DNA of 64,000 bases from Gracilariopsis chorda (lineage: Eukaryota; Rhodophyta; Florideophyceae; Gracilariales; Gracilariaceae): assembly GCA_003194525.1 (NCBI GenBank), contig NBIV01000019.1, forward strand, positions 310,001 to 374,000, read 5' to 3'. Every line of letters starts with the position of its first letter. Position 1 is the stretch's first letter. The notes below the pieces were generated by a model. That model made no database searches. It saw nothing but the letters and a program-made list of their open reading frames with translations, and had not been told where the DNA came from. Shown piece after piece: positions 1 through 64,000 of this stretch. Made by a program: the position numbers and the translations under genes.

Positions 1-133
1 GAGCCAGTAACCACCTTTAGATTCACACCCAACACTCGTGTGGAGTAGAGGGCTCGTCTACTAAGTCTACCCTCCATAGGGAGCAAGGACTTGGACGCCT
101 TGAGAGCTACAACCCGCACGGGTTTTGCTCCTA
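1..133 (+). repeat. 3' part of the 5' LTR of element A0
   Basis: The stretch resembles the end of the LTR at 22663-23610: shared words include a cacacc(c)aac-type block and gagcaagg, with a TTGCTCC-type terminus. It ends CTA where B ends CACA, followed by aag and the TGG of the primer site exactly as in B. The LTR start is outside the window. Confidence 0.6.
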
Positions 134-136
134 AAG

Positions 137-157
137 TGGTCTCCTGACTTAGAATCC
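137..157 (+). other. Primer-binding site of A0
   Basis: Begins TGGTCTCC and continues GACTTAGAATC. It differs from the element B site (9964-9984) at only a few bases. The complement ends in CCA and reads like the T-stem, acceptor stem and CCA end of a tRNA, perhaps an Asp-type tRNA; the primer tRNA is not proven. Confidence 0.6.
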
Positions 158-3100
158 ATATTTGGGATTGCAGTTTGGAACCATTCTTGGTCGCTTGAAG
201 GATTCACCCGTTTTCGGGAGACGTTCTGGAAGCCGTATTCCGGATAGTGAAGGACTCCTTCGTGAGGATTGAAAGTCAGCGAACCTGCATTGTAGGTTTC
301 CTGAAGAAGTTCTTTTTGTGTTCGTTATTCACTCTTTGGAAGTCTTGTGATCAAATATTTTGTTGCCCCGAACAGGTTCGGTATTCTATCTGCAGTATGA
401 TGCCGCAGGTCCCTGGTCTTTGGAACGTCTTCACTCAATCCGTTGTGTCGGCGAAAATCGCCTACATAAGGTTGAGGAGGTCAGTACCCGAGAGGCGGGA
501 TGATAACAACCTGGATCCGAACCTTCGGAGAGCACCTTCAGCTGCATTGGGACCTGGAGAGGTTGACATGGTAGCCTAACAGGTTACGACGCCATTGGCA
601 ATTGACTGTGGTGATTGCGGTGCTGCTGAGTTCACTCATTTAGAGTTCATCATGGAGAAGGCCCTTGCGGCTCATGTGGATCTTCAAAGGAGTGTTGTTT
701 CGAATGGGATTTATTCTAGTTCCCTTGAACAGGGTGAACCACTTGCGGTGAGTCCCGGTCTGAAAAACTAGATCTGGGATATCTGTCATTGGCACAGGGG
801 TCATTCAAACTTGAAGCCTTGGTCTCACTCCCAATCCGGGATGCGTTTTTTTGGATATATCCGTATACACATCGAATTCAAATCCTCCATGGAGTCGACT
901 CGCAACCCTGAGTGTCGTCACCATTTCATGGGTTCTAACGTTGCTTCGCTTGAAACCCCGGTTCAGATTGTACTTTGGATTCATTGGCCTCTTTAGAGAG
1001 TCATCATCTTGTTTGATTTGGTCCCCTAAAGTCACCAAAGGATCAGGATTCAACCGTTCTTCCGGTTTAGGATGCGTGGTTTACTTCTGTTTCGTGAGGT
1101 ACTACTGTCACTGTTTAGATGTTTCGTTATTGCTTGTTCACAGACCATTCAGGATCCTCTTTTTGAGGTACTGAGACCCGAAGGAGCGGGTAGTGACGTT
1201 GTTTACGTTCTTGTTTTGTTTTTGTTTGTTCACCGATCTGGTGTTATCGAGGTTTCGAATTTTACACAAGTTGGGTTGTGATGGTTTTCCCTCCGCCTTG
1301 TTGGGACTCGCGTCTCCGCTTGCATGGGTTTTCCCATCACGGGAGATTCTTTTCGTCTCATTTGAGAGCTCTCCAAACTTTGGATTATCCTCAAGGGATG
1401 AGTGGCCTTCAGAGACACATCTTTACCTCTGTTGGTGATTCTTCCGCACCTAGATCGAAGATTTACCGATATATCGGTCGCTACCTAAAAGAACTGGGCC
1501 TAATCCCTCAAGGGCTCAGTTGCATAACTTTTGCTGAGTTACTCCTCTATCAGAGGTGACACTGCGTTTTGGATTTCTCCCTGAGTAGTGAAAGGAGGGC
1601 AGTATTCCTTCAAAGGCTGTCTCGGCGTGAGCCGGTCAACCCACAGATGGGAGTTCTACTGTTCCTAAATTGAAGATGCATGACCCGACTGACTCGGTTA
1701 CAAACGCTCGAATACCTTACCGTTTGGGTTGCGAAGTAATCAACAATTTGGTTGGAAACTCTGTCAGGAATTAAATGGATACCCTTATTAAGGGAGACGT
1801 TATCGATGGTCCAGAACGAGGGAATATTCGCTTTGTCGCGAGACGCTCGCCGCAGTGGTGCTTCAACAGGTCTTACCCTTTGTTGGGTCTATTTACAACT
1901 GCGATACAGTTACTCCGAATGCTACGGGTACAGATTCGCAGTTACACCCACGTTGGGTTCGCAATTGTATCACTCGTTCAGTCTGGGACACTTTCAGTAA
2001 GGTCCATGTTACCCCATTGAAGGAAGAAGCTCGAAGGATTTCAAGTCTCATTTTTAAGAAGGTACCTGTTTCTCAGGCCGTTCGCCACAGACGCCAGTTG
2101 GTTCTCTGCTACCGATTCCGGTTACTGTCTACCTAGAGGGCGCTGTGGTTGTTGACCCGTCGTCTGGAAATATCAATGATGACTGAGATTTGTTAAGGAC
2201 CACCATCTGCCTTTATGATATGATGAACTCCAAAGGAGACACTGTGAAACTCTTCAAGAGACGATTTGGTGACGTTGAACCTCGTCGGGGACTGTTGAAG
2301 TTGAGCACCACTACTGTGTTGATATATGTCTCACGGAGCATGTCCATAGGCGTGGAATTGGAATTATCAGGTGCAATCAAGATTGAAAACAGCTTGCAAC
2401 GGTGCACGGGAATTTTAATATCGTGATTTTTTTAGCCTGCCACGGCGCGTGCCCTGCGCGCAGGTGAGTCGCTACTGCTGTGCCCTCTTGAGATTTGTTG
2501 GCCACAGTTGTGACGTACGGCTGGTGAGGTGCACGCGTGCTATTAACCGACCAATTGGGACGTTGGAAATCACCGTGCACGGTCTAACCGCCACTCTGCC
2601 CGGTGAGTGCAATGCGCGAGCTTCTCTGTCGCCACGGATACGTTCAATGGTCTTGACTACCCTTCTGGGATTTGGAAATTTACCGCCTCGCAGTTACTGC
2701 TCCGTCATGGAAGTTTTGAAACCCATTCCACAATGGGGTAGAACAGATTTCAGAGGTACCCTTTTGTGGTCATTTGGGCACCGTTAACGGTTTTGGAAGT
2801 CTCGTATAGGCGAAGGAATTTGTCAAACCCTCAGGGTGCTCTCGTTTGCTCCGTTTCCGGAAAGCTCCTGTGAGGGTGTGCCAGCAACATGTACTGACCT
2901 CCGCGAGGACGACCGAACACTAGGTTAGTGATATGAAGCCGCAGACGGTCATCAGACTGAGCACTCACCACATGGTGTGGTCAGACGCATTATGCGTGGC
3001 GTGCATACCCGAAGCTGGGGGTTGTTCTACGACATCCGATGTCACGCATACACCTCGTGGAGGAGATTATGGATTCAATCGTTAACCTAACTAGGGACGC

Positions 3101-3333
3101 TACGTCGTGTTATAATTTACTTTTCTGGGTGGCTATACCTCCAGTTTTGCGTGATTGTCGTTCATGATCATCCGATATCGGAGTGCTGGTGATAGTGAAC
3201 ACAACGTATGACTGTGCGCTGTGCGACTCAGAAGAGTTCAAATGCAAAACCCTGCAGGACGTTGATCTTCCACCTGGGGTTACAGTTATCCATGGTGGAT
3301 GAGGAACCTCGAAATGTGTACACCTGCTTTCAC
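158..3333. other. A0 interior without a readable gene
   Basis: Only short ORFs (at most about 110 codons) occur in any frame. I could not recognise gag, protease, reverse transcriptase, RNase H or integrase motifs. Small GC-rich inverted repeats like those in element B are present, for example near 117, 205, 369 and 444. It is either internal DNA of a non-autonomous derivative or coding DNA decayed beyond reading. Confidence 0.4.
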
Positions 3334-3477
3334 AGGTTCGTGACGGTCCGCAGAGTGCGTCATGTCTACACTTCGGAAGGAGAGTCACTGCGTCAAATCC
3401 GATGGTACGGATGCTGTCCTGAAGAGTATGTAGAAGTGCAAATAGGACCCCTACCTAGGTGCAAAGTGCTGTGTTGC
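3334..3477 (+). pseudogene. Chromodomain remnant of A0
   Basis: In the plus frame this reads RFVTVRRVRH, then LRQIRWYG, then PLPRCKV. It lines up with the element B chromodomain (REFVVDRFFGH, LQYRVRWYG, LPRSQV). In chromoviruses this C-terminal integrase domain guides integration by reading histone marks. The acidic and aromatic residues after RWYG (PSRDTWEP in B) are replaced (PEEYVEVQ), so binding function is doubtful. Confidence 0.6.
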
Positions 3478-4240
3478 TACCCAAGAATTTGGTTTTTTCT
3501 ACCTCCAGAAAGAGTGATCCGAAAACGGAAACGCGCCAGCAAGACCTCGACGCGAGGGATGATGGACTCAACTGAGTACTGCTGGAAGTATCTCAAAGGA
3601 GATTTTGGGAGGGACCCGATCTTCCTGATCTTGGTTTTCGCTGAGGATTCGGAAGATAGTGCATCACCGATTACCGGCATATTTCGAATTGAAGTTAGAA
3701 GGACTCAAGGAGTGGAGAGGAGAGAGAACCGTTAATAGGGAAGAAGAAGATGTACCACAGGCTATTCTGGATGGAAACTGTCATCAAGCGGTGTACTGCA
3801 TGCGGCAGAGCTCAACCCCGCTGTCGGTGAACAATTACGACCCGCTTACGGGAGAAAACCACCATCGTTGGTTCGGTCGGATGAATGTGGCCTGCAACGG
3901 CCCAGTTGATCGGTTGCCACCGCAGGGTTCGGGACTTGCACCTGAACTGGGCACTCGCATGGCCCGCAATCCACAACGAGAACGCAACACCAAAGATGGT
4001 TGCCGTATTCGAACCAACTGGTTTGGAGAGTCCGCCACATGGGATGTTCCTCATGCTAGCACCCGATTTTGGGAGAGTTATCTCTAAGGTGTTCAACCCA
4101 CTGGTGGTACTCATGATTTCAGCCCCTCAATAAGTGAAAAGAAGATGATTGACCCAAACTGGGGATGTACTCATGCTAAGTGTCGGTACCGTTCGCTTTC
4201 GGTCGTCGTCGCCCGTCAAGTCTGCCGTGTTCCTCGAACT

Positions 4241-4253
4241 AAGGAGGGGGATA
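4241..4253 (+). other. Polypurine tract of A0
   Basis: AAGGAGGGGGATA lies directly before TGTGGAGCAA, which resembles the LTR start of element A (TGTGTAGAGCAA at 22663). This is the plus-strand primer position of an LTR retrotransposon. Confidence 0.6.
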
Positions 4254-4835
4254 TGTGGAGCAAAACATCTCCTTTGGGAGTTGCTTTTACCCTCCTTAGA
4301 GGCATTACCGATGTACGGATTTGCCCAAATTGTGGGTTCAATTGTGACAATCTTCGGTGTGAAATTTCCCCTTCAGGTGAGTTCTAGATGGACTGGTACA
4401 GGACAAACGCGTGGCACGCGTGGGAATTGTTGGCTCGAAGTTCGCAATTCATTTACCAGGTTAGCTTAATTTGGACCCTGACACTGGGTCCTCCACGTGT
4501 ATGGCCCTGAGAAGGTGTGCACTAATTTCTTTAATTAGTTTACATGTTTCTAGTGAACCCTTCTTAGGTGGGAGTGACCTCACGGTCGCAAAGTCACAGT
4601 AAACTAAACTAAGGTTGGTCTTCAAAACTATCACTCTAGTCTGACAAACTAGAGCGGGCTCTGGTCGCAACTGCCCTCGTAGGTTCACGAATCCATCTGG
4701 AGAGTAACCACGTTTGGTTTCAGTACGACTACCCCCTCGGGACCGCTCACGACATCTGTGTAACTACACCGACCATGGGTATAGCCTACTCTGTTTATCT
4801 TATGTATCCTGAAAGAGATTTACTCGCGGTGTTAC
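4254..4835 (+). repeat. 3' LTR of A0 (right edge uncertain)
   Basis: Starts TG after a polypurine tract. An AACGCGTGGCAxGCGT word at 4409 recurs in the 3' LTR of A near 22849, and gagxagtaaccac near 4699 recurs near position 1. The end is estimated at 4830-4840. Confidence 0.4.
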
Positions 4836-6859
4836 TGCGTTGGAACGCAGCTATAATAGGAGAAGCATTTAGAATCGTGCTTTCCATTTTTTCCTGGGTT
4901 CTGTTGTGTCGTGTAACCGAGAAGAATATCAGACTAGAGGTTGAGGGCGATGATATACTGCATAACGGATACGGGCAACGTCATTTCTGGCGGCAGAGTG
5001 CAAGAAACAGAACTGATAAAGTTTCTGCTTGACTTGTTTGCGCCATTGTGGATGTTCTGAACACACATCAGTAACGGTCAGATACTCCCGTTCGTAACCC
5101 ACATTATTTGATTTGCATGGCTCAATATGAGCCACGAGAATTGACGTGAGCCACGACAACACTTGTACCCACATTATTATCACGCCCTCGCTATTTGCAA
5201 TTACTGGGTGTAAAAGGAGTCTCTACTAAGTTACATTAAGAAAGTTAACTCTTCCATTGTTCTCTTTCCCCCCCCGCTGCAATATAGTCAGGGCTCATGC
5301 GAACTGGTACAGAACGTCTTCATCAGAACCAGAATCGACACGTTGTCGATGACTGGAATCTAGCAGAGCGTCACTCCAACAGTGACCTTTGTACTTGTAC
5401 TACTTGCACGGTTGTCATGGAATCATATGGACTGGTCGCCATCTTTAGCGGGTGCAACTATATTACACGTACACCATTTTGCGATATCGTAACTGATTCT
5501 ATAGCGCACATGGGACACGTGACGAGCAACTTGCGGGATAGCTCAGCAACAGCTGCTGAGAGGGGGCGTCGGGTAGAGGCACGACCGCCCAGCTGACTTT
5601 AATACTTAACATCCAGCCAGGTGTTATTTAGGCTAAACGGTTCCTGGGCGCCGTTATCTCTCAAAGGTATATTCGTGAACTTTCGTGAACGTTGAGAAGG
5701 CAACCTGAGCCTTTTGAAGTTTCAGGATCCTTTCGTCGTAGCAGAATGAGTCAGAAAGTGTGCGTCTTCTGAAAATGCAAATACACAGATACAAAAAGGA
5801 AGATACACAAAAGTTTATTGGAAGTGTTTCCAGATAACCCAGACTTTTTGACGCTTCCTCTTTAAGCGCAGTTTACAGCTGAAGAGAAAGTAACACAAAT
5901 CTATTGAAAACGACTAATGAAGACACAGTTTTGGGTTTTTCTGTTTTCAGGAGAGGCCCAGTAAATGAAACCATGACATTAATCCCAGTGCTCGACACTA
6001 TAAGCACGCCACTACCCATAAAATTCTCCCACTGAGAGATAACGTCATATCTGTTCGTTTTGAAACAGTATAAAGCCCGTACGTTCAAAAACAGTAAGTG
6101 GCGGACGGCCTAACTTTAGCAAAGGCTTGATGGCTATGAGAACAATGTGGAAACTTTAATCACTATGAAACGGTGCATGTTTCGCCGTGTTCAGTGCTGC
6201 TGACTGCCGCACAATACAAAGACTGAAATATAGAAGGTGCACTACAAGTAGGCATGACATCTGTGCATTTCTCACGGCCACTAGCGCTGAGCAGGGCACA
6301 AGCATGTTAAAAAGGCAATGCTGACGATACTATTATCACTGTGATATCTGCGTAATTTATGTCGTATTCAAAGCAGATGGTTGTCTTGTAACACAAAACT
6401 TTGTGAAAAAGCACGAGAAGAGCAAATGTAAATCTGCGCGCTTAAAAGAAGCAGCGGTGCTACGCACAAGTCACGGATGATAGAAGCGTGCCATCTTTGT
6501 AGGCAATGCAGCCAGTGTGAGAAGTGCGTATCGATTTAATGGTCAGGGTGGCTGGTAGCTGTCATGAAACGAAAATTCTCCATGATGATTTGAAGTGCTA
6601 CATCCATGCAGGCAGCGGTCAAACGCAGCACTGGTTTTCTTCCCGGGGTATTCTAACACAATACCCACCAAGAGCAACATAACCGTAATGTTACCCCGGG
6701 CTGTGCTAACAGTACTACGTCCAACGCCTACGAGTGCTGGAAACTGCGACTTCCCTTGTGAGTTCGACGTGTGGGTTGTATAGGGTTGTTGCCATGGTGC
6801 GAGCCTACAAAAATAGAGATTTGACAGAACAAGAAAGAGTTTGCCCTAGCATAAATGTC
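4836..6859. other. Stretch without a recognised gene
   Basis: Several ORFs of 60-100 codons are open on both strands, for example 4929-5183 minus, 5297-5596 plus and 5873-6088 minus. None shows a motif I recognise. By position it should hold the 5' part of element A, but no RT or RNase H motif could be read. Two adjacent hairpins lie at 5542-5590. Confidence 0.3.
5542..5590. other. Pair of adjacent hairpins
   Basis: CTCAGCA and TGCTGAG form a perfect 7-bp stem with a 5-nt loop (5542-5560). GGGCGTCG pairs with CGACCGCCC with one bulged C (5564-5590). No RNA family was recognised. Confidence 0.3.
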
Positions 6860-6970
6860 CATTCTCTACACGAGATGGCCTTGGACAACATGCGCCGTGT
6901 ATGGTCCCGCTGCACTACGTGTCAGGAGGAACAACTAAAGTCAGATTCACGTGTCGAATGTGGCAGCATA
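6860..6970 (+). pseudogene. Possible integrase zinc-finger remnant of A
   Basis: A plus frame reads VHSLHEMALDNMRRVWSRC, then TTCQEEQLK. The second half aligns with AVDCYATVRFCSEC of the element B integrase HHCC domain, with CxxC at about 6911-6922. The histidine spacing is shorter than in B, so part may be deleted. The call depends on one short match and on position upstream of the clearer integrase remnant. Confidence 0.35.
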
Positions 6971-7239
6971 TAGCACAAGTCTCACCCTGTGAACAGTTGC
7001 TCTGCGACGAATGCGGTGTATACAAGAGTGTTCGCCCGGACACTTTTGTGCGCGTCCAGCAATATTTGTGGTGAGCTTCCACAGCTTCGACAGAGGGCGC
7101 AGGGATCTGCTTCGTTTCCATGAAGCTACAGGTCTACAAGATGTGTCCGACGACAGAGAACGTGAACGCCAAATACGTAGGTAACTTGTAAAGAATTCCC
7201 ACAGTTTGGTAATGCTGGAGGTATGCCGTTGTGCCAAAG

Positions 7240-7860
7240 GTAAGGGTTAACCTTCCCATCGGTGCAATCTGGAACACATTTTGTTCGGAAAAAAGTCTTC
7301 AATTACATGCTCAATATCAAAGGTTTGCTACCATACCCAGGAAACACAACAAGTGATGATTTACACTGCCAGGCTTGATTAGAAACACCTCTATCAACAG
7401 GCATTTTGGGTTACCTCACTTTTACCTTTTCAGTTGGTGCTATCGCGAATCCACCTCCGTGGCAATCGACGCTCAACCGACTTTGTTAAAGTACCCTTCA
7501 CCGCAGTTAGACAGGGATAACTAGAGAGAATGGTTAAAAAAGATGATACCGGTTGCCTGAATGCTATAGACAAAGCTCAACTTGCGTACAACCGTAATGT
7601 CGACGGCAAGGTCCGTCAAACACTACCACAGAATAATACAAATGAATTAGTTTCCTTCGTAAAGAGTATTATAATCATGAGAAGGAAAAGTGTCATAAGC
7701 TTTCTCCAGTAGTGTATAGCACCTATCGCATAGTTGCTACTGCCAAGGACACAGTCGTCTTGGACATTAACGATCAACAGTAACGGGTTTCGCGCGACCG
7801 CGTTACTGTATCTCCTCACTGTCACCCCACCCCTGATACTGAACATTCCTCCGACAGTAA
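7240..7860 (+). pseudogene. Integrase core-end and C-terminal remnant of A
   Basis: Reading across frames gives YHTQ (YHPQ in B), then VAIDAQPTLLKYPSPQ and WLKKMIPVA. It continues RKEYYNHEKEKCHKLSPVV and KDTVVLDIND, then RVSRDRV. Each piece matches the integrase C-terminal part of element B (RKEYYNPEWEKRHKLSPVA and so on) in the same order. Several in-frame stops and at least two frame changes show it is dead. The catalytic core before YHTQ is not readable. Confidence 0.75.
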
Positions 7861-9081
7861 TCTAGACTCAGACGACCGACTGGTGGTTCAATTTTATTGC
7901 AGCCAAGGCTTTAACCGCATCCAGATCGTGGTTTATCGGATTTAGCGATGGAAACGGATCTCCGTCTTCAGGACAAGTACCTGGATATCCCATCTCACTT
8001 CACTCGAGTCAACCCGCCACCCACCCCACAAACTTCTCAGGCTCCGCCTGAGGAGGGAGAGGGAGGTGTAATCGCTGTCCATTTACCAACGTCGCCAGGA
8101 AAAATTATTCCTGAGCACCAAACCGTTAGTCGCACAGTGCAAGACGTGGACATAGGACCGGGCAAAGTAAATGGGAGCCCCATTACGGAAAGCCCTCAAA
8201 GATGAGACACACTTCTAACAGCACCCGCCTCCGTAGCTCGCCTGCTGAAATTAGAACTTCGCAGTAGCGATAGAACGCAAGGCACTGCTCCTCTGACCAG
8301 TGGCGAACCGCGCCCGGTGATGGCCAACCATGAATTGGGTTACCTCGACGAAGACGACGACTCCGATCGGGTGTACACCACGCTTTGGTGCTTGTCATCC
8401 CTGATCGATGGGCAGAACGAGGCTTTCGTGGAACTCTTGAAGAGGGAGAACGTTGAGAAATGCCCCACGGCGTGTGGGAAGTTCACGGGAAACGTGCTTC
8501 ACAAGGCACACAGCCGGTATACGCACTTGAACTTAACACGACTAGAACGTGGCGGAGAACTGAGGTGCAGAAGCAACGGACACCGCATTCGTGTACATGA
8601 CATCCCTTTGCACCCATAGGCAAGGGTTTAAATAAAATGTCACCCAAACTTTATGGTCGTCCGGCAGCGACGGTCATCCAATCAGGATCCAGTGTGTAAG
8701 CCCCATAGCCCGTTGATCCGCCTCCATGTGCAGGGAGTGACGCACACCAATATCTTCTTCAAACGGTAGTCCTGACCCTGTGAGGCACTAACCGAATCTC
8801 GGACGCTACTGTTCGCCGGTTAACGACTCTTGGGAGCTCATGTGAAAACATACTACTCTGGAACGCAAGTTCTATCTGGGCACACTTCTACATTTGCGCT
8901 ATCACGCGTATAATGGAAGTTCCCGTTCGCACGATTTGACGGACCTACGGAAAGTAAATTCCAAGTACCTGGTCTCCGAGAACCGGGGTACCCTCGACCA
9001 GGGTTGGGAACGAGTCCCTTGGTATCTCTGAAGGGGTCGCTTTTACGGGAATCCGACATGGGTGACGTGAGATCGGACACT
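7861..9081 (+). other. Decayed linker between integrase and chromodomain of A
   Basis: It occupies the position of the Pro/Ser/Thr-rich linker of B (16200-17750). ORFs at 7948-8205 (Pro-, Glu- and Gly-rich) and 8317-8619 show composition similar to a disordered linker but no domain. The second also contains an acidic run (DEDDDSD). Confidence 0.35.
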
Positions 9082-9135
9082 TATTCCCGAGAATTCGTTA
9101 TCGAACGCATCGCGCGTCAGGAATATGAACCAAAA
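9082..9135 (+). pseudogene. Element A chromodomain, first half
   Basis: Reads YSREFVIERIARQEYEPK, matching YEREFVVDRFFGHTWDQ of element B. It stops where element B is inserted. Removing B and one copy of the 5-bp target duplication brings it into frame with the second half at 20331. Confidence 0.85.
9131..9135. repeat. Target-site duplication of element B (left copy; right copy 20326-20330)
   Basis: CAAAA on the left and CAGAA on the right flank the two 825-bp LTRs. One base differs. The host reading frame is restored across the site when B is removed, which supports these edges. Confidence 0.75.
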
Positions 9136-9960
9136 TAAAGTCCAACGCCCTCAGGGAGGGATTCTTGGTACTTGATCGTTTTCCCGATATTATCGGTTGT
9201 GTAGTGTGTATATGAACTACTCCCCACAATGGTGGGTATGGACACGTGGGACACGGTTTTGGGCCAATTGGCGGTTGGCCACAGTAGTGGATGTTGCCAC
9301 GAAATGTGGAGTATTTTAGTTAATATTATTTATTATTTTCACACCCATTTCTGGGAAGCTAGTACTTTGTGCGACGGCACACTGCCGTTGCACCAGTAAA
9401 CCATCCCCAACAAGGGACTCCAAACTGGGAAATTGGCTCTAGTTGTTACCGCTTGCGCACGTGCTCTACTTCTCCTTGGAGGGAAACGCTGTGAACCACG
9501 GGACATCTAACCCCCTCGCACATGTAAAGGGACCCATCACTGGGAGTATAATTGTTCCAATTGCATTGGTGTTTCGCGCTGTATAGGGATATTGTTACCG
9601 GCATCGCCGTTCGTCCCCGTCGCTCTTGCGACTCACTTCGCCCTCTCTTCCTCCTCTTCGCTCTTCCTTTTTCCACTTTTTAGGGTAGCACCTCCCGCTA
9701 TCCGCGGCCCTCGTGTGCGCATCCGCTCACACACCCCCACTTACGTGGAAACATACCTCTACTGAGGATCAAACCCCGCTCACGTGGATACCGATTCTTC
9801 GCCTTCACCTCCCTGCGCAAGTCGCGACAGGTGTCCCTGGTCATACAAACCGGCTTCGACGTGACACCTCTGGGAGGGCTCTACCCAACTGGGTCCACCT
9901 CGTGAGAGGAAGATCCCGAAAGTCTTTCGGTGTTTTTCCCCTTTGGGGCATTGCATCACA
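9136..9960 (+). repeat. 5' LTR of element B
   Basis: Aligns end to end with 19501-20325 and ends TTGCATCACA. The first ten bases (TAAAGTCCAA) differ at half the positions from the 3' LTR (TGAGTTGCGA), although the rest is closely similar. The probable TATA box reads TATATGAA near 9209, but TATATAAA in the 3' LTR. Short perfect inverted repeats are frequent (for example CCGATATTATCGG near 9186 and CCCACAATGGTGGG near 9224). Confidence 0.9.
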
Positions 9961-9963
9961 AAG

Positions 9964-9984
9964 TGGTCTCCCGACCTAGAATCG
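9964..9984 (+). other. Primer-binding site of element B
   Basis: TGGTCTCCCGACCTAGAATC begins three bases after the LTR. The complement has a CCA end and the layout of a tRNA 3' half. It somewhat resembles an Asp tRNA end, but the primer is not established. Confidence 0.7.
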
Positions 9985-10069
9985 TTTTTTTTTTGTTTTC
10001 CCTCTAACGAGGTTTGTTTTCATTCACCGGAAGTTCCGTGATCGTTTCCCGTCGTAACGGTATTTTCTC

Positions 10070-12244
10070 ATGTCGAGACATCCCTCCGATGCGGAGCCAG
10101 TGGTGACGCGTAGTCGCTCCGGCGACAACGCGGACACTTCCGACGTTCGGTTCGTACCCCGTATCCCTATACGGACAAGTTCCAGCCGTGCTGGCGCCGC
10201 TTCATTGCGGAATGATACCCCTGACCGGGAACCCCGGAACCTCCTTTTGCCCTCGTCATCACCCCCGCAGGGGAATGCAGCATCTACTTCGGCTGTTGCC
10301 GCAGTGCCCCAGGCACCCCAGCCTGCTCCCGCTGTCGCGGCTTCGAGCCCCAGTGGAACGGGCGATAACACCCCCCAGGGGACGTCCCTGGAATCCCAGG
10401 TCCGCGCTCTGTGGACCACCCATGACACCCTTGTAGAGGAACTAAAATCCCTCCAAAAGGTGCTCTTGGCAACCCCCGTAAAGGAGGTTGCCGAGGAACT
10501 CCGTATTTTACGGTCTGACGTCAACTCCGTGTTGGAGAGTTTGGGACCACCCGCCACCTTCATCGAAGGAGTTGAAGCCCGATTTGATCGGATTGGTGCC
10601 CGCCTGGAGAGGCTGGAGCAGTTCGTCCTCATGGACAAACCATCCCCGGATAATCCGGTAAACGAGGCTTCGCACAACGACCAGCTTGCTGGGAAGAAGA
10701 AACGCCGTCATCAACGGAAACACCACCAAAAATATTCAGACTCCGATTTTTCGACATCGTCGGACTCATCCCGAAACCATTCGGTTAGCTCGAGCTCCTC
10801 GGACTCCGACTCGGAGGATGAGAAGCGAGGCTACTCCTCCCGCTCGAAGCGGTCATTGGCCACTGAAGATGTGGTCCGAACCCGCCAGAAGGGGAGAAGA
10901 CACCCCGGTCTTCGGGAATTGAAACCGACAAACCCGGATTACCGGAAGCTTTTATCATACCGGTACTACCGGCTCGAAGAGTCGTCACTTGGACGTACGC
11001 CCCGTGGTACGGGAAAGGTGCGAGAATGCATTAAGCGAATGCAGCTCTCGCTCCGCAACCAGTATTTTACTGGAGAGGACCCAGTCCTAGTACTGGATTT
11101 CCTATCCCGCTTTGTAGCGGAGGCCGATATCCTCGGTATGAATGAGGGACAAGCCTATTTGGCTTTACCGTATTTCTTACGGGGAGTGGCGGAGGACCAA
11201 TACACCTCTGTCAGAGGATCTTCTCGTGCCTCTGAGGGAGGGGTTACTTGCTGGCCGGAGGCTGTGCAGTATCTTCTGCGCTCCTACGCCACAAACACCG
11301 CTATTCAGCAGGCTATCCTCGGTTTGCGAGATACACGCCAGCGTGCTGGAGAGACCGAGACCGATTACTCGGTGCGCCTTAACAAGGCTTTCCACAGATG
11401 TGGTAACGTATACCCAGCTGGGGAGCGCAGTACCATGTTCATCGATGGTCTTGACCCAGCAATCCGGAGTTTAGCTACCCGCTATCGGGAGGACAAGCGG
11501 AAGATCACCTATCTCGAGCTGGTCCCACACGCCCGAGCGGAAGGGGATGCATTTCGTCCAAGAACTCCGAACAATCGGTCTAAATCCGCCAAGGCGTTGT
11601 TGCTGGAAAGCGAAGCTTCCTCACTCCCGCTCACTGCGGATGGGAACCCTGGACAGGGATTTGATACTGTGCATTTAGTGCAGGGGGATGGTGTGTCGAT
11701 ACCCACCAGTGATCTACCGTCAACGACGGAGATAACCCGTGATACGGGAACAGAAAATCCCGTTCTATACGGTGGTAACAGTCGGGTCCAACCCCAACGA
11801 CTCCCGTTTTCAAACGGTCAATCCCGTTATCAACGGCCTGGATGGACTGACACCCGCCCTGCGGTTCGCTTCTCCGATACTCGGAATAATAATCCGCGTG
11901 TCGCGGTATTGGCTCTCATTTGCCACCTGTGCTATGCCCATGGCCATACCTCACCCCAGTGTATTTGTTCACTGAAGGATATGGCCAAGGTAGTGGCAAA
12001 TTATGAGGCCCTCACTACAGAGGAGAAACGTTCCGTCCCGACGGCTTCCTACCTCCGTGCTAAAACGGACTTTTCCCATGCCCTACCACAGACCCCGCGA
12101 GCGCGGCAAGCTTCATACACCCCGATTCGGGAGATCACGCAACAATCCGTTGCAACCCCCGCTTATGCGGATAGAAACCCCCGTCAACGGGATGAAGCAC
12201 TCGTTGTCGAGGAACCCAACCCACCGCCGAAGGCGGAAAACTAA
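10070..12244 (+). CDS. gag: Element B Gag polyprotein
   Basis: 724 residues, intact, starting at the first ATG after the primer site and leader. The product would form the virus-like particle. Residues about 110-195 are predicted coiled coil (LVEELKSLQKVL, RLERLEQFVL). Residues about 210-260 are a Lys/Arg patch and a Ser/Asp-rich run. Residues about 325-490 look like a retrotransposon Gag capsid domain (FLSRFVAEAD, YFLRGVAEDQY, MFIDGLDP). A CCHC zinc knuckle, CHLCYAHGHTSPQC, fits Cx2Cx4Hx4C near residue 620. The TAA stop at 12242 is followed by pol in the -1 frame. Larger than most chromovirus Gag proteins because of the long disordered N-terminal part. Confidence 0.9.
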   Translation: MSRHPSDAEPVVTRSRSGDNADTSDVRFVPRIPIRTSSSRAGAASLRNDTPDREPRNLLLPSSSPPQGNAASTSAVAAVPQAPQPAPAVAASSPSGTGDNTPQGTSLESQVRALWTTHDTLVEELKSLQKVLLATPVKEVAEELRILRSDVNSVLESLGPPATFIEGVEARFDRIGARLERLEQFVLMDKPSPDNPVNEASHNDQLAGKKKRRHQRKHHQKYSDSDFSTSSDSSRNHSVSSSSSDSDSEDEKRGYSSRSKRSLATEDVVRTRQKGRRHPGLRELKPTNPDYRKLLSYRYYRLEESSLGRTPRGTGKVRECIKRMQLSLRNQYFTGEDPVLVLDFLSRFVAEADILGMNEGQAYLALPYFLRGVAEDQYTSVRGSSRASEGGVTCWPEAVQYLLRSYATNTAIQQAILGLRDTRQRAGETETDYSVRLNKAFHRCGNVYPAGERSTMFIDGLDPAIRSLATRYREDKRKITYLELVPHARAEGDAFRPRTPNNRSKSAKALLLESEASSLPLTADGNPGQGFDTVHLVQGDGVSIPTSDLPSTTEITRDTGTENPVLYGGNSRVQPQRLPFSNGQSRYQRPGWTDTRPAVRFSDTRNNNPRVAVLALICHLCYAHGHTSPQCICSLKDMAKVVANYEALTTEEKRSVPTASYLRAKTDFSHALPQTPRARQASYTPIREITQQSVATPAYADRNPRQRDEALVVEEPNPPPKAEN

Positions 12245-12396
12245 CTGAGGAAGTCTCCCCTTTTGGAGAGGCGTCCTCAGACAAGAGGCTGTTGGCACCT
12301 GAGGCGTCCTCGCCTCGCTCCCCGGTGAGAGTCCTCTCGAGGAAAGACACCGCTGACGCGGACTCTGCGCACCTCGGTGTGTTGCGTCGCCCGTAG
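12235..12396 (+). promoter_or_regulatory. Gag-pol junction: -1 frame overlap and an amber codon
   Basis: The pol frame is -1 relative to gag and is open from before the gag stop, reading on through about 50 codons to a TAG at 12394-12396. It then opens again into protease. The bases GGAAAAC (12235-12241) precede the gag TAA; they are not a canonical slippery heptamer because the first three bases are not identical. Expression of pol by frameshifting is inferred from the layout. The TAG may be a mutation or a readthrough codon. Confidence 0.45.
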
Positions 12397-15351
12397 ATAC
12401 AGAGTAAAAATCCCCGGATTCCCGGTAGAGTCTTGGTCTTGGCCAAGCGCAATTACAAGGTCTATACTGACCTTGGCCTTGATCCCCAGTTTATGGTGAG
12501 GTTTCTCACCGTCCTCGATACAGGTGCAGGCCCCAACTTTGTTGTGGAATCATTGTTACCCCCGCTTGTGCGGTCTCGTATTCGCTCTGACGCGGTCCCC
12601 GACATTTCGGATGCCAACAACAATCCGTTACAAACGGTGGGCACAGTGGACCTCGTCGTGAGACTTGGTACCTCTTTGGTGCATTTGGACTTCATCGTTT
12701 GCCATTCATTGGCAGCACCAGTCATACTGGGATATGTTTACTGCGACAGATTTGTCGACGCAATGAGGCCTCGCCTCAGGCGTGTAGAAATTGACGACGG
12801 ATCGTCGGTTCCGATTGTTCGCCGCCCGCTAAAGCGGTCCTCTCGGAAACAAGTTCCGCTCCCTGCTGCGCAGGAACCACCGCCCGCGTCCCGTGAGTTC
12901 ACCAAGCTCCGCGTCGCTGCCTCGGTTTCTATACCAGCTGAGTCCCAAGTCTGGGTGCATGTAGATTCCCTTCAACAGGGTCTTTGGGTTATACAACCCC
13001 TCACCTCGTCGTACGAGAAATCTCAGCTGGCGCGGGCTAATGGAATTGTCTCCATTTCCCCGGATGTTCCTTTCCGGATATTGGTTCCCAACCTTGGCAA
13101 ACACCCCCAGTATCTGGTAAAACACCAAGTAATTGGGGGTGTAACCCCCCATCCTATGGGAATGCTGCCGACGAAGATGACAGCCGCCGATGTACTCGGA
13201 GTTACCACCTCTTCTGAGGAGTTCGCCTCGCCGTCCGAAGACGTCAAGTCTAAGGAGGGGGAGGAAACCGCTACTTCAGCGTCGAACATACCGAGTAACT
13301 CGGAATTGCGAACCACACCTGTTCCAAAGGACAATGCTCCATCGAGCAACGACCGAATTGATCCGGAAAAGGCACTTGAAGCGCTGGACTCCAGCCACGT
13401 GCCAGAGTCGCACCGCGAAAAAATCCGTACAATGTTACAGGAATTCACCACAATGTGGGATGGCTCGCTTGGCGAGATAATTGCAACGGAACACCGGATC
13501 GATGTTTTCCTCGGTGCGCAACCGGTTGCACAACCCCCTTACAGGGCAGTTCCGAAAGCTCGGGAAGAGAAGCAGTCCCAAGTGGACAAGATGCTCCGCG
13601 AAGGTGTGATTGAGCCCGCTCAATCACCCTGGGTATCCCCAGTTGTACTGGCTTTAAAGGCCGACGGAACCTGTAGGTTCTGTGTCGACTACCGCCGGCT
13701 CAATGCCGTGAATGTTAGGGACACGTACCCTATCCCTCGTATGGACGAGTGCATTGACTCCCTCGGAGACGCCACCTTTTTCACGGCTCTCGATGCCAAT
13801 TGGGGATATTGGCAAGTACCTGTCAGACAGGAGGATCGCGACGAAACCGCATTCACCTGCCACGCAGGAACGCACCACTTCAAGTGGATGCCATTTGGGT
13901 TAACCAACGCCCCCGCCACCTTTCAGTGTGCAGTAGATATTCTACTCAACCGCTTTAAGTGGCGGAGTTGTCTGGTCTACCTTGATGATATTATCATCTT
14001 CTCCAACTCGTTGGACGACCATCTCACTCACGTCCGAGACGTGCTGACCGTACTCCGCGATGCGGGAACTACCCTCAAGTTGAGCAAATGCGAGTTTTTC
14101 ACAGATATTGTGAAGTATCTAGGTCACATTTTCCGTCCTGGACGGTTAGCGATCGAGAAAGCTCGAGTCAAATCCCTCGTTGAGGCGAAACAGCCCCGTA
14201 CTCAAACGGAACTGCGCTCCTTTTTGGGGCTGGTCAACGTCTATCGACGGTTTATCCCGAACTTTTCGGATACCGCGGCGCCCCTGAACGCGTTGTTGCG
14301 AAAGGGGAACCCCCCAAAACTGGGAACATTTACGCCCGAGCAATCGGAAGCCTTTAACTCCTTGAAGGAGGCTGTCACATCAGCACCAATCCTACATCTC
14401 CAAAAACTTGGGTTGCCATACTCCGTAGATACGGACTCGAGCGACTACCAAGTCGGGTGTGCTCTTTTTCAAACCACCCCCGAGGGGAACCGACACCCAA
14501 TTGGTTATGGGTCGCGCTCGCTCAATGTTCATGAGCGGAACTACTCCGTATCGGAGAAAGAGTGCCTCGCCGTCGTATGGGCGATGACAACTCTACGCCC
14601 CTACCTTATGGGAGTTCACTTCACCGTGTACACGGATCATTCCTCATTGAGGTGGTTAATGAATATCTGTGACCCGTCGGGACGCCTCATGCGCTGGAGA
14701 ATCCGCCTCGCGGAATATGACTTTCAAGTCATTTATAAAAAGGGTGCGCAGAACACCCAAGCCGACGCCCTGTCGCGGTTACCCACAAGTGGGGAAGCAC
14801 TGCCAACGGAGGATGATGAAGTCCCATGTTACATGGCCATAGAGCCGGATGATCTGGAATGTGCCGTCGAGGCTGGGCCAGAAAACTGGGACGAGGATGC
14901 TGACTTTGACGAACTACTCGCATCGCGAGATGAATCTAAGAACCCGCTACCGGGAAACTTTGTACCGGTATCACCGGAAGAATTGATCCGAGAACAATTC
15001 GGCGACCCATTCTGTACGAGGATTCGTGCCCGTCTTAACGGTGGTGAATATCTCCCTTTCGGGGTAAACGACGAAGGCTACCTCGTACGGAAGGTCAAAG
15101 CCCTCCCAAAGATTGTGGTACCTCATTTTCTGCAGTCGCGGGTGTTACATCTATCACACTACGCCCCCATTGGAGGTCACCCAGGTGGGAGGAAACTCTA
15201 CCTAACCCTGCGAAGGGATTTCTATTGGCCCGCCATGGCGGTGGATTGCTACGCAACCGTGCGGTTTTGTAGCGAATGCGCGAAGAATCGCGTGAAACTC
15301 CACAAAAATGCAAAGAAGATGAAACTATTCCCCGCAAGGGCGCCGCTCTAG
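12397..15351 (+). CDS. pol: Element B Pol: protease, RT, RNase H, integrase zinc domain
   Basis: Open from the amber codon at 12394 to TAG at 15349. There is no early ATG (first at 12493), as expected for a Gag-Pol fusion. Protease: VLDTGAGPNFV with the DTG-type active site, and VILGY. RT: CVDYRRLNAV, FTALDANWGYWQ, FGLTNAPATF and YLDDIIIF (catalytic YLDD). RNase H: VDTDSSDYQVGCAL, SEKECLAVVWA, VYTDHSSLRWL. Integrase HHCC: LHLSHYAPIGGH followed by CSECAKNR. All catalytic residues I can check are present, so the enzyme set looks functional apart from the stop codons. Confidence 0.92.
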   Translation: MQSKNPRIPGRVLVLAKRNYKVYTDLGLDPQFMVRFLTVLDTGAGPNFVVESLLPPLVRSRIRSDAVPDISDANNNPLQTVGTVDLVVRLGTSLVHLDFIVCHSLAAPVILGYVYCDRFVDAMRPRLRRVEIDDGSSVPIVRRPLKRSSRKQVPLPAAQEPPPASREFTKLRVAASVSIPAESQVWVHVDSLQQGLWVIQPLTSSYEKSQLARANGIVSISPDVPFRILVPNLGKHPQYLVKHQVIGGVTPHPMGMLPTKMTAADVLGVTTSSEEFASPSEDVKSKEGEETATSASNIPSNSELRTTPVPKDNAPSSNDRIDPEKALEALDSSHVPESHREKIRTMLQEFTTMWDGSLGEIIATEHRIDVFLGAQPVAQPPYRAVPKAREEKQSQVDKMLREGVIEPAQSPWVSPVVLALKADGTCRFCVDYRRLNAVNVRDTYPIPRMDECIDSLGDATFFTALDANWGYWQVPVRQEDRDETAFTCHAGTHHFKWMPFGLTNAPATFQCAVDILLNRFKWRSCLVYLDDIIIFSNSLDDHLTHVRDVLTVLRDAGTTLKLSKCEFFTDIVKYLGHIFRPGRLAIEKARVKSLVEAKQPRTQTELRSFLGLVNVYRRFIPNFSDTAAPLNALLRKGNPPKLGTFTPEQSEAFNSLKEAVTSAPILHLQKLGLPYSVDTDSSDYQVGCALFQTTPEGNRHPIGYGSRSLNVHERNYSVSEKECLAVVWAMTTLRPYLMGVHFTVYTDHSSLRWLMNICDPSGRLMRWRIRLAEYDFQVIYKKGAQNTQADALSRLPTSGEALPTEDDEVPCYMAIEPDDLECAVEAGPENWDEDADFDELLASRDESKNPLPGNFVPVSPEELIREQFGDPFCTRIRARLNGGEYLPFGVNDEGYLVRKVKALPKIVVPHFLQSRVLHLSHYAPIGGHPGGRKLYLTLRRDFYWPAMAVDCYATVRFCSECAKNRVKLHKNAKKMKLFPARAPL

Positions 15352-16794
15352 TTTATCGCGATCGATATTCTCGGACCACTACTCACCACGAAACGTGGAA
15401 ACAAGTTTCTACTTGTCATTACCGACCGCTTTTCTAAGCTGGTACGGACTGTCCTTCTTCGGAGGATAACCGCTCTCACGGTGGCCCAGGCTCTGGTGAC
15501 GCACTGGATTTTCGTCTACGGTCCCCCTGTGGAGGTGCTCTCCGATAACGGGAAACAGTTCGTGAGCAAGTTCTTCCAGGATGTTTGTCGCATCCTGGAT
15601 GTCAAGAACTTGTTCACGACTACCTACCACCCACAGTGTAATGGGAAAGTTGAACGGTTTAACCGGACGTTACTCGCGGCGTTACGTTCCTTCGTCGCAG
15701 ACCACCCAAAGAACCGGGACATGTACGCTGATGCGGGAACCTACGCGTACAACACGCAGGTACACCGGACTACCGGAGTTTCGCCATTCGAGTTAGTTCT
15801 ATCTATAACACCTCCGCCAGTGGCGCTGGAACCCCAAGCTACCTTGGACAATTTCCCATCAGTGGGTATCTACCGGCAGCAATGGAAGCAATGGCTTTCC
15901 AAGCTGGTCCCCGCGGCGCAGAAGTCTATGGCACGGGCCCAAGCCGCTTACAAGCGGGATTTTGATGCTCGCTTGCGAGGGAAACCGTCCCTGATACGGG
16001 CGAATAACTACGTCTTCATCAGGAAGGAGTACTACAACCCAGAATGGGAGAAGCGCCATAAACTCTCGCCTGTGGCGGATGGACCATTCAAGGTCATCTC
16101 TGTAAACACCGACACTGTCGTGGTAGAGATGGGCGACATGCACGAACGGATTTCCCGTGATCTTGTTGTCCTTGCCCCCCCTCCCTCGTCAGAGGTAGTC
16201 CTGGATCCAGGCAACCCCGTTTCTATGGACTCTGCAACCCCGGAATCATCCGGGAGTACTAGGCCTACGGTACTACCACACCGCAGCCGGGGACTCTCAG
16301 ACCTACCGACCCTGTCGGACTCACCGGCTCAGCCGGGTAATTCGGGCCCCTCAGCGCCCGCCCCTACCACGCCCGCCCCCCTGGCGCGAATTTATACCCG
16401 CCAGGCGGGGAATGTTATCACTTATCCTGCCGCTCCGTCTAAAGAGGGGGAGGAGAACACTCGTTTTCGAGGAACGATATCGCCGTCGCAACGAGAAACA
16501 CACCGTAACATACGGAACACTGACCGTGGAGCACGGAGTATGTCACGCGACACTAACCCCCCGTTCTCGGGCAGTGCTGTGCAACAGGAACCAGACGCGC
16601 AGGCCCCGCAAAAGCGGCAAATACACCGTTTGTCACTGGAAAACGAGAAGCACCCTCCAATAACGCAGCAGCGGAAATGCAATCGCCCGATCCATCCCCG
16701 GAGGCATTGCCACAAACGCGGGAAATATACCGTGCTACACGGGAAGTTGAAGCGCAACTACCGCACACCCCTGTCAGGGAAGGATCCCCGATAA
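15352..16794 (+). CDS. pol: Element B Pol: integrase core and C-terminal region
   Basis: Same frame as the preceding pol ORF, separated only by TAG at 15349. The DDE core is complete: FIAIDILGPL, then VLSDNGKQFV, then CNGKVERFNRTL. A GPY-like C-terminal part follows (RKEYYNPEWEKRHKLSPVADGPFKV). From about residue 260 it becomes a Pro/Ser/Thr-rich linker. The frame then runs into basic sequence and stops at 16792-16794. The chromodomain continues in another frame, so a frame change occurred around 16620-16700. Confidence 0.88.
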   Translation, partial: FIAIDILGPLLTTKRGNKFLLVITDRFSKLVRTVLLRRITALTVAQALVTHWIFVYGPPVEVLSDNGKQFVSKFFQDVCRILDVKNLFTTTYHPQCNGKVERFNRTLLAALRSFVADHPKNRDMYADAGTYAYNTQVHRTTGVSPFELVLSITPPPVALEPQATLDNFPSVGIYRQQWKQWLSKLVPAAQKSMARAQAAYKRDFDARLRGKPSLIRANNYVFIRKEYYNPEWEKRHKLSPVADGPFKVISVNTDTVVVEMGDMHERISRDLVVLAPPPSSEVVLDPGNPVSMDSATPESSGSTRPTVLPHRSRGLSDLPTLSDSPAQPGNSGPSAPAPTTPAPLARIYTRQAGNVITYPAAPSKEGEENTRFRGTISPSQRETHRNIRNTDRGARSMSRDTNPPFSGSAVQQEPDAQAPQKRQIHRLSLENEKHPPITQQRKCNRPIHPRRHCHKRGKYTVLHGKLKRNYRTPLSGKDPR

Positions 16795-17969
16795 GGGAGT
16801 ATGGTGACGATTGCCCCCAATCCCCTGAGCAGAGCGATGCATCGAAGCCGCCATTGGCTGAATCCCCCGCGGAAGCGGTTCAATTAGGTCCAGCAGACCC
16901 GTGCCCCGCGGAGAAGAGGCGCCCAGATACGCCATCCTCACAGGGAAATACCCACACCCCTCTTGGGGAAAAAGGCGGCCAAGCCACAGTCGAAGCTTCA
17001 GGCCCTGGAGCCCCAGCGCCGGAAACGCCTCCCACCGTCGACGGAATCGAAGCCCCCGCTCCGGGGAATAGTTTGCGCCAACCCCCGCAATGCTGCGGCG
17101 AAGAACCGAGAAACTCGGGAAAAACGCGCGCCATCGCACGCTCGAAACCGGTCGTACCGGACGCTGCTCCTCCTCATGGAGATGGTGCACCGCGCTTAGC
17201 GGCAATTCACCTGAAAAGGGTGCCATCGGCACCTGCCCGGCGCCCCCCAAAGGGGAATTTTGACCAAAATACCGGTGTACCGGAGGTAGCCCCAGGCAAC
17301 CCGTCAGTAGCCGGGGACACCACGGCGTCGCCGGAACGTATGGTGCAGAACGCTCGTGCACCTGGCAGGGAGGCGGAACGCTTACCAATCACAGTGTCGC
17401 ACGGGACCCCGCAGGGGATGTCACACACGCCGTTCCCGCATACGCGGCAAGGACCCCGCAAGCTCGTGGTTTGCAAAGAAGACCGCACTCGCGGAGTTCA
17501 AGTCCCCCGCCGACTGGCGGTTTGCCCGGCCTATCATGAAGACGGGAACAACGACACCCCTCGGGGGAATGACTTGCCGGTGAAAACCGTGACGCCACAC
17601 ACCCTCTTGAGGGATATTTTCCCGCATGAGCAGCGGCCACTAGGACAGCGCACGGCAACACCGGAGACATCGCCGACAACCCGGATGGGGGGCAACATAC
17701 CGCACAGCGGGCAACCCTCGCAAGGGAGTACAACCACCACCCGGCACGGCCGGAAGGTCTACGAACGAGAGTTCGTAGTAGACCGATTTTTCGGACACAC
17801 CTGGGACCAGGATGGTATTCTGCAATACCGCGTTCGCTGGTACGGATATGACCCCAGTAGGGATACGTGGGAGCCAATTGAACACCTCCCACGGTCGCAG
17901 GTCGTGCGATACCACCGTCAAACGGGAACTGCAGCCCCAGCCACGCTGGTTGATGCCCAAGTTGTATAA
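16677..17969 (+). CDS. Element B Pol C-terminus: disordered linker and chromodomain
   Basis: 430 codons overlapping the end of the integrase ORF in a different frame. The first about 350 residues are Pro/Ala/Glu/Arg-rich with no fold expected. The last about 70 form a chromodomain: YEREFVVDRFFGHTWDQ, LQYRVRWYGYDPSRDTWEP, IEHLPRSQVVRYHR. A QxRxIxR motif recurs in both this frame and the pol frame upstream (QKRQIHR, QTREIYR), placing the frame change between them. The ATG at 16677 is probably not a real start; the domain is normally the tail of integrase and steers integration toward marked chromatin. Confidence 0.85.
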   Translation: MQSPDPSPEALPQTREIYRATREVEAQLPHTPVREGSPIREYGDDCPQSPEQSDASKPPLAESPAEAVQLGPADPCPAEKRRPDTPSSQGNTHTPLGEKGGQATVEASGPGAPAPETPPTVDGIEAPAPGNSLRQPPQCCGEEPRNSGKTRAIARSKPVVPDAAPPHGDGAPRLAAIHLKRVPSAPARRPPKGNFDQNTGVPEVAPGNPSVAGDTTASPERMVQNARAPGREAERLPITVSHGTPQGMSHTPFPHTRQGPRKLVVCKEDRTRGVQVPRRLAVCPAYHEDGNNDTPRGNDLPVKTVTPHTLLRDIFPHEQRPLGQRTATPETSPTTRMGGNIPHSGQPSQGSTTTTRHGRKVYEREFVVDRFFGHTWDQDGILQYRVRWYGYDPSRDTWEPIEHLPRSQVVRYHRQTGTAAPATLVDAQVV

Positions 17970-18155
17970 CGTTGCCGCGCGAGCGGAGGGCCGTAAGAAA
18001 GGATAGCAAGGGAAAGTCCGTCCAAGACGGGGATTCTAATTGGAAATCACCGTCCGAGACGGGAAAGTTTACCTAATGGAGCAGCAAGCTCCATACTACA
18101 CTACACTATCTGGCATAGCCAGGGAAAGAAGAACCAGGAAACTGGATTAGAGGTT
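17970..18155. other. Spacer between convergent sense and antisense genes of B
   Basis: 186 bp between the end of the chromodomain ORF and the end of the antisense ORF. Both genes would need 3' ends here. It contains repeated GGGAAAG words and no ORF. Confidence 0.4.
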
Positions 18156-19208
18156 TCACTCACCCCCATCGTCCAGGGCATAACCACCAGCGAGGCGGTA
18201 GGCCAACGCGTCCGCCATGGTGGTGACATCCCCCGATACCTCGCCAGCGCTCAGACCGGCACCCCGGAGAAAACGTGCGATGATCTCGTTTTCATTCGCC
18301 GTCACCCCGCTGGGGATAGAAGGTCCGGCACTTGCCACCGAAGGGTCAGCAGCCGGCTCGGCCGGAGATACCCCCTCTGGGAAAGCTTCCGCGCTAGCGC
18401 CGGTTTTCTCTACGTCCATCTCCCGGGGTTCTTCCGGTTCGTTATCGACCATTGGGTCATCCCTGCCGTATGCGCGGTAGTAGTCGTCAGAATCGACGTA
18501 CCCAACAGGGTGGTCTTCCGGCACATGCCGGGGCGTATCGCGAAGCTCGCGCGCCTCCTCGGAGGAAATTTCCTGGAACTCCCAGGGGTCAAAGTAGATA
18601 AAATCCCCCGCAAAGGCGCTGTTTCTACCGAGTCCCGGACCACCGGTGTTACCGCTACCGCCATCCAGACGACCGCTTTGCTCCAGCGGGACCTCACTCC
18701 AGCTAACGCTGTCGATGTACCCAAGTAATTGGAGGACCTCTTCATTGTTGGCCTGGCCCCCAAGGGGGATGCGAAGATCCAAATTGCGGATCGCTGCCCG
18801 CACAAGCGGTGGCAGGACCCAGAGACGAAACTGGTCGTACGCCTCGTTGAGGATATAAGCCGCAGCGCGGGCCGCCCACTCCGTAACCACTACGGTCTCG
18901 CCCGAATTCCTTCGGAGGTGGTGACGCGGAATCGCAATCCGGTGACGCCAATCCCACGATGTGGTGACTGCTCTGGGCAGATCCCCCGGAAGGGTGTCTG
19001 AGCCATCCGCATAAGCGGTGACCAATCCCTCATTGAGGACAGCGACCGGGTGGAACCACGGGGCAAGGCGCAAGCGCGACGCGTGATTCCGATTCATCGG
19101 GTTGAGCCCCACCAGGGTGTTATAGGTTGGCCAGTTGAATGCGGGGGCGGTTCCGGAGGACCCCACCGAAGGTGGTAGTGCGAAGGGATGGGCGGCTGCA
19201 GCAGCCAT
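18156..19208 (-). CDS. Antisense ORF of element B, unknown protein
   Basis: 350 codons on the strand opposite gag-pol, between chromodomain and 3' LTR. I do not recognise the fold. It is homologous to the antisense ORF of element A (20627-22207): shared blocks are DWRHRIA, EWAARAAAYILNEAYDQFRLW, AIRNLDLRIPLGGQ, NNEEVLQLLGYID and GDFIYFDPW, then DDPMVDNE. The N-terminal block ADGSDTLPGDLPRAVTTSWDW is also shared. The C-terminal third is acidic and Ser/Pro-rich. The start at ATG 19208 precedes five alanines. The frame stays open upstream to a TGA at 19335-19337, so an upstream exon or shifted frame may add residues. No signal peptide or membrane segment is visible. A TATA-like block lies at 19433-19455. 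Confidence 0.8.
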   Translation of the reverse strand: MAAAAAHPFALPPSVGSSGTAPAFNWPTYNTLVGLNPMNRNHASRLRLAPWFHPVAVLNEGLVTAYADGSDTLPGDLPRAVTTSWDWRHRIAIPRHHLRRNSGETVVVTEWAARAAAYILNEAYDQFRLWVLPPLVRAAIRNLDLRIPLGGQANNEEVLQLLGYIDSVSWSEVPLEQSGRLDGGSGNTGGPGLGRNSAFAGDFIYFDPWEFQEISSEEARELRDTPRHVPEDHPVGYVDSDDYYRAYGRDDPMVDNEPEEPREMDVEKTGASAEAFPEGVSPAEPAADPSVASAGPSIPSGVTANENEIIARFLRGAGLSAGEVSGDVTTMADALAYRLAGGYALDDGGE

Positions 19209-19338
19209 ACTCCCCGCTCCCCGGTTGTACCGGATGTCGATCGCCCTGAGGCAGGGGAACTGACCGGAAACCGGTGGTGTATCGCCCGAGAGGCCTCGGA
19301 GGTTGGCTGTGGTTGTTGATGTTGTTATCGTTGTTCAT
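19120..19338 (-). CDS. Small upstream antisense ORF of element B
   Basis: About 72 codons from ATG at 19338, beginning MNNDNNINNHSQPPRP. It lies about 95 bp after the antisense TATA-like block and overlaps the start of the 350-codon antisense ORF in another frame. Element A has a counterpart in the same place beginning MNSDNLNQHNS (22494). The conservation suggests a true N-terminus or leader peptide, possibly joined to the main ORF by splicing or frameshifting. The same frame is open upstream to 19446, but that start would lie upstream of the likely transcript. Confidence 0.45.
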   Translation of the reverse strand: MNNDNNINNHSQPPRPLGRYTTGFRSVPLPQGDRHPVQPGSGEYGCCSRPSLRTTTFGGVLRNRPRIQLANL

Positions 19339-19432
19339 TTCTCCCTTTTTGAGGGTGGCTGTTGTTGTTGTTTGTGCGCTCGATGACTCTGGTGCAGAGG
19401 GATTTACCGGAGAACCGGAGACAGAGCACGCG

Positions 19433-19455
19433 CTTTTATCACCCATTTTCGTCTG
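19433..19455 (-). promoter_or_regulatory. TATA-like antisense promoter block of element B
   Basis: On the minus strand CAGACGAAAATGGGTGATAA runs into AAG. Element A has CAGACGAAAACGGGTATAAA running into AG at 22594-22615. In both, the block ends about 58 bp from the 3' LTR and about 100 bp upstream of the ATG of the small MN ORF. It fits a core promoter for the antisense gene; transcription is inferred. Confidence 0.55.
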
Positions 19456-19490
19456 GGAATCCTCCGCTTCCGCGGTCGTTTTCCCGTCTT

Positions 19491-19500
19491 AGGGGGGATA
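19491..19500 (+). other. Polypurine tract of element B
   Basis: AGGGGGGATA lies directly before the TG of the 3' LTR. Confidence 0.85.
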
Positions 19501-20325
19501 TGAGTTGCGACGCCCTCAGGGAGGGATTCTTGGTACTTGATCGTTTTCCCGATATTATCGGTTGTGTAGTGTGTATATAAACTACGCCCCACAATGGTGG
19601 GTATGTACACGTGGGACACGGTTTTGGGCCAATTGGCGGTTGGCCACAGTAGTGGATGTTGCCACGAAATGTGGAGTATTTTAGTTAATATTATTTATTA
19701 TTTTCACACCCATTTCTGGGAAGCTAGTACTTAGTGCGACGGCGCACTGCCGTCGCACCAGTAAACCTTCCCCAACAAGGGACCCTAACCTTGGGAATTG
19801 GCTCTAGTTGTTACCGCTTGCGCGCGTGCTCTACTTCTCCTTGGATGGAAACACCGTGAACCACGGGACATCTAACCCCCTTGCACATCTAAAGGGACCC
19901 ATCACTGGGCGTATAATTGTTCCAATTGCATTGGTGTTTCGCGCTGTATAGGGATATTTTTACCGGCATCGCCGTTCGTCCCCGTCGCTCTCGCGACACA
20001 CTTCGCCTTCTCTTCCTCCTCTTCGCACTTCCTTTTTCCACTTTTTAGGGTAGCACCTCCCGCTATCCGCGGCCCTCGTGTGCGCATCTGCTCACACACC
20101 CCCACTTACGTGGAAACATACCTCTACTGAGGATGACACCCCGCTCACGCGGATACCGATTCTTCGCCCTCACCTCCCTGCGCAAGTCGCGACAGGTGTC
20201 CCTGGTCTTACAAACCGGCTTCGCCGTGACACCTCTGGGAGGGCTCTACCCAACTGGGTTTACCTTGTGAGAGGAAGATCCCGAACGTCTTTCGGTGTTT
20301 TTCCCCTTTGGGGCATTGCACCACA
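19501..20325 (+). repeat. 3' LTR of element B
   Basis: 825 bp, starting TGAGTTGCGA and ending CACCACA. It carries a good TATA box (TATATAAA near 19574). An 8-bp perfect stem, GCGACGGC and GCCGTCGC with a 5-nt loop, lies near 19737-19757; in the 5' LTR one base change makes it a G-T wobble pair. Confidence 0.92.
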
Positions 20326-20411
20326 CAGAAGGGTTGGTTTATTACCAACTCCGTTGGTATGGATACCTCCCAGAAAAGGACACGATAGAACTCATAGAAC
20401 AACCTACCTAG
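20326..20411 (+). pseudogene. Element A chromodomain, second half
   Basis: After the CAGAA target duplicate the frame reads GLVYYQLRWYGY, then PEKDTIELIEQPT and a stop at 20409. It matches LQYRVRWYGYDPSRDTWEPIEHLP of element B. The Trp after DT is Ile, so an aromatic-cage position is lost. Confidence 0.85.
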
Positions 20412-20626
20412 GTCTGAAGTCCTACTATATCACCGAAGGACTCGGACATCCATACCAGAAACAGTGGATAAAGCCCAAGTAGGGTAGAACTGTACCCGGT
20501 CCCCGAAGGTATGAAGTGAATGCGAAGCGGGGACGCTCGGAAAGAAGAAGAAGAACCTCACAGATGGAGCAAGAAGTTGATGAACTGTAGCAAATAGAAC
20601 ACTACCGAATTAACGTTTATACAGAA

Positions 20627-22207
20627 TTAACTGTTAAAAGAAGAAAAGTCATGATGATGAACCACACTATGAAGTGGGGAATTCAGAAGAAGCATGAAGT
20701 GGGAAGAACGAAGACCACAAGTTTGGTATAGTCCAGAAGCTATTGCAAGATATATCGCCGATACGCGAAGGTCAGAATTCTGCGTACAAGTTATCCCAAC
20801 CAAGGGCACCGCACCAGTGTGACTGGTTGAATGAGGATAGTTCGCCGCGGCGAGAGCCAGGAGCTGTCCAACATCTACCATTTCCGGAGGTACCGGGATT
20901 CCATGGTTTCGGATGTTCTCGCTCAACGCGATGACGTGAGGGTTCGTTACAATCGTAAGTGGCTCCTCCGCTAGAGGTTCACTCATCTGAGTTACGAAGC
21001 CCCATCCCTCGAGAGCACGAGATGGGTGGGACGCACCAGCGTTGCTCAGAACAACCGAATCCATGACCGCCCCATGGTGAAGGCCACCACTCTCGTTGGC
21101 CTCGTCATTCATCATCGGATCATCGAAGTCGACCGAGGGCTCGTAACCGTCATGAAATACGAGTCCTGTCGGATGACCCGCTGGTATGGTCCGCGGAAGA
21201 CTGCGTTGCTCAAATGAATTAGGACGGGACACCGTTGCACCAACATATGGGTCGTAATAGATGAAGTCCCCAGCAGTTGGATGCCGGCGACCCGGAGATT
21301 TGTCACGAGCGTTTCTTGGACCCTCAGCATGGTTATCACACGGAACTGTATCGCAGTTGACCTGGTCGATTACATCCGGGATGTATAATACTTCTTCCAC
21401 GTTGTCTTGGCATCCCAATGAAATTAACAGGTCGAGCTGTTTGATGATGCTCCTTACAATCGGCCGTATGAACCAAAGACGGTAGTTTTCATACGATTCC
21501 CAGAGAAGAAAAACCGCTACGCGAGTAGCCCAATCTGCAGCAATAAGCGACAAATAACCGGATTTCGGATCATCAATGATGTGGGAGCTTATATAAGTTA
21601 AACAGGGAGGAAGTTTCGAGAAAGACCCCTTGGGTACCTCAATCTGACGCCAACACGGTGGTAACGCTGCAAAGTGACCCCTTAACGTTTGCGGAAGATA
21701 CCGTTCGGTTTCCATATTGGTGTATGTAATCAAATGCCGATGTCGGGAACGCGCCTTGCGCTCAAAACGAATCTTCTCGGAGAACGCCGCTTGCATTTTA
21801 GAACGTCGAAGGAACCAAAACTCTGCAGAGATGATGGGCCTCGACCAGCAGAGCATATCGGACTTGATGGCTACCTGAGTTGCGGTTTCGAAGTGTGCAA
21901 TGTCGAACTGGGGCAGGTTATCCCCATATAATACTTCGCCATAGGTGCGATACCTCGATACGCCGAAGACGTATTCACTGGGAATCAGATGTTGACTTGG
22001 AGTAAGCATGAGCCGTTTATACGCGAGTCGCGTCATTTCTTCTCGAGACCTATCCAGATTCTCTCCACGGCGGAGGTCTATTCTCAGAAGATTAGCATAC
22101 AACGCAATGCGTCTCCGCCAATCGCGTGAGGTAACCAAGTCAATTGGAAGCCCACCAGGGAGAACTCCGTCGTGTGCGTAGGACTGGATCAGTGGCAGAT
22201 TGAAAAC
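20627..22207 (-). CDS. Antisense ORF of element A, unknown protein
   Basis: Open for about 527 codons from just after a TAG (22208-22210) to TAA at 20627. Homologous to the antisense ORF of B: DWRRRIAL, DWATRVAVFLLWESYENYRLW, IIKQLDLLISLGCQ, NVEEVLYIPDVID and GDFIYYDPY, then DDPMMNDE. Homology continues beyond the TAG (IYVSASWFHL against the WFHP of B), so the ancestral protein was longer. Between DWRRRIA and DWATRVAV it carries about 160 residues that B lacks. There is no in-frame ATG at the very start; the first is well inside. The openness of this frame contrasts with the ruined pol of the same element. Function unknown. Confidence 0.75.
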   Translation of the reverse strand, partial: VFNLPLIQSYAHDGVLPGGLPIDLVTSRDWRRRIALYANLLRIDLRRGENLDRSREEMTRLAYKRLMLTPSQHLIPSEYVFGVSRYRTYGEVLYGDNLPQFDIAHFETATQVAIKSDMLCWSRPIISAEFWFLRRSKMQAAFSEKIRFERKARSRHRHLITYTNMETERYLPQTLRGHFAALPPCWRQIEVPKGSFSKLPPCLTYISSHIIDDPKSGYLSLIAADWATRVAVFLLWESYENYRLWFIRPIVRSIIKQLDLLISLGCQDNVEEVLYIPDVIDQVNCDTVPCDNHAEGPRNARDKSPGRRHPTAGDFIYYDPYVGATVSRPNSFEQRSLPRTIPAGHPTGLVFHDGYEPSVDFDDPMMNDEANESGGLHHGAVMDSVVLSNAGASHPSRALEGWGFVTQMSEPLAEEPLTIVTNPHVIALSENIRNHGIPVPPEMVDVGQLLALAAANYPHSTSHTGAVPLVGITCTQNSDLRVSAIYLAIASGLYQTCGLRSSHFMLLLNSPLHSVVHHHDFSSFNS

Positions 22208-22278
22208 CTAGCACAGGTGAAACCAAGAAGCGCTGACATAGATCGAAGGATTCTGTAACGGATCTCGTGCTCTCAGGT

Positions 22279-22494
22279 TTACCCTGGGGACCAACCGGAT
22301 ATGTTTTCTGACAACAGGAGTACCCTGAGAGGAGTACCATGCGCGGACGTGTACCGGAACACGGTTATCGGAGCGTTTACCTGAATCAGTGGAGCCGTAG
22401 GAAACCGGCTCCGTCCAGGGTATGAAGGAGTTATTTTCCCAGACTGGGAGGTACCCGCTCTGGAGTTGTGTTGGTTGAGATTATCTGAGTTCAT
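22279..22494 (-). CDS. Small upstream antisense ORF of element A
   Basis: About 71 codons from ATG at 22494, beginning MNSDNLNQHNSRAGTS and ending SGWSPG. The start resembles MNNDNNINNHSQ of element B at the same distance from the TATA-like block. The frame differs from the main antisense ORF, and the frame offset is not the same in A and B, which argues against one simple programmed shift. The frame is open back to 22581. Confidence 0.4.
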   Translation of the reverse strand: MNSDNLNQHNSRAGTSQSGKITPSYPGRSRFPTAPLIQVNAPITVFRYTSAHGTPLRVLLLSENISGWSPG

Positions 22495-22593
22495 TAAGGG
22501 AAATGAAGAATCGCTTTCGATTTTGTTAGTATTCGGTCGTCGCGTTATGTTTCGAACCGGAGAAAGGTCTGTATCACCCATGAGAATTTGGAT

Positions 22594-22615
22594 CTTTTAT
22601 ACCCGTTTTCGTCTG
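22594..22615 (-). promoter_or_regulatory. TATA-like antisense promoter block of element A
   Basis: The minus strand reads CAGACGAAAACGGG followed by TATAAAAG, a consensus TATA box. Position and sequence match the block at 19433-19455 in B. Confidence 0.6.
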
Positions 22616-22650
22616 CGGATCACTCCTTTTCGTTGCCATGCGTCCTGGTC

Positions 22651-22662
22651 TAAGGAGAGAGA
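22651..22662 (+). other. Polypurine tract of element A
   Basis: TAAGGAGAGAGA lies directly before TGTGTAGAGC, the LTR start. Confidence 0.75.
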
Positions 22663-23610
22663 TGTGTAGAGCAATGCGTGCGCGCATACCCTCTAGGCGA
22701 GGTGGATCATAAATGATTCAATACTGACATGGCATCGGTTCAACTCAGGTATTAGTGGACCCTCGGAAATACTGGGCGAATTTCGATATGAATATTACTT
22801 GGTATTTTTGGAACATTTTTGGGTGATCTGTGTGTTATCTGGAACAGATGAACGCGTGGCAAGCGTACGGATATTATTCATGGTTGGCATGATCCACACT
22901 TGTCGTTTTCTGCAGTGGCCATAAGTGCCTACAAGCGACACAAGTGGGTTGAAAACAATTTTGGCACACTACTGTAGTAGAATTCTTAGTTTATTGTTAG
23001 CCAATAGTGCTTAAGAGAGGACAAACTTGCCGTTGCAGCCTGAAGTTAAGAAAAGCTCTGACTCGGCTCTGAGTTTGTCGCCTGCTGGAAGTGACCAAAT
23101 CCTGCTGGGGTTTCCACGCTACCGGTCTCGTTATACTCATCCACGCATTATCAACAAGGACCGCTGATCTGTCTGACCCCGTGGGTTCACTCATTGTTTA
23201 CTGTTTTTATCATTTTGGTTACTTTCTACTGTTGGAACAGATAGCCGTTAGACGCAGTATTTTATTTTTCTGAGCTGGGTGGACAACCAAGACCCCGCAC
23301 TTCCACGTCTCTTTCGGCTTTCCGCACGACCCGCCGGGGTGTACCTTCCATCTTGGTTTCTCTCCTTTTTCTCTTTTCCCTTTTTGGATTCTACGTCGAA
23401 TGAAACACGGCTCAAACGGACCTGTGCACTATGTTGACCAGCTGGTAACCCGAATATTGGTATCACCTCCGTTGCTATAGCCGGAAGCCACCTTGGTTTT
23501 ACACCCGAACATCTTGTGGTACGGAGAGCCCTGTCACTGCGCCTACCTCACAAGAGAGCAAGGCTGCAAAAACCTTGGGAGGATTTCTGGCTAAGAGATA
23601 TTGCTCCACA
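22663..23610 (+). repeat. 3' LTR of element A
   Basis: 948 bp from TG after the polypurine tract to TTGCTCCACA. The end matches 1-133 of A0 and the terminus of the B LTRs. There is no 5' partner in the window, so a target duplication cannot be tested. Confidence 0.65.
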
Positions 23611-23877
23611 CAAGTAGCAATCAGGCACCACTGGCGCCGTCACTAGTATTATGTTGTCTATTTTTTTGGACAGTCATAATGTGGAGAGCATGGGCGCTTC
23701 TAGCGAGCCAACGATTTTTTGTCCACTTCCCAGAACGTTGGAAGCCACGTACAAGAGCCTAATGCGTTTGAAAAGAACACAGAAGACACGTTCGAAACAT
23801 TTTCCGTCATCTTCTCATAGACTGTAGGACATTTTCGTTTTCATTATAGACTCGGAGGTGGCCTTGACAAACACCTT

Positions 23878-24390
23878 CTACGACGGGCCAATTCCGTCCG
23901 TTAGATAGTAGAACCAATTGAAGTTCTGTCCCTCTATCGTGTAGCTCTGTACAATTGGCGGGACGTTTCCTGCGATTATGCAATGGAAGTGGTTACTAAC
24001 CTCAAGAATGTTGAGGTCATTCATGACCCCCGGCAAAATCCAATTGGAATGCCCAAGTCCATACATCTAAATAGAAAAGTGCCTCCACCATCAGAGTAGG
24101 CACGCCATCGTTTCTGATCATGATCTCTTGAAGAGCTTTGGAACACATTTTACAAGTCCACCAAGCAAAATCAAGACACTCCATACAACTCGAAAGTAAA
24201 ACAACGACTAACTCCCTGTCCAATCTTTACAGGTCAGCTAGAGTAGAAACGGGAAGATATTTGTCCGGATAACACCTTAAAACGGCCTGACAGAAAGCCT
24301 AGAGGCATGGAGCAGCAGTACACTCGGCTAGGTCAAACAGATTGTCCGACACGTCCGCCGATATTCCGTAAAAAGCTGGCGCAATGAGAA
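23878..24390 (-). pseudogene. PIF/Harbinger transposase remnant
   Basis: Read on the minus strand across two or three frames: FYGISADVSDNLFDLAECTA, then FCQAVLRCYP, then GVPTLMVEALFYLDVWTW. After a frame change it continues NWILPGVMNDLNILEVSNHF and FNWFYYLTDGI. These match, in order, the hallmark blocks of the HARBI1-type nuclease family (GVxAD...E(S)TA, LEA...DxWIW, PGxxNDxNVL, GYYLADGI). At least one frameshift and a stop show it is dead. The DDE aspartates D(V)W and ND are present. Confidence 0.75.
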
Positions 24391-24520
24391 AATTACCATT
24401 AGCACTAGCAAAATGTTCATTTTTCCGACTGCATCAGGGCTTAGCTAATTGCAAAGGTAATCTGATTCACTGAATACTGCAAAAAATGTCACTGAGTACC
24501 GGTTGCGACATACGATAGTT

Positions 24521-24904
24521 TTACTCGGATTCTTTTTCACCCTGTTGCAGACCACAATGAGCTGTTTCTGGTGTAGCAATGTGTTTCAGCCAACAATATT
24601 TGCGCATGTAACGTGCGTAAGCCTCTAAGTAGTTATAATTCAGGTTAGCCGCTTTTTCTATCCGATAGAAGCCGTGATGTTGAGCTTGAAAGAACTGCAG
24701 AGCTGCAGCAGCCATTTGAACCCATATTATGGCACTATATGCCTCGTCGTCGAGGGTCGCAGAGTCAGAGAGGAACGCCCGGACTCTCAATGTTGTCTTG
24801 AAAGCATATGACTTCGTGGTTTGTATAGTCTCAGTGTCGAGGAATCTGGAGGTCTCTTCTTTGTAATGGTCTTCGTGTTGCCGGTGGAACAAATAGATGT
24901 TCAA
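24521..24904 (-). CDS. Unrecognised 127-codon ORF upstream of the Harbinger remnant
   Basis: Begins MNIYLFHRQHEDHY and contains an aromatic-rich stretch (FFQAQHHGFYRIEK) and YLEAYARYMRKY. It lies 130 bp upstream of, and in the same direction as, the transposase remnant, so it could be the N-terminal part or a neighbouring exon. No family was recognised. Confidence 0.35.
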   Translation of the reverse strand: MNIYLFHRQHEDHYKEETSRFLDTETIQTTKSYAFKTTLRVRAFLSDSATLDDEAYSAIIWVQMAAAALQFFQAQHHGFYRIEKAANLNYNYLEAYARYMRKYCWLKHIATPETAHCGLQQGEKESE

Positions 24905-25000
24905 CTGCGGACCGTCTTCGCCGGATTTGGAACGTGTTTTATCTATGCATGGGAGGCAATCAAACCTTGACGCGTGTTCTCAATAGAATTGGAATCTATG

Positions 25001-25098
25001 CATGGGTGGAGATGCTCTTAGAGCGTCTCCACCAGTGGGTTCAAGTTGAGAATTCAATCGAAAATACGTAAATTGAATTGCGCTACATCTCCACCCAT
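25001..25098. repeat. Inverted repeat at the MITE left border
   Basis: CATGGGTGGAGATG (25001-25014) and CATCTCCACCCATG (25085-25098) are perfect inverted copies of 14 bp. The left arm continues into GCTC followed by TTA and the MITE start, so it looks like the right end of a second element of the same TIR type. Confidence 0.5.
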
Positions 25099-25667
25099 GT
25101 TCTCTAACGCAGCTGTCGAATCCAAACTTGGGGTCTTGGATTGGACCTCTGCATTTTCGAATCCAAATCAGAGCAATTTGGATCGAAAAAAAGGTGGTTC
25201 CAATCCAATGAATTCCATGTTTACACGTTCAGGCGATGGCGGAAAGGTTTGCGTTTTCCAGGAATCGCGGGAAAGATTCCCGCCAGAAGAATGCAAACCG
25301 CTTAGAGTCACATGTAGATTCTAATCTCTACTTATACCACACTGTCCGGCCCGCTCCAACATGATTTCAGCGTTTAGACTGATCTATAAGGTTCCAGAGT
25401 CTTGCAAATTCCCGCATTCTGCTCGCGTGGTTCTCTTTCAATGGGTTCCGGGAAAGGTTTCTTCTTTGAAGAGAAAACGAAATGAGTTCATGTTTTCTTT
25501 GTCGTTGGATCAGCCTTTGAATATGTGGTCGGGTGCGATGAACAGAAGTCCAACGACACTAGTTGAATGTCGATTTTGGACTTCATGAAGAGCGATTGAA
25601 GCAGCCAATACAAGGTTTACACGTTCTCCATTTTTTGGATTGAAACCGTTCCCCCGTGGAGACGCTC
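25021..25667. mobile_element. Harbinger-type MITE, 647 bp
   Basis: Perfect 12-bp terminal inverted repeats (GAGCGTCTCCAC and GTGGAGACGCTC). Flanks are TTA (25018-25020) and TAA (25668-25670), fitting the TWA target preference of PIF/Harbinger with one mismatch. Interior is AT-rich and non-coding; the 75-codon ORF at 25361 looks fortuitous. The transposase remnant 1 kb to the left is of the matching superfamily. Confidence 0.65.
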
Positions 25668-25670
25668 TAA

Positions 25671-26794
25671 TAATTCGAAGCTTGCAAAACGAAGGTATGT
25701 TTTTAAAAAAGAGCAATACAGCGAAGTAAACAAATTTTCAACATTTTACAGTGATCTTTATGTGGCATGTAGAGCTTGTTTGACATAATTCCGGCAAGCA
25801 CCAGTACAATGTGCACCTCTCAGGACCGCAAAACGACCACGCGGATGCTCTAACGCCCCAAAGTGGAATGCTCTACCCTGTCTATTATCACCGTCTTACA
25901 GTTGGAAAGTGCAAAGATCTCACCAGAAACTGAGGGAAATACGCGGTCATTGATTGAGCGTGCACATCATGCATTCGCACACGACACCCAAAAGGAGAAG
26001 CCTGGTTAGATGTCGGTATTAGGCTACAAAATTGAAAAGAAGGAGGTTCTATACACTGCATGTGATCGCTGCAGAGCTGTCATGTGATCACACAGCCGTT
26101 GATAGTATAAAATATTCCAAGTATCAGACAGCGGATACATACAACAAGTTGTGAAATATGGTATAGATGATGAAAATTTTTACATTACTGCGACTTTTGC
26201 GCGCCAGAGAGAAAAGTTAAACGACCTCCCGAGTCAAGACGGAGTTCAATTGTCAAATCCGAGAAGGTGTCGGGTTCCAAGAAGTCCTGGCTTCGCCGAT
26301 CGCTTCAAACTTTCCTTCTGCCAAACCTCGCGCAAGAAAAGCAGTGCTGCAGACCATTTTTCAGCTGTTCCCAAGCCCTTTCATCAGGTGAAAAACGCGC
26401 CCTACCAGAGCATCTCAAAATTGTGACAGAGTCTGGAGACACGATCACTATGACTCAAGGAATCGCAAACCACGGTAGATGCTGTGTGGTATCAATGAAG
26501 TCACACCTGCATTAGGAAAGAGTAGGGTAGAGGTGGTCGTTATTTCACCGACTGTAACCCCTGCGGTTCTGGTTACACATATACCAGTTCTGTGATTCCC
26601 TACTTTTGGCCGATTGGCTGTTTTGCACGCTGATGGTACAGAGCGTGGTCATCTTCTCGATACTAGGAGACCTTTGACACTCAGTCTCCTGAGAAAGACG
26701 TCAGACCATTTCAAAGACACTGAATTAGGTGACTTGGTAATTGACATGCTTGTACCACATTTCACTCCGTCAGAATATCCATGTCTGGCAGCAA
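25671..26794. other. Stretch without a firm gene
   Basis: A TATA-like GTATAAAATA near 26104 precedes overlapping plus-strand ORFs (26151-26426; 26267-26515 reading SGEKRALPEHLKIVTESGD). A further ORF at 26614-26883 is open. None has a motif I know; they may be pieces of one decayed gene. Two TIR-like words GGATGCTCTAA and GGAATGCTCTA occur near 25836 and 25865. Confidence 0.3.
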
Positions 26795-28805
26795 TTACGG
26801 GAACAAAGGTTTCATCTCTACCAGATCCAGTCCTGATACCCCATAGAACAAATAAAAGAATCCTGGCTCCGCTTCAGCTGTAGGGAGATCAACACGTAGA
26901 TGATATCTACTTTGGGTAGTACAAGTCCTAAGCACGTAACCCATCTCGTCAACTACCATTGTAGTCGTTTGTTCTCGAAAAGAATCAGCGCAGATATAGG
27001 GCAGATCATCCAGTGCAAGAGAAGTTACTATCGAAGAACTAATTGCCCGCTCTAGGATAACCCCTCTTTTCCCCAAAGTAACAGACGCTTGAAACTGTTT
27101 AGACTGCTGCAGATGACATTGCAGATTTCCTCGCCCTGGCGAATATTGCAAGGATGGGCATCACCCCGAAGAAAACCTTCGTGCAGAACCGCACCGAACC
27201 AATTTCAGTATACACAGTAGGCTCAAAAGAGAGAGCAGCATGTCTCCACTGAAGCAGCGCTGGCACTATGGTCCACGCAATGCTCCGTTCCAACCTGTTA
27301 TTCTCCATAAAGATGATAGAAATTCCTGCAAGCTCCAAGTAATGTCGACGGTCTTCAGCGTTAGAAGCAACTGCTCCTTTTGGTCACATATTGAACTGGC
27401 GGTACTTGATAGATGGTACGCAAGCTTCTCATTTCGAGGGTCCACCGGTCTCCGACAAAAGTACACGGAATAGAACAAACGGCTTCTGCGAACTTAGCGT
27501 TTCTCTACCTTCTAGTGCGCTTAACTCTACCTTCCCTTTTTCAATCAAATGTGATAAAAAGGCCGCCAGCTGCTCTTCCGTTCCGTCATATGAGGGGGTG
27601 TTTACCAACTGCTGAAGCATGTTGTGAATTTGTGGCAGGGGAAGTTGTTTTAAGTCCTGCAGCATTGCCATGACCTACGTCTCATAGAAGGCTCTCTGAG
27701 CATCTTCCGGTTGTTCGTCCCCCACCGTCGCTCAGACGTGTTCTTCAACAATCCCACCAGAGGCCGATTTTATTTCCCCGCCGTGCTCGACTGTATCATG
27801 AGTAGAGTTGCTTCAACGTACAGCTCTTGTGAAACCCAGATTTGCCAGGCCTTTCATCTTAGGTCGAAAAACTGCGTCGTCCTCTGTGCCAAGATGATTT
27901 TGAAGCTCTTGCAAGGCTTGTTCCTTTTTCACTAAAATGTGATTGAATATTGCCCAGGATTGGAGTTACGCTGACATTTACTACGCGGCCATCTTCGAAT
28001 TCAAGATGTACTGAAACTGTGCCCACGTCATGTTGTCATAGCAGCTTGCTTAGATGCTTGTGTCTGTGAAAAGAGAACTTGTATAGACTCATTCGGGTCT
28101 CTGGCTGCATGCTTCCCTTAAAATATGATTCCTCCTGCACCTTTGGCCAGAACTCTTTAGACAGCAGAACAACTTCAAAATCTTTGAACTCGAGAAGATG
28201 GATTCTGAGATTGGGCCGTCTCCAAGATCTTGGAGTCCTTGATGTCTTTGTGGATTATCAAACATACGAGCATGGCTTCCTCCCGCATCTATCAGAGAGT
28301 AGCGCTAAGGTCTTTTGATCGCGGTCTTCATACAACTCGAAGGACTTCTGGGCTTTTCCACGAATAATCCTTTGTAGTGATCGAAAATTTGGTCACTGGT
28401 CCCATAGATGATGACTAAAGTCACAATTATATCTTTGCCTGGCTTCCACTTCCCACCCTTTCGCGGGGCGTCAATGGACTCTGGTTCCCAGTTGTCGTAA
28501 TCTTCAATATCCACTCTCATGCTAGTGTTACAATAACCATCTATCGACTGACAGTCTTCGTTTTTCCCATCGGGTTTTTTTGTTTTCCAAACTCTTGCCC
28601 CCGGACATGTTAAAGTCCCCTTCGGCGTCATGAGCACGCTTTCGGTGTCTTCTCTTAACTTCTCTGTAAAGCTCTCCGTCACCAGTCATTCCGCTCATGA
28701 TGCTGCCCACTGCGTCTGTCCTTCTCCTAAGATAATCTCTAGCGCTACGGCTGAAATTCTTAAGTATGAACCCACTTGGGTCCAGAAAGCGGAGCATTTT
28801 GATAA
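26795..28805 (-). pseudogene. Unclassified decayed minus-strand coding region
   Basis: A chain of minus-strand ORFs (28528-28812, 28305-28682, 27429-27671, 27266-27478, 27099-27338, 26795-27151) gives protein-like text, for example KWKPGKDIIVTLVIIYGTSD and MLQQLVNTPSYDGTEEQLAA. Frame breaks separate them, so either introns or decay are present. The chain runs up to the left border of the zinc-finger duplication at 28806. I do not recognise the family. Confidence 0.35.
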
Positions 28806-28808
28806 CGC

Positions 28809-29674
28809 TCACGTAGCTCTGTAGTATTTTCGGATGTTATGATGCCCGCATTTAACATGGTCTGGTCTGTGAGTTGCGCTCGCACAAGCGCTGGTGACGT
28901 CAGGTTTTCGGTTTGCAGACAAAATGAAGTCTTTTAAATCTTCGAGAGCGGGCAGGCACTTCGCTACAGAGCCAATAGCGTCTCCTAGGATATAACAAAA
29001 ATCGTTACCCAAGTTGATTACAAACTTGTCGAACGCGTTCTTCTCCAGTTAAATTCTGTGTGTATCCACTCAGGCGTCTTTTGAAAATCGTTGCAGCACT
29101 GTTGCTAAACTGTAAACGTGCCAGTTCGTTAAGCACTTCCATGCTGCTTAAAATGAGTATTCTAGTACATCCAACACATTCCTTGATCTTTTCATGCTCA
29201 GCAATACTTTTTATCCCGTTCGCAAACTATCGATGGGCCTCAGACAACGTATGCAAGACATGGTTCTCCGCGTGATTGCCGCTGCACATTATCTCCGGAA
29301 GAGGAACAACTTCGGAAGAGGAATTGCTTTCTCAAACACTACAGGTTTATGTGAGCGAATAATCCAGGGACCGAACGCCCGGGAATTGAAACTCCAGAAC
29401 TTTGTAGCTTTTGCAGTTGTCCCTGGACGACCATCGTGTCGTTTCCCAGTCCGCAGATCTCGCCCACGCATAATCTCCATACTGATGTAATATCGTCCTT
29501 TTTCTGAAGGGAATCGAATTTGATCACTTCTCGAAAACGGAAACAAATCGGCGTAGTGGATTTGAAATATGTTGTCCTGCCACACCGCAGGGCCGAGGTA
29601 TTGTCAGAAGAGAATAATCTGCTAGTGTAAGGCTTGGAAGGGATGTGCATATGGCATAGATCGTCTTGTTTCAA
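28809..29674 (-). pseudogene. Minus-strand coding remnant inside duplication copy 1
   Basis: Minus-strand ORFs 28809-29012 (FCYILGDAIGSVAKCLPALE) and 29289-29674 (IFQIHYADLFPFSRSDQIRF) are open. Both have counterparts in copy 2 at 60792-60989 and 61259-61651. Stops between them indicate decay or introns. It may be the upstream part of the unclassified gene at 26795-28805. Family unknown. Confidence 0.4.
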
Positions 29675-30033
29675 GTGAAAACACGAATTGCCATAAAGGC
29701 TTAAACTTGCTGGCTGCTAATTACATAGCAAACTCTCCACGACAACTCTACGTTCTGCAATAACCGTACTGCAGAAGTTCCAATGTGACACCTGTCTAGA
29801 ATTAAGCAACATCTGGCTTAAAGAGTGCAGTACATCCACTTTTTACTATACCTAAAAAGCTCAAATCTCTACTAGGGGATAGAGGTACGGATTTTATACT
29901 TTACACTTTGGCTGAGTAGGCGGAAGAATCGGTGGCAGCTGACTGTCTATCCAGGACTCAAAATTAGTCAGTCACAAATACGGCCCTGGATTATAATGGC
30001 TGCTGTTAAAGGTTCACAATACAATAAAATACA

Positions 30034-30211
30034 AAGATTGTGACGATTAACCGCATATGCCTACCACATAACTGCTGCCATGAAATATGTGTTGAGGATT
30101 CCATCAACTGGTATACTTAACGAAGATTGCGGTGATTAACGGTCTATGCCTGCCATGTAGCTGCGTCCATGAACTATGTATTGAGAATTCAGGAAACTCG
30201 TATACTTTTCT
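30034..30211. repeat. Two tandem 89-bp repeats upstream of zinc-finger gene 1
   Basis: The copies start at 30034 and 30123 with AAGATTG, GATTAAC and ATGCCT words in the same order and moderate divergence. Copy 2 of the duplication has both units too (about 62008-62190), so the tandem repeat predates the duplication. Confidence 0.6.
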
Positions 30212-30354
30212 ATGAATACCACGTATACCTTGCATAATCGATAGAAGAATAAACCACGCCCAGAACTAGAAAAAGGGAAGGTTAAAGTTCATGTTATAGA
30301 CTAAAACAGGAATTTCGGGAAGGAGCTCTGACCTACACCAGTCCCAACATCTTC

Positions 30355-30362
30355 TATAAGTA
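30355..30362 (+). promoter_or_regulatory. TATA box of zinc-finger gene 1
   Basis: TATAAGTA, preceded by CAACATCTTC, is conserved in copy 2 at 62332-62339. It lies about 140 bp upstream of the ATG at 30497. An ATG at 30365 sits within the expected TATA-to-start-site gap and is ACG in copy 2, so it is not the translation start. Confidence 0.6.
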
Positions 30363-30496
30363 CAATGAGCCCAACAAATGTTGCACCATCCATCCAGGAA
30401 CATAAGAACACAACAGTAACAAACATTAACACTCACAGCAACAAACGCCGACCTAACCAAACCTATAATCTCCAAAAACAGAAACCCAAATCTATA

Positions 30497-31729
30497 ATGT
30501 CATCACAAAACAATTCGCAGGGTAGCACTAATCCGAGAGGAAGTTCAGCAAACAGCACAGAACGAAAAAAGCGTTCCCGAGATTCCGTTAATCAAATACT
30601 ACTGAACCTCGACGCGGACTGCTCGGAAATTCCAGCAAGTGCCGAAGCAGCGAGAGCACGCCAAATAGTGCATCCTTCTTTACTGCGCTTCCCAGGAGAA
30701 GCATCCGAAAGGTCTCAGCCACCCACCGGTGTTGCATCTTCCGGTGGGGCTGCTGGTCCATCCAGAGCAAGAAGAACACAACACTCATATCCCAGTGTCG
30801 CAGGTCCATCCACGGCAGGATGGCCACAGCAACAACGTGCATCTTCCAATATTGGTGGTCCATCCACCGCAGGATGGCCACAGGAACGACATGCATCGTC
30901 CAGTGTCGATGGTCCATCCACCGCAGGATGGCCACAGCAACAACGTGCATCATCCAGTCTCGGTGGTCTGTTTACACCAGGATGGCCACCACAACAAAGT
31001 ACATCATCCAGTCTAGCTGGTCCATCTACCGAAGGATGGCCACAACGTGGATCTTCCAATATTGCTGGTCCGTCCACTGCAGGAAGGTCACTGCAACAAC
31101 GTGCATCTTCCGATATCACTGTTCCATCTACGCCAGGCGCAGTAGCACCTGAGAGCAGGGCAGGAATGTCTGCGTCTGGAACCGAAGCTGGGGAACCAGA
31201 ACCCAAGAAACGCAGAAGGGATGAATGCCCTAAATGCTTGCGCAGATTTAACAGTCGAGCCCAAGCTACGCTCCATCAGAAAACCTGTTCAGCAAGTCAC
31301 AACTGCACTGTTTGCAAATATTCAACACCATATAAGGGAATGATGGAACGCCACCAAGCGATACATATAGAAACCAGATGTTCTATATGTGACAGAACGT
31401 TCGCATCGAGAGAGGCACTGTCTGCTCACAATGTTGATCATCATGGATCCCCGATGCCAATGTTTGCCTGCTCACACTGCGGAAGGCGGTATTCCAGGAA
31501 AGCCAGTATGCGAAATCACATTCGAAACAACCATCCACACTCGGGGCAAGTTGGCTGTCCATATTGTTTTCTTAGCTTCTCTAACCAAAAAGGTTTGGAT
31601 ATGCACATTTGCCAAAAGCACGCGACACCAAAGCTAGAGAAATATGCATGTGAGATTTGTGGAAGAGAATATGGCTCAAAGAGAGCCATGATGGAGCATG
31701 TACGACAGAGTCACGGTGGAACCAGCTAA
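30497..31729 (+). CDS. C2H2 zinc-finger protein 1
   Basis: 410 residues from the ATG at 30497, the first ATG conserved in both copies (MSSQ). Residues 1-100 are Ser/Arg/Asn-rich. Residues about 103-210 are six full 18-residue or near-18-residue repeats of the type GPSTAGWPQQQRASSNIG. Then come a basic KKRRR stretch and six zinc fingers: a Cx2Cx12Hx3C (CPKC to HQKTC), then CTVC/HQAIH, CSIC/HNVDHH, CSHC/HIRNNH, CPYC/HICQKH and CEICG/HVRQSH. Multi-finger C2H2 proteins usually bind nucleic acid in the nucleus; the target is unknown. Single exon, intact, TATA box 140 bp upstream. Its duplicate is at 62476-63660. Confidence 0.85.
   Translation: MSSQNNSQGSTNPRGSSANSTERKKRSRDSVNQILLNLDADCSEIPASAEAARARQIVHPSLLRFPGEASERSQPPTGVASSGGAAGPSRARRTQHSYPSVAGPSTAGWPQQQRASSNIGGPSTAGWPQERHASSSVDGPSTAGWPQQQRASSSLGGLFTPGWPPQQSTSSSLAGPSTEGWPQRGSSNIAGPSTAGRSLQQRASSDITVPSTPGAVAPESRAGMSASGTEAGEPEPKKRRRDECPKCLRRFNSRAQATLHQKTCSASHNCTVCKYSTPYKGMMERHQAIHIETRCSICDRTFASREALSAHNVDHHGSPMPMFACSHCGRRYSRKASMRNHIRNNHPHSGQVGCPYCFLSFSNQKGLDMHICQKHATPKLEKYACEICGREYGSKRAMMEHVRQSHGGTS
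30803..31132 (+). repeat. 54-bp coding minisatellite in zinc-finger gene 1
   Basis: Units start at 30803, 30857, 30911, 30965, 31019 (48 bp), 31067 and a partial one at 31121. One unit more than in the duplicate gene. The unit has few stops in any frame, which is why long ORFs are open on both strands here. Confidence 0.85.
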
Positions 31730-32399
31730 CTCCGAACTATTTACAAAATAGTGCTTCGTACGAACCAAGGATGGGGATGGACAGTTTAGGAGTATTCTTG
31801 GTATAGAACAGGGGCTTCACGCTTTGATTCCAAAATGGCATGTAAACAGACAGACTTCACAAATAATACATTCCCTTCTTCCGCAACCCGCGCGGCCAGA
31901 ACGATAGTGGTCAGTATATTAATAAGAAACAGAAGTGTGATGTTTGAAAGGTTCTGATTAAAACAGAACATTTCATTCTCGTACTTGAAGGGTGTACTAC
32001 TATGATGGTGAAAGAAGGATGACCTTCTCCAGATGGAGGGAAGGTCGGCTGACTGCTTTTTATGTAACTACTAGCAGTCAATATAACTATCAGATTGAAC
32101 TACAAGCTATCTTCTGTCTCATATCAGTGTGAGCTACAGGCTGAGTACGAGTAGTGTCTTCGATCTGAGAGATGCGGTTATTACGCAATTTTCAGATTCA
32201 AAGTAATATTCTCGTCGTTTCAAATACAAATGTTTTGATAGTTATCATATAAGTGATTTTATTACGTTTTGTGGAGCACTGATCTCCCTATATACTCATA
32301 TTACTGTCCTTCTTCTGATTGACGATGTTAATGGCTTCGTAGAAAGGGATATGATGAGAAGTATGAGCTTCGCATAGAGCGGTAGGTCACAACCTTATC
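31730..32399. other. 3' flank of zinc-finger gene 1
   Basis: 31730-32064 is conserved with copy 2 (63661-64000). 32065-32399 has no partner in the window and no recognised gene. Confidence 0.5.
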
Positions 32400-32741
32400 G
32401 CTCACAGCTCAGTCCCAGTAGACTGGGCTGTACGCAATTCCCATGCACAATGTGTAGACGCGCTGTCCGATCTTAGGGGCGGTTGGGCCGTGAAAGGCCA
32501 TTTGCAGCATTCATCTCTGAGGAAACGTGGAAAAGTGAAAGACGGATGTTGAAGGCTAATTGCAATGCTGCAATCCGTCGGCAATGCAGCAACATCATTC
32601 TCGAAGGCGATCGTCCCTTGTTTAAAGCACCGAGCGTAACCAGAAAATCAATGAGCACGACAAGACGGCAGTGCGATATGTTGTTCAACGCTGCATATTG
32701 CAAAAGACGTACTCTAGCAAATGCTTGTATGCCGTCGATAT
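32400..32741 (-). pseudogene. DIRS-like RT-RNase H remnant F, C-terminal part
   Basis: Minus strand: IDGIQAFARVRLLQYAALNN, then VVLIDFLVTLGALNKGRSPS and IAALQLAFNIRLSLFHVSSE, then MNAANGLSRPNRP. The D(S/F)..ALGALNKGRS...P/VSSEMN.A.GLSR pattern is that of the RNase H part of DIRS-like and related tyrosine-recombinase retroelements. It is cut at 32741 by copia element E and continues on the other side of E at 48349. I infer the class from this pattern; no recombinase is seen. Confidence 0.55.
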
Positions 32742-33124
32742 TGTTGCGTTGCAGCAAAATGCTGCATTAAGAAAAACATCAGGATCTTTTACCATATGCT
32801 GATTGGCGCATTTGCAAGGCTTTCCACCTCGGACAATGACACTTGTATGCACAGGAAGTCTGGTCGAACCTCGAGGTCTGTTCATCACCTACCACAGTGC
32901 TGCATGGGTAGATAGCAGCAGGTGCAGTTCCTCAGAGAGAAAGTTCACCTCCAAGCAGTATGTAGAAAAAAATTGAACAGCTAGGTAGGCCAGGTCTGGA
33001 AAAAAGGTGTAAGTAGTGATAGACCTAGCTTAATCTGAGTAGAAAGAAGAACGTAGGTTCAACTACCGCACTACACCTTTCCCCTTGGAACTGCGCCGCA
33101 CACTGAACAAATTAAGTTTCAACA
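32742..33124 (+). repeat. 5' LTR of copia E
   Basis: Starts TGTTGCG and ends TTTCAACA. The TATA box seen in the 3' LTR (TATAAATA) is degenerate here (GTAAGTAG). GGTTGTGGTCTCC follows; no standard primer tRNA could be assigned. Confidence 0.88.
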
Positions 33125-33246
33125 GGTTGTGGTCTCCTCTGTACTCGTAGTGTTTACGTAGATCTATAGACAACGCTAATGTTGAACTGTCTAAGCTACG
33201 TGTTTCTTTACTTCTAGCAAACGACTACCACATTTGGTCCAGGAGG

Positions 33247-33813
33247 ATGGAAGCTGTTGTATGCGCGAAGGGTGTTTGGGATGTGCTCAACGGCTTTGAT
33301 GTTCTGTACTCGAATTCTAGTGAAGAAGAAGCAAAGATGTTTTACGACAGGAAGGAAATTGCTCTGTCATGGTTTCTGTTGTCAGTTGTAGACTCATGTG
33401 TTGCGTCAGAAGTTAACACCAAAGACCCTGAATTTGTTTGGTCCACTTTAAAAAAGAACTTTAAAGCGGTGTCACAGGCCAGTGTTTATGGCCTACTTGA
33501 AAAGTATCAAGATATTCGTATTTCAGCAAAAGAATATGCTCTTGGGTACATGAAACAACTGAGAAGGATTGAGTCTAGCCTGAGCAGCATCTGAAAAAGC
33601 CTAGCCGAGGAAGGAAAGCTTAACGCACTGCTGAGAAGGTTCGCTAAGGAATTTGACGTGACGGTTGAAGTAATACGGGTAACTTAAAAGACATTCAGAG
33701 ATGCTGTGCCCATGATCATTTCTAAGGAAGCCCAGCTATACTTGAGTCAAAGCAGGGAGGTTAGTGAGTGAACGGCTACTGGCTTTCTTGGGAAAGGACG
33801 GAAGCTTGCCAGT
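33247..33813 (+). pseudogene. gag: Copia E gag
   Basis: The first 115 codons (33247-33591) read MEAVVCAKGVWDVLNGFDVL and EIALSWFLLSVVDSCVASEV, then FVWSTLKKNFKAVSQASVYG. This is the gag_pre/UBN2-type domain of copia elements. A stop at 33592 and further breaks interrupt it before the zinc knuckle. Confidence 0.75.
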
Positions 33814-34366
33814 GTGAAGCGATGCTTTCTTTGTGATGAGAAGGGTCACATTAAGCGTTTCTGTCCAGCCAAACCAAGAAGGAGAGATCGAAATGCATGT
33901 CAAGTTTCCAATAAGAAGAATAAGCCGCAAGGAAAGAATATGGACGAGCCAGAAAGGAGTGCATGGGTATCGTTCTTAGCAGCTGGAATGGCTAGGGTGA
34001 CCAAAGCTGTGCAACTGGGAAGCATAAATAGTACTTTATTCAGGAGCAAGCCAGCACATTGTCAACGACACTGGAGTATTTGACGGTCCTATCAAGGACG
34101 CACTACTAGTTACAGTATCCGTAGACAATTGGCAGAACATAGAATTGAAGGGAACAGAGAAAGTGAAATGCAGATGAACATGCATTGGAAAAAGTCGCAA
34201 TATATCTCTCGAAGAAGTAAAATATGTTCCCGGACTGACGTATAGCCTTCTGTCAGTCAGTGTCATCCGTGTAACGCGATACATGGTGGCGTTTCAGACC
34301 AATGATAGCAATGATGCTTTCTGTATTGTTGTTAATTCGGCCACTGGGAAGGTAATGTCACTATGA
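33814..34366 (+). pseudogene. Copia E zinc knuckle and protease
   Basis: KRCFLCDEKGHIKRFCP fits the CCHC knuckle Cx2Cx4Hx4C. The protease follows in another frame: VLYSGASQHIVNDTGVFDG. The expected catalytic DSGA reads YSGA (Tyr codon at 34037), so the protease would be inactive. EEVKYVPGLTYSLLSVS is the usual downstream block. Confidence 0.75.
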
Positions 34367-35421
34367 GTGGAGAAGGAAGAAGGACTCTATGAGATGGGTT
34401 TTCAGCCTATCAGCAAAACATCTGGTATCATAAGCAAAAGCAAGGATGTGACTATGTTGTGGCATGTAAATTTGGGTCACATAAGCGAAGAGGGAATCAG
34501 AAAAGCTCGAAAGGTAGTAAAAGGAATGGAGGATGTGGATTTATCCGCTCCGGATATCTATGGGCTTTGTGCTCTTGGAAAATCTTCAAGAGCACCAAGG
34601 CCATCCACTGACCCCAAGGCGAAGGTAAAAGAAGTGATAGATCTGGTAGATTCAGATGTCATTGGTCCAATGAAGAATTCATCCTTGAAAGGAGAAAAGT
34701 ATTTTGTAGCCATTTGTGACGACAAGAGTGACTTGTCTCTAGTACGATTTACCACAGCAATATAGCAGGTAGAAGAAGCAGTACGAGGAATGGTAACAGA
34801 AATAGAGCAGCAGTCAGGAAGGCAGCTAAGAAGATTTCGGTTTGACAATGCAGGGGAGTATCTGTCACACTCCTTCCGGAAGTGATTAATAGAAAACGGA
34901 GCTCAGTTGGAGACCACTCAAGCATACAGCACGGATTCCAACGTAAAAGCAGAGCGCTTCAACCGAACACTCAATGATAAGGCTCGAACGATGCTCTCGG
35001 CACTTAACGGCACCCCACATCGAAAGAACCTATGGGCGGATGCAATCAATGCCGCTAAGTATCTCCGTAACAGGAGCTACACTAGCTCCAATGCAGTTAC
35101 AACATACAAAGCTTTTTTGGGAATCACTACTGATGTAACACACTTTCGCGCATTTGGTGCACAATGCTATGTGCAGATACCAAAACAAAAACGCAAGTCA
35201 TTGAGAAAATATGACGAAAGAGCGCGTAAGGGTTTACTTATTGGTTATGAGCAAGGTTTTTGTTACAAGGTTTTCTACCCACATTCAAGGAAAATTGAAG
35301 TATCGAGGAACGTCAGGGTGAATGAAGAACTAGTAGGGTGGTTGAATACCATCAAAAAAAACGAAGACGGAATCTTTCGACTTGATATCAGTAAGACGTG
35401 CGGAGGACACGACACAACCTG
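34367..35421 (+). pseudogene. Copia E integrase
   Basis: GAG_pre-integrase block MLWHVNLGHISEEGIRKARK, zinc-binding CALGKSS region, then DDE core: LVDSDVIGPM, FRFDNAGEYLSHSF, VKAERFNRTLNDKAR. The C-terminal part includes FRAFGAQCYVQIPKQKR and KGLLIGYEQG. Stops at about 34765 and 34885 break it. The first zinc-finger cysteine after YGL is unusual (only one clear Cys pair). Confidence 0.8.
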
Positions 35422-35897
35422 AGGACAACTAGCTTTTACCACAAGTCAAGTCAGAGCACTCGGAAGTAGAAGAACACTTTGATGAAGAGTTATCAGAAGT
35501 AGAGATCGACTTGGAGCTGCTCACGCATTATCCAGTTCCTACAAAACGTTCTGGAAGAATCCGAGAACCTTCCACAAGGTATACCCCGAACGCTTTGGTG
35601 GCATTTGCAACAAGAGTAGTAAGACAAGTGACTAGGATGTGGAGGCTTTATTCTCTGACTGGTCGATGGTGTTCCCTCTCTCCGCATCTTTCTTTCCTCC
35701 GGACTTTTATACCGTTCATAGTGCACAAAATGTCTCCGGTACAAGACCGATTACAACGGCCTACATCCAAATCAGCCCGAGTAGAAGTTACAGCTCTTCC
35801 GATTTCAACCTAATTACAACTGCCTACATCCAAATGTGCCCGATTAGAAATTATAGGTGTTCCGATTTCAACCTCTTCATTCATTACTGTTACAGAG
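35422..35897 (+). other. Decayed linker between copia E integrase and RT
   Basis: Contains the integrase-RT linker with no domain, for example KRSGRIREPSTRYTPNAL near 35540. A 50-60 bp unit (ACTGCCTACATCCAAAT) is repeated twice around 35745-35870. Confidence 0.4.
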
Positions 35898-37112
35898 TTG
35901 ATGATTTTAAAAAGGTTAGGAATGTCTCAGAAGGACGTTCCTGACACATTCATGGACGTTGTCTGTGGAAATGAGGCACAGATGTGGACGCAGGCAATGA
36001 AGGAAGAAATGGCGAATATGGAGGAAATGAAGGTTTGGACCCTTGTTACACGACCGGAGAACTGCAAGCCTCTAAACCACAGGTCAGTTCACTACAAGAA
36101 GAAAGACGCTGAGAGCAACGTCACTCGATACAGAGCCCGGCTGGTAGGCAAAGGATTCCGTCAACAAAAATTTTTTGATTACAACGAACTATTTGCACTT
36201 GTGGCGAGATATGCAACGATAAGGACCATGTTAGCAGTGGTGCTCGGCTTGAATTTGGAAATGGTCCAATTTCACATACGAGCGGCGCTCGTACATGTGG
36301 AACCCGAAGAGACAATTCACATGTCTCAGCCTGAAGGGTTTGCGCAGAAATAGAACGTAAAACATGTTTATTTTCTTCAAAAGGCCATGTATGGTCTCAT
36401 GCAAGCTTGAAGAGCTTGGCGGAAGCAGTATGCGCAGATATTGAAGACATTGGGTTGTACAGAGTCGAAGGCAGATCCAGGATTATTCTTTGCGCACCCA
36501 GGAAATCAGAAGATCTGGGTACTGCTCTATGTTGATGACGGACGTGTGGGTGGACAGAGTGGAGACAAAATTATGGCCTTCTTCAAAGAATTCGGTCAGC
36601 ATATTCAGATTATTATCGGTTTCACACCAACAAAATTCCTAGGAATCATAATGAACTACTCTAAAAGGCATGATGCGCTATTTATCGAAAACAGGCCCAT
36701 GATTGAGGCCTTGATATACAAGTATGGGTTAGAGAACGCAAAGTCGATCTACTACCCAATCAAAGATTTCCCATTGTTGCAGGGCAAATATGCATCCGAA
36801 AGGGAGGTTGATGTTCCAAATCGTGAGTTGGTAGGATCACGGATGCATCTCTCTACAAAACTTTGCCCAGAAATTGTATTTGAAGTTGGACTTCTTGCAA
36901 TTTTCATGAATGACTACAGGAAGGAACATTGGACGGCAGCAACGGGAATAGTCAGGTACCGGCTAACCGCAATCAAATACCAGATCAAAATCAGAAAACG
37001 AGCCGAACAGAATTTGGTAGAGTATCCTGATGTAGATTTTGCTCGACATAGGGCAAAAAGGAAGTTCACGAGTGGTTCTGTCTTCATCCTTGGAGGAGGA
37101 CCAGTAGCAAGT
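35898..37112 (+). pseudogene. Copia E reverse transcriptase and RNase H start
   Basis: RT: MWTQAMKEEMANMEEMKVWT, YRARLVGKGFRQQ, MVQFHIRAALVHVEPEETIH (the first aspartate is replaced, QFHIRAA where DVxxA is expected), then YVDDGRVGG with the catalytic YVDD. KFLGIIMNY and RELVGSRMHLSTKLCPEI follow. A stop at 36351 and a frame gap split it into two ORFs (35898-36353 and 36441-37112). RNase H begins SGSVFILGGGPVAS and is cut by gypsy C at 37112. Confidence 0.85.
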
Positions 37113-37342
37113 TGTGCGCTTGCCGGTTGCTAGCGCAAGGGGGTGTGCAGGGAATATGGAGTTCGATGCCTCCGATTTTCTCAGGAGGCCGAGTTCAGTG
37201 CCTTAAGAGCAATGGAACTGTTCCCAATGGGGAAACCATCTAAAGCGGATGTGCTACCTAATGTGGTGTGCCACCCAGGGCTCTGAGGTGGGTGGCAAGA
37301 TTTGTGTATGTCTACAGAAGTGGGTGGTTACCACCCACTACA
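37113..37342 (-). repeat. 3' LTR of gypsy C (left side)
   Basis: 230 bp, TG...CA, matching 47354-47583 in length and sequence with scattered substitutions. It carries the remains of the copia frame on neither strand; short ORFs here are accidental. Confidence 0.88.
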
Positions 37343-37354
37343 CTTCCCTCCTTT
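37343..37354 (-). other. Polypurine tract of gypsy C
   Basis: Minus strand AAAGGAGGGAAG directly before the LTR (TGTAGTGGG). It fixes the direction of the element. Confidence 0.8.
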
Positions 37355-37700
37355 AAAGACCAAGGTCCCGTTTAGCCTTTGCCGCTAAGTCCAGGGGAGT
37401 GTTTTTGCGCCTTAACAACTTCAGAGTAAGTCCAGGGACATCTTTGTACATCTGGTGGATTGGTTCAAGAGTGTCAGCCGCCTCATCAAGTCCTTCCCAG
37501 CGGACACGAATGAACAGACCGTTGTTGTCCTCGAAGAGCTTTAGTAAACGTGAGACTTGCATTCCAGTTTCCGAGGACAGAACATGAGACATAATGGCTT
37601 CTTTTTTGAGCGATGAGTCTTGATAAAACTTCAGGCGAGTTCCATGAATTTCCTCGATCACTCCGTTGCGCAGATCTTCGACCTGATACACATGGTCCGA
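37353..37700 (-). pseudogene. Gypsy C chromodomain-like C-terminus
   Basis: The 112-codon minus ORF reads DLRNGVIEEIHGTRLKFYQD and VSRLLKLFEDNNGLFIRVRW, then EGLDEAADTLEPIHQMYKDV and LKLLRRKNTPLDLAAKAKRD. The FIRVRWEGLDEAADTLEPI block is chromodomain-like. It ends at TAA 37353, overlapping the polypurine tract. The upstream part is separated by element D. Confidence 0.8.
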
Positions 37701-37705
37701 TAAAT
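37701..37705. repeat. Target-site duplication of gypsy D (left copy; right copy 42954-42958)
   Basis: ATAAA on both sides, a perfect 5-bp match. Confidence 0.9.
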
Positions 37706-37909
37706 GTAACGGAACGTCAGAGAAAGTTATGTTTACTCCTGACTAGTCGTTCCAGTCCTATTGTGTTCGTTACCAACTAGCATTAGAACGTTAGCTTTAT
37801 CCGTACCAGCTTGCGCTACATAAACGCTGGTAGACCCGGATCTGGCAAGAAACCAGCTAGACAGAGGTCACGAGCACTACGATTCGTTCGTGAACGCTAC
37901 TCTGTTACA
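37706..37909 (+). repeat. 5' LTR of gypsy D
   Basis: 204 bp, TGTAACGG to CTGTTACA, matching 42749-42953 with a few substitutions and one indel. Confidence 0.92.
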
Positions 37910-37911
37910 TT

Positions 37912-37925
37912 TGGTAGCATCTTTC
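37912..37925 (+). other. Primer-binding site of gypsy D
   Basis: TGGTAGCA, two bases after the LTR, is complementary to the UGCUACCA end of eukaryotic initiator-Met tRNA; the following bases diverge. Confidence 0.65.
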
Positions 37926-37973
37926 TAAGTTCCCATCGCTAGGAACTTGCTTGGTTACGCCAACTACTCTACG

Positions 37974-38953
37974 ATGCCGACCTCATCAGAACATCTGATG
38001 GAAAAACGATCAAAAACGGCCAAGACTGTGCCATGGAGGGCAACGTCTTTACCGTCATCTTCCGCTTCGACTGCAAAAGCAGCGCCTCCGACAATCAACA
38101 GTTCCTCATTATCGCAAATCATAACCCGTATTGCAACCCAAGAGCATTCGCGCTCACAATCCTGTATTCGCCCTACCCACACCCTTGCACCACTGCAGAA
38201 CGTACGCCAGATGAGAAGTGATCCTGTTCTCTTGCAGATGTTAGAGAGACATCAAGCAGCAATTGATGCTCTTGCAATTCAACTGTCTGCCTTAGCTGAA
38301 CAAGGCCAAGCCCGTCTAACCCACACTCTTTGCCTGAGACACAGACGGTCTCTCTGCCGGTGCACATCCCCGAAGACGTCAATCATCCCCAATGTTATCC
38401 CCTATATGCCCGATCGGAGCTTCAACAGACACCATTCCAGGTACTTAAGTCTTCTAATGTTCTGCCGTATTCTGGAAAGGAACACGAACGAACATCGACG
38501 AAGGTTAGATCGTTCATATCAAGCATCCGAAAGGTCACAAATTTGTGTCGTGGACTTACCACCATGGAAGAAGTGGACATCGCTGTCTGCTTGTTGCGTG
38601 ATGCAGCTGATCTGTGGTACAATCGCATCATCACAAGAGGTGAATATTTTCTTTCACTCGAACAGTTACAGGAAGCCATGATTCAAGAGTTCGTTCCAAC
38701 AAATGAACACGCAAATGCGCGCCTCTCACTCATCAAGTTGCGAATGACCGGTTCCCTCGAGACCCACATTGCACGGTTTCGTGATTTGACAGACGTATGC
38801 GCGACACCGCTAGGCGAGGCTTTCACCTATTTCCAGCTCAGCCTACCGACTCTCTTCCGGAAGAAGGTGTCCGATCGCTATCCATCTGGACAACCCCCTT
38901 GCATGTTCGAGGTGTTCAACTTTGTCCGCACAATATATATCTCCGAACGATGA
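37974..38953 (+). pseudogene. gag: Gypsy D gag
   Basis: Starts at ATG 37974 (MPTSSEHLMEKRSK). The first frame is sensible to about LSALAEQGQARL (38310), then the coding sense moves to the ORF 38330-38953. That ORF has the retrotransposon gag domain: PYSGKEHERTSTKVRSFISS, DAADLWYNRI, LEQLQEAMIQEFVPTNEHAN, ETHIARFRDLTDVCATPLGE. It stops at 38951. A following CMKCGIKPYSDRKYPC (about 39156) looks like a CCHC knuckle whose His is lost. Confidence 0.8.
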
Positions 38954-39198
38954 GACGACACACCAAAGTCTTCACAATCTTCACGCACGCAAAGATCGAG
39001 CAGTAAGGTAAACGGTCGTACACGCCGGATTCGAAACCGAAGTTCACGGCCTTTGAACGCTACTGCAATCAAGAAAGACCCCGATGCCGAGACCTGGGGA
39101 CCAGCAGACTTCCAGAACAACCTTGAACTCGATACTTACCGCAGCCATGACCGATGCATGAAGTGTGGCATAAAGCCATACAGTGACCGTAAATATCC

Positions 39199-40116
39199 AT
39201 GTCGTCTCAACGCCGCCTCTGCTTCGAAGCAGCGACCACCGAAGGAAAAGACACAACACTAGCCTCGCCGCACCTCAGTGCGGCCCCCTGCGATTTTGCG
39301 ACTCCCCTCCCGCAGTTGTCAGCGGTGAACGCTGATTATGCCGAGGACCTGTTCTATCACGCCTACATCAACGGAGTCAAGGTGGCGTTCCATCTTGACC
39401 CTGGTGCTTTGCATGCGTTCATGTCCCCGGATGCCGCCACTCGCTGCGGACTACCCCTCAAACCTTCAGCATGTGCCCAAGCACAGCTCGGGGATCACAG
39501 CATGGTCCCCGTGTTGAACGAAACTTCTGCTCAGATCCATCTCCATGATACGAAGGCTGCATTGTCCGTTTACGTCATTGAAATGAACCAGGAACATGAG
39601 GATGATCCTCTCATAACAGTCGGGCGTGAATGGCTCAGCAAACTAAACCCCCATGTTGACTGGCAGACGCATACCGTGACCATCACGCCCGCGAATGGTT
39701 CCAAGGCTACTGTGTTTCCGCGTCAGACAACTGTGGCGTCCGTGCACTCTAAGCCCCCCGTCATCAAGACGATCACGTTCAAATGCCTTCGGAATCTCGT
39801 CAAGCAACGAGCATGTGAACTCTTTGCCCTTCGGTTACAGCCTTCAAGCGCAGTTGACTGTCATCCGGAACTAACCGCACTTGTCGATGAATTCGAAAAC
39901 ATCTTCAAAGAGGAGCTTCCAGACGAGCTCCCGCCACGACGCGAACATGACTTCGAAATCAGACTCAAGCAGAACGAACTGCCTCCAGTTCGCCCCATCA
40001 TTCGCCTCTCCAATCAAGAACTTCAACTGCTTCGCAACACACTGGATGATCTACTAAGTAAAGGACTCATCCGGCCCCCTCTTCTTCACCGTTCGGTGCA
40101 CCAGTGTTTTTCGTGA
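39199..40116 (+). pseudogene. pol: Gypsy D protease and start of RT
   Basis: Protease block FHLDPGALHAFMSPDAATRC: the active site reads DPG instead of D(S/T)G, so it is probably inactive. RT entry block: EFENIFKEELPDELPPRREH, PVRPIIRLSNQE, LLSKGLIRPP. A frameshift near 40100 passes into the next ORF. Confidence 0.85.
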
Positions 40117-41038
40117 AGAAGAAGAGTGGTCAGTTACGCATGGTTTGCGATTATCGCGCCTTGAACCACATTACTATACCTGATTCGACCCCGCTGCCCC
40201 TCATCGACGAGGCTCTCGACCAGGTAGCTGGCGCTACGATCTTCTCCCAGATTGACTTGGTTGGAGCGTACCATGAGATGAGAATCCGCAACGAAGATTG
40301 TCACAAAACCGCAATACGAACAAGGTTTGGTTCCTTCGAATGGAAAGTTCTATGTTTCGGGCTCTGTAACGCCCCAGCGGCTTTCTCACGGCTGATCGCA
40401 TCAGCACTGAAGGACCTAAACGGTGAATGTCTGGTTCTGTATATTGACGATATATTGGTATACAGCAAATCGATAACAGAACACTGAGAACATCTCCGAA
40501 AGGTGTTCATGACCTACGAAAACACAAATTGTACGCCAAGCCCAGCAATTGTGCGTTTGGCGTGAAGGAAGTTGACTTCCTTGCGTTCCACGTCTCCGAT
40601 GCTGGAGTTTCCACCCAGGGTAGATTAACTGCGTCCATCAACGAATGGCCTACACCCACGGATTTACGTCACATCCAACAATTCGTGGGCCTCACGAACT
40701 TTTATCGCCGTTCCATTAAGGGATACGCCCAGATACCCCGCCCACTCACCGACCTTTTATGGCCGCATGTGTTCACGTGGAACGATGAACAGGATTCATC
40801 GTTTATGGATATCAAACTGGCCCTGACTACCGCGCCAGTCTTGGGTCACATTTCTCCGGAGAAGACACTTGTCTTCACAACCGACGCGTCGAAATACGCA
40901 GTTGGGGCAACGCTGTTACAGAAAGATCATCCCATTGCCTACCTCTCTCACCTACTCTCGGAGACAGAGTCACGGTGGGATACGGGAGATCAGGAGCTTC
41001 TAGCTGTAATGATTGCCCTACGCAATTGGGCACCATAA
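40104..41038 (+). pseudogene. pol: Gypsy D RT and RNase H
   Basis: RT: MVCDYRALNHITIP, FSQIDLVGAYHEMRI, FGLCNAPAAFSR, YIDDILVYSK (catalytic YIDD). A stop at 40485 and a frame change lead to 40529-41038: HIQQFVGLTNFYRR, then RNase H FTTDASKYAVGATLL and TGDQELLAVMIALRNW. A stop at 41036 follows. Confidence 0.88.
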
Positions 41039-41726
41039 CTCTGTGGAAGACGATTCGTTCTACGGACAGACCACGAACCCATTCGATATCTCAACACGAA
41101 CCCGAAGCTCACTGGTCGTCAATGCCGATGGCTGGATGAAATACAGGAGCATACTTTCGATGTAGAACACATTGCAGGCCGGTTGAACATAGTGCCTGAC
41201 GCACTCAGTCGCAGGCCGGATCATACACCGCTATTACGTTCGATCGGGGTGCACATCCCCGAATTCTTGGCGTCTATCCGCACCGCATACGCCCAAGATC
41301 CATTCGCCACCGAGATGCTCCTGACACTCCGCGACACGACACACCAGCCCTGAGCCCTCATTCGACGCCACCAACGTAACTACCTGATCTCGAAGGACAT
41401 GTTATATTGGACAGGCACTGGCTCGCTGAGACTGTATATTCCTTCAACCGACCTGCCACGTACTGTGATGGATTATTTCCATGGTATAGGACACGCATAT
41501 GCTGACAAGACATACTATGCCACACAGCGATATGTCTTCCGGCCACGTATGTATGAAGCGAGATCTCAAAACATGTGCGCAGCTGCCGCGAATGCCAATC
41601 AAACAAGTCCTCAAACCAGCTCCCGCAAGGTCTCTTGCAGCCCATGCCTATCGCTGCTAGGAGATCGTCACCTTCGATTTCCTCACTGAAATCCCAACTT
41701 CAACTTCCGGCCACGACGCTATCTTA
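41039..41726 (+). pseudogene. pol: Gypsy D RNase H end and integrase zinc domain
   Basis: RTDHEPIRYL completes RNase H. VEHIAGRLNIVPDALSRRPD is the connection. After a stop at 41351 the integrase HHCC domain reads HGIGHAYADKTYYATQRYVF, with CRECQ recovered in a neighbouring frame near 41590. FDFLTEIPTS (near 41680) holds the first integrase aspartate. Confidence 0.8.
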
Positions 41727-42221
41727 GTGATTGTGGACAAACTGTCCAAACAGGCGATCTTTGTTCCGAGGTCGAAGTCCGCCACAGCCCGCGATACGAT
41801 GCATCTGTTTGACGTTCATCTCTTTGCGATCCACGGCGTGCTGCACACGATGGTCAGCGACAGAGATCCCAAGATGACTTCAAACTTTTGGAAATCGCTT
41901 ATAGAGTTGCTCAACATCCGCTCGAATCTCTCTACAACGAATCATCCTCAGACTGACGGGCAGTATGACAATTTGATACGAACACTCTCTTCTATGCTCC
42001 GGTCGATCATGCAGAAGACACCAAAGGACTCGCCACTTTCTATTCCGACAGTACAGTTTGAGTACAACGCCTCCCGACACGGTTCTACGAAACTTGCGCC
42101 TTTAGAAGTCGAGCTTGGGTTTATACCGCATACGCCATTCATGCGCCAGCTCAAGCATTGCAGTGCCCGGGCCCAGGAAGTGCCGATTTGGTCACTCGCC
42201 GTAATGCGCTGCGTTCCTTAA
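41727..42221 (+). pseudogene. pol: Gypsy D integrase core
   Basis: VSDRDPKMTSNFWKSL holds the second catalytic Asp. The third block reads HPQTDGQYDNLIRTL: the usual catalytic Glu is Asp, and two neighbours differ. The ORF runs out of frame at about 42160. Confidence 0.85.
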
Positions 42222-42727
42222 CTGTCGATCATCTGGCAGAAGCAGTTTCAAAACAGAAGTACTACCCTGACATGCATCGCCGTGATGTTTCCTTTGAGAA
42301 GGACGACCTGTTTCTCTTGGAAGCCGAGTCTATATCTTTTTCAAGAACAGCAACACTACCCAAGAAGTGGAAACCTCGGTTCATTGGACCGTTTCGCGTT
42401 GTTGAAGCCTTAGGCCCCGTTACCTACCGCATTGAGCTGCCGCCGTCGATGAAGCGACCGCATAACGTCGTTCATGTGTCTAAGCTGAAGCCTTACTACC
42501 ACAATGGTCGTGGCCCACTAGACATTGTCATCAACAGTGATGGTGAGATTGAACAAGAGGTAGCCGAAATCATCGCAAAGGAAAAGCGAAAGCGTCGCGT
42601 GTACTGTCTTGTTCGTTTTACGAACGACACGAAGGATGATGCGGTCTGGCTCCGAACTACTTCTCTGAAGAATTGCAAGGACGCCGTCATAGATTTCAAT
42701 ATGAAGCAGAATTCAATGAAACATTGA
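42158..42727 (+). pseudogene. pol: Gypsy D integrase C-terminus and chromodomain-like tail
   Basis: 189 codons: KKWKPRFIGPFRVVEALGPV and TYRIELPPSMKRPHNVVHVS are the GPY/F module. EQEVAEIIAKEKRKRRVYCL, then VRFTNDTKDDAVW and NCKDAVIDFN give a degenerate chromodomain layout. The last about 20 bp before the 3' LTR hold the polypurine tract. Confidence 0.85.
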
Positions 42728-42735
42728 CTTATTCC

Positions 42736-42748
42736 AGGACGGGGTGAG
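42736..42748 (+). other. Polypurine tract of gypsy D
   Basis: AGGACGGGGTGAG directly before the 3' LTR, interrupted by C and T. Confidence 0.6.
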
Positions 42749-42953
42749 TGTAACGGAACGTCAGAGAACGTTATGTTTACTCCTAACTAGTCGTTCCAGT
42801 CCTATTGTGTTCGTTACCAACTAGCATTAGAACGTTAGCTTTATCCATACGAGCTTGCACTACATAAACGCTGGTAGACCCAGATCTGGCAAGAACCCAG
42901 CTAGACAGATGTCACGAGCACTACGATTCGTTCGTGAACGCTACTCTGTTACA
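42749..42953 (+). repeat. 3' LTR of gypsy D
   Basis: 205 bp, pairs with 37706-37909. Confidence 0.92.
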
Positions 42954-43020
42954 ATAAAGCTTTCACAACGTGCCTGGGTCCACGCCAGCGGAGAGCAAGT
43001 TTTTCGCCAGCATTGAAGTC

Positions 43021-44130
43021 CTATCTTGCTACCAGCACAAAATAACCTGTTTCGAAGTTTTGCAGTGTAACACGTGAGGCTTGAGAGCGGGATAAATGAC
43101 GATTGTGTTGCAAGGATTCCTGGACCATCGGGCGTATCTCAGCCACCAGTTTCTTCAGTGCGTCGATGTTGATGCATCGCTTGAGATGAATCTGGGAAGC
43201 GGTGACTGGCGTGTGCTTGAGCGTGCGAAGGAACGTTGCAATAGGAGGCCATGGATCCATTCCTGTAAATGCTGTGATCGGCGAAATGTTATTGCGGTGG
43301 GGTGACGGTGCGTTTTTCAACGCACTCTGAATCAATGGCAACAAGTCCGGCCATTCCTTGAACTCCATTTGAAACTCAGATGTAAGAGCTCGAAATGTCC
43401 TGAGAACTTCTTTTCCAAGACGTTCAACTGCACCATTACTCCGAGGAGTGTACGGCAGAATGAAGTGATGCGGAACACGTAGGCCTTTTGACACTAGTCT
43501 GACTGTCTCGTTCTTAAAACGTGTAGGTCCATCAGATATTAACCCGTGCGGTACATTAAAAGCGGCGCCCAATTCGATGATAGCGAGAGCAGCATTATCC
43601 GCTGTGGTGCCGTGTGTCGCAAAAGACCACTTGTAATCCGAATGATCATCCCGAAGCATGAGAATACACTTGGGTCCGGCGTGACTTGGGCCAATTTCAA
43701 TATAGTGGAACTGGGGTAGATCGTTAGGCCTGGTGCCGTGGAGGGCCGGTCCAAATGGCCTGGGTACTTTTTCGCCTCCAAGAGTTGAGAGACAGTGGAT
43801 GCAGGCCTTGATGAACATGTTAACATCTTGTGACATGCTGTTCCAATTGTAATGTTGGATGAGAACTTTCCTGGTAGTGTCCCGGCCTCGGTGTCCAGCT
43901 GGACTTGTGTGCGCTATGATCCATAGACGTAGTTGTAGATATTCGATTTTCTTTGAAATCCAGATAGATTCCTTGGTTGTTTTCCAAATCCCGTCAGAGA
44001 GTACTAAACCCGTTGGGCGCTGGGTTGAATATTTCTGCTGCTGCTGAACTATTTCTTCGGCAGTTGGCCAACAAAACGTTTCAGCGTTGGTAGAAGGGAG
44101 AATGGGGACTTTTACCAGGCGACACATCAT
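43021..44130 (-). pseudogene. pol: Gypsy C integrase
   Basis: Open for 369 codons on the minus strand. HHCC: HTSPAGHRGRD with CIHCLSTLGG. DDE core: FHYIEIGPS where the first catalytic Asp is expected (Glu seen), LISDGPTRFKNE (second Asp), NGAVERLGKEVLRTFRAL (Glu). GPSHAGPKCILMLRDDHSDY lies between. The layout resembles the oomycete gypsy lineage. The ORF continues to within 65 bp of element D. Confidence 0.88.
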
Positions 44131-44131
44131 C

Positions 44132-44542
44132 TTAGGGGCAGACCAGCGGGTTGTACGAATAGGAACTTAGTCGAACAGCCCAGCGAAGGACCTTGCGCTT
44201 CGAGGATTGGCTGAGATCAGGTACCACAGACAACGGATCGAAGAGGAATATGAGGTTGTTGTGGTCCGTGAATAAGTCAAAACCTGCCGCAGTGGCGGCA
44301 AGCCAGTGCATGCGTTCAATTGTGGCCATGATTGCGAAACCTTCTTTCTCGAGACTAGACCACCATAGTTGAGTGGAATTGAAACGACCTGAGCGAAAGA
44401 CGAGTGGTTTGTGGCGCTGTTCTTTGTGCTGCTTTGCGAGACCCTTGATAGGTACTTGTGTGACAATTGCCCACCAATATTTGTCCGATGCAGCAGTGTA
44501 GATACAGAGTCTTTTCTGCTCATCACGATGTGCTAGTGTCAC
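44132..44542 (-). pseudogene. pol: Gypsy C RNase H
   Basis: LCIYTAASDKYWWAIVTQVP holds the first RNase H block with Ala where the catalytic Asp would be expected (TDAS-type). SSLEKEGFAIMATIERMHWL and FDLFTDHNNLIFLFDP are the next blocks. A TAG separates it from integrase. Confidence 0.78.
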
Positions 44543-44601
44543 GAGGTTTCATAGGGCTTTCTTGCATTTGTCAAAGGCCTGCATTTCCGTGGCACCCCAG
44601 T

Positions 44602-45439
44602 TTAGGACTTCAAGTTGTATGGCTGCCACTGCCCACTTCGTGCGTTTTCTTGCTGCGCCATACACCCGTTCCAAAAACTCGTGAAGCGGCGAAATGAGGT
44701 TCGTGAAGTCTGGAATGCCTGTTTTGACTCACTGCATTGCACAAAAGAGTTGCTGAAGGTGTGCGCCAGTTGCTGGTGGTTCCATCTTAATAGAACCGTC
44801 AAGATTTCGCGGATCGTGTCAAACGCCTTCAGCAGAAACGATTTTGTCACACCAACGGATAGACTGCGCAAAGAGAATGCATATTTGGGGGTGCAGTCGG
44901 ATGGAGAACTTCGAGCAGGTGCGGAACAGCAGATGGATTCCTTCCAGTAGGCCCTCAATAATGGGGTGCTGTAAATGAATGTCATCTAGCCATTATAGTA
45001 AATGACTTCGAAGTTTCTTCGGGATCACTTGACCCAGGACAGATTGAAGGTGTGTTGTAGCGTTGGTAGTGCTATGCAATAGTGTAGTGAGAGGAAAGAC
45101 GCCGTCAGGTGTGATGAACGATTGTAGCTCCTGAGATTCCGAGTCCAGCGGAAACTACCAGTAACCATGTGAGAGATCGAAAGTCGCAAAGAAACGAGAG
45201 TTCGCAAGCTTGAGAAATTCCTGTTCTACATTTGCCATTGGATATTGATATTTGACAGTAAACTTGTTAATTGGGCGCAGGTCTACAGTGAAACGTAACC
45301 GTGCTGGCCCTGGCTTCGGGACAATAAGCGGCGCAGATGCCCAAGCGGAAGAAGGGTTTGGGTAGGCCATACCTGCTCGTACCAGTTCCGAGACGAACGT
45401 GTCCAAGAATTCCCGTTGGTCTTGTGAGTACTTTCGCAA
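44602..45439 (-). pseudogene. pol: Gypsy C reverse transcriptase
   Basis: 45439-45155 reads REFLDTFVSELVRAGMAYPN, APLIVPKPGPARLRFTVDLR, PINKFTVKYQYP and FFATFDLSHGYW (first catalytic Asp). 45207-44986 continues in other frames. The catalytic YxDD box reads YNGxxDDI-like text near 44990 (plus strand atgtcatctagccattata), so it is degraded. 44985-44602 is the thumb/connection. Confidence 0.72.
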
Positions 45440-46277
45440 ATGGACTATGATGGGGTGAGCATCGGGCGTCAGAGCGATCTTTAGCGGCGATACTTCAGCT
45501 AGAGGGCCTGATGAGAGAGACGTGCGAATATGTCGATGTGATCCTATACCAACTTTTTTAGCTCGCTTGATTCTTTCCCGGGCATGCCATTTGCAATGGC
45601 GGCTTGTACCATGCCGTTCACGGCTCTACAGATGGTTTCATGTTGGTTGGAGTCGACTAGATCTAGCAGCGCAGGGTCTGAGAACGGATCTTCGCTACGG
45701 CAGATGGTTTCATAGATTACACGAGGGCGCTCAAGCGCTGGTGGGCTTTCTCTTGCCAGTGTCCCAGTTTCATTAAGCCTGAAAATCATCAAGGGACTGA
45801 CAAAACCGGTAGTGGTAGCCGACGTAGGATTTCCGACTCCGTAACAGTCAGATCCACCCAAAGCAAAGCGATTGTTGTGTAGCAGACTGTGGGTGTCTAC
45901 TCAAAGATGCTGCAGAACAAGTTTTCCGATCAATATATTCTCGCAAGCGAGATCATCATTGGCGACGAGAAAGGAGGTGTTCATGAGGGAAAGATTTCCT
46001 GAAGCCAAGTGTAGAATGGTTCGCGGTACTGTCCATGTCCTTGAGAACGAGAATTGCTCTGGGGTGCTCCTGTCGCTTTTCTTCAGAGCAACTGCAACTG
46101 TTAACTTTGGAATGGCAGTTATCTTGCCGATTCATTTTAGTGCTGCTGACTCTGCAAGTTTGGGCGAGACGATGCTGTCATCGCTACCGTCATCACAACG
46201 ACCTGTTGATTCAATCGAGTTAGTCCCATCTGATACAGTAATCGAGCAAGACGCTGAGGTGTTCACTTGATGTGGCT
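45440..46277 (-). pseudogene. pol: Gypsy C protease and pre-RT region
   Basis: Minus strand near 46230-46120 reads VSDGTNSIESTGRCDDGSDD, then SIVSPKLAESAALKMN, the protease-like region of the oomycete-type gypsy lineage. 45544-45861 holds the pre-RT segment (105 codons). The plus-strand ORF at 45872-46270 is its shadow. No clear D(S/T)G box. Confidence 0.5.
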
Positions 46278-47301
46278 TTAGCCTTCCCACTGTTGCAATT
46301 TTCTGAGCATTATTCCTTGCCTTCTATGATCTAGTGGATCTTGGAGGACCATCTGCGGCTTTCTTTTCAGCAATTTCGGCTTTGAGAACTTCTTTTTCGG
46401 TGTCAGTGGTCTCAGTCCAATCTTCAATCTAATTGCGTTTGCCCTCCCGTTTACAGGGGGGATGAGGGCAGAAAGCGGGAGGGCGCTTTCCTTTCTGGGT
46501 GATGGTTTTTCTGTCAGAACCAGCGGTGAACAAGGAACTTGATCCTGATCCTGTGTCGTTGTGTCCTGAATTTCCATTGCAGGGCTTAGAGACTCGAGTG
46601 CTAGCGGGGGGCCGTTGTCAATGACCTGGAACGCTTCTGCCACTGTCATGGCGTGTTTCATGAAACCCTTGAAATCTTTCTTTAAAGAAGCATAAACTAA
46701 TTCCAAGTCTGTTTCGAGACGTTGCTGTAACGCTTTAGGCCGAACAGCAGATACTAGATGCTTCACGGCCAGTTTTGGATGATCCGATGACCCACGAAAT
46801 ACCAATGCGACGCAGAAGAGGTACATACGATGTAAAAAGCGCTTTCATTCGGGACCTTGACGAAGTGTCTGTCATGTCCATGGCGAGTTCCTTTCGTATG
46901 ATAGAATCAATATCAGCTGCGGTAGTGGTGTCCTTCTCTTCTTCAGCTTCAGATTCCAAGTAGGTGCGCAACTTTGCGTCAGTGAGGTCTTTGGATTCTT
47001 TGACTCCACTTATATACTCTAATTTGATGCATGATTCCAGCCATTCAGAGTCGACACAATAACTGAGGTTAACAGGACGGACAGGTTCCGTAGTGGTAGA
47101 GTCGACAACAGCGAGCTGTAGGGCTCGAGTTGTTACTTCCTTGACGTATTGGTCATACTGACTCAAGAACATTCGCATTGACTTCGGGTTGGCGTGGGTG
47201 AGCCGTGGGTGGTTGATTGAAAATGCGACAGAGGTCGACTGTTGGAGAGCTTACTGTACAACTTCTCCAGACTGATTCGATGGCGTCGTCGTAGACGCCA
47301 T
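46278..47301 (-). pseudogene. gag: Gypsy C gag
   Basis: Starts ATG 47301 (MASTTTPSNQSGE), with a TAA 16 codons later in the same frame. It then continues MRMFLSQYDQYVKEVTTRAL and VNLSYCVDSEWLESCIKLEY. A frame change near 46780 leads to VYASLKKDFKGFMKHAMTVA and a basic C-terminal part (KKKFSKPKLLKRKP). No zinc knuckle was seen. Confidence 0.7.
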
Positions 47302-47353
47302 GTTGTTGACCGAACGAAGGTGCGATACAACCGTCGGTATCAGCAGTGATCAC

Positions 47354-47583
47354 TGCGCGCTTGCCGGTTGCTAGTGCAAGGGGGTGTGCAGGGAATATGG
47401 AGTTCGATGCCTACGAGTTACTCAGGAGGCCGAGTTCAGTGCCGTAAGAGCATTGGAACTGTTCCCAATGGGGAAAAAATCTAAAGCGGATGTGCTACCT
47501 AATTTGGTGTGCCACCCAGGGCTCTGGGGTCGGTGGCAAGATTTGTGTATGTCTACCGAAGTGAATGGTTACCGCCCACTACA
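47354..47583 (-). repeat. 5' LTR of gypsy C (right side)
   Basis: 230 bp, pairs with 37113-37342. The sequence just inside (minus strand GTGATCACTGCTGATACC) does not begin with TGG, so no primer site is assigned. Confidence 0.88.
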
Positions 47584-47588
47584 CATGT

Positions 47589-47663
47589 ATAAGTAAGAAA
47601 CGAACTGTGATGGCGCAGTCTACACTTGAGTCAGAGTATGTTGCAATGTCCTTTGCAGGCTGA
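47589..47663 (+). pseudogene. Copia E RNase H, second part
   Basis: ISKKRTVMAQSTLESEYVAM, then SFAG and TGA. It joins in frame with GGGPVAS at 37112 when gypsy C and one target copy are removed. STLESEY is the copia RNase H block. Confidence 0.85.
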
Positions 47664-47960
47664 GGAGGTTAAACGCAGAACTACCGCAACAAACGCTACG
47701 CCGGGTGACCCTGTTTGGGGACAATTATTAAATGATAGCACCAAGCTCGGATGAAAGCTACAATGAACGATTACAATACGTTGATGAGAAACATCATCTT
47801 GTGCAAAGTGCAATTTGACGCGGCATAGTGAAGGTAAAGTAAGTGAACACCAAGGATAGGGTAGCAGATGTCCTCACCAAGGTATTGCACAAGATGGCGC
47901 ACAACCGTGCCGTACATGCACAACGACTCAGTGAAGTGCAGGACAAGAAAAGAAGGGAAG
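47664..47960 (+). other. Copia E 3' end with polypurine tract
   Basis: Decayed end of RNase H (YDNT/HVKYH-like text across frames near 47860). AAAAGAAGGGAAG at 47948-47960 is the polypurine tract before the LTR. Confidence 0.6.
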
Positions 47961-48343
47961 TGTTGCGCTGCAAGAAAATGCTGCATTAAGAAAAACTTCA
48001 GGATATTTTACCACATGCTGGTTGGTGCACTTGCGAGGCTTTCCATCGCAGACAATGAAGCTTGTCTGCGCAGGCAGTCTGGATGAACCTCGAGGTCTGT
48101 TGATCATCTACCACAGTGCCGCATGCGTAGATAGCCACTGGTGGAGTTCCTCAAAAAGAAAGTCCACCTCCAAGCAGGATGTAAGAAACATTTGAACAGT
48201 TAAGTAGGCTAGGTCTGGAAAAACAGTATAAATAGCGATATATCTAGCTTGATCTGAGTAAAAAGAAGAAGGTAGCTTCAACTACCGCACTACACCTTTC
48301 CCCTCGCAACTGCACTGCACACTGTACAAACTAAGTTTCAACA
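47961..48343 (+). repeat. 3' LTR of copia E
   Basis: 383 bp, pairs with 32742-33124. TATA box TATAAATA at 48227-48234. Confidence 0.9.
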
Positions 48344-49001
48344 GATATGCTTTTTCTTTCGCCGTTTGTGCACGAAACCATATGCCCAATTGATAGTAGC
48401 GTATATGCCTCCCAAGGTTCGTGTCAAAGAAGTTGCCTTATCACTCCGTTTGCGGCCGCTGTAAAGTTCCTTAGAAATGTTCCATAACGATGATTAGATG
48501 TCTCTTTTCAGGTGGCCCCATAAGGCAGCTCCTGCGTTGAGAGAGGTATCGAAGGTTATGATGGTGTTCGGTACATAAAGTGCTGGATTAATATTGCCGG
48601 GGCGCAAAGGTGTGAAACCATGAATAGTTCCCGCTTCATAGCCGTAGTCAGCATTATAGTCGTTTGACTTTCATTAGGGCAACGAGATCCTTTTGAAAGA
48701 CAGGAAAGAACTGGTCGGTTCGGAAGACATGGTGAGATGATTGTCCCAAGAATAGATTGCCAGTCAGAGTAGTCAATTGAAGTGCACTGGAGACAATGTG
48801 CATGGGTACCCTGCAGAAAGGAAACGTTTTGCGATTCCGTGAAGATTCGATTATAGTATAGAATACAAGTACAGCCAATATTAGTTCAGTTGTCTCAACT
48901 TCGGTGAGCGGACAAGATTTTGACCCCTTGATTGGTAGCTTTGCGGACAGAAACATGGTTTCATTATCCTGTGCAGTAGGGTAATAGATCGAGGAAGCCA
49001 A
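48344..49001 (-). pseudogene. DIRS-like RT-RNase H remnant F, upstream part
   Basis: Minus strand: a 115-codon ORF (48654-49001, ending VFQKDLVALMKVKRL), then, after a stop, YNADYGYEAGTIHGFTPLRP, PNTIITFDTSLNAGAALWGH and LKRDI. ITFDTSLNAGAALW is the first catalytic aspartate block of RNase H. The frame then leads to IYATINWAYGFVHKRRKKKH, which joins IDGIQAFAR beyond the copia insertion. Several stops show decay. Confidence 0.55.
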
Positions 49002-49199
49002 TCTTTCACTATTACTGCGATATCATCGACGATGGGGAGACCAAGTGCGAAATGTAAAGTGATATTGATGTGTCACATGTTTCGCAAATATGTGTGAGGA
49101 TATCGATGGTTCGATACCTCTTTCTGCCAAGCAGAGGGACTAACTGAGGAGCTTATGTAGGGTACCTGTTGTTATCGAATAACTCACAGTAGACATCCC

Positions 49200-49307
49200 C
49201 CCTTACTAAAGACAATGTTTGTCCGTCTGTCTGTCTGTGTGTCAGCTAACGCCCTTACTAAAGACAATGTTTGTCCGTCTGTCTGTCTGTGTGTCAGCTA
49301 ACGCCCA
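49200..49307 (+). repeat. Duplicated 5' end of H1
   Basis: The block from CTTACTAAAG to GCTAACGCC occurs twice in direct tandem, about 54 bp per copy, with a GTCT microsatellite inside. H2 and H3 have one copy. Confidence 0.85.
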
Positions 49308-49376
49308 CTCATTGGCTGAAAAATCGCCAAAGAGGCTGCCAAGTGGAAACGTGGCATTTTATGCGCTCCAAGAGGC

Positions 49377-49530
49377 ATCTTGCACCGCATAATGCGACAC
49401 GTGTCCACCTGGCACCTTTTGCATGCCATCTTGCACCGAATAATCCGACACGTTTCCACCTGGCACCTTTTGCATGCCATCTTGCACCGCATAATGCGAC
49501 ACGTTTCCACCTGGCGCCTTTTGCACGCCA
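49377..49530 (+). repeat. Three 51-bp units in the H1 5' region
   Basis: The unit TTGCACCGCATAATGCGACA continues CGTTTCCACCTGGC and TTTTGCA. H1 has three units, H2 two (about 52119-52218), H3 one (about 58252-58297). Confidence 0.85.
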
Positions 49531-49639
49531 CAGTAGCCTAGCCGTTTCACCATAGTAGCCAACCCACTACCCTACAGTAACTAAGCCGTTGCAATGCAGT
49601 GCACATGACCGTTTTAATTACTATTTTTCAACGGTCATG

Positions 49640-50310
49640 TGCACCAATGGCATTGCACGCTACACTACATGGTTAGGCACACCAATAAAATGGCACTACA
49701 CTAAACTAAGCCGTTGCAATGCAGTGCACATGACCGTTTTAATTACTATATTTCAACGATCATGTGCACGAATGCCATTGAACGCTAGACTACACCATGG
49801 TTATGCACACCAATAAAGTTGCACTAAAAAAAATGTGCCATGTCAATCACCATACGTAAATGGCACTACAATAAAGCGTGCCATTTTAACTTTCATGGTT
49901 ATGCACACCAATAAATTGGCAATACACTAAAGCGTGCCATGTCATTCACCATGGTTAAAACGCACTACAATAAAGCGTGCCATTTTAATTACCATGGTCA
50001 TGCTCACCAATAAACTGGCACTATACTAAAGCATGCCATTTCATTCACACTTTTTATGCACAACAATAAAGTGGCACTAAAATAAAGCGTTCCATGTCCC
50101 TCACCATGCTTATGCACACCAGTAAAATGGCACTACAATAAAGCAAGCCATATCATTCACCATGATTAAATAGCACTACAATAAAGCGTGCGATTTTAAT
50201 TACCATGGTTATGCATACCAATAAAATGGCACTACACTAAAATGTGCCATGTCATTCACCATGGTTATGCACACCAATAAAATGGCACTACACTAAAGCG
50301 TGCCATGTCA
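49640..50310 (+). repeat. Degenerate tandem array in H1
   Basis: About ten copies of a unit near 55-65 bp built from CATGGTTATGCACACCAATA, then AAATGGCACTACA and TAAAGCGTGCCAT. H3 keeps two copies (58436-58550). It explains most of the non-coding length difference. Confidence 0.75.
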
Positions 50311-50877
50311 TTCGCGCACTGAGCGCTCCCCTTTCTTTTGCTTTAGTTACTGTACAAATGAAACATTGCTTGACATAAGTATACACGCATTTACTTGCCG
50401 GCACGTTTATAATCCTCTACACCATAGAGCATTACGCAGTGATCTCTTAACCAACGATCCACATGACTATGCTTTACACGACCATGCCAGGCGCGACAAT
50501 GGTAAGAAGGACAAAGCTATGTGTAGTGATTCGATGCGCGACGATTCTAGGGACGACGATGCTCTACAATGGTGCAGTATACGCCAAGGTTGTACTTCCG
50601 CACGGTAGCATAGTTTAATGCATACTTCTCACATGCATTGCTGTCGTCTACGATGCTCCAAGCAACAAAGCTATGCTTGACCATGTTGTACATGAGGACT
50701 TTATGCGACATAGTGGAATGCGCGACGATTCTACTTCCGTTTACCAAACAATGCTCTTCAGCTTCATCTTCAAAGCTCAATACCATAGAAGCCACAATAC
50801 CTGAGCAGCACGCCATGTTACCCTAAATGAAGTTCTGCACAAAAATCCTCGACGATGCTAGATGTCAAAATGCTGGA

Positions 50878-50992
50878 CGCGACGATCCTAAGCGCGACGA
50901 TGCTAGGCGTGACGATGCTAGGCGCGACGATGCTAGGCGCCATGATACCAGGCGCGATGATTCGAAGAGCGACGATGCTAGCTGTCAGTGTA
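50878..50992 (+). repeat. 15-bp tandem repeat in H1
   Basis: GACGATGCTAGGCGC repeated about seven times with drift. One frame reads RDDAR repeats, which opens the ORF 50827-51288. H3 has the same array at 59090-59215 with different substitutions; I see no reason to call it a gene. Confidence 0.75.
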
Positions 50993-51273
50993 CAGATTTA
51001 TGCTCAAATGTCGATGCAATAGAAGCCATTATACCTTCTCAAATGCGCCAGCAGTGGCTATCTGATGCTCTGAGGACTTCAAGGTATATTACAGGCGGCA
51101 TGGCTACTCTGCTCAATAATGCTATGTACGAAAACGCTACGAAGGACTATGCTCTGCACGATGGTGGCACCTTCCTTTCAAATGTTAAGATATACAGATC
51201 TCATCTACACGCCAGAAGCGTAGCGTGGCATAGCAGCCTCTGCAGAATGCGTGCCAAGGCGGTGGGGCAGTCT

Positions 51274-51485
51274 GCACGCGGGGCGTGAAAAGCCCGCCTC
51301 GTGCAAGTCATGCCATTGCCATATCAGCATCTACGAACTGCATGCAGCGGTCGTGTGGTGCTCTGCACACGGGCGTGAAACGCCCGCGTGCAGAGCATTC
51401 CATTGATATAACAGCGTCTACGAACTGCATGCGGCGGCGGTGGGGTGCTCTGCACGCGGGCGTGAAACGCCCGCGTGCAAAGCAC
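51274..51485. repeat. Tandem long palindromes in H1
   Basis: Three units of about 86 bp, each with a hairpin: 51274-51305 (imperfect), 51359-51397 (18-bp stem with one mismatch, GAA loop) and 51445-51485 (19-bp stem with one mismatch, GAA loop). Core: GCACGCGGGCGT-GAA-ACGCCCGCGTGC. The linker CTACGAACTGCATG is also repeated. Confidence 0.85.
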
Positions 51486-51557
51486 CTATTACCATTGCCT
51501 TCGATCATGCGTTGCATGACGGAGCTGAAAGTGCACTTTAAATGCACACACAATTTT

Positions 51558-51797
51558 ATTTATTTGGTAAATCCGACCCAGTTCCCAGTACGTGTCTCTT
51601 TTTCCCTCACTACCAATAAGGCAGAGTTCCAGTCGTCAAATGGTCGCATCGGACTCGATTTGCGTGATCGCTGTTTCACGCATGGCCATCTGTACATCGC
51701 CTTTTCTCGGACCACCAACCCGATTAACATCGTGGCCTGTCTCCCTGCCGGTAGGTCCTCTACCAATAATGTAGTGTACCCCGAAGTTCTTTTGTAG
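51558..51797 (+). pseudogene. Helicase C-terminal remnant in H1
   Basis: NPTQFPVRVSFSLTTNKAEF, GRIGLDLRDRCFTHGHLYIA, FSRTTNPINIVACLPAG match the end of the H2 helicase. The NKAQGQS motif reads NKAEFQS. Shows that H1 derives from an autonomous copy by internal loss. Confidence 0.85.
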
Positions 51798-52236
51798 ACG
51801 AATTTGATAGCTTTAAGTAAACCTCTTCTTTTTTCTTTCATTTCTTTTCTTTCTGTTCCCTTCTCACCCCCCAAAATTACTTGCTTTCTACAAACAAATT
51901 ACCAAAAACACGCTACCCCAATTCTCCTTTCACTCTAATGCTTCTTTCACTCCTTAACGCGTGCGAAGCACGCAATGGAGCCACTTGTCCCCCCTTACTA
52001 AAGACAATGTTTGTCCGTCTGTCTGTCTGTGTGTCAGCTAACGCCCACTCATTGGCTGAAAAATCGCCAAAGAGGCTGCCAAGTGGAAACGTGGCATTTT
52101 ATGCGCTCCAAGAGGCATCTTGAACCGCATAATGCGACACGTTTCCACCTGGCGCCTTTTGCACGCCATCTTGCACCGCATAATGCGACACGTTTCCACC
52201 TGGCGCGTTTTGCACGCCACAGTAGCCTAGCCGTTT

Positions 52237-52980
52237 GACTAAAGTAGCCCACCCGTTACACTACAGTAACCGAGCCGTTGCAGTGCAGTGCACATGACCG
52301 TTTTAATTACTATTTTTCAACGGTCATGTGCACCAATCGCATTGCACGCTATACAAAAGCGTGCAATGCACTCGCCCACTGAGCGCTCGCGTTCTCCTTC
52401 GCTGTGGTTAACCTACGGTGTGGGTTCTAGCACTCTGGGCGAGTCAGGACGTCTGAAAAAGGTACGCTGGCGGTACCGGCAGGATCTGTTAAGTTTAACT
52501 TTCTCACCAAACAACGCGTTCGTCATCCAGATTTGATTGGTTCGGCAACTATTTCTGGGTGGCGTTCACGTGAGGTACGATAGCTCCCCACAAAACGTGC
52601 ATTGCGCGGAAGGAGTAGCCCTTGAAGAGTCTAGAAAGGGGACAACAGAGTACGAGTCAAGCAACAGCAACTCTTTCTGGATCTAAGGAACTGTTAAAGG
52701 GAAACGTTCTTCGGACTAAAGTACGTCCAGCACAGAGTTGCCTAGCGATTTTGGGATTGTAAATCTCGCAGTCCTGGCAGACTCTCTAGGCACGGACGCC
52801 TGTTTACTCTGTACAGGTCAGTTCCCAATCTAGGCGGTTTCTTTGTGGTCAAGATATTCTATCTTCGCTGCAACCATCCAAAACTTCGGTGCTAGGTGCA
52901 TAAAAGGGTTTGGCAGCCCGTAGCACAATTGTTCTCGACCATATCATTTTTTTCTTTTCTTTTTCTTTTCTTTCTTTGCC
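52237..52980. other. H2 leader region
   Basis: No ORF with motifs. Ends in a pyrimidine-rich tract (52947-52979). ATAAAAG at 52900-52906 is a candidate TATA box about 130 bp upstream of the ATG at 53035. Confidence 0.45.
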
Positions 52981-53034
52981 TTGCCGGTCTTTGGACAGTT
53001 TTTATTTTGTGTGGTGTGCTTGACATCTTTTAAA

Positions 53035-54855
53035 ATGCCTCCAACTCAGCCCAGTACCTCAGGCGATGCCACACGTGAGCAGCACCGTCAACGTACTGCT
53101 GCAAGACGTCGAGCAGAGTCCAGTGAGCAACAGGCAGAGAGGAGACGTCTTAATAGAGAGCGAGCAGCCACACGGAGGGCAAATGAAACTGAGGAACAGC
53201 GTGAAGCACGAAGAACAGCTGATCGGGAACGTGCGAGAAGAAGAAGGGCTACAGCTTCCGCTGCGCACACTGATGACGTTCGTGAGACCGACCGTACAGC
53301 CACTGCTTTGGAACGAGCTTCAGAGACGCCAGATAATCGCGAAAATCGTCAGGCAAACGATCGTAACGCCCATCGTGCTGCAAGGCAACAGGATGACCCT
53401 GCTGCTGAACATTCTCGCCGTCACTCTGAAAGAACATCTAGGCAGGCATCACGAGAGCTTGAGAGCACAGCTGATCGACAACAGCGTCTTGAAGCTGAGC
53501 GCGAGAGCCAAAATGTCGCCCGTCGATTGTTTGACTCGGATGATGTAGACGAGAGTGGCTACATGGACCTCGGTCTCATGAATGTAGAGTGCCGCTTTTG
53601 CAAGGCACTGCATTTCAAACAGGAAAGGGTTGTGAGCAGCTCCCGCTCGCAACCTCTTTTCTCGCAGTGCTGCGCAAAGGGGCATCTCAGCTTCCCTGCG
53701 CTTCTGGAGCCTCCGCCTCTTCTTCGCCAACTGCTGACTGCGATTGGGCCTCGAGAGAACCACTTTCGTGCTGAGATCCGTGGCTACAACACAGTTATGT
53801 CTATGGCTTCCGTCAAGGCAAACTGGGTGAGCCGTGGTTCAGGTGACTCTACCTTCAATCCCACGATCACCATGCCGGGACAGATCTATCACTACATGGG
53901 TCCGCTCATTCCCGCTCAGGGTGTCCAGCCCGCATTTCTGTCTGTGTACATCCATGACACCGACTATGACGCGCAGTCTGCGAGGCGAGCGGGGTTGCTG
54001 CCCCGCCTCCAACCGGAACTGCTGTCTCAGTTGGCAGCCATGCTGCACACGGGAAATCCATACGTGCAGACATTCTGCAGCCTGCGCGAGTGGGCTATGA
54101 CCAATACGACAGCAATTACGTATCAGATGGTGATTCATGCTGATAGACGGCCCCGTGGCGAGCATATTCGTCGCTACAACGTGCCCGAGGCGTCGCAAGT
54201 AGCCGCCATCATTCCAGGGAATGAGGACGGCGAGATTGGGATGCGCGATATTGTTGTGCGTAGGCGTGGAGAGCTCACTGTAAATGGTGATGAGGTGCTG
54301 GACACTATCCCCGTCAGTCACAGATCGTACGATTCCTTGAGCTACGTTCTTTTGTTCCCATGTGGCCAGGACGGATGGCACCCTGAGATGAGGTATTGCC
54401 CACCAAACGCCTCGCGAGAGAAAAATGTGATTCCGCTGATGTATTATTCGTGGCAGGTTTTCGAGAGACCGACCGAGTTCAGTACGATTCTACGCCGCAA
54501 ACGGCTCTTCCAGCAGTACATGGTTGACCAGTTCTGCAAGGTTGAGTCGGAGCGTTTGTCTTACTTACGACACAACCAGGACAGACTTCGAGCTGCGGAC
54601 TATACATCCCTGCGGGAGAGCCTGGGTGACTCTCTGCTGGGCGTGGATGAGGCCGATGCTGTTCGCGTTGGACGACTGTTCGTGTTGCCCTCCACATTTT
54701 TAGCAGGTGACCGATACATGAGACAGCAAGTGCACGACATCATCGCCATATCCAACACCATTAGGCACCCCGATATCTTTCTCACGATGACGTGCAATCC
54801 GAACTGGCCTGAGATCACCAGGGCGCTGTTCCACGGTCAGCGCACTCCTGATTGA
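53035..54855 (+). pseudogene. Helitron Rep-helicase, N-terminal and Helitron-like N domain
   Basis: The first ATG is 53035 (MPPTQPSTSG). Residues 15-180 are Arg/Glu/Ala-rich, predicted helical and basic. Then a Cys-rich zinc motif (CRFCKALHFKQE, SQCCAKGHLSFP) and the Helitron N-terminal domain (IRGYNTVMSMASVKANWV, IYHYMGPLIPAQG, YDSLSYVLLFPCGQDGWH). TGA at 54853 interrupts the frame after GQRTPD; the text resumes PDLCARVFRLEMKAL at once, so it is probably a CGA-to-TGA or similar point change. Confidence 0.88.
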
Positions 54856-57800
54856 CCCGATCTTTGTGCTCGAGTGTTTCGTCTCGAGATGAAAGCCTTA
54901 ATGTCGTTTGTCATTGATGAAAAGTTCTTTGGAGCCGTTGTTGCTCACGTGCGGGTAATCGAGTTTCAAAAGCGAGGCCTACCGCACGCGCACATTATCT
55001 TCTTCCTCAACGAAGATGCAAAGCAGCAGCTCCGAGACCATGCTCACATTGACGAGCTCATCTCAGATGAGATTCCTCCTTCCTCCGACGCCACCTTACA
55101 GGAGTTCGTGCTCAAGCACATGATTCACACTCCGTTCGGTGCAGGCAACCGGTCAGCGCTGTGAATGCACGAGCTGACCTGCTTGAAGCGCTTCCCGAAG
55201 CCATTTCGCTCCGAAACTGCACGGCTTGAGAATGAGTACTACATCAGCTACCGAAGACGCGCTCCTTCCGAGGGCGGGGTGTCTGTAGAACGAAGCTCCA
55301 GGGTCGGCCGTCGACAGCGTGTAGTGACGTTGGACAATTCGTTGGTGGTTCGACATTGCCCAGAGCGTCTCCGCCGGTTTGCATGCCACATCAACGTTGA
55401 GCTATGCGTATCGCGACTTGGCGGTATCAAGTACCTCTTCAAGTATGTGTGCAAGGGTTCCGACAGAGTCACCATGGAGATTGTAGATGAGAACGGACGC
55501 CATGATGAGATCCAGAACTTCCAGGACGCACGGTATGTGTCAGCCTCCGAAGCAGTGTGGCGTATGCTTGTGTTCGACATTGTCGATCGCAATCCACCGG
55601 TCGTGTGGCTTGAATTACACTTGGAAGGTAACCATACGGTGTTCTTCCGGGAAGGTGACGAGGACTCTGCTGCTAACAGAGAGCGGGCAGGAACCAAGCT
55701 GACTGAGTGGTTTGTGGCCAACCAAAAGTACCCCGGCGCACAGCATATCCCTTATGCCCAGTTCCCGAGGTATTTTACTTGGAACAAATCAAACAAATGC
55801 TGGAAGCCGCGTGCATGTCTCCGACGTCGTTCGGTGTCTTGCAGCCAGCCCACCTCCTCCTCAGCAGCCGCTGCAACAGCCGATCTATACGACTTCACTG
55901 GCAGCGGTGCACATGTAGTTGGGCGCATTTACACTGCCATTCCACGAGAGGGTGAGCGGTACTACCTCCGCTTACTCTTGACCCACACAGCGGGTGCTAC
56001 TTCCTTTCAGCATCTCCGCACCGTGGATGATCAGCAGTTTGGTAGCTTCAGGGAGGCCTGCCTCAAGAAGGGCCTTCTCGCCGAAGACAGGGAGTGGAGA
56101 CGGGCACTACGCGAGTCCTTTCGCTCCTCATTTGTTCCGCTCTCTCATTTGTTTGCCACCATCTTGCTTTACTGCGAGCCGTCGGACCCCCGTTCTCTAT
56201 GGGAGCAGCATCTATCGATGTTCCTGCAGGATATACGCGCTCGACATCGCGGCATGATGAACACACTGGCCGACGACGAAAGAGCCAGCTCTTACGTTCT
56301 CTTAGAAGTGCAAAGGGCATTGCAAGAAATGGGTGGCCCACTTGCGTCTCTGTCATCGTACGGTCTTCCGAAACCCATGCAGGACCTACCCGAAATGCGC
56401 GCTCCAGCTCGGTCTCCGCAGCAAATCCAGTCGGAGCTGAACGACACTGTGCAAGCTGCCCTCCCTCTCTTCAATGAGCGTCAGCGTCTGGCGTTCAATA
56501 CCGTCGTGGGGGCTATCCTTCCTGGCGTGTCCGCGGAGAGCTTGCAGGATCTTGGTGGTACTTCTACGCCAACGCAGCCAACCACTCGCGTCTTCTTCTT
56601 GGATGCTCCGGGTGGAACCGTCAAGACCTTCCTCTCCAAGGCAATTCAGGCCACGTTACGCCTTCGTGGCAAGTCCGTCCTTACGGTAGCCACGTCTGCT
56701 GTCGCAGCCATACTGCTTGAGGGCGGTTGGACGGCCCACTCCGTGTTCAGGATTCCCATCCCAGCCACCGCTGAGAGCACGTGCAACATCCCTGTCAACT
56801 CGCACAATGCCACTCGGATGAGGAACGTCGACCTCATTATCTGGGACGAGATCGTAATGTGTCATCGCTTCTGCGTCGAAGCCGTAGACCGCACTCTCCG
56901 TGACATAACGCGCTCGCAGCTCCCCTTTGGAGGCAAGTTCGTATTGCTTTCTGGCGACTTTCGGCAGATTCTCCCGGTTGTTCGTGGCGGCTCTCGATCA
57001 GTGATCGTCAACGCATGCTTCAAACGCTCAAGTCTCTTTTATCACTTTCGCACCTTGAGATTGACTGAGAACATGCGCCTTTCTGCGCTCCGTCGAGACC
57101 CCACAGCGACACAGGAGGTACTGCAGTTCCCAAACACGCTCTTGCAGATTGGAGAGGGCGCACTGCCAGGCACTGTCCCGCCAAAGCACCCCGTCATCCT
57201 CCCAGAGTCCGTACAATGTGTGGAGTCGTTCCGCACCATGGTCCGTATGGTCTTTCATGGTATCGCTCAAAGGTACATAGATGCGGATTGGCTAACGTCA
57301 ACGGTGATTATAACCGCACGAAACTATCGCCTACCAGAGCTCAACGACTATGTAGGCCACATTATACCTGGCGCGTATCGCACGTACCTCAGTGCGGACA
57401 AGGTGAGCGACGACGACGGTGCTGCGCTGCAGTACCCTGTCGAGATGCTCAACACTCTGACTGCCGGGTCAGCGCTGCCAGACCACCGCCTCAAACTCAA
57501 AAAGGGCTTCGTGGTTATGCTCCTTCGCAACTTGGATCCCTCAAACGGCCACGTCAATGGTGCCATCTATACCGTAGAAGACATGCAAAGCAACGTACTG
57601 TTTTTTCGACTCGCTTCTGGAGTAAATTGTGGCAACGCACTATGCCTGCCGCGCATGCCCTGTGGACCTGGAGACGACAACTTTCCGGTTCCCAACTTCA
57701 CTCGCACCCAGTTCCCAGTACGTGTTTGTTTTGCCATCACTACCAATAAGGCACAGGGTCAGTCCTATAGTGGTCGCATCGGACTGGATTTGCGTGATGG

Positions 57801-57927
57801 CTGTTTCACGCACGCCCAGCTGTACGTCGCCTTTTCTCGGACCACCAACCCGTCCAACATCGTGGCCTGTCTCCCTGCCGGTAGCACCTCTACCAATAAT
57901 GTAGTGTACCCCGAAGTTCTTTCGTAG
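54856..57927 (+). pseudogene. Helitron Rep-helicase, Rep nuclease and Pif1 helicase
   Basis: Same frame as the N-terminal part. Rep: the HUH motif GLPHAHIIFFL (His codons 54985-54993) and the Tyr region GIKYLFKYVCKG (about 55421-55455). TGA at 55162 interrupts before MHELTCLKRFPKPF, likely a lost Cys or Trp codon. Helicase: LDAPGGTVKTFL (Walker A, Val replaces the last Gly of GGTGKT, about 56608-56628), IIWDEIVMCHR (Walker B), LLSGDFRQILPVV and NKAQGQSYSG...FTHAQLYVAFSRT. Rep nicks and transfers strands in rolling-circle transposition; the helicase unwinds. The Walker change and stops make it inactive as it stands. Confidence 0.9.
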
Positions 57928-59508
57928 ATGAACTTGATAGCTTTAAGTAAACCTCTTCCCTTTTCTTTCATTTTTTCTTTTTTTCTCCCTTCTCCCTCCC
58001 CAAAAATACTTGCATTCTACAAACAAACTACCCAAAGCACGCTACCCAAATACTCCTTTCACTCTAATGCTTTTTTTACTCCTTAATGCGTGCGAAGCAC
58101 GCAATGGAGCCACTTGTCCCCCCACTTATACTAAAGACAATGTTTGTCTGTCAGTCTGTGTGTCTGTCAGCTAACGCTCACCCATTGGCTGAAAAATCGG
58201 CAAGGAGGCTGCCAAGTGGAAACGTGGCATTTTATGCGCTCCAAGAGGCATCTTGCACCACATAATGCGCCACGTTTCCTCCTGGCGCCTTTTGCACACC
58301 ACAGTAGCCTAGCAGACCAAAGCAGCCCACCCGTTAACCTACAGTACACTAGCCCTTGCAGTGCAGTGCACATAACCGTTTTAATTACTATTTTTCAACG
58401 GTCATGTGCACCAATGGCATTGCACGCTATATTACACCATGGTTATGCACACCAATGAAATGGCACTACAATAAAGCGTGCCATGTCATTCACCATGGTT
58501 ATGCACACCAATGAAATGGCACTACACCAAAGCATGCCATGTCATTGGCGCGCTGAGCGCTTCCCTTCTGTTTGCTTTAGTTACCCTACAAATATGACAT
58601 TGCTCCACATAAGTATACACGAATTTACTTGCCGGCACATCTATACTTCTCTAAACCATACAGCAGTACGCAGTGATCTCTTAACCAATGCTCCACCTAA
58701 CAATGCTCTACAAGATGATGCTAGGCACGAAAATGGTAAGAGGCACAAGGCTATGCGTAATGATTCGATGCGCGACGATGCTAGGAACGACGATGCTCTA
58801 CGCTGCTGTGGTATACGCGGAGGTTTTAGTTCCGCACTTTAGCATAGTTTACTGCATAATTTCCACACGCATTGCTGCCTTCTACGATGCTCCGCGCAAC
58901 AAAGCTATGCTTAACCATTTTGTACATGAAGAATTAATGCGCCATAGTGGAATGCGCGACGATTCTACTTCTAATTACTAAGCAATGCTATACAGCTTCA
59001 TCCTCAAAGCTCGATGCCTTAGAAGCCATAATAACTGAGCAGCACGCCATGTTACCCTATATGAGGTTCTGCACAAAAATGCTCGACGATGCTAGACGCC
59101 ACGATGCTGGAGGCGACGATCCTAAGCGCGACAATGCTAGGCGCGACGATACTAGGCACGACGAAGCTAGGCGCCAAGATACCAGGCGCGATGATTCGAG
59201 AAGCGACGATGCTAGGTGTCACTGTAAAGATTTATACTCAAAGTTCGATGCAATAGAAGTCACAATACCTTCCCACACATGCCAGCAGAGGCTATCTGAT
59301 GCTCTGGTGGCGACTCAAGGTATATTACAGGCGGCACGGCTACTCTGTTCAATAATGCTTTGTACGAAAACGCTACGAACGACTATGCTTTGAAAGATGG
59401 TGGCACTTTCCTTCCAAATATTACGATATACAGATTTGACCTACACGCCCGAAGCATAGCGTGACATAGCCGCTTCTGCAGACTGCGTCCCGAGGCAGTG
59501 GGGCCATA

Positions 59509-59631
59509 TGCACGCAGGGCGTAAAACGCCCGCGTGCAAAGCATGCCCTTGTCATACCATTATCTACGAACTGCATGGAGCGGCGGTGGGGTGCTCTGCA
59601 CGCGGGCGTTTCACGCCCGCCTGCAGAGCAC
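59509..59631. repeat. Long palindromes in H3
   Basis: 59509-59538 (TGCACGCAGGGCGT, loop, then ACGCCCGCGTGCA, one mismatch) and 59591-59631 (GTGCTCTGCA and GCGGGCGT, loop TTC, then ACGCCCGC and TGCAGAGCAC, one mismatch). The loop TTC is the reverse complement of the GAA loop in H1. Confidence 0.85.
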
Positions 59632-59699
59632 CTATTACCATTGCCTTCGATCATGCGCTGCGTGACGAAGCTTAAAGCGCACTTTCAATGCACACACAT

Positions 59700-59943
59700 T
59701 TTTACTTATTTGGGAAATCAGACCCAGTTCCCCGTACGTGTCTGGTTTTCCATCACTACCAATAAGGCACAGGGGCAGGCGTATAGTGGTCGCATCACAC
59801 TGAACTTGCATGATGGCTGTTTCAAGCATGGCCAGCTGTACGTCGCCTTTTCTTGGACCACCAACCCGTCCAACATCGTGGCTTGTCTCCTTGCCGGTAG
59901 CATCTCTACCAATAATATGGTGTACGGCGAAGTTCTTTCGTAG
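59700..59943 (+). pseudogene. Helicase C-terminal remnant in H3
   Basis: QFPVRVWFSITTNKAQGQAY, CFKHGQLYVAFSWTTNPSNI, VACLLAGSIS: closer to H2 than the H1 remnant (NKAQGQ retained). Confidence 0.85.
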
Positions 59944-60146
59944 ACGAACTTGATTGCTTTAAGTAAAGCTCTCCTTTTTTCTTTAATTGTTTTCTTTTCT
60001 TCTCCATTCTTACTCCCCAAAAACACTTGCATTCTACAAACCGACTGCCCAAAACACGCTATTAAAATACTCCTTTCACTCTAATGCTTCTTTTACCCCT
60101 TAACGCGTGCGAAGCACGCAATGGAGCCACTTGTCTCCTTGCTAAT

Positions 60147-60468
60147 TGTAAAATGTCTGTACCCTGTTCAGTTCTCTATGAAGAGTGCTGACAAATGTGT
60201 ACGCTTCTCTAGTAACCAGCCAATGTTGCTACACACCCCTCTTCAAAGAGAAAGTGTAACACAGACGTACCTGTAGGGCCACGGAGCTCAGTCGAAGACA
60301 GACTACAAGCTCTGTCTCCGACGTTAGTGTCCCGTAATGTAGTGTCAGGATCTTCTAGATGTATCGATTGTAGCCATTAGACTCTATTAAAGGAGATTAA
60401 GTCTGGCGTTCTCTCCTCAGAACCAGCCAGACCTTCCATCGTGCCGCCTCTCCAGTTTCAGTGTTACA
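60147..60468. repeat. Possible solo LTR
   Basis: 322 bp from TGTAAAATG to GTGTTACA with TGTAA...TTACA ends like gypsy D. No target duplication matches (CTAAT left, GAAAG right) and no second copy exists in the window, so the call is weak. Confidence 0.25.
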
Positions 60469-60736
60469 GAAAGAATGCAAAGCGATTGTTCTGCCAAACC
60501 GTGCTGAGTATATTTTTGAGAAAGAAGGCGTAGTAAAATTTGTGGAACGTCTTCGCATACCTGCTGAATCGGCTCTAGCGTTTCTTCAGAATTCGGTAGA
60601 CCCTTCTACCGCACTGCCACTTTTAAGTCCATCAGTCGTACGTTCCACACGGAGCAGTCTGGCTGCAGGAAATCCTGTCTCAGATTATAAAATATGCGAA
60701 ATGATAGCATCCTTGTTTAGCGAGCGATCGGAGTAG
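60461..60736 (+). CDS. Unrecognised ORF or exon fragment
   Basis: 91 codons: EYIFEKEGVVKFVERLRIPA, ESALAFLQNSVDPSTALPLL. The composition is protein-like, and the frame is open upstream of the ATG. No family recognised. It ends 53 bp before the border of duplication copy 2. Confidence 0.35.
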   Translation: MLQKECKAIVLPNRAEYIFEKEGVVKFVERLRIPAESALAFLQNSVDPSTALPLLSPSVVRSTRSSLAAGNPVSDYKICEMIASLFSERSE

Positions 60737-60791
60737 AACTTCAAACTACTGCCATGGATACATTCCAACACATCATTACGGAGATCTTCGC

Positions 60792-61651
60792 TCACGTAGC
60801 GCTGTAATATTTTCGGATGTTATGATGCCCACATTTAGCATGGTCTGTGAGTTGCGCTCGCACAGCGCTGGTGACGTCAGGTTTTCGGTTTGCAGACAAA
60901 ATGAAGTCTTTTAAATCTTCGAGAGCGGGCAGGCACTTCGCTACAGAGCCAATAGCGTCTCCTAGGATATAACAAAAATCGTTACACAAGTTGATTACAA
61001 ACTTGTCGAACGCGTTCTTCTCCAGTTAAATTCTGTGTGTATCCACTCAGGCGTCTTTTGAAAATCGTTGCAGCACTGTTGCTAAACTGTAAACGTGCCA
61101 GTTCGTTAAGCACTTCCATGCTGCTTAAAATGAGTATTCTAGTGCATCCAACACATTCCTTGATCTTTTCATGCTCAGCAATACTTTTTATGCCGTTCGC
61201 AAACTATCGATGGGCCTCAGACAACGCATGAAAGACATGGTTCTCCGCGTGATTACCGCTACACATTATCTCCGGAAGAGGAACAACTTCGGAAGAGGAA
61301 TTGCTTTCTAAACACAACAGGTTTATGTGAGCGAGTAAGCCCGAGGCCGAACGCCTTGGAATGGAAACTCCAGAACGTTGTAGCTTTTGCAGTTGTCATT
61401 TGACGACCATTGCATTGTTTCCCGGCCCGCAGATCTCGCCCAAGCATAATCTCCATACTGATGTAATATCGCCCATTTTCTAAAGGGAATCGAATTTGAT
61501 CACTTCTCGAAAACGGAAACCAATCGGTGTAGTGGATTTGAAATATGTTGTCCTGCCACACCGCGGGGCCCGAGGTATTGTCAGAAGAGAATAATCTGCT
61601 AGCGCAAGGCTTGGAAGGGATGTGCAAAAGGCATAGATCGTCTTGTTTCAC
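60792..61651 (-). pseudogene. Minus-strand coding remnant inside duplication copy 2
   Basis: Counterpart of 28809-29674: 60792-60989 (FCYILGDAIGSVAKCLPALE) and 61259-61651 (IFQIHYTDWFPFSRSDQIRF). Stops again separate the pieces. Family unknown. Confidence 0.4.
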
Positions 61652-62331
61652 GTGAAAACACGAATTGCCGTAAAGGCTTAAACTTGTTGGCTGCTAATTA
61701 CATAGCAAACTCTCCACGGCAACTCTGCATTGTGCAGTAACCGTACTACAGAAGTTTCAATGTGACACCTGCCTACAATTAAGCAACATCTGGCTTAAAA
61801 AGTGCAGTGCATCCACTTTTTACTATACCTACAAAGCTCAAATTTCTATTAAGGAATAGAGATACAGATTATACACATTGCATTTTGGCTGAGGGGGCGG
61901 AGGAATCGGTGACTTTTGCCTGTGTATCCAGGACTCAAAAGTGGTCAATCACAAATACGGCCCTGGTTTATAATGACTGCTGCTAAATGGTCTCAATGCA
62001 GTAGGGTACAAAGATTGTGATGATTAACCGCACATGCCTACCACATAACTGCTTCCATGAACTATGTATTGAGAATTCCAGCAACTCGTACACTAATCGA
62101 AGACTGCGGTGATTAACGGTCTATGCCCGCCATGTAGCTGCGTCCATGAACTATGTATTGAGAATTCAGGAAACTCGTATACTTTTCTATGAATACCATG
62201 TATACCCTGCATAACCAATGTAAAAACAAATCACGCCCAGAACGCGAGAAATGGAAAGTTAAAGTTCATGTTACAGACTAAAATAGGAATTTCGGGAAGG
62301 AGCTGTGACCTACATCAGTCCCAACCTCTTC

Positions 62332-62339
62332 TATAAGTA
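62332..62339 (+). promoter_or_regulatory. TATA box of zinc-finger gene 2
   Basis: TATAAGTA, conserved with 30355-30362, 137 bp upstream of the ATG. Confidence 0.6.
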
Positions 62340-62475
62340 CAACGAGTGCAACAAATGTTGCAGCGTCCATCCAAGAACATAAGGACACAACAGTAACAAG
62401 CACAAAAACACTCACAGCAACAAACGCCGACCTAACCAAACCGATAATCTCCAAAAACAGAAACCCAAATCTATA

Positions 62476-63660
62476 ATGTCCTCACAAACCAAATCACAGG
62501 GTAGCAGTAATCCGAGAGGAAGTTCAGCAAACAGCACAGAACGAAAAAAGCGTTCCCGGGATTCCGTTAATCAAATACTACTGAACCTCGACGCGGACTG
62601 CTCGGGAATTCCAGCAAGTGTCGAAGCAGCGAGAGCACATCAAATAGTGCATCCTTCTTTACTGCGCTTCCCAGGAGAAGCATCCGAAAGGTCCCAGCCT
62701 CCCACCGGTATGACACCTTCCGGTGGCGCTGGTGCCGCTGGTCCATCCAGAGCAAGAAGAACACAACACTCGTGTCCCAGTGTCGCAGGTCCATCCACGG
62801 TAGGATGGCCTCAGCAGCAACGTGCATCTTCCAATATTGGTGGTCCATCCACCGCAGGATGGCCAAAGGAACAACGCGCATCGTCCAGTTTCGGTGGTCC
62901 ATTTACACCAGGACAGCCACCACAACAAAGTACATCATCCAGTCTAGCTGGTCCATCTACCGCAGGATGGTCACAACGTGGATCTTCCAATATCGCTGGT
63001 CCATCCACCGCAACAAGGTCACAGCAACAACGTGCATCTTCCAATGTCGCTGTTCCATCTATGCCAGGGGCGGTAGAACCTGAGAGCAAGGCAGGAATGT
63101 CTTCGTCTGGGACCGAAGCTGGGGAACGAGAACGCAAGAAACGCAGATTTGATGAGTGCCTTAAATGCTTGCGCAAATTTAACAGTCAAGCCGAAGCTAA
63201 GCGCCATCAGAAAACCTGTCCAACAAGTTACAACTGCACTGTTTGTAACTATTCAACACCATATAAGAAACTGATCGAACGCCACCAAGCCAAACATGCA
63301 GATACCAGATGTTCTATATGTGACAGAACGTTCGCATCGAGAGAGGCTCTGGCTGCTCACCATGTTGATCATCATGGATCCAAAATGCCAATGTTTGCCT
63401 GCAGACACTGCGGAAGGCAGTATGAGAGAAAAATCAGTTTGCAAAGTCACATTCGATGCAACCATCCACACTCAGGGCAAGTTGGCTGTCCACATTGTTT
63501 TCTTAGCTTCTTTAACCAAAGAGGTTTGGATGTACACATTTCCAAAAAGCATCCGACACCAAAGCTAGAGAAATATGCATGTGAGATTTGTGGAAGAGAA
63601 TACAGCTCAAAGGGAGCCATGATGGAGCATGTACGCCATAGTCACGGTGGAACCAGCTAA
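62476..63660 (+). CDS. C2H2 zinc-finger protein 2
   Basis: 394 residues, intact, from the ATG shared with gene 1. The N-terminus MSSQTKSQGSSNPRGSSANS matches gene 1 closely. It has one 18-residue repeat fewer. All six fingers are kept: CLKC/HQKTC (C2HC), CTVC/HQAKH, CSIC/HVDHH, CRHC/HIRCNH, CPHC/HISKKH, CEIC/HVRHSH. Differences cluster in the finger helices (for example RKASMRNH in gene 1 versus RKISLQSH here), the positions that normally contact DNA, so target preference may have diverged. Confidence 0.85.
   Translation: MSSQTKSQGSSNPRGSSANSTERKKRSRDSVNQILLNLDADCSGIPASVEAARAHQIVHPSLLRFPGEASERSQPPTGMTPSGGAGAAGPSRARRTQHSCPSVAGPSTVGWPQQQRASSNIGGPSTAGWPKEQRASSSFGGPFTPGQPPQQSTSSSLAGPSTAGWSQRGSSNIAGPSTATRSQQQRASSNVAVPSMPGAVEPESKAGMSSSGTEAGERERKKRRFDECLKCLRKFNSQAEAKRHQKTCPTSYNCTVCNYSTPYKKLIERHQAKHADTRCSICDRTFASREALAAHHVDHHGSKMPMFACRHCGRQYERKISLQSHIRCNHPHSGQVGCPHCFLSFFNQRGLDVHISKKHPTPKLEKYACEICGREYSSKGAMMEHVRHSHGGTS
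62788..63069 (+). repeat. 54-bp coding minisatellite in zinc-finger gene 2
   Basis: Units start at 62788, 62842, 62896, 62950 (48 bp), 62998 and a partial one at 63052. The unit GPSTAGWPQERHASSSVD/GPSTAGWPQQQRASSSLG doublet of gene 1 is reduced to one unit here. Confidence 0.85.
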
Positions 63661-64000
63661 CTCCACATTATTTACACACAAAATAATGCTTTGTACGAAC
63701 CAATGATGGGGATGGATAGTTTAGGAGTATTCTTGGTATAGAACAGGGGCTTCACGCTTTGATTCCAAAATGGCATGTAAACAGATAGACTTTACAAATA
63801 ATACATTCACTTATTCCGTAACCCGCGCGGCCAGAACGATAGTGGTCTGTATATTAATAAGAAACAGAAGTGTGATGTTTGAAAGGTTCTGATTAAAACA
63901 GAACATTTCATTCTCGTACTTGAAGGGTGTACTACTATGATGGTGAAAGAAGGATGACCTTCTCCAGATGGAGAGAAGGCCGGCTGACGGCTTTTTATAT
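63661..64000. other. 3' flank of zinc-finger gene 2
   Basis: Conserved with 31730-32064 apart from small indels; no separate gene seen. Confidence 0.5.

Follow-up and report, generated by a model that had tools for sequence, protein, structure and literature searches.

A long antisense frame in chromodomain Ty3/gypsy elements of gracilarioid red algae, probably an accessory gene with a trans-acting product

Two related gypsy elements, here called A and B, lie in a stretch of 64,000 nucleotides from the red alga Gracilariopsis chorda (hereafter the window), and each carries a long open reading frame on the strand opposite to its pol gene. This arrangement raises the question of whether the frame is a gene and, if so, what it does for the element. 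Element B is a chromodomain Ty3/gypsy LTR retrotransposon, with RT, RNase H, integrase and chromodomain in order between two LTRs of about 824 nt (9137-9960 and 19502-20325, + strand, outer ends approximate). The LTRs differ at 41 of 824 positions and gave an ungapped blastn match of 816 nt; no clean target-site duplication of B was found. The 5' LTR is followed by a gag-like frame (10058-12244, +), which did not match a Pfam gag model; related copies have stretches homologous to it ahead of their pol. Next come the pol frame (12397-15351, +; Pfam RVT_1, RT_RNaseH and Integrase_H2C2), the integrase core frame (15352-16794, +; Pfam rve) and the chromodomain (17772-17897, +; Pfam Chromo, 7.9e-9, residues 406-447 of the frame 16557-17969). 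A polypurine tract read in the sequence at 19491-19501 (+) adjoins the 3' LTR. Because the LTRs bound the element, the antisense frame of B (18156-19334, - strand), which measures 392 codons from stop to stop, sits past the chromodomain and before the 3' LTR.

Element A appears to have been split by the insertion of B. An integrase remnant upstream of B (7384-7959, +; tblastn 5.4e-16) probably belongs to A, and on the other side of B follow a chromodomain remnant of A (20307-20481, +; tblastn 6.7e-8, its first 19 nt overlapping the end of the B LTR) and the antisense frame of A (20627-22207, -, 526 codons). A polypurine-like tract of A lies at 22653-22664 (+), one of three landmarks given there by pattern.

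In a protein comparison, the antisense frames of A and B matched with E = 5.8e-27 and 39% identity over 153 residues, far above chance. The preliminary description of the locus, which had proposed homologous opposite-strand frames between chromodomain and 3' LTR in both elements, was thus borne out. Some details need correction, and both gene copies are damaged. In B, the start codon used by related copies sits in a different frame, and between two CCGT repeats B lacks about 168 codons (504 nt) that the related copy L042 has. A spliced intron was considered for this missing segment and rejected: its ends are not GT-AG, and the CCGT repeats are in keeping with a deletion. In A, a stop cuts off the N-terminus, homology extends past this upstream stop as far as 22366, and the final 58 codons or so lie beyond the homologous region.

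Copies elsewhere include longer open frames. In a first survey, the chromodomain adjoined the antisense gene on the other strand in 30 of 32 loci, all of them fetched by the antisense gene itself, and the longest uninterrupted frames spanned 583-666 codons stop to stop. Among 87 scored copies of the B family, the listed C-terminal piece was free of stops in 78, and 70 of these lay in a frame of at least 600 codons. Thirty could be paired with a listed integrase, at a spacing of exactly 1698 nt in 17 cases. As the genome search scores only the best candidates, such copy counts are lower bounds and give no ratio of intact to deleted copies. One annotated gene model, P0005 (BWQ96_10156), skips a stretch near residue 90 as an intron, which we do not claim; the aligned stretch looks coding in the sister copy L012, and the model looks like a bridge over a frame change common to that subfamily.

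The antisense gene has followed pol. Identities of the two were strongly correlated across 14 copies (Mantel r = 0.90, p = 0.0001), and their trees differ only in how c5a and c5b are ordered. Eight representatives have long antisense frames of about 600 codons with 29-60% protein identity to one another. The antisense frame was matched in all 28 pairs of these representatives, including those across clades; other frames gave 11 cross-clade matches, weaker than those of the antisense frame. The named homologues are red algal, and those of a species in a second genus, Agarophyton chilense, fall in one of the two main clades with a support of 0.999.

Differences within the antisense frame show a third-position excess. 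In the measurable subfamily pairs, dN/dS was 0.09 (over 73 codons), 0.16, 0.18 and 0.18; synonymous sites are saturated in most between-clade pairs. Values approaching 1 across copies, which would speak against a selected protein, were found in part: closer copies gave 0.30-0.94 with group means of 0.51-0.84, and the middling pair L032/L033 (dS 0.22) gave 0.51. Pol was no higher in the same copies, with 0.51 and 0.59 where the antisense gene had 0.84 and 0.64; this control left out L017 and L022 (longest frame of pol below 700 codons), and the pair L032/L038 was excluded from the dN/dS analysis because its frame pieces hardly overlap.

These data bear on two explanations in which the protein does not matter. 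A gene captured once and drifting unused with its element would account for the near-neutral close copies and for a gene dispensable in cis (see below), but not readily for long frames kept at 29-60% identity, for homologues in two genera, or for dN/dS well below 1, even if only in few subfamily pairs; we regard such a passenger as very improbable. Alternatively, the antisense RNA might be the agent and the frame incidental. The gene and pol are convergent, so that sense and antisense RNA would overlap, and retroelement antisense RNAs are discussed as silencing triggers (PMC7264820, in the section cited). Open frames of some 600 codons at such divergence argue against this, as do the third-position excess and the low subfamily ratios, making it the least probable of the accounts considered here.

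Sequence signals near the gene hint at a promoter of its own. In 13 of 21 sequences, a TATA-like box and the polypurine tract are separated by a fixed spacing: 63-67 nt in eight sequences of lineages A, B, c2, c3 and c4, and 43-45 nt in five sequences of the other clade. These are raw counts, uncorrected for chance; three of the 13 boxes are weak, and in the remaining 8 of 21 sequences the box was discordant or could not be located. In the window, the octamer of A (TATAAAAG, 22594-22601, -) agrees at 8 of 8 positions, 63 nt from the polypurine-like tract, and that of B (19433-19440, -) at 7 of 8, 64 nt from its tract. AATAAA follows the antisense stop in 5 of 11 copies, again a raw count. The box may thus be the core of a putative promoter, from which the gene would be read as a separate mRNA starting just internal to the 3' LTR. 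Because such a promoter would lie outside the LTR, the product could be made with the LTR promoter off.

Some relatives of B lack the gene. When B-family copies were fetched by integrase, two of four had the antisense gene and two did not; the absence from other family members that would speak against such a gene was likewise found in part. Two amplified forms without the entire coding part were found, with at least 40 scored copies of one and at least 19 of the other; both retain the promoter region, and some copies keep an uninterrupted 1875-aa pol frame holding the integrase. Two separate losses were not upheld, as the deletion forms L051 and L052 have common flanking differences from L042, which reduces the number of losses required from at least two to at least one. 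A further deletion between AGAAC repeats could have turned the L051 form into that of L052, and both may trace to a single original loss.

The multiplication of gene-less forms and their presence among the integrase-fetched copies indicate that the gene is not needed in cis in every round of transposition. The earlier proposal of an accessory gene proper to this lineage is supported by a gene that follows pol, is matched in 28 of 28 pairs and has low dN/dS between measurable subfamilies; its proposed part in the element's life cycle or in dealings with the host stays an inference. Simple dispensability accounts for the amplification of the deletion forms as well as help in trans does. It might also mark escape from a protein that damps transposition in trans, for which Ty1 p22, a self-restraint factor, offers a precedent. 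The spread of forms that have lost the coding part and kept the promoter region, some with the integrase-bearing frame, would suit such copy-number or superinfection control. A brake acting in trans would hit the deletion forms too, and we consider this explanation distinctly unlikely.

Properties of the product were assessed by searches and structure prediction. Pfam, PDB-sequence and fold searches gave no significant match, consistent with the preliminary statement that no antisense ORF of this sequence was known in a chromodomain element. Weak leads in Pfam (E3_binding 0.029, PRC2_EED_ins 0.047, DUF6220 0.053, DUF6127 0.071, Ish1 0.092, ARM_TBCD_2nd 0.28) and in the PDB (22za_A 0.23, 1yt5_A 1.1) were taken as noise. 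Protein homology searches returned no homologue outside the family and a viral-contig scan no relative, leaving an origin of the gene outside gypsy without support. The product looks acidic and mostly soluble, with a predicted helical core, a small two-helix C-terminus and an N-terminus that is modelled with low confidence and appears disordered.

This profile is relevant to the idea of an env-like or movement protein, required solely for transfer from cell to cell or host to host and lost once a lineage multiplies within one genome. Endogenous retroviruses lose env when they turn to intragenomic multiplication, so gene loss followed by amplification has the expected shape, and the conservation of the protein across genera is in keeping with it. 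In L031 the best 19-residue Kyte-Doolittle mean was 1.65, slightly over the usual membrane-segment cut-off of 1.6, which speaks for this idea; the values of 0.94-1.48 in the other seven of eight representatives speak against it. The disordered-looking N-terminus, the antisense orientation, unlike that of env, and the agreement with pol relationships also count against a dissemination gene, which we judge unlikely.

Taken jointly, the observations are best explained by an accessory gene long held by a chromodomain Ty3/gypsy lineage of gracilarioid red algae, most likely with a trans-acting regulatory or counter-defence product; we put the probability of this reading at roughly 0.57. A nuclear or regulatory role is proposed by analogy, and the protein might act, for example, in the nucleus on transcription, silencing or integration of the element. 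Because it would work in trans, gene-less copies could spread in cells with intact copies. More tentatively, and with the odds against it, this could be an old chromovirus lineage whose antisense gene has its own promoter and encodes a new trans-acting protein family, and in which deletion forms that lost only this gene have multiplied as parasites of the intact copies. A single retrotransposon family would then contain a natural helper-cheater system. Closely similar intact and gene-less elements in the same genome provide a natural comparison by which to gauge whether the gene is needed in cis, whether it helps in trans and how it affects silencing.

The closest parallels are found in plants, where Retand elements with antisense TRP28-domain ORFs, maize Grande (gene23) and rice RIRE2 carry an antisense gene between pol and the 3' LTR (PMC11963269, PMC7264820). 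In the sections cited, Retand-type genes are conserved across copies and species, with roles called unknown, and in Grande the antisense gene is transcribed from a promoter that lies upstream of it, with its product located in the nucleus (PMC11963269, PMC7264820). The red algal gene shares the position and the retention across copies and species. In contrast to the non-chromovirus Retand, its carriers have a chromodomain (by Pfam in element B) and live in a red alga, and the protein has no TRP28 Pfam match: PF04195 was absent from the matches listed up to E = 1 for sets of 9 and 18 proteins and from those up to E = 3 for 10 proteins, thresholds that leave room for a very distant likeness. The best reading is that the genes are comparable, with homology undetected. 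Outside plants, Boty-like elements of Botrytis cinerea (Gypsy-type, BcGypsy1) are described as carrying the extra antisense gene brtn (Zhao et al. 2011), which we set beside the red algal gene by description only; no fungal-named protein was among the homology matches. HBZ-type genes of HTLV likewise encode an antisense regulatory protein towards the 3' end (PMC11963269, PMC7264820), a likeness again of description only; the HTLV promoter lies inside the 3' LTR (PMC7264820), whereas the red algal TATA-like box is internal, beside the polypurine tract. Bdelloid rotifer LTR elements have acquired family-specific extra genes (ORF3) downstream of pol (PMC5408684), as here, but several of these have recognisable enzyme or env-like domains and none was recognised in the red algal protein. 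In the sections cited, antisense genes towards the 3' end of LTR retroelements are thus reported from plants, a fungus and retroviruses (PMC11963269, PMC7264820). What is new here is the red algal host, the chromodomain-bearing carrier, a protein family with no relatives detected outside it, and the amplified gene-less forms. The first three together suggest that the antisense-gene trait arose repeatedly or predates the current view.

Both antisense frames were found by a frame scan of the window (C19:310001-374000, in a genome of 91.3 Mb and 1081 contigs), at 18156-19334 (-) in element B and 20627-22207 (-) in element A, and their suspected homology was borne out by a mutual match with E = 5.8e-27. 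The LTRs of element B, at about 9137-9960 and 19502-20325, differ at 41 of 824 positions; the element carries a gag-like frame, then pol, an integrase and a chromodomain, followed by the antisense frame. Pieces of A flank B, with an integrase remnant upstream and the chromodomain and antisense frame downstream; we infer a nesting in which A appears to have been split by the insertion of B. Neither of the window's own copies represents the gene well. In B's, about 168 codons are missing between two CCGT repeats, and the N-terminus has a frame change. A's is cut at the N-terminus, and its closest relatives contain several stops each.

Several other features were noted in the window. An isolated chromodomain-like remnant at 3199-3735 (+) was recognized by tblastn and by eye, with no Pfam match, and a profile search detected no antisense frame near it. 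A different gypsy-type element at 38300-42727 (+), with SH3_Tf2-1 and Integrase_p58_C domains, lacks the antisense gene by profile. Frames of another retroelement (Integrase_H2C2 by Pfam, RT-like tblastn match) lie at 43021-47250 (-), and Copia-type fragments at 34886-37133 (+), with RVT_2 at 2.5e-7 in 36411-37133, just under the cut-off of that model. A Helitron-like element with long frames and Helitron_like_N and PIF1 helicase domains occupies 52924-57927 (+). At 30332-31729 and 62383-63660 (+) lie two C2H2 zinc-finger frames that are close relatives of each other and have an N-terminal half that is repetitive and rich in Ser and Gly; they possibly represent a repeated or mobile gene.

The antisense gene has many copies in the genome. 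A 21-residue motif of A had 147 matches, many of them within frames 580-666 codons long. Searches with four antisense proteins gave 1129-2385 first-look candidates, and because only 77-135 were scored, family counts are lower bounds. The proposed survey of other copies confirmed the arrangement: among 32 loci (20 + 12) picked by the antisense gene itself, an opposite-strand chromodomain adjoins it in 30, the exceptions being L010, where a contig end truncates the locus, and L027, which shows no chromodomain. In the B family, the listed C-terminal piece was free of stops in 78 of 87 scored copies, and the frame was at least 600 codons long in 70 of these. For thirty B-family copies the gene could be paired with a listed integrase, at a distance of exactly 1698 nt in 17 and of 1543-1850 nt in the others.

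In a six-frame test of eight representatives, the antisense frame alone was uninterrupted over its whole length, the others reaching at most 208 codons. It matched in 28/28 pairs; 11 matches in the five other frames were weaker, as expected from overlap with a coding frame. Of the differences between clades, 30.5, 26.7 and 42.8% were at codon positions 1, 2 and 3, respectively. The suggested dN/dS comparison had a divided outcome, with low values between measurable subfamilies but 0.30-0.94 in single close-copy pairs. Between subfamilies, L029 gave 0.16 to 0.18 against L031, L035 and L036, and L033/L038 gave 0.09 on only 73 codons. The pair L032/L033 gave 0.51 at dS 0.22. Most other pairs had saturated synonymous sites, the closer ones among them with pN 0.26-0.35 versus pS 0.69-0.77. 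For close copies, group ratios of means were 0.51 (B family), 0.65 (subfamily c2) and 0.66 (c3). Among copies whose pol frame is long, antisense values were 0.84 (c2, 4 copies) and 0.64 (c3, 7 copies), and pol values 0.51 and 0.59, respectively. With few subfamily pairs measured, the pattern is consistent with a gene that is maintained in source lineages and decays freely in dead copies.

Antisense and pol identities were closely correlated across 14 copies (Mantel r = 0.90, p = 0.0001), of which one was a composite from one family (antisense of the B-family reference L042, pol of window B) and five had pol taken from a different stretch of the copy concerned. Both trees join B with c2, c3 with c7, the two c4 copies, and the c5/c6 copies, and disagree solely in how c5a and c5b are ordered. 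The protein matches listed included nine homologues from Agarophyton chilense (P0006-P0008, P0010-P0013, P0016, P0017), two from G. chorda (P0005, P0015) and six more (P0001-P0004, P0009, P0014). Four A. chilense homologues, placed in a tree, are sister to the G. chorda copies within one of the two main clades (support 0.999). Barring horizontal transfer, the two main clades would have split before the two genera did. P0005 is the hypothetical protein BWQ96_10156, and its residues 88-565 are encoded on contig C355 at 99%. One frame change is common to several copies of one subfamily (L040 and copies on contigs C305, C6, C1 and C336); the intron that bridges it in the public gene model P0005 is probably false.

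The expectation that other full-length members carry the frame held in part. Among four B-family copies fetched by integrase, independently of the antisense gene, it was present in L050 and L053 but absent from L051 and L052. The loss is located at L051:180-205 and L052:165-170 (+). Both deletions remove the entire coding part, from conserved start to stop, but spare the TATA-like region, and they have different end points. The two copies have flanking differences from L042 in common, and a further deletion in the L051 form could have produced the L052 form, so that a single original loss is possible. With junction-spanning queries, all 40 scored places matched the L052 form, and of 40 scored for the L051 form 19 matched over the full length and 2 partially; with junctions in so many places, the gene-less forms have multiplied. 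Ten and five places, respectively, paired with listed integrases. Two places in each form have an uninterrupted 1875-aa frame, a length that fits pol through the chromodomain, pol being judged without gag. The other 19 matches of the L051 query cover only part of the piece, 2350-2351 nt from integrase where paired. These 19 would be a third form with a partial deletion; what they share with L051 lies within L051:174-300 (+) and includes about 25 nt unalignable to L042.

Upstream and downstream of the frame, we found putative signals rather than demonstrated transcripts. A TATA-like octamer on the antisense strand was concordantly placed relative to the polypurine tract in 13 of 21 sequences, at 63-67 nt in eight (lineages A, B, c2, c3, c4) and at 43-45 nt in L029, L030, L031, L036 and L039; the concordant tract was chosen where there were several, and the scan had no chance control. 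The octamer was weak in L018 (6/8 positions), L031 and L039 (5/8). Placement was not concordant in L032, L033, L024, L002 and L004; L006 had 7/8 at 41 nt, and L037 and L038 had no polypurine tract under the pattern used. AATAAA followed the stop by 78-111 nt in 5/11 copies, again without chance control, and a one-base variant in 5/11; L012 had neither.

Searches of Pfam, PDB sequences and viral contigs revealed no significant relative of the antisense protein. Asp plus Glu exceeded Lys plus Arg in 8/8 representatives, and the best hydropathy means (0.94-1.48 in seven of eight, 1.65 in L031) indicate no clear membrane segment. AlphaFold2 predicted confident, mostly helical pieces within an unreliable whole model, the most confident (pLDDT about 90) being the conserved block flagged in the preliminary description. 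A fold search with these models gave no meaningful match.

The gene is a protein-coding frame, conserved and inherited together with pol. The idea of a lineage accessory gene stands in that the gene is real, old and conserved, but it is dispensable in cis, as gene-less forms have multiplied. It would be transcribed separately, and its product may act in trans. It could be a regulator, a factor against silencing, one of self-restraint or one of dissemination; we favour a role in the nucleus, in regulation or counter-defence, because there is no clear membrane segment and plant counterparts are so read.

Among the literature matches listed, in which subscription journals are thinly covered, no title concerned this gene or antisense genes of algal LTR elements. 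In three red algal genomes, a 2012 survey (PMC3350952) did not detect chromodomains of retrotransposons, and another paper names red algae among chromovirus hosts (PMC3605345). The antisense protein is a family of its own, and amplified forms without the gene also exist. Antisense genes are described in the plant elements Grande, RIRE2 and Retand (PMC7264820) and, according to citing papers, in Boty (brtn). The antisense accessory gene is a feature of a type already described, but its carrier lineage and its host group are new.
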